A stretch of 30,105 nucleotides of DNA, from positions 1 through 30,105 of the IMG/VR virus record IMGVR_UViG_3300044633_000955; one strand, written 5' to 3'. This document shows positions 1 through 30,105 of this stretch, piece after piece (within the stretch, counting starts at the first letter, position 1; the number at the start of each line of letters is the position of its first letter). The position numbers were made by a program, and so were the translations under genes. The notes beneath the pieces were generated by a model. That model was given only the letters and a program-made list of their open reading frames with translations. It was not told where the DNA came from and made no database searches. This DNA comes from a virus.

Positions 1-39
1 TACGAGAGGGTACTTCTGTACACCTGTCGGAATTCTCGA

Positions 40-75
40 CCCCCCCCCTACCCTGTCAATCTGTCATGTTGATTT
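40..75. other. Non-coding edge with C9 tract
   Basis: This is the stretch after the HNH stop codon, up to the window edge. It holds a run of nine C (40-48) and a short imperfect palindrome around GAATTC (about 27-41). In HK97-type cos phages the packaging site lies near the HNH and small terminase genes, so a cos site here is possible. Nothing in the sequence proves it. Confidence 0.25.
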
Positions 76-387
76 TCAGGGCTTTTTCTTCCTAACTATC
101 TTTTTTTCCCATGTTTCATGCCATGTCTTGCTGTTGTGGCATGATGCGCACATAGGCTGAAGGTTCAGTCTGTCATTGCTGCCACCATCCTTGAGGGGCT
201 TGATATGATCCACTACTGTGGCAGGTGATAAGCACTTAACGCACACAGGATCTTCCCTGAGTACTGCCAATCGGATCTTTGACCAGGTGTGGTCATACCC
301 TCGATGTCTGCGGTCAGGTCTGGATGGGTGCTGTTTCTTTTTCTTCCCATTCCCTTCTGGGTTGTGTGGCTTAGGATCCCAAGGCAT
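76..387 (-). CDS. HNH endonuclease, probably packaging-associated
   Basis: This is a small HNH nuclease of 103 residues. It shows a CxxC pair ('CVKC'), the 'VVDHI' histidine motif, a central Asn ('NLQPMC') and the closing 'CASCHNSKT' that supplies the second zinc pair and last histidine. The N-terminus is rich in Lys and Arg. In HK97-like phages such a protein sits beside the terminase genes and is needed for specific DNA packaging (HK97 gp74 type). Its position at the end of the early operon, where terminase should follow outside the window, fits that role. I chose the ATG at 387 because it overlaps the RusA stop as TGATG and has GGAG seven bases upstream. A longer form from ATG 414 would overlap RusA by 28 bases. 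Confidence 0.85.
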   Translation of the reverse strand: MPWDPKPHNPEGNGKKKKQHPSRPDRRHRGYDHTWSKIRLAVLREDPVCVKCLSPATVVDHIKPLKDGGSNDRLNLQPMCASCHNSKTWHETWEKKIVRKKKP

Positions 388-749
388 CAGGCAGCTCCAA
401 TCGTCAGATGGCATTCTGCGGGTCTACCATCCCCAGGCTGATAGGTTACAACCAATCGGGTGATGTGTTGACAGTTATCCTCTTTGATTAAATGGATGTG
501 CTGCAACAGATCAAGCACTGGCTTCCAGATGTTGTCCAAATCTCTATCCTTGCGCCAGCCCTGACCACCAATGATCAGCATGGTGACCGCATAGGGTGGG
601 CTGATTGGCTTGCCCTGCTTGGTTGCCAATGCCATGAGTTCAGCAGCGTGGTGCCAGTCGATGTATTTCTTGGACCTATACACCTGACCTCGCCTAGTAG
701 CTCGGAATATGTGGTTAGCCGATGGTGGAATGGGTAGCTGCAATTTCAT
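387..749 (-). CDS. rusA: RusA-family Holliday junction resolvase
   Basis: This 120-residue protein matches the length and layout of RusA, a metal-dependent homodimer that cuts Holliday junctions and can clear branched DNA before packaging. It begins with the family signature 'IPPSAN'. The acidic catalytic set is visible as D70 and D72 in 'RDLDN', K76, D80 and D91 in 'KED', close to the numbering of E. coli RusA. It sits between a PD-(D/E)XK nuclease and an HNH nuclease, with ATGA overlap upstream and TGATG overlap downstream, so the three are probably translated together. The start ATG at 749 has AGGATGAGGT directly upstream. I see no truncation. Confidence 0.93.
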   Translation of the reverse strand: MKLQLPIPPSANHIFRATRRGQVYRSKKYIDWHHAAELMALATKQGKPISPPYAVTMLIIGGQGWRKDRDLDNIWKPVLDLLQHIHLIKEDNCQHITRLVVTYQPGDGRPAECHLTIGAA

Positions 750-1363
750 ACCTCATCCTGTGCATGGGTTGGGCTTTCTGCAAATTGTAGTTGTTGGTTG
801 CCTGCTAACTCTGGCCACTTCAAAACATCAATGGGTGTGAGCTTATCGGCTGATACTAGGTAGTTGAGATAATGGAATTCAACGATAGATCCATGCACTC
901 TGGCACTACTGCCCCTGATGCAGCCCAGCACCTTCACTGCTAAGAGTTCTGGCTTCTTGGGTTCATCCACTGCAGCGATTGCTAAGATGTAAATGGTTTC
1001 GGGTTTGATTAGCTTTGCTTGAATCAGAAGGTTGGGAACTTTCCCACCGATCATGTCTGCACATTTGATGTCCAGCCCTGGCAGATCATTGCCACCATCT
1101 CCCCTGTGTGATTTCTGTTGCAGTCCTTGCGCTATCCAAAACCTATGCAGATCACCATAGAGGATCCGATGGATGGCAGCTTCACCTGCCAGCCCAATGA
1201 ACTGCATGTAGTGCTGTTCCTCATCGGGTGTGAGGTTGTAGGATGCGAGCTTGGGAGTCTTGGTGTTAGGCCATCGATGTGATCTGAACCACTCAGCCTT
1301 AGCACTGCCTGCCATCCAAAGCAGGGCAGTATCATTGTGATTAAATTGAACGGTGCTAAGCAA
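746..1363 (-). CDS. PD-(D/E)XK-like nuclease
   Basis: A 205-residue protein that looks like a PD-(D/E)XK nuclease. Glu61 lies in a helix ('GLAGEAAIHRIL'), and the strand pair that follows gives 'GDGGNDLPGLDIK', with D93, D98 and K100 as likely catalytic residues. The fold is known from restriction enzymes, resolvases and phage DNA-processing nucleases. The sequence does not tell which DNA is cut. It overlaps RusA by four bases and follows the replication genes, so a role in recombination or DNA processing before packaging is likely. The start is TTG at 1363, supported by AAGGA seven to eight bases upstream; no ATG fits better. Function is inferred from motif and context only. Confidence 0.65.
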   Translation of the reverse strand: MLSTVQFNHNDTALLWMAGSAKAEWFRSHRWPNTKTPKLASYNLTPDEEQHYMQFIGLAGEAAIHRILYGDLHRFWIAQGLQQKSHRGDGGNDLPGLDIKCADMIGGKVPNLLIQAKLIKPETIYILAIAAVDEPKKPELLAVKVLGCIRGSSARVHGSIVEFHYLNYLVSADKLTPIDVLKWPELAGNQQLQFAESPTHAQDEV

Positions 1364-1407
1364 GATGGATTCCTTTTCCTGTTACGGGATCCATCCCTAA
1401 GCAGAGT

Positions 1408-2082
1408 CTAACCATAAGTCCGAACAGATGCATCAACAATCATTTTGGGTGGTGGTTCTGCAACTTGATTTTCTTTGAATCGTTTGGTGATGCGGTCAAG
1501 AATATCATCCAGTGGCTTGTTGCCATTGGGGTTTAGTTCGTTAATGGTTTTAGCCAGGTTGCGCTCACTCTCTTCACACTGCGCCATCTGTCGCATCCAG
1601 TCTGGATTCTTTAGCTCATAGATTTCCAAGGTCATGACGGATTTCTTTCCTTCACCTGATGCACTGGTTTTGAATGGTAGGGAGTTGATGCAGATGCAGC
1701 TCACCCAGCACTTTGATTTACTTGACCAGATCCCATTCTTAACATGGCTAAGGAAAGGCACCAGAACTAGACCAGTGCCACGACACATGGAACAATCAGC
1801 CATCTCATGTTTGGTAGTCCTGCGGTAGTTCTCCCTGCGGATCCGCAAAGCCTTTTCCAATTCGTGAATGGTTTCCTCTCGTTTGAATATTTTGACCCCT
1901 GTCAGATCCTTTGAAGCTGCAAGCAGTTCTTCAGGTCCATAACCCTCTGATGCAAAATAGACTGACCATGCGAGTAGCATTTTTAATTCCCTTTCGCCAT
2001 CCCAGCCATAAAAAGTTGAATGAAACTGGATCCAATCGGGCCAGTCGAAATAAGGTTGGTTTGCATTGATGGTGATGTTCAT
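1408..2082 (-). CDS. Zinc-binding protein after the replication initiator
   Basis: I do not recognise this 224-residue protein as a named family. Cysteines C97, C100 ('CSMCRGTG'), C125, C129 and C131 form a likely zinc site like the CxxCxGxG knuckles of DnaJ-type proteins. The N-terminal part is rich in aromatic residues and helical; the C-terminal part is charged. It overlaps the replication initiator gene by four bases (ATGA), the place where many phages encode a helicase loader or other replication partner. A replication accessory role is possible, but no Walker motif is present, so it is not a DnaC-type ATPase. The start ATG at 2082 has AAAGGAAC upstream. Confidence 0.6.
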   Translation of the reverse strand: MNITINANQPYFDWPDWIQFHSTFYGWDGERELKMLLAWSVYFASEGYGPEELLAASKDLTGVKIFKREETIHELEKALRIRRENYRRTTKHEMADCSMCRGTGLVLVPFLSHVKNGIWSSKSKCWVSCICINSLPFKTSASGEGKKSVMTLEIYELKNPDWMRQMAQCEESERNLAKTINELNPNGNKPLDDILDRITKRFKENQVAEPPPKMIVDASVRTYG

Positions 2083-2867
2083 GGTTGGTTCCTTTGTGGC
2101 ATTTGGAATCCCCTGGGCATTGCTGATAAGGCTTCTTGAAGACTGGGCTTAGGTTTGCCATTGGTTTGGAATGGCTTGGATGGTTTGTCTGTTTGGTTTG
2201 CCATCCATCTGGATAGGAATGCTGGCATTCCCTTTGCCGTCTTTCTCTTAGCTGGGGTTGTCTCTGCCCAAAGCTTTGCCTTCTTAATCCAATCCAAAAT
2301 AGGGGCATCTGGATATGCTTCTAGGATTTGATTAAAAAGCTTTTGAGTTAGTGACCATGTTTTGGGTTTTCCTACACATGGAAAGATCATTTCAGGTTGG
2401 TAAAGTTCAGGGGTGGTTGGCTCAGAGATGGGAACCAGCTCAGAGCAGGTGTCTACCTCTCCTCTACTCTCTCTCTCCTCTGTCTCTTCTCTCCTCTTCT
2501 CTTCTCTCTCTCTAGGCACTGTTTTGCACACATCTGCTTGCATGTTGCTAGCATCTGCTTGCATGTTGCTAGCATCGACTTCAACAATTTTGAATAAACC
2601 TTTATCCAGTAATGACTTAACACCTTTAAGGCACTCGGCATCAGATACCCTCAGGACCACTGCAATATCTTCAATGCTGTAGGGTATGTGTCCATCTGTA
2701 TAGGTACTGGCTAAAATCCACAACATTGGGCAAAGTGATCTCCCAAAGACATCTAGGCGTAAGAATGCAGGGTCCATCAGGCACCCTCTGTGCAGTTTTA
2801 TCCAGGGTGGATTCCTGTTCTTATAGTGTTGAAAGTTGGACCAGTTTTTAGGTACTAGGAATTGCAT
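2079..2867 (-). CDS. Phage replication initiator (O/DnaD-like)
   Basis: This 262-residue protein resembles phage replication initiators that bind the phage origin and load the helicase. The N-terminal part ('NFQHYKNRNPPWIKLHRG') and the following winged-helix region (about 20-95, 'DIAVVLRVSDAECLKGVKSLLDKGLF') match that type. A linker follows, with a tandem heptapeptide ASNMQAD x2 (about residues 98-111) and a strongly acidic and basic Glu/Arg stretch (about 117-137). The C-terminal part ('AKGMPAFLSRWMANQ') resembles the helicase-interaction end of such proteins. The linker DNA carries tandem repeats and a purine tract that could be the origin itself. The start ATG overlaps the upstream HNH stop as TAATG. 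Confidence 0.75.
   Translation of the reverse strand: MQFLVPKNWSNFQHYKNRNPPWIKLHRGCLMDPAFLRLDVFGRSLCPMLWILASTYTDGHIPYSIEDIAVVLRVSDAECLKGVKSLLDKGLFKIVEVDASNMQADASNMQADVCKTVPREREEKRREETEERESRGEVDTCSELVPISEPTTPELYQPEMIFPCVGKPKTWSLTQKLFNQILEAYPDAPILDWIKKAKLWAETTPAKRKTAKGMPAFLSRWMANQTDKPSKPFQTNGKPKPSLQEALSAMPRGFQMPQRNQP
2455..2600. other. Candidate replication origin inside the initiator gene
   Basis: Three elements lie side by side. A pyrimidine-rich tract (about 2455-2513, CT on the plus strand) is followed by two perfect 21-bp tandem repeats (2531-2551 and 2552-2572) with the start of a third, and then an AT-rich stretch (about 2580-2605). Iterons next to an AT-rich region inside the initiator gene are the arrangement of the lambda origin in gene O. 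The repeats are in frame, so a purely protein-level duplication is the alternative. Confidence 0.4.
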
Positions 2868-3454
2868 TACTGACCCTCTTCTTTTGAGATATTATGAACC
2901 CTTTTATGACAACCATTGCAAACACCAACCAGTTCCCAAAGAAACTCATTATAAATATGTGCATAGGTAAGGTGGTGGACATGCTCGGCTGGTTTACTTC
3001 TGCATCCTTCACACATGTAATTGCAACGGGCTAAGACTTTTAATCTCAATGCAAACCACTCAGAGCTATTCAAATAAGATTGATATTTTTCTTTTTGATC
3101 ATTCTGGGATTTTAGAAAGGCATCCCTTCTTAATGAGTCGTATCTATCAATTGCTTTTTTATTTAATTTATCTCTTAAATTCCAAATAGGTTTTAAGAAA
3201 CTATGGCTTAAGGTGCTATCAAAATCTTCAAGAAGATCTATGCAAACATTTCTAGGTAAGTTGATTCTCTTTATGGTTTGAACTGTTTCCCCACAGCGCA
3301 AACATTGCATTCTGAAACTTAAAGCTTTGTTGCTCGCAGTAAATTTTCTCAGCCTTTTTGATTGATGATCACAGTGTTCTAATTTCTTGCAAAAGTCATA
3401 GTTTTTCTGCTGTTCATCGGTCAGGTAGTTTGTCTTAGTAACTTCACATTCCAT
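2867..3454 (-). CDS. HNH endonuclease with N-terminal zinc knuckle, AT-rich
   Basis: A 195-residue protein with a CxxC pair near residue 51 ('QCLRCG') and a C-terminal HNH domain. The HNH part reads 'CEGCRSKPAEHVHHLTYAH' and ends 'CNGCHKRVH', giving two zinc CxxC pairs and the catalytic His pair. It could be a free-standing homing-type nuclease. Its DNA is clearly AT-rich: G+C over 3061-3240 is 52 of 180 bases (29%), against 32 of 60 in a sample of the neighbouring nuclease gene. A terminator-like hairpin precedes it, so it may be a late insertion into the early operon. I prefer ATG 3454 because AAAGAG lies about eight bases upstream; GTG 3463 would add three residues. Confidence 0.8.
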   Translation of the reverse strand: MECEVTKTNYLTDEQQKNYDFCKKLEHCDHQSKRLRKFTASNKALSFRMQCLRCGETVQTIKRINLPRNVCIDLLEDFDSTLSHSFLKPIWNLRDKLNKKAIDRYDSLRRDAFLKSQNDQKEKYQSYLNSSEWFALRLKVLARCNYMCEGCRSKPAEHVHHLTYAHIYNEFLWELVGVCNGCHKRVHNISKEEGQ

Positions 3455-3474
3455 TTGTGACACTCTTTAGTTAT

Positions 3475-3496
3475 GGGTGGGGTAATTCCCCCACCC
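3475..3496. promoter_or_regulatory. GC-rich hairpin just upstream of the HNH gene
   Basis: A perfect 8-bp stem (GGGTGGGG/CCCCACCC) with a six-base loop lies about 20 bases before the HNH start on the minus strand. No T-run follows it on either strand, so it is not a plain terminator. It may limit translation or protect the transcript. Confidence 0.4.
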
Positions 3497-3502
3497 TGTT
3501 AT

Positions 3503-3572
3503 AAAAACCCATTGCAAAGTTTAACCAGCCGTGTCTCACTCCCAGGTAGGATGAGGTGGCCCAGTGCAATGG
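3503..3572 (-). terminator. Terminator-like long hairpin after the DUF6378 gene
   Basis: Starting three bases after the stop codon of the 98-residue gene, an 8-bp perfect stem (CCATTGCA/TGCAATGG, 3565-3572 with 3509-3516) closes a 48-base loop that itself contains a smaller stem. On the minus strand it is followed by GTTTTTA. The long loop is unusual for a terminator, so a structured regulatory RNA is the alternative. Confidence 0.4.
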
Positions 3573-3574
3573 AG

Positions 3575-3871
3575 TTACTCCTTTAAACTGTTAGCAATAG
3601 CCAGATATGCTGCTGCATCTTCCAATGAATCCTGATGATGCCCTTTAGAAAGTCGCGCGATTTTTAACAGTGCCATCATGATGGCAACATCGTAGGGAGT
3701 GGTTTTGCAGTCGGTGTAGGTCTGCCAGTGCAATGCGATTTTAGCCAGGCTAATTGCTGGGGGTTCATACTCAGATGCTCGTTCCTTGATCAGGTCATAG
3801 CACCTCTCAAAAAATGCTGAAATGTTTTCGTGTTCATCATGCTGCAAAGGTGGGATGCGTTGGCTAGTCAT
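3575..3871 (-). CDS. DUF6378-like protein
   Basis: This 98-residue all-helical protein matches, from memory, the DUF6378 family common in phages. Visible family features are 'LIKERASEYEPP', 'IALHWQTY', 'TPYDVAIMMALLKIARL' and the closing 'SLEDAAAYLAIA'. The pattern of conserved acidic residues in helices recalls MazG-type nucleotide pyrophosphatases, but I do not claim activity. It overlaps the upstream gene by four bases (ATGA), so it belongs to the same transcript, and the terminator-like hairpin directly downstream suggests it is the last gene of this part of the early operon. Confidence 0.65.
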   Translation of the reverse strand: MTSQRIPPLQHDEHENISAFFERCYDLIKERASEYEPPAISLAKIALHWQTYTDCKTTPYDVAIMMALLKIARLSKGHHQDSLEDAAAYLAIANSLKE

Positions 3872-4149
3872 TGTTTAGGCCTTTTAGTTTTTAATATCTG
3901 ACGATTGGTTCGATACTTTGCTTCAATCCATCTCTGAACATAGGCATCTATGTGTGCTGATACTTCTTGAAGAAGCAATCGCCTAGAAGAATACCTGATG
4001 TCCAGATAGGTTTCTAAGGCTCTCTTAATCACCTTCATCTGTCGTTCTTTTAAAATGTCTGGTTCATCTTCCATCTGGTGCTGGATGTTTTGTTTGATCG
4101 CTGAGCCATCACCCTTCATAAAGGGTAAGAAAGTTTGCTGGTCTTTCAT
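3868..4149 (-). CDS. Small basic hypothetical protein
   Basis: I do not recognise this 93-residue protein. It is predicted helical after about residue 30 and strongly basic at the C-terminus ('TNRQILKTKRPKQ'), which would suit nucleic acid binding. It overlaps both neighbours by four bases (ATGA type), placing it between an AlpA-like HTH protein and the DUF6378-like protein in one translationally coupled string. No membrane segment or cysteine motif is present. Confidence 0.6.
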   Translation of the reverse strand: MKDQQTFLPFMKGDGSAIKQNIQHQMEDEPDILKERQMKVIKRALETYLDIRYSSRRLLLQEVSAHIDAYVQRWIEAKYRTNRQILKTKRPKQ

Positions 4150-4379
4150 AGTGGTGCTGCCCCTTGGTTTTCATAGTTGGTTCCACCAGATGCCAAGAAC
4201 TTTTCCAAGTCAGAAATCAGCCATCTTGGATTCCTTTTCCCCAAGGGAATTGGTTCAGGGAACTGGCCTTCATGAAGCAGTTTGAACACCTGTGACTTTC
4301 CAATGCCTAACATTCTGGCAACTTCCTTAGCAGATACTGCCAATCGTTCCAGGTTGGGTAGGTGTAGTTTTTCATTCAT
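4146..4379 (-). CDS. AlpA-like helix-turn-helix protein
   Basis: A 77-residue DNA-binding protein of the AlpA/excisionase-like HTH type. The core 'VSAKEVARMLGIGKSQVFKLLHEGQFPEPIPLG' gives the helix-turn-helix, followed by the wing and 'RWLISDLEKFLASG'. Proteins of this shape act as transcription activators or excisionases in phages and mobile elements. The integrase is far away, so a regulator of the replication genes downstream is as likely as an excisionase. I chose ATG 4379 because AAGGAG lies seven to eight bases upstream. A longer frame from 4421 would overlap the previous gene. Confidence 0.85.
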   Translation of the reverse strand: MNEKLHLPNLERLAVSAKEVARMLGIGKSQVFKLLHEGQFPEPIPLGKRNPRWLISDLEKFLASGGTNYENQGAAPL

Positions 4380-4393
4380 GTCATCTCTCCTTC

Positions 4394-4987
4394 TTAGAAT
4401 TTTAAAATCTTGCGGGTACATTTCTTGCAGAAATATTTCACCCCAACTTCAGCAGGGAATTCCAGCCATTCCTTTTGATTCAGCCACATCTCAAGGTCTG
4501 TGATCGACCAGAAGTGTGGGCTGGTTTTAACGCACTCAGAGCAGGTAGCATCGTAAAGGATGTAACTGGCACGAAAATAAATACAGACACTATGAGTGGC
4601 TAGGCTAACAATCAGTTGATCCTTAAGCTCTGCCTTCAGAACATCCCAACCCTCAACGAAGGACAGGGGTTGACCATAGCCAAGTTCCCAGGGCTTTGCT
4701 CCTAGGCAGGTCATCTGGGTAGCCCAGAGTTTCAGCCCATCCATGTCGGTGATCGTCATGGGGTAGAGAATGTTAAGCCCATCATTCACCCCACCCTGCA
4801 CCTGTGCGAGCAGATCAAAGCTTACATGACCATGGCGCAGAGTAACCACCATGTTCTGCACTTTCAGGATGTGTTTGGAGCATTCATTTTCCAGCATGAT
4901 GTTGGCAAGTTTTGCCACAGTTTCAATGCTGGGTTCTTGCTGAAAGTCCGGTGGAAAACTGGTGTTCCCTAGTTCGATCAGATCCAC
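4394..4987 (-). CDS. Unknown protein with C-terminal zinc ribbon
   Basis: I do not recognise this 197-residue protein. A C-terminal zinc ribbon is likely: C149/C152 ('CSEC') and C187/C190 ('CKKC') are spaced as two knuckles around a helical insert. The rest has a mixed alpha/beta look without known motifs. It starts at GTG 4987, eight bases after a clear GGAGG, and is preceded by a 193-bp non-coding, structured stretch. It therefore seems to begin a new transcription or translation unit that runs through the AlpA-like HTH and replication genes. Role unknown. Confidence 0.65.
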   Translation of the reverse strand: MDLIELGNTSFPPDFQQEPSIETVAKLANIMLENECSKHILKVQNMVVTLRHGHVSFDLLAQVQGGVNDGLNILYPMTITDMDGLKLWATQMTCLGAKPWELGYGQPLSFVEGWDVLKAELKDQLIVSLATHSVCIYFRASYILYDATCSECVKTSPHFWSITDLEMWLNQKEWLEFPAEVGVKYFCKKCTRKILKF

Positions 4988-5180
4988 TTTAAAATCCTCC
5001 GTGATATAAAATCAGCCTGGTCAGTTCTGACAACAAGTCAGGTGTGTTACTTGGCCGTATATCTCATATGGCTCGAACCAGGCTGAAGCGCATGAATATT
5101 ATTGCTGCTGTTGGGTGGGTGACAGCAGCCCCATCAAAAGGTCTCGGAGCATGAGTTACCCCGCCACCCCTAATGGGTAT
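4988..5180. promoter_or_regulatory. Structured intergenic region
   Basis: This 193-bp stretch has no plausible gene. It holds three inverted repeats. A hairpin of 8 bp (GCTGCTGT/ACAGCAGC, 5104-5111 with 5122-5129) sits downstream of the SSB-like gene. A 10-bp pair (TCAGCCTGGT/ACCAGGCTGA, 5012-5021 with 5077-5086) spans 55 bases. A 12-bp dyad (GTCAGTTCTGAC, 5020-5031) lies about 30 bases before the GTG start of the next gene. Terminator, leader structure and operator are all possible. Confidence 0.45.
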
Positions 5181-5648
5181 CTAAAAGGGCAGTTCATCTT
5201 CCGATGGCTGACTGGGGATGCTGTCCGCACTCAAGGCCATCAGAGTGATATTCTTGTACTGCCCATTGGTATCTCTTCTAAAACTCAGGGTCTTGCCCCG
5301 CATCGCTAGCCCTGCCTTATCCATTTCAACCAGGTAGGGTCGGTCAAACATCGGCCCCCACTGCGGAACATCAAAACCAATTTTCTGCAAATTGATTAAG
5401 CAGCGTTTCATGTTGGCATCAGAGGCTAGCCAGTAGCTGATCTGCACAGACTTGCCATTCACCACCAGGTTAATCTCAAAGACCTTTTGTTTCCCTGAGG
5501 GTGTGACAGGGGAACTGACCTCTTTAATCCATGCGTTTTCAACCCTACCAAGGTAGGTGCCATCCTCTAGGTCAGAAGCTTTAGTGCTTCTAAAATTAGA
5601 ATTCAGATCCACTTGCTTTTCATAATCGGGTTCACCAGATACTGTCAT
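5181..5648 (-). CDS. SSB-like single-stranded DNA-binding protein
   Basis: This 155-residue protein ends in 'SEDELPF', the acidic tip with terminal Pro-Phe by which SSB proteins recruit partner enzymes. The body is rich in beta strands ('GTYLGRVENAWIKEV', 'KQKVFEINLVVNGKSVQISYWL', 'RPYLVEMDKAGL', 'KTLSFRRDT'), compatible with an OB fold. It resembles DUF669-type phage proteins that replace SSB in replication modules. It lies directly after the Gp157 gene (TAATG overlap) and the annealase candidate, so it probably coats single-stranded DNA for recombination or replication. No typical SSB domain can be recognised by eye, so the OB fold is inference. Confidence 0.7.
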   Translation of the reverse strand: MTVSGEPDYEKQVDLNSNFRSTKASDLEDGTYLGRVENAWIKEVSSPVTPSGKQKVFEINLVVNGKSVQISYWLASDANMKRCLINLQKIGFDVPQWGPMFDRPYLVEMDKAGLAMRGKTLSFRRDTNGQYKNITLMALSADSIPSQPSEDELPF

Positions 5649-6160
5649 TACTTAATCCTCAGATGTGTGCCACGGGCAAGTTCAGTAACACCAACCAAGA
5701 AGGTGCCCATTTTCAAAGCCTCCCTGATTGTTTCCATGTTTGGTTTGATTTCCAGCTTTTGGAATTCTGCTGGGAGTTGATCGGGTGGGATGGTCACTTC
5801 GATAGGAGAATGACCACCATTAGCGCAGATCGAAAGGTTGAAACAGGGTGTCTTAAGTTTGCTGATCTTCTGCAATCCAAAGAAGAACATGAGCCTGCCC
5901 TTCATCGCCTTCACTGTATTCCCATCTTGATCAGCCAGCTTTCGGATCCGGTCAGACTCTTCTTTCCTTGCAGCCTGAGTTAGTTCAAGCTCTCGAATTA
6001 TTCTGCAATAAGCTTCCACTTTGTTTTCGATGGACCCTTCCAACTCTTCCAGAAGTTGATCCAGAACAGGATCCAGTTCCCCCTCGATGTCTGACCCTGC
6101 ATCCTTCTCCATCCAGAACTGAAGCACAGCAGCTCCTGAAGCTAGATCTAGTAAGCTCAT
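5648..6160 (-). CDS. Siphovirus Gp157-like protein
   Basis: This 170-residue protein matches the Gp157 family of siphoviruses. It has a long central helix or coiled coil (about 30-100, 'EELEGSIENKVEAYCRIIRELE'), then the family pattern 'KLKTPCFNLSICANGG', 'IPPDQLPAEF', 'PNMETIREALKMG' and the end 'RGTHLRIK'. The family is linked to phage recombination or resistance, but its biochemical job is not settled. Here it stands between a candidate annealase and an SSB-like protein, overlapping both genes, which supports a role in that recombination unit. Confidence 0.85.
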   Translation of the reverse strand: MSLLDLASGAAVLQFWMEKDAGSDIEGELDPVLDQLLEELEGSIENKVEAYCRIIRELELTQAARKEESDRIRKLADQDGNTVKAMKGRLMFFFGLQKISKLKTPCFNLSICANGGHSPIEVTIPPDQLPAEFQKLEIKPNMETIREALKMGTFLVGVTELARGTHLRIK

Positions 6161-6864
6161 ACAGCACCACCCTTTCTAAGTTTGGCATTCAAAAGTTCTG
6201 TAGCCTGAATCATGATTTCATCAGACATCATTTCCACCGAGTCACACTGATAATGAACTAGCATCTTTTGCATGGTGCCAGGGAACTGGGTGTCAACACT
6301 CAGCAGCAATCGCCTGAAATTACTCAGCATGGTTTCTTGCTTGGGTTCATTCATGGTGAGCATGGGTCTGGATGGACTAGGATTCACTACCTTAGCGCCA
6401 CAGCTTTCCACCTCGGTTTCATCCAACCAGCCAAGACCACAGATGCTCAGCGTTGCCCTGCGCTTAGCCTTGGTTTCAGCCTTCATTATTCCGTTAGCTC
6501 TTAGTTCACCTGTTAAGCCTTTAAGCGATACAACCCCACAGCTTTCATCGCGTCTTCCTGCTGTGTCTTCTGCCCTAGCCACCACTGTGTAGATCTCATC
6601 AGTCAAGTCTTTAGAAATGATTTCAATAGATACCCCATTGATCTTTCTAAGCTGGTCAGAACAGGCTCGGGTGGCGTAAAGGGTGAGCTTGCCAGATAGC
6701 TTGATGTACTCAAAGGGATGGGTGTGCGGGTTCAGCCCTAGGCTATCGCATACCCGCAGATAGTAAGATGCTCTTTGCTCATCGCTCAGGCTGGTTAGAT
6801 CCCCTTGGATCAGGACTTGATCTGCCTTGGGTGCAGATTCACTTTTTAACTTTATAGCTGTCAT
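6157..6864 (-). CDS. Candidate recombination protein (annealase-like position)
   Basis: This 235-residue protein belongs to a phage family I know from memory by 'YLRVCDSLGLNPHTHPFEYIKL', 'GKLTLYATRACSDQLRKI', 'VVARAEDTAGRRDES' and 'IMKAETKAKRRATLSICGLGWLDETEV'. The last part, with an 'AETKAKRRATLS' helix, recalls the region in RecT/ERF/Rad52-type annealases where protomers contact DNA. The family is usually left unnamed, so the function stays a hypothesis. The context of Gp157 and an SSB-like protein downstream supports single-strand annealing. I chose ATG 6864 because GAGGAG lies nine bases upstream; the TTG at 6891 is less likely. Confidence 0.6.
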   Translation of the reverse strand: MTAIKLKSESAPKADQVLIQGDLTSLSDEQRASYYLRVCDSLGLNPHTHPFEYIKLSGKLTLYATRACSDQLRKINGVSIEIISKDLTDEIYTVVARAEDTAGRRDESCGVVSLKGLTGELRANGIMKAETKAKRRATLSICGLGWLDETEVESCGAKVVNPSPSRPMLTMNEPKQETMLSNFRRLLLSVDTQFPGTMQKMLVHYQCDSVEMMSDEIMIQATELLNAKLRKGGAV

Positions 6865-7033
6865 CTGATAATTCTCCTCGGATAATGTCAAAGGTTATCG
6901 GGCCAGTTAACGCAACTTTAAAACTGCCATCGGTTTCATTTCGCCTGATGGAAATCTGCAGGACTTCGGTGGGTGCAGCCTCATGGCGCACTAGAATAAC
7001 TTCATCATCAAATCGTTTTAGAATCAGTGCCAT
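6839..7033 (-). CDS. CsrA-like small protein
   Basis: A 64-residue protein, the size of CsrA. It begins 'MALILKRFDDEVIL' and has 'LQISIRR' and then 'GSFKVALTGPITFDIIRGEL', which parallels the CsrA pattern of an N-terminal Leu/Arg strand followed by 'VxxGxxAPxxxxVxRxE'. R52 sits where CsrA has its RNA-binding R44. CsrA dimers bind GGA motifs in mRNA leaders and block translation or change stability. The match is weak and could be chance in a small beta protein. I chose the ATG at 7033: AGGAGG is eight bases from it but only two from the ATG at 7039. It overlaps both neighbours. Confidence 0.45.
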   Translation of the reverse strand: MALILKRFDDEVILVRHEAAPTEVLQISIRRNETDGSFKVALTGPITFDIIRGELSDDSYKVKK

Positions 7034-7220
7034 TGCCATAGCCTCCTGCTGGTGGTTCGGTCATCACTGCCAGATATTCACACATGGATTCCAAAGTTTT
7101 TTTAAACCTCCGTTCAATATTCTTTTGCTCTCGGTCAGTGTTCTCAGGGTGTAGTTGGTTGCTATACTCGTTAGCTTTGGTTAGCAGTTCGAGCATTAGC
7201 TGAACTTGCGCTGGTGTCAT
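7008..7220 (-). CDS. Small helical hypothetical protein
   Basis: I do not recognise this 70-residue protein. The first 50 residues form a charged, probably coiled helix ('LMLELLTKANEYSNQLHPENTDREQKNIERRFKKTLE'), and the tail is rich in Gly. The start ATG at 7220 follows a near-perfect ribosome binding site (AAGGAGG, five bases upstream), the strongest in the early operon, so it is probably made in quantity. It lies between the HTH gene and the CsrA-like gene and overlaps the latter. Confidence 0.6.
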   Translation of the reverse strand: MTPAQVQLMLELLTKANEYSNQLHPENTDREQKNIERRFKKTLESMCEYLAVMTEPPAGGYGNGTDSKTI

Positions 7221-7232
7221 GTAACCTCCTTG

Positions 7233-7544
7233 TTAACTCTGTAACCAAGCGAGAGCTTCGGCTGTGGTTGCCGAGTCCAGCGTGGATTTAGTTTTGCCTT
7301 TGATCTTCTTGGGATCTTCTGGGGTAGGGTTGCAGTCTTTGATAAAGTCCGCAGCTTGACTGGGGGTGATGGCAAATTTTTTGCCGATGCGAACTGCTCG
7401 CAGATAAACCCTTTGACTTCCACCAGGTATATCCACACCCTCATTGATCCAGCAATAAATCTGGTTGATGCTCCTGCCCCATGCAGTAGCAAGTTGCTGC
7501 ACAGATATAGAGTTCGCTGGGATAAGTTCTTTAAAGTTTTCCAT
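7233..7544 (-). CDS. HTH protein, DUF1580/excisionase-like, first early gene
   Basis: This 103-residue protein has an N-terminal helix-turn-helix ('SVQQLATAWGRSINQIYCWINEGV') followed by a wing-like part ('QRVYLRAVRIGKKFAITPSQAADFI'). The layout matches the MerR/excisionase-like HTH and the planctomycete family DUF1580, as I remember it. It is the first gene of the leftward early operon and stands just after a candidate promoter, so it may be a Cro- or excisionase-like switch protein. The C-terminal third is rich in Lys, Thr and Pro and appears flexible. ATG 7544 has AAAGGAA at a suitable distance. Confidence 0.75.
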   Translation of the reverse strand: MENFKELIPANSISVQQLATAWGRSINQIYCWINEGVDIPGGSQRVYLRAVRIGKKFAITPSQAADFIKDCNPTPEDPKKIKGKTKSTLDSATTAEALAWLQS

Positions 7545-7596
7545 TAGTTTCCTTTCAGATGTTGTTCATCTAAAAAGATTCTAAGCAAGTGATTGA

Positions 7597-7625
7597 ATTA
7601 AATCTGCTTGACAGCTGGCTAACAA
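7597..7625 (-). promoter_or_regulatory. Candidate early promoter
   Basis: On the minus strand a -35 box TTGTTA (7620-7625) and a -10 box TTTAAT (7597-7602) are separated by exactly 17 bases, about 50 bp before the HTH gene. Interrupted inverted repeats (AGCTG/CAGCT and TGACA/TGTCA, about 7609-7641) overlap the -35 region and could bind a repressor. Confidence 0.45.
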
Positions 7626-7671
7626 CAGCTAGACAATGTCAGACTTTGCTAAATAGGTGGGGAATAGGCGT

Positions 7672-7704
7672 AAAAAAAGCCAGCAGGAGTTTTTCCTACT
7701 GGCT
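7672..7704 (-). terminator. Rho-independent terminator of the winged-helix gene
   Basis: A 10-bp stem with one mismatch (7678-7687 with 7695-7704) and a seven-base loop is followed on the minus strand by seven T (7672-7678). It stands 18 bases after the stop codon of the 99-residue gene and separates it from the early operon. Confidence 0.85.
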
Positions 7705-7722
7705 ATATTTAGGATAAATATA

Positions 7723-8022
7723 TTATTTATTTAGAACATAACCCTTGCGACTCTTGTTAAGAATCATTCTTTCAACAAGGTTTGCTAGGATAGTTCTGAA
7801 GCTTGAATCATTGTTTCGTTTTAACAACTTAGCTACAACAATTGCTTTGACATCAGGGCTGTCTTTCATCACTGCAAGTATCTCTTCTTCAGCCTGGGTT
7901 AGAAACTTCCAATTTTTCCCAGCATCCTTTTGAGATAAATTAAACAGGGGGGGGGGGGGAACCATGTCTGGGGGGTTTAGGTAGGAACTATGTTGATCAT
8001 CCAAAAATAACGACAAAGGCAT
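7723..8022 (-). CDS. Winged-helix DNA-binding protein with a C13 tract
   Basis: This 99-residue protein carries a winged-helix domain from about residue 40 ('LTQAEEEILAVMKDSPDVKAIVVAKLL', 'SSFRTILANLVERMILNKSRKGYVL'), a layout typical of short planctomycete regulators. The N-terminal 30 residues are a Pro-rich leader. Codons 21-25 are encoded by a run of 13 C (plus strand G, 7947-7959), so slippage would shift the whole DNA-binding domain out of frame. It lies alone between integrase and the early operon, with its own promoter and terminator, the place where a repressor of the lytic genes is expected. ATG 8022 has AAAGGA nine bases upstream. Repressor function is inference. Confidence 0.65.
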   Translation of the reverse strand: MPLSLFLDDQHSSYLNPPDMVPPPPLFNLSQKDAGKNWKFLTQAEEEILAVMKDSPDVKAIVVAKLLKRNNDSSFRTILANLVERMILNKSRKGYVLNK

Positions 8023-8130
8023 GGGCTAAAATCCTTTCGTACAAAGCTTGATGAGTGGTTCAAAATACCTAGGGATATTTTGATTGGCATCCTGCCACCA
8101 CAAGGGATCCTTCCCTCATTAGATTTTCAG

Positions 8131-8158
8131 AATCTACCAGACCTAATCAGCTGGTCAA
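8131..8158 (-). promoter_or_regulatory. Candidate promoter and operator of the winged-helix gene
   Basis: A -35 box TTGACC (8153-8158) and a -10 box TAGATT (8131-8136) lie 16 bases apart on the minus strand. The spacer is framed by the inverted repeat ACCAG/CTGGT (8136-8140, 8151-8155), which would suit binding of a dimeric repressor. More small dyads follow downstream (AGATT/AATCT at 8121-8135; AAAATA/TATTTT around 8062-8081). Confidence 0.4.
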
Positions 8159-8200
8159 ACATAAAAAGAATAAAAAACACAAATAAATAAAAAAGTAATT

Positions 8201-9388
8201 TTATCTGGAATTAACTTGAGTAACTTCAGCAATCTCCATGGCAGCAGTAAAGCTTGTTTCAGCGTAGATTTGGGCCGTGTTTATTTTCGCATGCCCCAGC
8301 ACTGCTGCTACAGCTTGGATTCCATGAGACTCATTTATTTTTGTAGCTACTGTGTGCCTGATCTGAAGTGGTGTGAAGTTGGGAACCTTTACCTTGTTAA
8401 CTTTGTTATGTTTTCTGATCGCACTTTTGACAGCGAGATAATATGCAGCCGTGGTCATCTGCCCTGAGTAACCTGCATTGATTCCCTTACCTTTGGAACA
8501 CCACACAAAGTCTTTTTCCCAGAGTGGTTTCCTAGTCATCTTCATTAGGTTGACGAATGATTCATGGATAAAAATCTTCCGGTCTTGTTTGCGGTGGGAG
8601 TTCTTGTGGGTGGTGGGCTGGTAGACATAGAGCCATGGCTTAACTGGATGTTGTGAGATTTCAGACCAGCGCATTCCGATCAATTCTTTGATGCGCATCC
8701 CAGTTGCTAGGTGGACAGACATTAGCACCCGATAGACCGGAGCTAGGAAGGGTTGGATGCGGTCAAGGTCAGCAACATCGACAGGCTGGATGGGTTCAGG
8801 ATTTCTGAGGGTTGGAGCAGTTCGCCAGGACAAAGGTTTGACACACATGAGGGCTGAGAAAACATTGATGGGAACCAAGCCCCATTCCACACCCCTTTTA
8901 AACATCATCCTGATCTTAATGATCAAGCCATTGACTGATGAGATGGTTAGTTTTTTTCTCTTGGTAAAGATAGACTGGGGCATGATGTCACGATGAACCA
9001 ATCCGGTGCGAACTGCAATGAGATCTCTGGTGGAGAATTCTGCGATGGGTGTTTGCAGATAATCCTTGAGTTCTCTGATAGCAGATTTGAGAACATGGAT
9101 CTGGCTAGTGGGTTTTCCTGTGGCAGGGTTTCGGAAATACATATCAGCCCACTTGCTAAAGTGGACCACAAGGTCTGCTATGGTAGGATCTTTTTTATCG
9201 GTGGGTGTGGTTGGGATCTGGGTATCAGCCTGGGCCAGATATTCTGACAACCATTTTTTATAGTTTGCGGTGGTTTGGGCCAGACCGAAGGGTCCATGGT
9301 AGGTGGTCTTGCGATTGCGTGGGTCAATGGAGTAACCCAGTCCTCTAGCTTTGTGATGTAAAAGCCCTGGCACTTTAATTTTCTTCAT
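8201..9388 (-). CDS. int: Tyrosine-recombinase integrase
   Basis: This 395-residue protein is a phage-type tyrosine integrase that would recombine attP with a host attachment site. The N-terminal part (1-65) is a basic arm-binding-like region; a SAM-like core-binding domain covers about 68-175; the catalytic domain follows. Catalytic residues visible are R232 ('TGMRIKEL'), R344 and H345 ('LQIRHTVAT'), H366 ('VLGHAK') and the nucleophile Y375 ('IYAE'). The His usually found three residues before the second Arg is Leu341 here. The style resembles planctomycete integrases. The attachment sequence lies about 120 bp upstream of its start, as is usual. ATG 9388 has AAAGGG eight bases upstream. Confidence 0.95.
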   Translation of the reverse strand: MKKIKVPGLLHHKARGLGYSIDPRNRKTTYHGPFGLAQTTANYKKWLSEYLAQADTQIPTTPTDKKDPTIADLVVHFSKWADMYFRNPATGKPTSQIHVLKSAIRELKDYLQTPIAEFSTRDLIAVRTGLVHRDIMPQSIFTKRKKLTISSVNGLIIKIRMMFKRGVEWGLVPINVFSALMCVKPLSWRTAPTLRNPEPIQPVDVADLDRIQPFLAPVYRVLMSVHLATGMRIKELIGMRWSEISQHPVKPWLYVYQPTTHKNSHRKQDRKIFIHESFVNLMKMTRKPLWEKDFVWCSKGKGINAGYSGQMTTAAYYLAVKSAIRKHNKVNKVKVPNFTPLQIRHTVATKINESHGIQAVAAVLGHAKINTAQIYAETSFTAAMEIAEVTQVNSR

Positions 9389-9443
9389 GACTACAACCCT
9401 TTAGAAAGCCAGCCAAAGTAGCTGACATGCTAAGAATCATAGC

Positions 9444-9492
9444 AGATGTGGTACTAAGTAGTACAGTACTACTTTTTGACCACATCTTTTTT
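9444..9492. repeat. Nested inverted repeats between int and attP
   Basis: A perfect 19-bp dyad (AAGTAGTAC-A-GTACTACTT, 9456-9474) is enclosed by a second perfect 9-bp pair (AGATGTGGT/ACCACATCT, 9444-9452 with 9479-9487). Six T (9487-9492) follow on the plus strand. A copy of GTAGTACAG at 9458-9466 recurs at 9670-9678 on the other side of the attachment core, so integrase or excisionase arm sites are possible. It also lies in the likely int promoter region and could be an operator or a plus-strand terminator. Confidence 0.6.
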
Positions 9493-9503
9493 CGCTAAAA
9501 CAA

Positions 9504-9549
9504 GGTCGGGGATACAGGATTTGAACCTGCGACCTCTTCCACCCCAACC
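9504..9549 (-). other. attP: Phage attachment site: 3' half of a tRNA-Pro-like sequence (attP)
   Basis: On the minus strand the sequence runs from an anticodon loop TTGGGGT (9541-9547) through the 3' anticodon stem GGAAG, variable loop AGGTC, T arm (GCAGG, TTCAAAT, CCTGT), acceptor strand ATCCCCG and discriminator A. G72 implies a C1-G72 pair, a mark of bacterial tRNA-Pro; anticodon GGG would fit. No 5' half of a tRNA is present. Integrases often use such tRNA 3' halves because insertion restores the gene. Phage genes continue on both sides, so this reads as attP and not attL or attR. Confidence 0.8.
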
Positions 9550-9679
9550 TATCATACAACACCCCCTAAAATTCTTGTAATCCCCTTTGATTTAAGGCTT
9601 TATGTTGCGTTTGGTCGTACTGTTTAGCATCCGTTTTCATGTGTATATAGTGGTTATTTGGGTTGAAATGTAGTACAGA

Positions 9680-10069
9680 TTAATCCTCTTCTGGGGCATC
9701 ACAAGTCAGCCTAAAAATCTTTTTAGATGCCGATGGTTTAGTGCTGGTCCAGTCCACATCCCCCACCTCTGGCACTATCGGTTGGTAGTTTTCCTTGGCA
9801 TCATCGGGGTGGTAAAGAAGTCTGTTTGCTACCCATCTAGCGGTCAGGATTTCGATCTTTTCCTGTGTGCCAGGCTTTGCCATGGTTGGTTCATCGGGTG
9901 GCAAAACTGGGCACCGGACAACCTCTTCACGGTCCATCCGTTCCACTCTGAAGTTCACTGGGATTTTAAGATTTTTAGAGAGGGGATTTTGATAACATTT
10001 CATGCAAAGATAACGAGACTTGTGGGGTTTGAATTCACCACATAAAAGACAATGGATCATTCTGCGCAT
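9680..10069 (-). CDS. Zinc-finger protein of planctomycete phage type
   Basis: This 129-residue protein starts with a four-Cys zinc site (C7, C10, C22, C25: 'CLLC' and 'CMKC'). The middle 'PGTQEKIEILTARWVANRLLYHPDD' resembles a motif I recall from planctomycete phage and genome proteins of unknown role. The C-terminus is acidic. It is the last gene of the rightward-placed late block before the attachment region and follows an HNH gene. The strong AGGAG with a suitable spacer supports ATG 10069. A regulatory role is possible from the zinc site, but no function is known. Confidence 0.65.
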   Translation of the reverse strand: MRRMIHCLLCGEFKPHKSRYLCMKCYQNPLSKNLKIPVNFRVERMDREEVVRCPVLPPDEPTMAKPGTQEKIEILTARWVANRLLYHPDDAKENYQPIVPEVGDVDWTSTKPSASKKIFRLTCDAPEED

Positions 10070-10081
10070 GGAAACCTTCTC

Positions 10082-10414
10082 CTAGGTTGTTCGTTTCCAT
10101 ACTGGTTTGTTTTCCAATTTCCTAAAGTATCTTTGAGAATCTATTCTAATGTCTGGGTTCCATGATTTCCAATCTAATAAATGCCCGAGTACCCAATGGC
10201 ATTTAGCACTCGATTCACACAAGGTGATTAGGTTATCAGAGGATAGTTCCTTGCTAGGGTCAACATGGTAGGGGGTGATGTGGTGGACATTCAATTTAGT
10301 AGGGTCGGCACACCCACACCCAGCACAAAAAGGATTGGAGATAAGGTGGGATCGTCTTACCGAAACCCACCTCGATGATCTGGGTTTACCAAAGAACAAT
10401 CTATAGGGCAGCAT
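10082..10414 (-). CDS. HNH endonuclease
   Basis: A 110-residue HNH protein. The order is 'RSSRWVSVRRSHLISNPFCAGCGC' (basic lead plus first zinc pair), 'LNVHHITPYH' (catalytic His pair), 'SDNLITLC' (central Asn) and 'CHWVLGHL' (last His and zinc residue). This form is frequent in phages and can be a homing-type or packaging nuclease. Its distance from the terminase region makes a packaging role less likely than for the HNH gene at the left end of the window. It overlaps the upstream membrane protein gene by 14 bases, so it is in the same late transcript. Confidence 0.85.
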   Translation of the reverse strand: MLPYRLFFGKPRSSRWVSVRRSHLISNPFCAGCGCADPTKLNVHHITPYHVDPSKELSSDNLITLCESSAKCHWVLGHLLDWKSWNPDIRIDSQRYFRKLENKPVWKRTT

Positions 10415-10730
10415 TGATCAGCATCTTGATCAGAACCTTTAGGACAATTGCCCAGGGGATGATTGCAAATTCAATGGGTGCCCCTGCTGGTGCTGGTAGG
10501 TATTCGCCTTGAAGTTTCTCTAAGAGAGTCACCACCTCAGCATCAGAGATAGGGTAGTCCTGAACAGGTTCACCCTCTGCGCTTTTAACTGGTACTTGGG
10601 TGGCAGCATACCCTGCCAAATTCCAAGCTGCGTTCAGGGCTGTTTGCAGGGGAATGGGTTTACCCCTGAGTCTGTCAATTAGGATTCCTACACCCTCTAT
10701 GGGTAGATCTTGTGGAAATGGCAGTAGCAT
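10401..10730 (-). CDS. Small protein with C-terminal membrane segment
   Basis: This 109-residue protein is soluble-looking for most of its length ('PIPLQTALNAAWNLAGYAA', 'ISDAEVVTLLEKLQ') and ends in one hydrophobic segment (about 85-108, 'IEFAIIPWAIVLKVLIKMLI'), so it is probably a tail-anchored membrane protein. It follows another small membrane protein with TAATG coupling and lies in the same block as the protease. A part in lysis or in membrane attachment is a reasonable guess; no family is recognised. Confidence 0.6.
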   Translation of the reverse strand: MLLPFPQDLPIEGVGILIDRLRGKPIPLQTALNAAWNLAGYAATQVPVKSAEGEPVQDYPISDAEVVTLLEKLQGEYLPAPAGAPIEFAIIPWAIVLKVLIKMLINAAL

Positions 10731-10996
10731 TATTTCTTCTCCTGTGATTCCAGCGAGTCTGAAATCTTTTGTGTAAGGTTAATGATCTGGCTGGATTGGT
10801 CGTGCTGGGTTTCTACAATCCGATTTAAGCCAGCTTCTAATCGGTCTAGGAATATTAGGTGCCTTTGATGAATGGGCATTAGGATGTTATTTCCTAACCA
10901 TCTAGCAGAGTTGTGTAGGCCATAACCAATTGCAATTAGGGCCACGCATGGTAGCCCTAAGCGATCAATGATAGTTAGCCAGTCGAAACTATACAC
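10730..10996 (-). CDS. Holin- or spanin-like membrane protein
   Basis: An 88-residue protein with one hydrophobic segment near the N-terminus ('GLPCVALIAIGYGL') and a C-terminal amphipathic coil ('LIFLDRLEAGLNRIVETQHDQSSQIINLTQKI'). Such short proteins with one N-terminal membrane helix and a coiled tail are common as holins or i-spanins. Its place next to a hydrolase and two other membrane or secreted small proteins supports a lysis role. I prefer GTG 10996, nine bases after GAGGTG; GTG 11008 would add four residues. The type of holin cannot be decided. Confidence 0.6.
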   Translation of the reverse strand: MYSFDWLTIIDRLGLPCVALIAIGYGLHNSARWLGNNILMPIHQRHLIFLDRLEAGLNRIVETQHDQSSQIINLTQKISDSLESQEKK

Positions 10997-11150
10997 AGGA
11001 TTTACCACCTCTGCGTAATCTCTTCCCTAGTTGTTGGAATCTTTTTCCTTGGACTTTGGAACTGATAGCTGGCTTTGCGTTATATGCTTTGCATTCTTTG
11101 CAGCTAGAATCAGCGTTAACCATCAGGGCAGCGAACAAAATAAAACTCAT
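10989..11150 (-). CDS. Short secreted or lipoprotein-like peptide (53 aa)
   Basis: A 53-codon gene in the gap between the protease and the holin-like gene. It has GGGAGAA upstream of ATG 11150. The first 14 residues are hydrophobic ('MSFILFAALMVNA') and look like an export signal. The mature part is basic and has three cysteines ('SCKECKAYN' and 'SCV'), with Gly-Lys-Arg clusters. It overlaps the next gene by eight bases. A small outer lipoprotein (o-spanin-like) or toxin-like peptide is possible, but no lipobox can be assigned safely. Confidence 0.5.
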   Translation of the reverse strand: MSFILFAALMVNADSSCKECKAYNAKPAISSKVQGKRFQQLGKRLRRGGKSCV

Positions 11151-11161
11151 AACTGTTCTCC

Positions 11162-12073
11162 CTAGATATACCAGTCTAGTTTCTGGGCAGGAAATCCTGC
11201 AAAATTGCTCAAGGCAAACACTTCACCATCTGAGCAGATCCATTGAAATTCTTTAGCGGTGATCCAGAAGCCACCATCGGGTTCGGAATAATACCCTGGG
11301 CTTTTCCCATGGCACACACCCCAGCTATTTTGAATCCAAAAAATATCGCCAAACTCAGGATGCAGTGCCCATGCTAGGCAGCACATCTGATGACCCCACT
11401 GGGTCACTCGTTTATTTAGAATGATGGATGGGTTACCTTTGATGGGTGGATCCATCTGGCCTCCCCAGTTAGAAGCGCAGGTCATGGGGAATCCATTGAT
11501 CAGTGCAGCTTTGCCCTGCTCCCACTTGGTTATCCTTGCCGATGATTTGATCGTGTGTTTTTTTGATGCTGCTAACCAGACCTCTGCAATGGATTCACCA
11601 TCACTCCACTGCATCTCGGCACTCTCTCCCCAGGTCATTGCACCATCTTTGATCTGTACTGGTGGTAGTCCTTGTGTGTTAAAGGGTAGTGTGCCAAACT
11701 TGGTGAGTGCTTCGATGGCAGCAGATCCGAAACTGCCTTCACCCTTGCCATTTAACCCTGCGAGTTCGCGCGATTTTCCGTAAGGGAGTAACCAAAAGGG
11801 GCAGACTGGATCTTCTAGCTGTCCGAGCTGCGTTACCTCAACGGATTCCAGACACCACAAAGCCATGCCTAGGCCATTGCCCACACAGCTTCCAGTTTGC
11901 TGGCTGAATGGTTTCATGTTTTTGATGAAGAGATATAGAAGTGCTTTATCTGGTTCTGCGTATTTGCCTTTGATACTAAAGGTGGGCATCCGTAATTTTA
12001 TAGCTGCATCTAGGGTCACCTGTGAAGGAGTGCGCTGATCAGGGTGGATCCATCCTAGATTGTTTGGTGTCAC
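11162..12073 (-). CDS. Papain-like (C1) cysteine protease
   Basis: This 303-residue protein has the catalytic order of papain-family enzymes: Q58/Q59 (oxyanion) and C63 in 'QQTGSCVGNG', H228 in 'QWGHQMCCLAW', and N249 in 'IQNSWG'. Spacing and the closing 'NSWG' are typical of C1 peptidases. It has no signal peptide, so a holin or another export route would be needed if it acts outside. It lies between a secreted protein and a holin-like cluster, where a phage usually encodes its endolysin, and no muramidase or amidase is visible in the window. A protein-degrading lysin is therefore a real possibility. Start GTG 12073 overlaps the previous stop (GTGA). Confidence 0.85.
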   Translation of the reverse strand: MTPNNLGWIHPDQRTPSQVTLDAAIKLRMPTFSIKGKYAEPDKALLYLFIKNMKPFSQQTGSCVGNGLGMALWCLESVEVTQLGQLEDPVCPFWLLPYGKSRELAGLNGKGEGSFGSAAIEALTKFGTLPFNTQGLPPVQIKDGAMTWGESAEMQWSDGESIAEVWLAASKKHTIKSSARITKWEQGKAALINGFPMTCASNWGGQMDPPIKGNPSIILNKRVTQWGHQMCCLAWALHPEFGDIFWIQNSWGVCHGKSPGYYSEPDGGFWITAKEFQWICSDGEVFALSNFAGFPAQKLDWYI

Positions 12074-12729
12074 TTCAATGTGCCTAGTGCCTTGGAAATT
12101 TCCGTGAATTTTTTAGACATGGATTTCCTTAAGCTTTCATCTAATTTGGTATCGGGATCTTCAGGAAATCCAGCCAGGTCTGATTGTATCCGCACTCTTA
12201 TTTCTCGCAAATCGGATGGACTTAGCACCCTTCCCACTGCTTCTTTGCAAATAGCTAATAGCTCACCCGCTGTGGTAGTTTCCTCACCCTTAACAGTGGT
12301 GGCAAAGCTGGCATAAAGGCTAGATAGTTTCTTAACCTTGCCCTGTTTATCATCCTCACTTAGTGATACATAAAGTGATTTTAATTCCTTTTGAAGTTTG
12401 CTGGCTGCCTCATCCGGTGCTGGTATGGGTTCGGGTGGATCACCAATAATGACAGTAGTAATCACAGGTTTGCTGGCTGCATCCCCTTTAGCAGCATAGG
12501 CTAGGACTCTGTATTTACCAGGACTATTTGCGCTCACTACTGCGGTGGTACTGTCTCGTAATAACTCCACAGGAAACAGATTAAGCCCAACATCAAGGAC
12601 CACCCATTGCACTGACTTGCAGTCGGTCACACTGGGGATGCTGATAAAAGCTCCAGGCTGACCATGGATTTCTTGTGGCAGAGTAACCTGCTGACCTAGG
12701 GCTAATAGTAGAATGGGTATTAGGTTCAT
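12070..12729 (-). CDS. Secreted protein of planctomycete type, unknown role
   Basis: A 219-residue protein with a short N-terminal signal-like segment ('MNLIPILLLALGQ'). An Ig-like beta domain follows ('QPGAFISIPSVTDCKSVQWVVLD', 'SPGKYRVLAYAAKGDAASKPVITTVIIGDPP'), then a Pro-rich linker ('PPEPIPAPDEAA') and a helical C-terminal half. The beta domain recalls proteins I associate with Gemmata-like planctomycetes, which supports that host group. It overlaps both neighbours by four bases (ATGA and GTGA), and sits directly before the protease. It may be an envelope or adhesion factor, or assist lysis; none of this is proven. Confidence 0.6.
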   Translation of the reverse strand: MNLIPILLLALGQQVTLPQEIHGQPGAFISIPSVTDCKSVQWVVLDVGLNLFPVELLRDSTTAVVSANSPGKYRVLAYAAKGDAASKPVITTVIIGDPPEPIPAPDEAASKLQKELKSLYVSLSEDDKQGKVKKLSSLYASFATTVKGEETTTAGELLAICKEAVGRVLSPSDLREIRVRIQSDLAGFPEDPDTKLDESLRKSMSKKFTEISKALGTLK

Positions 12730-13091
12730 GGTTGCGCCTTAAGTAATTTTCGGATCGCTTTGATTTCTGCTTTGCTGAGAAAGTTGTCCTCTTGCTCTGC
12801 GTCTCGCTCTGCCCTCTCGGCTTTGCGTTTCGCTTTTTCTTCTGGCGAAATATCTTTGACCTTGGTTTTCACCTTCCACTGACCCTTTACTTTTTTTGGT
12901 GGTTCGACTTCCGTGTCTTGTGTGAGGTAGTCGGTGGCTGGTGTGTCCTCTATTTCAACTAGGACATAGGTGCTGCCTTCAATCTCGCCACCCTGCCAGC
13001 CTTCACCAAAGCTGGTGTTAGGATGGTTTGTGTGTGGATAGGATGGAAACTCTAGGACTGTGTCACCGTTTATTTTTGCGTAATTAGGCAC
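12726..13091 (-). CDS. Tail-fibre-associated small protein
   Basis: This 121-residue protein has the N-terminal pattern 'YAKINGDTVLEFPSYPHTNHPNTSFGEGW', seen in phage proteins that lie after fibre genes and resemble fibre assembly proteins, and a Lys/Glu-rich helical end (about 80-118). I infer a role in fibre assembly or attachment from place and pattern only. The start is GTG 13091, overlapping the upstream gene by 22 bases, with GGGGAG upstream. Confidence 0.6.
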   Translation of the reverse strand: MPNYAKINGDTVLEFPSYPHTNHPNTSFGEGWQGGEIEGSTYVLVEIEDTPATDYLTQDTEVEPPKKVKGQWKVKTKVKDISPEEKAKRKAERAERDAEQEDNFLSKAEIKAIRKLLKAQP

Positions 13092-13690
13092 TGCTCTCCC
13101 CTTATGTTTCTTGGTATTAGTTGAATGTTGCTAGGATCGTTGTTCATCAATATTGGCGTTCCTTCTGGCACTAGTCCTATTTCCTGAAGTGCTGCCCATG
13201 CTTCTGGACAGGACATAGCGTTTCTTATTTTTGCTGGACTCGGATGGCCCTGCGCAAGAATCTCTGCGTGTATCTCTTTCGCCACCCATACAGCAAACTC
13301 ATTAGGTGCATTAAATTCAAACATCATCTCGTCTGTGTAGCCTTCCAAGCGTGTTGGCTCTGCGATCTCGTAGAGTTCGGCCAGTAGCTTTTCCAAGATT
13401 GCAATCTCTTGATGGTTAAGAATGTACGCTTGCCGTTGACTTTCTTGAACGGATTCTATTTCGATGATCTCGGCTTCTAGTTCTAGTGTTTCATGCTCTA
13501 AGTTGGTAGTCTTTCGTAGGTGTTCAAGCTTGGCCTTCTTTGCTTGAAACTTTTTCGCTCCAACTTCCTCTAAGGCTCTGGCTCGATGTCGGCCTTCAAG
13601 GAAGCCTAGCAAGGTCTTGATCTTCTCCCAAGGTGTTTCGCCTATGACTTGAGTGCGATAATTAAATTCCGAGTTTAATTTGGATGGCAT
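13070..13690 (-). CDS. Coiled-coil phage protein found after fibre genes
   Basis: A 206-residue protein that I recall as a widespread unnamed phage family: 'RTQVIGETPWEKIKTLLGFLEGR' at the start, a long coiled coil (about 35-110, 'LELEAEIIEIESVQESQRQAYILNHQEIAILEKLLAELYEIAEPTR'), then 'GYTDEMMFEFNAPNEF' and 'SPAKIRNAMSCPEAWAALQEIGLVP'. It is probably structural or a chaperone for the fibre proteins encoded just upstream. No catalytic motif is visible. ATG 13690 has GGAAG upstream, inside the end of the repeat-protein gene. Confidence 0.6.
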   Translation of the reverse strand: MPSKLNSEFNYRTQVIGETPWEKIKTLLGFLEGRHRARALEEVGAKKFQAKKAKLEHLRKTTNLEHETLELEAEIIEIESVQESQRQAYILNHQEIAILEKLLAELYEIAEPTRLEGYTDEMMFEFNAPNEFAVWVAKEIHAEILAQGHPSPAKIRNAMSCPEAWAALQEIGLVPEGTPILMNNDPSNIQLIPRNIRGEQCLITQK

Positions 13691-13693
13691 GAT

Positions 13694-14590
13694 TTAACTT
13701 CCGTAAGAGGATGCTGCTAAATTATTTCTAGCAGTACCAACACCTGTTGTATCGGCAGAGACCACTCCAGCATTGGAAACTTTGTTCGTCATGGAAACTG
13801 GCACCGATGTGTACCCATACCCAAAGATTGCTTTATCGGTTCCATACCCTGCTGCTGCTAAACTATACCGATTAGTACCAACACCTGTTGTATCGGCAGA
13901 GACCACTCCAGCATTGGAAACTTTGTTCGTCATGGCATTTCCTGATGATATGAATCCAAACCCAAAGATTGCTTTATCGGTTCCATACCCTGCTGCTGCT
14001 AGATAGGAACGAGCCGTTCCAACACCTGTTGTATCAGCCGATACTACTCCAGCATTTGAAACCTTGTTCGTCATTGATAGATTAGTATTGTTATTACCAT
14101 ACCCAAAGATTGCTTTATCGGTTCCATACCCTGCTGCTGCTAGATAGGAACGAGCCGTTCCAACACCTGTTGTATCAGCCGATACTACTCCAGCATTTGA
14201 AACCTTGTTCGTCATTGAACCGTATCCTGATGGTGTTCCATACCCAAAGATTGCTTTATCGGTTCCATACCCTGCTGCTGCTAGATAGGAACGAGCCGTT
14301 CCAACACCTGTTGTATCAGCCGATACTACTCCAGCATTTGAAACCTTGTTCGTCATTGAACCAGCGTTACCATATCCGAATAAAGCTTTGTCTGTTCCAT
14401 AACCAGCACTAGCAAGTGCATATCTAGCAGTACCTACCCCAGTTACATTTGCTGCTACTACACCAGCATTTGAGACTAAATTTGTCATGGATTGTGAACC
14501 ACTAGCAAAACCATAGCCAAAAATCACTTTGTTTCCTGATGGTGGAGCAACAGTCCTACTCACGCCCATTAATCTGCGAGAAATTGGCAT
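13694..14590 (-). CDS. Kelch-like repeat protein with variable loops (host-binding candidate)
   Basis: A 298-residue protein made almost wholly of six repeats of about 47 residues (one of 44). Each reads 'GTDKAIFGYG', a short variable loop, 'SMTNKVSNAGVVSADTTG' and 'VGTARSYLAAAGY'. The 'FGYG' turns and repeat length suggest a kelch-like beta-propeller of six blades. Scaffold residues hardly change, while the loop after 'GYG' differs in every unit (FASGSQ, NAG, TPSGYG, NNNTNL, FISSGN, YTSVPV). This suits a receptor- or glycan-binding surface. It directly follows the tail fibre gene. I chose ATG 14590, which overlaps the fibre stop as TAATG. Fold and function are inferred. Confidence 0.75.
   Translation of the reverse strand: MPISRRLMGVSRTVAPPSGNKVIFGYGFASGSQSMTNLVSNAGVVAANVTGVGTARYALASAGYGTDKALFGYGNAGSMTNKVSNAGVVSADTTGVGTARSYLAAAGYGTDKAIFGYGTPSGYGSMTNKVSNAGVVSADTTGVGTARSYLAAAGYGTDKAIFGYGNNNTNLSMTNKVSNAGVVSADTTGVGTARSYLAAAGYGTDKAIFGFGFISSGNAMTNKVSNAGVVSADTTGVGTNRYSLAAAGYGTDKAIFGYGYTSVPVSMTNKVSNAGVVSADTTGVGTARNNLAASSYGS
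13700..14550. repeat. Tandem 141-bp coding repeats
   Basis: The conserved 'GTCAT' anchor of successive units is spaced 141 bp apart for the first five units and 132 bp for the last. The three central units share long identical stretches (around 13990-14060, 14140-14215 and 14281-14356), while about 20 bases between anchors differ completely. This points to recent duplication or gene conversion of the scaffold with change focused on the loop. Confidence 0.9.
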
Positions 14591-16719
14591 TAGTGGTTTT
14601 GGCCGCCGATCATTGCAAACCATACGGTGCCGCCGTCGTAGGTAGTTAAAACGAAGATATCAGTCTTAAGGTTGGTGCTTGTCAGAGTTGGCGCAACTCC
14701 GCCACTCCATTTTACACTCGAAGGCCATGTGATAGCCCTTGCGGTGCCATCGGCCACGAATAAAAGTGTTAGGCCGTAAGCGTTGCCGCTGGTCGGTATA
14801 TTTGAAAAGGTCAAGCTTGTGATTGCTGCATTGAGCGAGACGGCGAACACATTACCTAGCGCACAGTTTAGCGTGAGCGTTCCGCTGGATATCGTTGGTG
14901 CGGTTTTCGTTTCGATGAGGCTGGTGATCGTTGCGCTTGTGAGCGTTGGGCTGGTTGCGAAAACTAAACTTCCTCCAGTTCCGGTTTCATCCGTTACGGC
15001 GGTCTTTAGATTGGCCGAGCTTGGAGTTGCAAGGAATGCGGCAACGCTTGTACCAAGGCCGCTTACGCCTGTCGATATAGGAAGTCCGGTGCAACTGGTG
15101 AGCGTACCGCTGGAAGGTGTTCCAAGTGCGCCTGCTGGTGCTACATAATCCGTTCCTGCGGTGGCTGCACTTAGTGCGGTGCCATTCCCCTTCAACACTC
15201 CGGTGATGGAAGTCGAGATAGTAATCGCTGGCGTGGTCGTATCTGTTGCGACAGTACCGCCAAAGCCGTTTGCTGATACTACGCTTGCGCTCGTTACTGT
15301 TCCAGCGCCGCCGCCTGCCGGTGCGACACTCTGCCAAGTCGTGCCGTTAGATGTTAAAACATTTCCAGAGGTAGACGGCGCAACAAAAGTAGGTGAGCTA
15401 GTGCCGTTGCCAAGGATTACATTATCAGCCGTTAAAGTTGCCAAGCCGGTGCCACCAGATGCCACGTCGAGCGTGGCAGATAAGGATGCTGCCGAGCCTG
15501 TGATTGATCCACTAGGAACAACATAATCAGTGCCTGCTGTAGCTGCTGCGATAGCGGTGCCGTCGCCGATTAAAAGACCTGTGATGCTCGTTGAAATTGT
15601 TATCGCTGGTGTGGTGGTGTCTGTTGCAACCGTACCGGCGAAGCCGTTTGCGCTTACTACAGAGGCTTTAGTTACTGTTCCAGTGCCGCCGCCTGCTCCA
15701 CTGTAAGCGATAGTAAAGTTCGGATAGGTGCCGGTAATCGTAATATCGGTGCCATCGGTCAAGACTACGGTCTGGTCTGGTAATGAGTTGGTAATCGTGA
15801 AGGATGGGTAAGTACCAGTAACCGTAATGCCAGTGCCATCCGTAAGCGTTACCGTCTGGTCTGGCTCTGAGTTTGTGATGATGCCGGTTGCGTTATCGTA
15901 GCTGATACCAGTTCCTGCGGAAAGCGCAAGTCTAGCGTCTGTGTCTGCGTATTGTGTGATATCGCAATCGAGTGTAAACGAAGGGTAAGTGCCAGTAATG
16001 GTAATGCCTGCGCCATCCGTAAGCGTTACCGTCTGGTCTGGCTCTGAGTTTGTGACGGTGATATCGCCAGTGGTCACATCAAGAGAAATGCCAGTGCCTG
16101 CGGTCAAAGACGAAACGCCTGCGCCTCCGGTGTATGCGGTGGTTTGTACCGTGGTATCTGCGAAAGTTATTCCTAAATGCGTAACTTCTGTGCCTGTTGA
16201 CGCTGAAGAATCCCATGCACGAAGTGTAGTGCCAGCGAGCGAGTCTAGATAAAGAGGCCGTGGTGTTGCCGAGCTTTGTTCTGTAGTTACCAGCCAGCCA
16301 GCTTGCCAGTTAAATTCGTACCCTACCGAGCAAACTATTGAGATGCCATAATTGCCGCTTCGTGCGGTGTCGAAGGTTCCCTTGCCGATAAATTGCCCAC
16401 TGGTTCCATCGAAAACAATATTGCCGGTCATCGTGCCGCCAGCAAGTGGCAGAAAAGCGCCGCCGCTAGGCGTAACAAAAGTAAGAACGCCTGCGCCGTC
16501 TGTTTCGATTACTTGCCCTGCGGTGCCGTCTGCCGTCGGAAAGGTCAGGCCGTTGTTAACAAGGCCGGCAAACTCCACTGCGTCCGTTGTGTTCAAGGTC
16601 TGATCAAAGGTGTCGCCTGGGTCACCTTTAAACCCTCGGCCATCGTAGACGGTGACTAGCGTTTCGCCTTGTGCGACTGTGACGATACCGGATTCTGTGA
16701 CCACTACGATATCAGGCAC
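14590..16719 (-). CDS. Tail fibre protein with beta repeats
   Basis: This 709-residue protein is low in Cys and rich in Thr, Gly, Ser and Ala, with many short repeats: 'PDQTVTLTDG' and 'ITITGTYPSFT' occur three to four times, and 'GTVTxASVVSANGF' with 'TTTPAITISTSITG' twice. An early collagen-like 'GRGFKGDPGDT' and 'GGTMTGNIVFDGT' are typical of phage fibres, and the C-terminus ends in a compact domain ('AITWPSSVKWSGG', 'TTYDGGTVWFAMIG') common in tail fibres. It should form the trimeric host-contact fibre. Codon use is CpG-rich compared with the tape measure gene (23 versus 4 CG pairs in 300-base samples). The GTG start at 16719 is preceded by GGAGGTGA. Confidence 0.8.
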   Translation of the reverse strand: MPDIVVVTESGIVTVAQGETLVTVYDGRGFKGDPGDTFDQTLNTTDAVEFAGLVNNGLTFPTADGTAGQVIETDGAGVLTFVTPSGGAFLPLAGGTMTGNIVFDGTSGQFIGKGTFDTARSGNYGISIVCSVGYEFNWQAGWLVTTEQSSATPRPLYLDSLAGTTLRAWDSSASTGTEVTHLGITFADTTVQTTAYTGGAGVSSLTAGTGISLDVTTGDITVTNSEPDQTVTLTDGAGITITGTYPSFTLDCDITQYADTDARLALSAGTGISYDNATGIITNSEPDQTVTLTDGTGITVTGTYPSFTITNSLPDQTVVLTDGTDITITGTYPNFTIAYSGAGGGTGTVTKASVVSANGFAGTVATDTTTPAITISTSITGLLIGDGTAIAAATAGTDYVVPSGSITGSAASLSATLDVASGGTGLATLTADNVILGNGTSSPTFVAPSTSGNVLTSNGTTWQSVAPAGGGAGTVTSASVVSANGFGGTVATDTTTPAITISTSITGVLKGNGTALSAATAGTDYVAPAGALGTPSSGTLTSCTGLPISTGVSGLGTSVAAFLATPSSANLKTAVTDETGTGGSLVFATSPTLTSATITSLIETKTAPTISSGTLTLNCALGNVFAVSLNAAITSLTFSNIPTSGNAYGLTLLFVADGTARAITWPSSVKWSGGVAPTLTSTNLKTDIFVLTTYDGGTVWFAMIGGQNH

Positions 16720-16849
16720 GGGTCACCTCCGCTTTCATGCACATATAAATCCATGCGCCAATGCTCAAGGCTCCGATGCCAGTAATGATGTAGAAAGTCA
16801 CTGGGTCAATCGTGGCACCTTCTCTGTAAGGTATGTACATCGCCATCAT
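16712..16849 (-). CDS. 45-aa membrane peptide between exact 17-bp repeats
   Basis: A short gene of 45 codons with ATG at 16849 (or 16846) overlapping the previous stop as ATGA and with GGAGGTGA upstream. The product has one hydrophobic helix ('VTFYIITGIGALSIGAWIYMCM') and the C-terminus 'KAEVTRA'. It overlaps the fibre gene by eight bases. The same 17-bp DNA segment (16719-16735 and 16850-16866) closes both this gene and the one before it and doubles as the ribosome binding site of the next gene. Function unknown. Confidence 0.6.
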   Translation of the reverse strand: MMAMYIPYREGATIDPVTFYIITGIGALSIGAWIYMCMKAEVTRA

Positions 16850-17193
16850 CGGGTCACCTCCGCTTTGACATTGAAAATACCTTCAATCAATCTGATTACT
16901 GTTGATCCGGTGTATAGCTCCAGATCATAGAAGTATCTGCCTGGCGTAAGGGCTTCCATGGTGGCAGCATCGACTAATAAATCAACAGTGCCTGCAGCAC
17001 CACCTAGCGTGATTCGGGTATTTTCGGTGGTGAGTTCTAGTATTACGGTTGCGCTCGCTGCGGTGGGTCGTACTTGCATAGCTGCGGTGTAGCCTGTGAG
17101 ATTGGTTTCGACCTCGTCAGCATCGGTATAAAGAATGGTGCGGGCTAAGGTTGCACCCTGCTCAGCGTTAAATGTGTACTGTCCGGCTGGCAT
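16846..17193 (-). CDS. Structural protein with Ig-like fold, tail tip region
   Basis: This 115-residue protein matches a phage family I recall only by sequence: 'GQYTFNAEQGATLARTILYTDA', 'LTGYTAAMQVRP', 'LELTTENTRITLGGAAGTVDLLVDA' and 'YFYDLELYTGSTVIRLIEGIFNV'. The pattern is an all-beta domain like those found in baseplate and tail tip proteins. It lies directly upstream of the fibre gene, so it may help anchor the fibre. No enzyme motif is seen. The end is 'KAEVTR'. Confidence 0.6.
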   Translation of the reverse strand: MPAGQYTFNAEQGATLARTILYTDADEVETNLTGYTAAMQVRPTAASATVILELTTENTRITLGGAAGTVDLLVDAATMEALTPGRYFYDLELYTGSTVIRLIEGIFNVKAEVTR

Positions 17194-17280
17194 AATGATC
17201 TCCTAGAAAAAATTACCACCATCGTTTCATCAGCCGTCTGACTCAGGGTGCTGGACTTATACCCCTCATAGCTAACCTCT

Positions 17281-17541
17281 TCACTTGCCATTTTTGTTCT
17301 TTCGTGGCTGCATCAACCTTGCTTGGATCTGCCTGATAGTTACCCTGATCAAACTGGGTGCAATATCGCTAGGCTTTTCAATGATTTCAATAATCAGATA
17401 ACCTGCTGAAACCACATATAAACCAGTGATGCCCTGATAATGCCAGTGCTGATCCTTCCCTAAGGATACCCCAGCTTTGATGGCATCTCCAAACAGTAGA
17501 GATTGAGTCCATGAAGGATGCAATTCAAAGTGAATAACCAT
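17281..17541 (-). CDS. Small hypothetical protein, tail region
   Basis: I do not recognise this 86-residue protein. It begins 'MVIHFELHPSWTQSLLFGDAIKAGVSL', has a beta-rich centre ('GLYVVSAGYLIIEIIEK') and a strongly basic C-terminus ('RLMQPRKNKNGK'). It lies between a large tail protein and the small Ig-like protein in the same transcript, with AAAGGATC upstream of ATG 17541. Structural or chaperone roles are both possible. Confidence 0.5.
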   Translation of the reverse strand: MVIHFELHPSWTQSLLFGDAIKAGVSLGKDQHWHYQGITGLYVVSAGYLIIEIIEKPSDIAPSLIRVTIRQIQARLMQPRKNKNGK

Positions 17542-17552
17542 GGCTTGATCCT

Positions 17553-18983
17553 TTAGGGTGGTATCGCTGTTGGTTCCATCGTGTAGTTTGCGAATCCGTA
17601 AGAGTACTGAACGCCTGCGGTGTTAGGCGTTCCAGCCATCTTGAAAAGATCAATCGCCACGGTGCCGGATTGCACTACGGCTGGAGGCCATGTATGGAAA
17701 GGACTTCCATCGATTGGGTTTCCACTGTTAAACGCAAAAGGGCTAGGAATTGGAAACTGCATATAACGAGTTACACCAGGCAAATAAGTATTTGTAAACC
17801 AGTCGTAACTTGCGTAACCCCAACCGCCTCTAAGTTCTGACGAAATGTAGAAATAAGTTAGCTTTAATCTAACTCGATTAATGACATTTACCGCAGTAAT
17901 GAATTCAGCTTCATAAATGTTGAAGCCAGCCACCTTGTTTAAGGTAATCGAGTTTGGAAGCTCGGAGGTGTAATTGTTTGTTGTCCAACCTCTGGTTGGA
18001 TATGCTGAGTATAGGCTAGTTTTATAAAGGTATGTGCCCACTGTTTTTGTTAGCGTTAGTGTGGCAGGCAAAGCAAAATCGCTGATGTTGTCCGAAAATA
18101 CAATCGATGGAAAAACGGTTGGAACATTGGCGTAGCTAGGTGAGCCTGCGTAATCAGTAAAGGTGTCCAGCACAACAGTGCCAGAAAGAATGTTGTTAAG
18201 ATCAATTCCAGCAATTGCAACAGTTTTACTGAAAATCCATAGCGGATTAGTGGATCCGCTAAAACTGCCGAAAGATGTTCCTGCGGTACCGTACGAGACA
18301 TTCAAAGTGTAAGTAAGGTTGGTGCCGTCGTAAGTTATCTTTAAATAACAGTACGCTGAGGCTGCGTCGCCTGCGGTGCCTATCGGAATACTGCGCTGGT
18401 TTTGATAAGCTGGCAACATATCAGGAGAATAACCTCCCATTGTGTACGGCATTAAATCCCAACTCGAATTTAATATTGTCAATAAATTTGCAGGGTTTGC
18501 TGCATTGTCTCCAGCCACAAGAGGCAAACTACTTCTCGTAAATGTCTGAAAGTCAATCGTTGCGTACTTTGCCCAGTAGTTCGGGAAGATGTAAGGCCCA
18601 GCGCTCGTTGGTGAAATACCGTTAAAATACGGCTCGTCGCAACATTCAGGAACCCTCGCTTGCAATTTATAAAAGCCACCTTGTTTCTTGAAAACTAAAT
18701 TTCCTGTGCCACCTGTGGTAAATATCACAGGAACTTCTGCTAGTGCGTTTGCATAAGAATCGGCAAGGCCGAAACCGCCACCAACACCCGAATAAAAAAA
18801 CAGAAAATATAAATCAATAGTTCCGTAACCAGTTGGCAACACGCCTCCGGTAGTGGTCAAAGTACCACAATAAACACCAGTCGAAAGCGGTGTAGGATTG
18901 TAGCCAAATTGCCAAATTCCGGTGCCAGTGTTATAACTCGCAGCGTTCACATAATAAGCGGAATAAGTGGTGTCAACAATCAT
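17553..18983 (-). CDS. Tail tip or receptor-contact protein, unknown family
   Basis: This 476-residue protein is almost all beta by eye, rich in Tyr, Gly, Ser and Thr, and has a Cys pair ('PECCDE', about 113-116). It carries no catalytic motif. Such aromatic-rich beta proteins upstream of fibre genes are commonly distal tail or receptor-contact proteins. It overlaps the previous gene by four bases (ATGA). Its DNA is rich in CG pairs (9 in 17581-17700), like the fibre gene and unlike the tape measure gene, so it may have moved together with the fibre module. Confidence 0.55.
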   Translation of the reverse strand: MIVDTTYSAYYVNAASYNTGTGIWQFGYNPTPLSTGVYCGTLTTTGGVLPTGYGTIDLYFLFFYSGVGGGFGLADSYANALAEVPVIFTTGGTGNLVFKKQGGFYKLQARVPECCDEPYFNGISPTSAGPYIFPNYWAKYATIDFQTFTRSSLPLVAGDNAANPANLLTILNSSWDLMPYTMGGYSPDMLPAYQNQRSIPIGTAGDAASAYCYLKITYDGTNLTYTLNVSYGTAGTSFGSFSGSTNPLWIFSKTVAIAGIDLNNILSGTVVLDTFTDYAGSPSYANVPTVFPSIVFSDNISDFALPATLTLTKTVGTYLYKTSLYSAYPTRGWTTNNYTSELPNSITLNKVAGFNIYEAEFITAVNVINRVRLKLTYFYISSELRGGWGYASYDWFTNTYLPGVTRYMQFPIPSPFAFNSGNPIDGSPFHTWPPAVVQSGTVAIDLFKMAGTPNTAGVQYSYGFANYTMEPTAIPP

Positions 18984-20119
18984 GAGATTAGCCCATGGGA
19001 TCGGATGCGGGCTAAGAGCAGATTAACTTGCGTTGTTAAATCATCGATAGCCGTCTGCGTTGTCGATGCTGTTGTGGCTAAGTCTGCACTGGATATCGTG
19101 TGCGTTGCCACATCCGTGACTGCTGCTTTTCTGCTGCTGACTACCACATTGCCACCTACTGTGAGACCTGCTGGGGTTGCTGCTTGAAGGTTCCAACCTT
19201 TCACACCAGATGAACTGGTCGAGTATGCGTAGTAGTTACCAGGCGTTGCTGTATCGTTTAATAATTGCAGGGTGGTAAACACACTAGAGTTATTCGGATT
19301 ACCTCCACCCACAAGACTATTGGTGGTGGTCACATTAGGAGTGGTAAAAACCAATGCGCTTGCGGTGCAAGTTACAGATTTATAAAGTGCGCCTGAGTAA
19401 TTATTTGGCGTATCGGTCAACCCTAGAAAGTCTGCTGCCGTTGGTGCGCCTGAAAAGTTCGGACCAAACTCCAAGGCGTTTGCTGCTTCATTTACCATCA
19501 CAATTCTAGAAGCATTACCTACAAAACTTTTAGGCACCACATCCACTAGCCCTAGGAAGTTCTTAAACACTGCGCCATCATAATCCGATGTAGTTAGACT
19601 CGCAGTGGTCACTCCTATACCGCTGCCATCGGTATGACACACCACCCCCGTGACAACTTCAAAGGTGGAGCCTGCACCAGAAGGGTTTACAGGTGGTAAA
19701 CCTATCAGCACTCTTGGCTGTTCGGATTCGTTGTATCCAAAGATTGTGCCTAGGTAGAAACCCTTCCCTATACTTGGTGCCGTTTGAGTAGAGGTTAGCT
19801 TTGGTGTGAAAGTGGTGCAGGTAATCCCACCAGTGACAACACCATCAGTATTATTCTTTCCCCATTGCATTAACCCAGCAGCATCTACCCCTGAATTTAT
19901 TGGATAGCAAGTAACAGCCCCACCAATAATCCAAGCCTTAACTGTTTCGTCATAAGTGCAGGTTACTGTGGCTGGTACATAGGCCCAAATGAATGCAGGT
20001 GCATGATCCAGTGGGATAGAATCATCCACCTCTGAATTGAAAACCCCATCCTTGGATTTCTTCAAGAGTCTTAGAAGTTGCTTTGCTGTTTCAAATTCAA
20101 ATGCTACTGGGTCAGCCAT
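18980..20119 (-). CDS. Minor tail protein with fibre-like repeats
   Basis: This 379-residue protein has two short repeats of the type 'FLGLVDVVPKSFVGNASRIVMVNEAANALEF' and 'FLGLTDTPNNYSGALYKSVTCTASALVF' (about 188-260), which are common in tail fibre and tip proteins. The end is a helical segment ('DLATTASTTQTAIDDLTTQVNLLLARI') suited to a trimeric coiled coil. The N-terminal 150 residues look like a globular attachment domain. It starts one base after the 323-residue gene, implying translational coupling. I take it as a tail tip or side-fibre protein; the exact partner is unknown. Confidence 0.6.
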   Translation of the reverse strand: MADPVAFEFETAKQLLRLLKKSKDGVFNSEVDDSIPLDHAPAFIWAYVPATVTCTYDETVKAWIIGGAVTCYPINSGVDAAGLMQWGKNNTDGVVTGGITCTTFTPKLTSTQTAPSIGKGFYLGTIFGYNESEQPRVLIGLPPVNPSGAGSTFEVVTGVVCHTDGSGIGVTTASLTTSDYDGAVFKNFLGLVDVVPKSFVGNASRIVMVNEAANALEFGPNFSGAPTAADFLGLTDTPNNYSGALYKSVTCTASALVFTTPNVTTTNSLVGGGNPNNSSVFTTLQLLNDTATPGNYYAYSTSSSGVKGWNLQAATPAGLTVGGNVVVSSRKAAVTDVATHTISSADLATTASTTQTAIDDLTTQVNLLLARIRSHGLIS

Positions 20120-20120
20120 G

Positions 20121-21092
20121 TTAGAAGAATCCTAGTCCTGGTAAAGTGGAATAATCGATGGTTCCGTAGACATCCGCACTGGCAAAAACTACATAGCTAT
20201 TAGCAGCACCAGCAGCAGTTTTCTTCCCTGCTCCATTTAATCTCACTGGTTGCGTGATTTTTACCCCACCCTCAAAGATCGGTGCCCTCTCACCATCATC
20301 TTTCCTAATCCGATAGCCCATATCTAAAAGGTGCATATCCCACCCTATCACTGTGGTTCCATCCGTGGGGCTTAAGCTGGTGTTAATCTCTACCTCATAA
20401 GTCAATCGCCAGTATTGAAGCTTCCCCTCAAGAAGTAATTCCGTGTTGATGTTCTTAATCTTCCCAGTCTTTGCTGGGATGCTCAGAACACACCCAGTGC
20501 CTGTGGTAAATGTCACACTAGTAGAATTCACTTTGCCTATGTAGGTGGCTAGGGTGTAGCTGTTAATCGATTTAACATTGCAGCCAATACTAAAAATAGG
20601 TCTGAACTTTTCTATCGTGATCGGTGGTACAAATGGATCGCCTGCACTGTTGTTGATGTTCGGCACTATGTAAGGAAAACTAACAAAGTTTACTTTAAAA
20701 TCTGGTGGTCTTAAGGTGGGGTTGGCTTCCCTGTCTGCGGGTTTCTGGCCTCCCTGCTGGGTTTCCACTTGGGGTGGTGGAGTGCTGCCACTAGGGGATG
20801 ATGAAGCTGCATCTGGATTAGATGAATACTCAATCGTTACTTTCCAAGTCTGTGGATCATCCTGCTCAGGTGAGATGTTTACAGACTGAGCATAGCTGTC
20901 ATCATCCCCAGGGAAAAGATCGCCAATCTGAGGGCAGTTAATATGCCCATAAATGGCATCATAGATATTAATATCAGTCTGCTCTAGGGAGTCGGTGTGA
21001 ACGATGAAAGACCGCGAAAAAGTATTCTGGTAACTCTTATCCAGAGTTCCTTTACGCTCCTGCCATAGCTCCTCAAAGATATCTATCGCCAT
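20121..21092 (-). CDS. Minor tail protein, tape-measure neighbour
   Basis: This 323-residue protein begins with a conserved-looking domain ('FSRSFIVHTDSLEQTDINIYDAI', 'CPQIGDLFPGDDD', 'WKVTIEYSS') that I recall from phage tail proteins of other siphoviruses. A Pro/Ser/Gln-rich linker (about 93-125) joins it to a beta-rich second domain (125-320). It lies immediately after the tape measure gene, where distal tail or tail tip hub proteins are encoded, so a tail tip role is likely. No protease or lysozyme motif is seen. Confidence 0.6.
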   Translation of the reverse strand: MAIDIFEELWQERKGTLDKSYQNTFSRSFIVHTDSLEQTDINIYDAIYGHINCPQIGDLFPGDDDSYAQSVNISPEQDDPQTWKVTIEYSSNPDAASSSPSGSTPPPQVETQQGGQKPADREANPTLRPPDFKVNFVSFPYIVPNINNSAGDPFVPPITIEKFRPIFSIGCNVKSINSYTLATYIGKVNSTSVTFTTGTGCVLSIPAKTGKIKNINTELLLEGKLQYWRLTYEVEINTSLSPTDGTTVIGWDMHLLDMGYRIRKDDGERAPIFEGGVKITQPVRLNGAGKKTAAGAANSYVVFASADVYGTIDYSTLPGLGFF

Positions 21093-21102
21093 GGTTAGTT
21101 CC

Positions 21103-24100
21103 TTATGGGTTCAATGCAACAGCAATGGCTTGGGGTTTTGGCATTAGTCCTGGTAAATTTTGGATAGCTGTGGCAATTTCTTGCGCTGCTATAAGTTGCT
21201 GTTGCTCCATCTCAGCAGCAGCTTCCATGAGTTGTCTGATTTCTTCTTGGACATTCTTGGCTTTGCCCATCTCATCAACTCGGACTTGGAATTCTGCAGC
21301 CGATCCAGCTTGAACTGCGGATGCAAACTGCTGTGGACCGCCTAGCCCAGTGGCTTGTTTTAGTTTGGCAATGGCATTAGCACTACCAAGAGCAAAGGCC
21401 ATAGCCCCTTCTTTGGATCCATCCATCATCCCTTTAAGTTTTGCTACTTCATTTTCATACTGCTGTAGTGGTGTAATGTTATCGGCAAAGAACTTCTTCC
21501 AACCTGGTTCTTCTATCCTCATGGGCTTTTGGACTTCATCACTTAGCTTTTGCCACTGCTTATCAAATTCAGCCAGTTCCATTTCAGCTAGCTGCATCTC
21601 TTCTTCTAATGCAGTTAGCCAAGTTCCACCCCCATTGGATGCAGGTTGCATCATTTCATTAATATCATCAGGACCAAAGCCACCACCTGCCCCACTAAAT
21701 TCAGTATCCACTAATGCTTGGGCATTCTGCGCTGCCTGCCCTAAAGCATTGGCTAGGTTGTTGACCCCATCCGCTGCATTGTTTGCGCTGCCACCAATTG
21801 TTTCCACCCCTGTTGCCCAGTCGTAGACATCTGCACCAGATTGAACGATTGCCACCCCTGCATCTGCTACTGGATCGAGAACATTATTCTGAATCCATCG
21901 GGCCATGCTGTCACCCTTTTTAACGATGTCGATAGTGATGACCACCACATCTTTGGCAAAACCTAGTAACCATTTGAGGTCATCAATAAAAGGTTTTAAA
22001 TCTGCTAGCATCTGCTCTGCAGCTTTTCGAACCTGTTCAAGCATTTCATCGATGGTCATTTTTTCGGTAAAGATAATCCACTCATCCACAATGCTGGACA
22101 GATTATCCATCACCATCCCAGTGGTGGTGGAAACAAATGCGCCTATCTTTTGTAATAGTGGTTCTAGATCCTCAGCCTTTTTAAAGACTGAATCAAAGAA
22201 GTTTGTAACGGAATCACCAAGGTTGACTAATCCAAAACCCTCTAGAAGACTGGTTCCCAGTTTCTGAATCAGCACTTCAATATTATTGGTAACCCTGCTC
22301 CAGACTCCTGAAAAACTATTGGCAGATTCCTGTGCTGCTGCTGCCATGTTTGGCATTGCTGCTGCATCTTGTAAACCCACCGCTGCATCTGTAACTGATA
22401 TCAGCCCTGCTGCTACTCGCCTCTTCAATTCATCAACACTGATTCCCATCCTACTTGCCATGGCTTCAAAGATCGGGATCCCCTCTTCAGCCAGTTTTCC
22501 CAAGGCAGACATAGTTGCCACACCCTCACTAGCCATGTCAGCTAGTTTATCTGTAATCAGGGCTACAATCTTTTCGGGATTCCCTAGGGCTACACCCAGT
22601 CTGTTAAAGTCCTTGATTAAACCAGTAACTACATCGGGTCTGAATTTCATCTGGCTTAATCGGGTAGCAGCTTCACCCAATGCGTTAAAGCTGGCACTGG
22701 GGCCAGTGGTCATAATTTGTTGCAGCCCTTTGGCTATCCCTTTAAATCCGGTCAGTGCCTTAAGCCTGTTATCTAGTTCCTGAAACTTACTTCCAGAATC
22801 AATAACCTTGGCACCTAGATCAATCACAGAAGATGTGATCTTAGTTACCAGATTCAAAGCCCCATCAAAGATCTTGCTGAATGCGGATGTGAAGAATCCT
22901 ATGCCTAGCATGTCAGTGATTTTCATGCCACCTTTAGATTCTTTAGCTTTTTTCTCTTCTGGTGGTTTTCTAATTCCTAATTTTATTTCAGCATCGGACA
23001 GTTTCTTTTCAGCCTTTTCTAATGCTGATAATTCCTTGGCTAACTTGGCAGCACTGCCATCAGCTATCATCATCTGCCTAGCTTGCTGATCTAGTTTTTT
23101 ATTAAGTATGTCTGTTTCTGCAGACATTTTCTTAGCATTGGTTACATAGGCAGCCGTGTTCTTATTCTCTGGAATTGGTGGTGGCTTAATTGGAATGGGT
23201 GGGGGAATTCCCCTGGCCTTATTCTCTGCAGCAATTAACTTCTGTTCGATCTGCTCCAACCTGACCATCTCATCATGAAGCTTTTTAGTTGCCCCTGAAT
23301 CAATGTTCATCTGTCTTGCTTGCAGTTCCAAAGCCTTGGATGCTAGATCGGTCTTAGACTTCAGGTTGATTTGTTCCTGGACAAACTCAGGGGTGTTGGT
23401 ATCCACCTTGGGTGGTTCTACCACTGCGGGTGGTTCGATGATTGGAACTGGTTGATTAATACCCTTCACTTTATCTTCTGCTAATGCTAGGGCTTTTTCC
23501 TGTTCTTCTAATTTCACTAGTTCATCATGAAGGGCTTTGGTTGCGCCAGTATCTAACATCATCTGTCGAGCCTGAATCTCAAGCTTTCTAGCATTGATGT
23601 CAAGTTCTGCGTTCAATGTTTTGGTAGATGCTGCAAAGCCTATTGCCTGATCATCCACAGCAAGCATGGATGCGATTACATTTTTGTTTTCTAGGGCTAA
23701 TAGCTTTTGCTTCTGGGTGTTCAACTCAATTAGCAAGGTATTATTCTTGAATGCTGCATCAGTCTTCATCAGATTGTTTTCAAGCTCTTTATAGCCTGTC
23801 TGAAGTTTAGCAGTCTGGAATTGAAGTTCGTTTTCATCCTTCATCAACAACAGGGTTGCGCCATCGAGCAAGACCATCTGATCCACTGCAAGCTTAGCTG
23901 CTGCAGAGGTCTGTTTAAACATGGTCGCATTGATGGAACCTGATGCTGCTGCCTGTTGGAGTTGCTCGAGCGATAGCGTTACCTTTTCGGTTGCGGTGGT
24001 AACCTTAACCGCATCCATAGCTGCAGCTACACTGCTACTACCAAAGGCTTGAACTTTTGTGGATGCTGTGTCTAGGGAAGATGTGAAGCCTGAAAGATCT

Positions 24101-24144
24101 GCTGTAACACTTAGACTGGCTCTTCCTAGAGATGTATCTGCCAT
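21103..24144 (-). CDS. Tail tape measure protein
   Basis: A 1013-residue protein, the longest in the window, placed after the tail chaperones as usual. It sets tail length and helps DNA entry. The N-terminal part is coiled coil. Three copies of a module of about 60-80 residues follow (about 182-400), each with 'QARQM', a heptad-rich helix and a Pro-rich hinge ('NQPVPIIEPP', 'PPPIPIKPPP', 'RKPPEEKKAKE'). A central tape-measure domain is clear ('LAEEGIPIFEAMASRMGISVDELKRRVAAGLIS', about 551-583). Hydrophobic helices after residue 620 may be membrane-active. If tail length scales with this protein (about 1.5 angstrom per residue), the tail would be near 150 nm. Confidence 0.92.
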   Translation of the reverse strand: MADTSLGRASLSVTADLSGFTSSLDTASTKVQAFGSSSVAAAMDAVKVTTATEKVTLSLEQLQQAAASGSINATMFKQTSAAAKLAVDQMVLLDGATLLLMKDENELQFQTAKLQTGYKELENNLMKTDAAFKNNTLLIELNTQKQKLLALENKNVIASMLAVDDQAIGFAASTKTLNAELDINARKLEIQARQMMLDTGATKALHDELVKLEEQEKALALAEDKVKGINQPVPIIEPPAVVEPPKVDTNTPEFVQEQINLKSKTDLASKALELQARQMNIDSGATKKLHDEMVRLEQIEQKLIAAENKARGIPPPIPIKPPPIPENKNTAAYVTNAKKMSAETDILNKKLDQQARQMMIADGSAAKLAKELSALEKAEKKLSDAEIKLGIRKPPEEKKAKESKGGMKITDMLGIGFFTSAFSKIFDGALNLVTKITSSVIDLGAKVIDSGSKFQELDNRLKALTGFKGIAKGLQQIMTTGPSASFNALGEAATRLSQMKFRPDVVTGLIKDFNRLGVALGNPEKIVALITDKLADMASEGVATMSALGKLAEEGIPIFEAMASRMGISVDELKRRVAAGLISVTDAAVGLQDAAAMPNMAAAAQESANSFSGVWSRVTNNIEVLIQKLGTSLLEGFGLVNLGDSVTNFFDSVFKKAEDLEPLLQKIGAFVSTTTGMVMDNLSSIVDEWIIFTEKMTIDEMLEQVRKAAEQMLADLKPFIDDLKWLLGFAKDVVVITIDIVKKGDSMARWIQNNVLDPVADAGVAIVQSGADVYDWATGVETIGGSANNAADGVNNLANALGQAAQNAQALVDTEFSGAGGGFGPDDINEMMQPASNGGGTWLTALEEEMQLAEMELAEFDKQWQKLSDEVQKPMRIEEPGWKKFFADNITPLQQYENEVAKLKGMMDGSKEGAMAFALGSANAIAKLKQATGLGGPQQFASAVQAGSAAEFQVRVDEMGKAKNVQEEIRQLMEAAAEMEQQQLIAAQEIATAIQNLPGLMPKPQAIAVALNP
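22945..23601 (-). repeat. Three degenerate coding repeats in the tape measure gene
   Basis: Repeat units start near 23601, 23343 and 23106. Each encodes 'QARQM', a charged helix and a Pro-rich hinge. They have diverged at the DNA level, so the duplication is old. Changes in copy number would alter tail length in steps. Confidence 0.65.
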
Positions 24145-24147
24145 GGT

Positions 24148-24468
24148 CTAAGTCCTTTTTTTAGTAACCAGCCCACCTAACATTGCTGCTATCTGTGCGG
24201 GTGTTTGCCTTTGCTCTACCCTCTCACCCATCCAGTCAGGGATAAAATCACTTAGCTTATGTTTGCTAGTGCTAGTGCAAGCCACTTGGGTATGCTGAAC
24301 GGATCCAGCTAAGAAATCTAATCTTGCATCCCCAATGGGTTCGATCCGAGAGAAAGCCACCCACTCCATCATTTCACTGTGGCTCATCTCTTGCTCGATC
24401 TCTGACACCATCTTTTTTAAGTGGCCAGCCAATCTAAATAAAAATAATCTAGATGGGCTTTCCCTTAG
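24148..24468 (-). CDS. Tail assembly chaperone T part, made by -1 frameshift from G
   Basis: This is the T-like half of a G-GT pair of tail assembly chaperones. Read in the -1 frame from the slip site it gives 106 residues: 'LRESPSRLFLFRLAGHL' then 'MVSEIEQEMSHSEMMEWVAFSRIEPIG', matching the conserved T-family start that comes before the internal TTG at 24432. The frame is open from the slip site on, so the fusion with the 117-residue G part would be 223 residues. Such fusion proteins recruit tail tube subunits onto the tape measure and are absent from the finished virion. A separate start at TTG 24432 is unlikely because it would cut off the conserved motif. Confidence 0.85.
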   Translation of the reverse strand, partial: LRESPSRLFLFRLAGHLKKMVSEIEQEMSHSEMMEWVAFSRIEPIGDARLDFLAGSVQHTQVACTSTSKHKLSDFIPDWMGERVEQRQTPAQIAAMLGGLVTKKRT

Positions 24469-24474
24469 TTTTTT
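24427..24474 (-). promoter_or_regulatory. -1 ribosomal frameshift signal
   Basis: On the minus strand the heptamer A AAA AAC (24468-24474) is in the G reading frame just before its TAA stop. After an eight-base spacer a hairpin begins: AGCC, one mismatch, ATCTA pairing with TAGAT, one mismatch, GGCT (24427-24459). Slip heptamer, spacer and hairpin are the three parts of a classical -1 signal. Confidence 0.85.
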
Positions 24475-24818
24475 TCCGCATCCTCTACTGCACCTGCACC
24501 AATACGATTTATTTTCAAGATCGCATCAAAGATCTTTTCCAAGATCGTTGCAGGTAACACATTCACTTCTGAAATATCAGCCTCAGTGAATAAGGCTTTG
24601 CCCTGTTCATCGCAGCACCCTTTAATGAGCATCCTTGCTCTAAGGTTGTCAGGGGTTTTATTCTTGACTCGTGCTGCGTTGAATTCGTTGTCTATGCTGT
24701 CTCGTTCACCAACTGTCAGACTTCTGACCCAGACAGATCCTTCCCACTCGGGTACCAAAACCTCTTGCCTGGGCAAGTTGTCTTTTTTTGCAAGGATCTG
24801 TGATCGTGATAAAGCCAT
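24465..24818 (-). CDS. Tail assembly chaperone G part
   Basis: A 117-residue protein with the usual start of siphovirus tail chaperones ('LSRSQILAKKDNLPRQEVLVPEWEGSVWVRSLTVGERDSID'). It binds tail proteins during assembly, alone or as part of the G-T fusion. It lies between the tail tube and the tape measure genes, the conserved place. It ends 'AEKN' at the slippery heptamer, so most ribosomes should terminate here and a minority continue into the T frame. ATG 24818 follows the tail tube gene by 15 bases. Confidence 0.85.
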   Translation of the reverse strand: MALSRSQILAKKDNLPRQEVLVPEWEGSVWVRSLTVGERDSIDNEFNAARVKNKTPDNLRARMLIKGCCDEQGKALFTEADISEVNVLPATILEKIFDAILKINRIGAGAVEDAEKN

Positions 24819-24833
24819 AACAAAAGACTCCTA

Positions 24834-25229
24834 TTAGTCTGGATAACAAATACCCGAGACTTTAACAGTGAAAGTACACTTGATCAGTTCATCACCCACA
24901 GCAATGGAACTAATGCCCCTGCTTGTGATAAATCCATTAACAGTAATCGAAAGGGTAATAGGTGCAGGAATGGCTATGACAAAAGCAGATTCCGTTCTAG
25001 CCACTGCTATTGCATTAAGTGCAGCAAAATTTGTTGCGTCTAGATTGCACTCAAAGGTCATTTCCCCTGCATCCTCTAACCCAGCTATAAACTCATGAGC
25101 TTGATTAGCTGTGCTTAAGTTCGTTACTTGGATCGAACCTATTTTGCTAACTGGTGGAGTTATAGAAATAACTTCAGCAACAGCAGTGCCAGCAGTAAGG
25201 GTAACACCATAAGTCGATTGAACTGCCAT
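24834..25229 (-). CDS. Major tail tube protein
   Basis: A 131-residue protein starting 'MAVQSTYGVTLTAGTAVAEVISITPP' and beta-rich to the end, as expected for a siphovirus tail tube subunit. The pattern 'AHEFIAGLEDAGEMTFECNLD' and 'TFTVKVSGI' is typical of these proteins. Its position between the DUF3168-like completion protein and the tail chaperones is the standard one. I chose ATG 25229 because GGAGG lies eight bases upstream; a start at 25244 would overlap the previous gene and ignore that site. Confidence 0.85.
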   Translation of the reverse strand: MAVQSTYGVTLTAGTAVAEVISITPPVSKIGSIQVTNLSTANQAHEFIAGLEDAGEMTFECNLDATNFAALNAIAVARTESAFVIAIPAPITLSITVNGFITSRGISSIAVGDELIKCTFTVKVSGICYPD

Positions 25230-25233
25230 AATT

Positions 25234-25656
25234 CTAGCCTCCAAAAAAGTCGGTTACAGTTTCAGTAAATAAGACCACCACATCAATCGTTGCTCGGTGG
25301 ATCCCAGTATCTTTTGCAGATTCCAGATCCCACCCCACATCCTCAGAATCTAATCTGGACTGATGGATGTAAGTGGTGTTCCAGTTTCCCTGAAACCCAT
25401 CTACCCTTAGTCTAATTGATTCTACTATCGATTCGCAAACTGTACGGCTTGCAGCAAAAATGTCACAAGTTATCCTTGCAGTGCAAACACCAGTAGCCCC
25501 ACGCAAAGTCATCTGCCTATCCACAGAAGTTTTTTCATAAACCAAAAGTGGTAGCGTTGCATTCTGCGGGCTGGCATCTGGATAGATCCTCGTTCCCAGC
25601 AGTGCTGTGATGGATCCTTCACCTGTCATGTATGAATAGAAATCGGATTCAATCAT
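25234..25656 (-). CDS. Tail completion protein (DUF3168, gp17-like)
   Basis: A 140-residue protein with the DUF3168 pattern: an N-terminal 'ITALLGTRIYPDASPQNATLPLLVYEK', 'CTARITCDIFAAS', 'VESIRLRVDG' and a last strand 'RATIDVVVLF'. The family joins the tail tube to the head-tail connector. It overlaps the gp10-like gene by four bases (ATGA) and is followed by the tail tube gene, the usual order. Confidence 0.9.
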   Translation of the reverse strand: MIESDFYSYMTGEGSITALLGTRIYPDASPQNATLPLLVYEKTSVDRQMTLRGATGVCTARITCDIFAASRTVCESIVESIRLRVDGFQGNWNTTYIHQSRLDSEDVGWDLESAKDTGIHRATIDVVVLFTETVTDFFGG

Positions 25657-26240
25657 TTCTTTACCCCTATTTTAGAGATAATTTCAGCCATCTTTTCTGA
25701 GAATCTACTAAATATTTGTGATCCAGCAGCAGCAAGTGCAGTTTTCATGAACGGTTTTGCCGTTGCACCAGGGTGCTGCCAGCTTTTAAATCTGCCAGGC
25801 ATAACTGGACCCACAAAACTTTTGTTCTTTTCTTTGCGTCTTGGTGAAACTGTGTGCGGTGCTGCCCCTCTTTCAACAAGATGAGCATATCTAAATGGCT
25901 CAATTTTAAGACCGTTTTTTAATGTGATGGAAGTGCCAAACTTTGGACCCACTAGTCCTAATATTTTCTTTTTACTTCCCCTGCCAAACTTTTTAGCCTT
26001 CACTGCAATAGACTTCCTTAATAGGCCAGTCCTGCCAGACTTATTTTTATTGCTTCTTTGTTTTGGTGCATTAGCTTTCACTTGCTTCTGCAGGGGCTGC
26101 AAAGCAAAGCGCATGGCACTAACTAACTTTCCATCACTCTTCCCACCTGTTAAATCTTTGAAGGTCTGCAACAGGGCATCTAAGCCTTCAATAGAAACCT
26201 TGCCCTTCTTAATCAAAAGTGATTTATCTAATTTCCCCAT
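25653..26240 (-). CDS. HK97 gp10-like tail component
   Basis: A 195-residue, strongly basic protein of the HK97 gp10 family, which acts in head-tail joining or tail completion. Family features are 'EGLDALLQTFKDL', 'PLQKQVKANAPKQ', 'GRTGLLRKSIAVK', 'RYAHLVERGAAPHTV' and 'GATAKPFMKTALAA'. It is longer than usual because of Lys/Arg-rich inserts ('KAKKFGRGSKKKI', 'SPRRKEKNKSFV'). Start ATG 26240 overlaps the upstream stop. Confidence 0.9.
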   Translation of the reverse strand: MGKLDKSLLIKKGKVSIEGLDALLQTFKDLTGGKSDGKLVSAMRFALQPLQKQVKANAPKQRSNKNKSGRTGLLRKSIAVKAKKFGRGSKKKILGLVGPKFGTSITLKNGLKIEPFRYAHLVERGAAPHTVSPRRKEKNKSFVGPVMPGRFKSWQHPGATAKPFMKTALAAAGSQIFSRFSEKMAEIISKIGVKK

Positions 26241-26560
26241 TAGCTCACCGCCTCTACGCAGTCCACCTGCAAAGTGTGGTTGCCTTCATCCACATTAATG
26301 ATGGATGCAATATCAAAGATTCTTGCATCCATTTTGATCCGGTGCCCATGCTCTAAACCATCAAACCATCTAAGGGTTATCCGGTGGGAAAGTTCGGGTC
26401 TAACCGATTTTGCATAGAATCCTTCTCTGGATGTGAGTGGGATTATTCCTGCCCACCTTGTTTGGGATGTGGTCCAACTCATCACAGGTTGCCCCATGGC
26501 ATCGCTAGTTGATGTCTGTGTCTGAATCTCCACCCTGTATTGCAATAGACCTGGTCGCAT
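26240..26560 (-). CDS. Head closure protein (SPP1 gp16-like)
   Basis: A 106-residue head-tail joining protein. It begins 'LLQYRVEIQTQTSTSDAMGQPVMSW' and continues 'RWAGIIPLTSREGFYA', 'ELSHRITLRWFDGLEHGHRIKMDARIFDIASIINVDE', the pattern of the Phage_H_T_join family. It closes the capsid channel below the connector. It overlaps both neighbours by one base (TAATG type), in the standard head-tail module. Confidence 0.92.
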   Translation of the reverse strand: MRPGLLQYRVEIQTQTSTSDAMGQPVMSWTTSQTRWAGIIPLTSREGFYAKSVRPELSHRITLRWFDGLEHGHRIKMDARIFDIASIINVDEGNHTLQVDCVEAVS

Positions 26561-27135
26561 TAGTGGTAGATCCCTGTGGTGTAGATCGTGACGATTGAAG
26601 CCACTGCCATTGGAACTTCTTTAAGATCAGTATCTGTGACCGCTGATCGGTTTTCATATAGATGACACACATAGAATAACATTCCAGATTTCAATAATTT
26701 AGGAACCAATTCTGCCGTACTGTAGCCAGTGGTGTAACTAACCTGCACAGCGTTCACCACTTCTGCGGTTGCTGGCCATGACTGATTAAAAGCTGGTGTG
26801 ATTCTCGCTGGGTTAGACACTAGGTCTTCTATCCAGTTAGCCAAAGTCTGTGTATTGTTTTGGGTGTCTGCGTAGCTGATATCTTCTACAGACTGGACTG
26901 GTCCTCTTGGCAGATAAACAATGTCATCGAAAGAATCCAAGGCCAGCAAGACTTCCTGACTGGCTATGGATATTTCGCACTGACTTTCAAAAAACATCCT
27001 TGCACTGGTGATGCAGCTATTTAAAAGCGCATCATCATAATTGCCATCAATCCTTAGATGGCTTTTTACTTCTGACAATGTCAGAGGTTCGGTTGTCGGT
27101 GGTGTCACTACCTGAATTCTGCCCTTGATTTCCAT
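26560..27135 (-). CDS. Head-tail connector (gp6-like)
   Basis: A 191-residue protein of the gp6-like connector family, the ring that docks under the portal. The family start 'VVTPPTTEPLTLSEVKSHLRIDGNYDDALL' and 'SARMFFESQCEISIASQEVLLALD' are clear, followed by 'LPRGPVQSVEDISYAD' and 'VQVSYTTGYS'. The first 30 codons overlap the upstream gene by 89 bases in another frame. The start at ATG 27135 is needed to keep the family N-terminus. Confidence 0.92.
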   Translation of the reverse strand: MEIKGRIQVVTPPTTEPLTLSEVKSHLRIDGNYDDALLNSCITSARMFFESQCEISIASQEVLLALDSFDDIVYLPRGPVQSVEDISYADTQNNTQTLANWIEDLVSNPARITPAFNQSWPATAEVVNAVQVSYTTGYSTAELVPKLLKSGMLFYVCHLYENRSAVTDTDLKEVPMAVASIVTIYTTGIYH

Positions 27136-27313
27136 GATCTCTTACCTCAGGTATGACTTTGGAACTGGCCTTTTCTTTAGCTGCTGGTGTGGCAGGAGTG
27201 GCATAACCAATCCTGCACCATTCAGCACCTACATCGTCAGGCACATCTATGATTAGGCCAGCGTTGGTGTCTTCCCAAGCACTGGCCACACTGATTATCA
27301 TTTTTATTTTCAT
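27047..27313 (-). CDS. Small protein after the capsid gene
   Basis: An 88-residue protein in the slot between capsid and connector genes. The first 50 residues ('MIISVASAWEDTNAGLIIDVPDDVGAEWCRIGYATP') are conserved-looking and recall a small family found at this place in phages; the rest is low complexity ('GNQGQNSGSDTTDNRTSD') and overlaps the connector gene for 89 bases in a different frame. The start ATG overlaps the capsid stop as TAATG. It may be a capsid accessory protein, which is a guess from position. Confidence 0.6.
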   Translation of the reverse strand: MKIKMIISVASAWEDTNAGLIIDVPDDVGAEWCRIGYATPATPAAKEKASSKVIPEVRDHGNQGQNSGSDTTDNRTSDIVRSKKPSKD

Positions 27314-28638
27314 TAGCTTGCTGCCATTAATAGGGACCAGATTGGGTTATAGGTGGTAGTGTTCCCAGTAAGGACACAACCATCAAACCTACTGAACGCT
27401 ACCCAGCCGATTTGAGCAAGTGCTGCATAGGTTTCATTTTGGCGAACCAAAGTGAGACCACCAGAACCTACTACAGTTCGGACCGTGTAAGATGACAGAT
27501 CACCAAAGATGATAGGCTTAGTTGCAGCAGCAGCAGATACCATGTTGTTGTTTAAGACAACAGGATAGCCAAGGATGGTAGGAAGTCGGCCAGATGCATC
27601 AACATAGTTAGAAACCAAGATCGGCCTTCCAGCAGTATCAAGGATAGATGCAATCTGATTCATGGTGGTTGAGTTCATCATGAATGCACATTTAGGGCTA
27701 GCCCTGTGTGCTGGATCAACATTACCAATCAAGGTCATGATGTTGGCCACAGTGATTGCAGTGGTACTAGCAACAGCAGTTGAAGGGTTTGCACCTACTA
27801 CTATGCCAGTTGGCTGGGAACTTCCTGTGCCTACGCTCATGTGATTTTCAGTAATTCTCCCCAATCGTGTGCCTGCCACTTTTGCTACAAGGCTTTCAAT
27901 GTCAATCAAAGAATCTTCAAACAATTCATAGGAAGTCAGAATCTGTTTGGAAGAATACTTATAAGCATTAAGGGTCTTGGTTGCAGTGGTGAAAGCAGTT
28001 TGGGCTGATGCACTATTTTCACCTAAGAGTTCACCAGTCACACCAGTTTCATCAAGCAATGGGAAATTAAGTGCAGATCCAGTGCTGGTGCTGATAACAG
28101 TAGCAACTTGCATAACTGAGTTATAATCTCTCAAGGCTTCTGTGAGGGTGTCATAAAAACCAGAGTTAGTGAGTGCGCCACCGATGCCAGCAGAGCCAAT
28201 GCCCTGGGCAGCTCGGGTAGCTCCAAGATCAAGGGTATTGCTGTTGAGGTCCAAACCAGTTTCATTAGCAGCAGCAGCGAATTCATTTCTGAATGCAGGT
28301 GTGCCTTTGGTGAACCAACCACGCAGAGCATTGGACTGATTAGCTTTTGCTTTGCGGTCTGACACATCAGCGACAAAGTGGGGTGCTGAAATCGGTGCAG
28401 ACTTTCTTACACTGCGTTTGACGGATTCAAGCTTTTCTGAATTCTGTTGCATGGATGCAGAACCAGCAGCAGCATCTTCAAGCACTGCAAGTCGAACATC
28501 GATATCTGCTACGGATGCAGCAAGATTATCAAAGGAAGTTTGTTCCTCTGGGGTCAATGCCCTAGCTGCCAAAGTTTCCATCGAGTTTACTTTCTCGATG
28601 CGATCAAGCTGCAAGGCTTTGATTTCTGAAATACTCAT
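27313..28638 (-). CDS. Major capsid protein, HK97 fold
   Basis: This 441-residue protein builds the icosahedral head. The first 80-130 residues form a helical delta (scaffold) domain ('LAARALTPEEQTSFDNLAASVADIDVRLAVLED'), likely removed by the nearby protease. The HK97 core follows: 'GWFTKGTPAFRNEF', 'NFPLLDETGVTGELLGENSA', 'YKYSSKQILTSYELFEDSLIDIESLVA', 'HMSVGTGSSQPTGIV', 'CAFMMNSTTMNQIASILDTAGRPI', 'GYPVVLNNNM' and 'IIFGDLSSYTVR'. Length and order match the family. It has its own promoter and a structured leader upstream, which suits the large amount needed. ATG 28638 has AAGGA about ten bases upstream. Confidence 0.97.
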   Translation of the reverse strand: MSISEIKALQLDRIEKVNSMETLAARALTPEEQTSFDNLAASVADIDVRLAVLEDAAAGSASMQQNSEKLESVKRSVRKSAPISAPHFVADVSDRKAKANQSNALRGWFTKGTPAFRNEFAAAANETGLDLNSNTLDLGATRAAQGIGSAGIGGALTNSGFYDTLTEALRDYNSVMQVATVISTSTGSALNFPLLDETGVTGELLGENSASAQTAFTTATKTLNAYKYSSKQILTSYELFEDSLIDIESLVAKVAGTRLGRITENHMSVGTGSSQPTGIVVGANPSTAVASTTAITVANIMTLIGNVDPAHRASPKCAFMMNSTTMNQIASILDTAGRPILVSNYVDASGRLPTILGYPVVLNNNMVSAAAATKPIIFGDLSSYTVRTVVGSGGLTLVRQNETYAALAQIGWVAFSRFDGCVLTGNTTTYNPIWSLLMAAS

Positions 28639-28648
28639 AGGTATTTTT

Positions 28649-28724
28649 CCTTGAAAAAGAGTTCTTCAAGGTGCCCGCATACGCAGTGGCACCATGCCGG
28701 AATGCTCCGGTGGCCACCATGCGT
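28649..28724 (-). promoter_or_regulatory. Structured leader of the capsid mRNA
   Basis: Two hairpins fill the leader. The larger (28681-28724) stacks ACGCA/TGCGT, GTGGC/GCCAC and CCGGA/TCCGG stems with a four-base loop. The smaller (28649-28671) pairs CCTTGAA with TTCAAGG over a nine-base loop, and its downstream arm contains the AAGG of the ribosome binding site. Translation of capsid is therefore likely to be limited until this hairpin opens. Confidence 0.65.
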
Positions 28725-28745
28725 AAATACTGCAAGGCTTCCCCC

Positions 28746-28773
28746 ATTTTTACATGGGTTGGAAATGTGTCAA
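28746..28773 (-). promoter_or_regulatory. Candidate capsid promoter
   Basis: A perfect -35 box TTGACA (28768-28773) and a weak -10 box AAAAAT (28746-28751) stand 16 bases apart on the minus strand, about 100 bp before the capsid start and downstream of the terminator at 28933-28964. The terminator makes a separate promoter for the capsid gene necessary. Confidence 0.5.
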
Positions 28774-28932
28774 ATCGTATGGAATGAAGGAAAAGACCGC
28801 ATGGCGAATGGCTTGTTTAATAGGCTTTTGCCTTTTGATCCTGAAACAGATTTCGTGATCAAATCAGTAGTCCAGCAAAGTGAACTAAGGATGTGGCTTA
28901 GTTAAGGGAAATGGCTTTGCGTGAACTAAGAA

Positions 28933-28964
28933 CAAAAAAAGCCCCTAGGGATTAGCTAGGGGCT
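28933..28964 (-). terminator. Rho-independent terminator before the capsid gene
   Basis: A perfect 9-bp stem (AGCCCCTAG/CTAGGGGCT, 28940-28948 with 28956-28964) with a seven-base loop is followed by seven T on the minus strand. It lies 17 bases after the small membrane protein gene. Between it and the capsid gene (28639-28932) I see no gene. Confidence 0.92.
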
Positions 28965-28981
28965 GATGAATGTGGTGGGGC

Positions 28982-29242
28982 TTACCTTAACCAAGAGATA
29001 TTGCTTTTAAGGTAAATATAAACAGGGGACAATATAAGAAAGACAATAAAACCTGCAATGAATATTAGAACCACCCGAATACACAATCCAATTAAATGAC
29101 CCATGTTTTGTGGTGGTGCTGGTGCCTTGTTCTGATTAGCCATCGTTGCATAGATCACATGAAGGGGTATGGTTATGAACAACCCAAAGAATCCGCACAT
29201 GAATGCCAGAAAGTGAAGCACAATAAAAACAGCATGACCCAT
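28982..29242 (-). CDS. Two-helix membrane protein between protease and capsid genes
   Basis: An 86-residue protein with two hydrophobic segments (about 5-32, 'VFIVLHFLAFMCGFFGLFITIPLHVIY', and 48-77, 'LIGLCIRVVLIFIAGFIVFLIL') joined by a Pro/Ala-rich loop. It is not part of the usual head module, where capsid follows protease directly, and it ends in its own terminator. A moron such as a superinfection-exclusion protein fits, but no family is certain. ATG 29242 has GAGGA eight bases upstream; a 7-codon upstream reading frame and an inverted repeat (CATGGTT/AACCATG, 29239-29245 with 29272-29278) surround the start. Confidence 0.65.
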   Translation of the reverse strand: MGHAVFIVLHFLAFMCGFFGLFITIPLHVIYATMANQNKAPAPPQNMGHLIGLCIRVVLIFIAGFIVFLILSPVYIYLKSNISWLR

Positions 29243-29305
29243 GGTTCCATCCTCAGTTAGAGAGTAATGAAACCATGGTAGCAGATACCTTTTGCGATAT
29301 CTAAA

Positions 29306-29875
29306 TTATTTAATCTTAAGTATCTGCACTAAATTCATTCGCCTTTGGATCTCTAGGTCTCGTTCATGCTCTAGCTCTTGGTAGTATTGCAATGATCGCA
29401 ACCCTATTTCGGTGTTCAAATATGCTGGATAGGTTACTGCGCTGACATCGTGCAGATCGACATCGAGCAGGGTTCTGATGTTGGAATCACCTTCTTTATC
29501 CCATGCATCTTTCTTAGTCACAAAGGCAAAGCTCATCTGGGTAACATCACCTCTGGACATGCTAACCATTAGATCCCTTGCATAAGATGTGTCCGGTGGG
29601 GTGATCTCAACTAGTAACCCTTCAGAATCAACTGAAAGATTAAGGGTGCCACTGGTGGATCTGCCAAGGATTAGGTTTTGGTCATGGTTAATAAGTGCCC
29701 GAACATCTGCACCCTGTGCCAGTGATCGGCTGAAAGCTTTTGGATCTATCTGTTCAAGGAATCCACCTAGATCCTGAGACCTATTAGGACTAAACTTTGC
29801 AGCATAACCCACTAGCTTTTTCCCATCTTGCTCTACCCTAAATTCTGTGGTGAATCTTGTTTCTAGTTTAACCAT
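29306..29875 (-). CDS. Prohead maturation protease (HK97 family)
   Basis: A 189-residue serine protease that trims the capsid delta domain and itself during head maturation. The catalytic His64 lies in 'INHDQNLILGRS' and Ser115 in 'QMSFAFV', with the closing 'DVSAVTYPAYLNTEIGLRSL' typical of the family. The C-terminal 25 residues form a charged helix that may bind scaffold. It overlaps the upstream gene by 13 bases. ATG 29875 is supported by the family start. Confidence 0.95.
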   Translation of the reverse strand: MVKLETRFTTEFRVEQDGKKLVGYAAKFSPNRSQDLGGFLEQIDPKAFSRSLAQGADVRALINHDQNLILGRSTSGTLNLSVDSEGLLVEITPPDTSYARDLMVSMSRGDVTQMSFAFVTKKDAWDKEGDSNIRTLLDVDLHDVSAVTYPAYLNTEIGLRSLQYYQELEHERDLEIQRRMNLVQILKIK

Positions 29876-30105
29876 GTGACTTTCTCCCAGTTAGCTTTGG
29901 TATCAATCCAGTTCAATAATTTAGCATCGGCCAAAAGTTTTAGATTTCTAGGTGTGGCACTGCCAGCAAGATCCAACCATTCAGCTTTCAATGTTTCACA
30001 ATGATCTGCAGCAGCTCGGACACTACCACCCGATTCTGGCTGGATAAATTCAAGGACAGGTTCCAAAATAATCTGGACTCTCTCTTGATGGGCTTCAAGA
30101 AACTT
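29863..30105 (-). CDS. Partial gene, probable portal C-terminus
   Basis: The frame is open from the window edge to the stop at 29863, giving the last 80 residues of a protein whose start lies outside. The visible part is helical ('RVQIILEPVLEFI', 'AADHCETLKAEWLDLAG', 'TPRNLKLLADAKLLNWI'). In this gene order the portal precedes the protease, so a portal end is the best guess. An internal TTG at 30066 is not needed as a start. Confidence 0.5.
   Translation of the reverse strand, partial: KFLEAHQERVQIILEPVLEFIQPESGGSVRAAADHCETLKAEWLDLAGSATPRNLKLLADAKLLNWIDTKANWEKVTWLN

Follow-up and report, generated by a model that had tools for sequence, protein, structure and literature searches.

The major capsid protein gene of this phage is preceded by a structured leader RNA that most likely represents a new cis-acting family, in which a conserved core would be read by some factor and a hairpin would act as a gate over the Shine-Dalgarno (SD) sequence. 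That this leader controls translation of the major capsid protein is the reading we favor, and from sequence comparison we give it a probability of roughly 0.55. Judged by the same comparisons, the leader itself is real and conserved, is absent from Rfam 15, and stands before the capsid gene in a group of uncultured tailed phages. The evidence comes from the window, meaning the whole 30,105-nucleotide stretch that was analysed (IMG/VR record IMGVR_UViG_3300044633_000955), and from relatives recruited through their capsid proteins.

The capsid transcription unit and its leader

An earlier note on the window had described, without giving a strand, a strong terminator and a separate promoter followed by a capsid leader with a tall hairpin and a second hairpin that includes the SD bases. 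Terminator, promoter, leader and capsid gene were all found and are all read from the minus strand, with the terminator running from 28964 to 28934, the promoter from 28773 to 28746, the tall hairpin from about 28738 to 28673, and the SD hairpin from about 28671 to 28649. The gene that follows is indeed a capsid gene, as both of its profile matches (phrog_10 and PF05065) agree. The features are listed below.

27313-28638, minus strand: major capsid protein gene, 441 aa, HK97-type, start codon at 28638 (phrog_10, E 6e-51; PF05065, E 3e-45)
28639-28743, minus strand: structured leader RNA, the 5' UTR of the capsid mRNA (z score of -3.35, covariance model, pair counts)
28648-28652, minus strand: Shine-Dalgarno sequence AAGGA, about 9 nt ahead of the ATG
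28649-28671, minus strand: P4, hairpin CCUUGAAGAA-CUC-UUUUUCAAGG, predicted by folding to sequester the SD
28670-28675, minus strand: GGCACC, candidate partner strand of P5; it overlaps P0 and the two opening bases of P4 (suggestive only)
28673-28678, minus strand: P0, 3' strand (pair counts in alignment A3; partner sequences clade-specific)
28681-28724, minus strand: P1, long hairpin (folding and pair counts)
28688-28693, minus strand: candidate P5 strand GGUGCC, in the 3' arm of P1, able to pair with 28670-28675 (window shuffle p 0.046; suggestive only)
28697-28710, minus strand: P3, inner hairpin in P1, CCGGA-GCAU-UCCGG (two-sided changes at 4 of 5 pairs in alignment A7)
28725-28731, minus strand: unpaired AGUNUUU, in the window AGUAUUU, on the 5' side of the ACGC at the base of P1, conserved in capsid-selected relatives
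28732-28738, minus strand: P0, 5' strand of the outer closing helix (3 of 6 pairs changed on both sides in alignment A3)
28746-28773, minus strand: promoter, TTGACA-16-AAAAAT, with TG ahead of the second (-10) hexamer
28934-28964, minus strand: intrinsic terminator, 9-bp stem, 7-nt loop and T-run

The terminator is predicted to insulate the capsid unit from the upstream genes, and under a strict stem-plus-T-run rule a terminator lies no more than 300 nt upstream in 34 of the 57 distinct leaders tested. A promoter with a score of at least 9, on a scale made up of the 12 hexamer positions plus 1 for the TG, stands just upstream in 57 of 58 distinct leaders, and its -10 hexamer ends 1 to 10 nt ahead of the leader cut in this set. 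Comparison shows that, with the separate promoter where it is, the predicted transcript start falls no more than about 10 nt from the fold. Between the protease and capsid genes the window also holds an 86-aa open reading frame (28982-29242, minus strand) with no PHROGs or Pfam match. Further away, at 8201-9388 on the minus strand, there is a phage integrase (PF00589), because of which the phage is probably temperate; no tRNA was found in the window.

The leader is about 100 nt long and consists, in order, of the outer helix P0, the unpaired AGUAUUU, the long hairpin P1 enclosing P3, and a separate hairpin P4 with the SD bases AAGG in its 3' strand. The minus-strand fold has an energy of -41.6 kcal/mol and a z of -3.35, equalled by 2 of 200 shuffles, and a slightly different cut gives z -3.89 with none of 200 shuffles as good, compared with a z of only -1.70 for the plus strand across the same region (14 of 200 shuffles equally good). 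The AGUNUUU block occurs as a single copy within the window. The stretch UUUACGC at 28721-28727 (CUUUACGC in clade B) is complementary to GCGUAAAG, which we take to be a conserved segment of 16S rRNA, and a match of 7 to 8 bases to an rRNA lies near chance level.

Conservation of the fold in relatives

Relatives were recruited by capsid-protein searches rather than by motif searches, with a reach of about 35-40% protein identity, and loci are referred to here by L numbers. A capsid-protein search of viral contigs yielded 39 loci (L010, L012, L014 and L030 being left out of this set), and the leader was present in 31 of the 35 whose upstream region was viewed; in the remaining four, at 33-36% identity, the match begins mid-protein. 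A capsid alignment query gave 80 loci, with the leader in 32 of the 33 viewed (two of them from a record starting inside the leader) and one too short, and a further alignment query gave 80 viral and 4 genome loci, with the leader in 10 of the 19 viewed. The loci of these two queries that were passed over (47 of 80 and 65 of 80) were short records, contigs already seen or close kin. Among the nine non-carriers of the further query, L344, L345, L357 and L358 have no leader near the true capsid start, and the other five matched mid-protein. Apart from those four loci, the capsid-selected relatives whose sequence extends far enough ahead of the true start carry AGUNUUU. One carrier, L356, lies on a contig filed under a Rhodobacteraceae metagenome-assembled genome.

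Pattern scans extended the set. Searching for GCAGTCTTTACGCA...TGCGT produced many further clade-B members, and another scan returned 46 stretches, 30 of which are in contigs of the capsid-protein search, while the other 16 divide into nine with the leader and seven chance matches. A scan with the apical sequence found the leader, among the viewed loci of L085-L137, only in L122 (the same contig as L013), the rest being chance matches or coding sequence; extra AGTNTTTACGC matches in two phage contigs likewise fall in coding sequence. The resulting set of 58 distinct leaders was harvested with the motif itself, and conservation of the motif is to be judged from the capsid-selected sets. A covariance model, R1, scores the L356 locus at 26.6 bits and gives no match at E 0.01 over the whole genome behind that locus. 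The clade-B model, R2, places the window leader full length at its exact site, but with 17 bits and E 0.57, a score that by itself proves nothing since phage HK022 also gave a chance match of 17 bits (its single R2 match, E 0.084, at 30529-30634, antisense in gene O). In L194 the block is found in two copies (AGTCTTTACGC and AGTCTTAACGC, within 2769-2934), each ahead of a hairpin-like stretch.

One plan is common to very different sequences: an outer helix, the unpaired AGUNUUU, and a P1 that opens with ACGC and closes with GCGU or GUGC. The P0 partners differ by clade: GCC(C) pairs with (G)GGC in the window clade, L011 has GCTG with CAGC, clade B has CAGTGCA with TGCACTG, and L208 has GCGTA with TACGC. 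Clade B also has an additional hairpin, P2, between P1 and the SD hairpin. Unconstrained folding gives P0, P1 and P4 in 10 of 13 leaders, the others being L149, L172 and L176. In L213, L189, L223 and other clade-B leaders, not including the window clade, a run of T6-T8 directly follows P1 and resembles an intrinsic terminator inside the capsid leader.

Covariation was counted in MAFFT alignments of 16 of the 23 distinct clade-A leaders (A3) and 17 of the 21 distinct clade-B leaders (A4). A3 contains 6 pairs and 17 cells with two-sided changes, against a shuffle mean of 4.0 cells and slid controls of 0-4 pairs and 0-7 cells; A4 contains 5 pairs and 18 cells, against a shuffle mean of 6.8 cells and slid controls of 0-2 pairs and 0-4 cells. 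P2 of clade B has two-sided changes at 4 of 5 pairs. A model-based alignment of 21 leaders (A7), which leans to structure, gives 8 pairs and 28 cells, with P3 changed at 4 of its 5 pairs. Compensatory change thus supports P0, P1/P3 and P2, and P4 only through its differing sequences between clades. Conservation of pairing in relatives was the check that the earlier note had set for itself, with a lack of covariation, together with unchanged reporter expression, as grounds for dropping the idea, and the pairing conserved in relatives supports its picture of a structured, separately transcribed leader with a hidden SD. Comparison shows a predicted fold made up of P0, the unpaired AGUNUUU and a P1 starting with ACGC, with P4 pairing the SD in most clades.

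Over the whole leader, clades A and B are 50-56% identical, against a shuffled baseline of 51-52%, and we take them to be connected by the shared block and plan. Closer to the window, L011 and L013 share 73-75% identity with it in the leader, 53-56% in the promoter region and 63-64% in the first 240 nt of the coding sequence. L017, L021 and L032 resemble the window in the leader and the N-terminal part of the capsid and not in the rest of the protein (for L017, 91% in the leader, 88% in coding positions 1-240 and 66% in the remainder), which suggests recombination within the gene.

Several other accounts of the conserved stretch were set aside. A chance fold is rejected by the covariation and the strand specificity. 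A site acting at the DNA level, such as a packaging site or an origin, is disfavored, since the sense strand accepts G-U pairs and the promoter is where the fold begins. For a leader peptide, the ATG frame in the window leader is short and ends inside the capsid gene, the ATG is absent in the L008-type leaders, and lengths differ by single bases. A resemblance to boxA (TCTTTA) fails because the block varies (UAUUUA, UUUUCA, UGUUUA).

The Shine-Dalgarno hairpin and a candidate switch pairing

In the window, both folding and a contiguous-stem test find the SD base-paired in a hairpin that adjoins the start codon, and a contiguous 10-bp stem through the SD is reached in only 2 of 1000 shuffles. 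Contiguous SD stems as long as those of other leaders arise in 28-62 of 1000 shuffles for four clade-B leaders, in 41 of 1000 for L208 and in 12 of 1000 for L277. The sequence of P4 is unrelated between three clades (CCUUGAA/UUCAAGG in the window clade, CCUAAUA/UAUUAGG in clade B and AUCCUU/AAGGAU in L208 and its kin), and for this reason hiding of the SD looks selected. Within clades P4 varies mainly on one side, so its support comes from the recurrence of long SD stems of differing sequence. Sequestration of the SD is supported, at the level of predicted pairing, for the window clade and two others.

Care is needed with the energetic measures. The cost of opening the SD in the window is 5.55 kcal/mol, which ranks 8th of the 43 window genes, or 15th if positions -16 to -5 are used, and an energy-based shuffle test of P4 is weak, with 6-30% of shuffles equalling the P4-bearing leaders; the thermodynamics of SD opening are not extraordinary on their own, whereas the comparative evidence is. 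The highest opening cost among the 43 genes, 11.1 kcal/mol, belongs to the start region of the 86-aa open reading frame. The contiguous-stem test found no P4-type stem in L149, L172, L176, L356 or L194; L194 has an interrupted SD stem and L356 a distant alternative pairing. The L172-L180 clade, together with L149 and L356, has kept the core and lost the SD hairpin, and in that clade the SD region is open and A/U-rich. Since the core is retained there with the SD mostly free (in L172 its probability of being unpaired is 0.70), SD hiding is not the sole role of the core. SD hiding is thus frequent in the family without being universal, which means that the core has to carry a value of its own.

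A further pairing, P5, would join the 3' side of P1 to the strand that covers the SD. These two stretches read GGUGCC/GGCACC in the window, GGGG/CCCC in L011, GGGGC/GCCCU in clade B and UAAGGAU/AUCCUUA in L194. Of 17 leaders, 11 had a shuffle p below 0.05 for complementarity between their own two stretches, and values were higher in L356 (0.059), L213 (0.114), L208 (0.137), L280 (0.241), L277 (0.366) and L176 (0.410). By our reading, two-sided changes occur at two positions, U-A to G-C in L011/L013 and G-C to A-U in L202. Because its strands also serve other helices, P5 is a lead and not a result, and the switch to which it points is only suggestive. One form such a switch could take would be new to phages: the SD-like stretch on the 3' side of P1 would pair with the anti-SD strand of P4, a signal acting on the AGUNUUUACGC core would pick the pairing, and capsid translation would be turned on at one stage of infection. 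We regard this two-state form as unlikely.

Possible roles and comparison with known systems

If the leader controls capsid translation as we favor, some reader, whether a protein, the ribosome or another factor, would recognize the invariant AGUNUUUACGC, and P4 would lower translation until ribosomes, that factor or refolding opened it. One possible refolding would pair the strand that otherwise covers the SD with P1's 3' side (GGUG in the window). Capsid synthesis might thereby be set apart from that of the upstream protease and portal genes. The earlier note's idea that RNA structure or a protein may time capsid output is plausible.

Capsid protein is required in large amounts, and the leader could instead be a 5' stabilizer that loads ribosomes for high output in the manner of T7 gene 10, with a 5' stem that blocks decay and a P4 that only tunes expression passively. 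This is consistent with a fold whose start lies, in all clades, near the predicted start of the transcript, and with the L172-L180 leaders, which keep the core beside an open, A/U-rich SD region; however, it leaves unexplained both the invariant AGUNUUUACGC and the full SD hairpins of differing sequence in three clades, and we consider it rather improbable. An operator at which a phage protein, for example the capsid protein in a feedback loop, binds the core and locks P4 shut once there is enough protein would fit the invariant single-stranded AGUNUUU beside an invariant helix base, which resembles a protein site, and the single copy directly ahead of the capsid gene in the phages checked. 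The core nevertheless persists where P4 has been lost and the binding partner is purely putative, which leaves an operator of this kind a doubtful proposition, to be held at low odds.

Mechanisms acting on transcription fare worse. A put-like RNA would modify RNA polymerase and prevent termination across the long structural operon, and the leader does share with putL of HK022 its place just after a promoter and a similar size, while in clade B there are two hairpins with conserved unpaired bases, as described for put in PMC9378689. Yet terminator-like sites in 9400-28700 are no commoner than in shuffles (21 versus 18.7), R1 has no match in HK022 and R2 none at a put site there, and an SD hairpin is unnecessary for antitermination, all of which makes such a role very improbable. 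Transcription attenuation with P1 as the terminator draws on the T6-T8 runs after P1 in clade B, but the window clade and the L208 and L194 types lack a T-run after P1, and the T's of L202 and L207 are paired in the next hairpin; we find it scarcely credible. The earlier note had also drawn attention to three GGA motifs, near the likely start site, in the upper hairpin and in the ribosome binding site, of the kind bound by CsrA/RsmA. The three triplets are present in the window leader, but the regulatory hint drawn from them falls away: only 2 of the 58 distinct leaders have a GGA 5' of the AGUNUUU block, the apical triplet is part of a stem and gives way to other bases in relatives (apical GGAGCATTCC is found in 23 of 58), and the last triplet is simply the SD. 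These leaders do not show the mark of a CsrA target, GGA conserved in the loops of hairpins, and we give a CsrA/RsmA-type leader next to no credence.

No Rfam family reaches its gathering score anywhere in the window. When the leaders of the window, L212, L208 and L011 were scanned with an E-value threshold, nothing came near gathering; the weak matches had 8.4, 7.6 and 11.2 bits, where the cut-offs are 45, 125 and 40. Among the listed results of a literature search of open-licence papers, none reported a structured leader ahead of the capsid gene in tailed phages. Related reports include a glutamine riboswitch with a tmRNA gene, not a capsid gene, in a marine phage (PMC9004378) and candidate structured RNAs near phage genes (PMC8040213, where the word capsid does not appear). 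The named HK97-type phages KS9, H4907 and AP-16-3 have capsids 33-41% identical to those of clade B but differ in that the capsid gene begins 65-75 nt after the protease gene, and their regions gave no R1 or R2 match. The put RNA of HK022, as PMC9378689 describes it, is likewise a fold of about 70 nt that comes directly after a phage promoter and has conserved unpaired bases, but it acts on polymerase for early genes, whereas the present leader continues into an SD hairpin and serves the capsid gene. T7 gene 10 also has a dedicated promoter near the capsid gene, and its leader carries a special element ahead of the SD (PMC8748333 and the T7 record), but that element is an A/U-rich enhancer for strong expression, in contrast to the paired SD and covarying core fold seen here. 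In the window there is no such enhancer upstream of an open SD, the SD being paired, and the L172-L180 leaders come nearer to that arrangement; neither R1 nor R2 matches the T7 region.

The coat-protein operator of MS2-type RNA phages is a hairpin that contains the SD and controls a phage gene. The leader described here is similar in both respects, but it belongs to a dsDNA tailed phage, the downstream gene is that of the capsid itself, and the protein that would read it is putative. Translational riboswitches and ribosomal-protein leaders combine a conserved core with an SD-sequestering hairpin, the same two parts as in this leader, which differs from them in having no Rfam match. Control of the capsid in dsDNA phages is usually put down to the timing of transcription and to gene order. 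A covarying leader core directly before the capsid gene would be a specific RNA layer of control, and in AGUNUUUACGC the leader offers a compact, testable motif.
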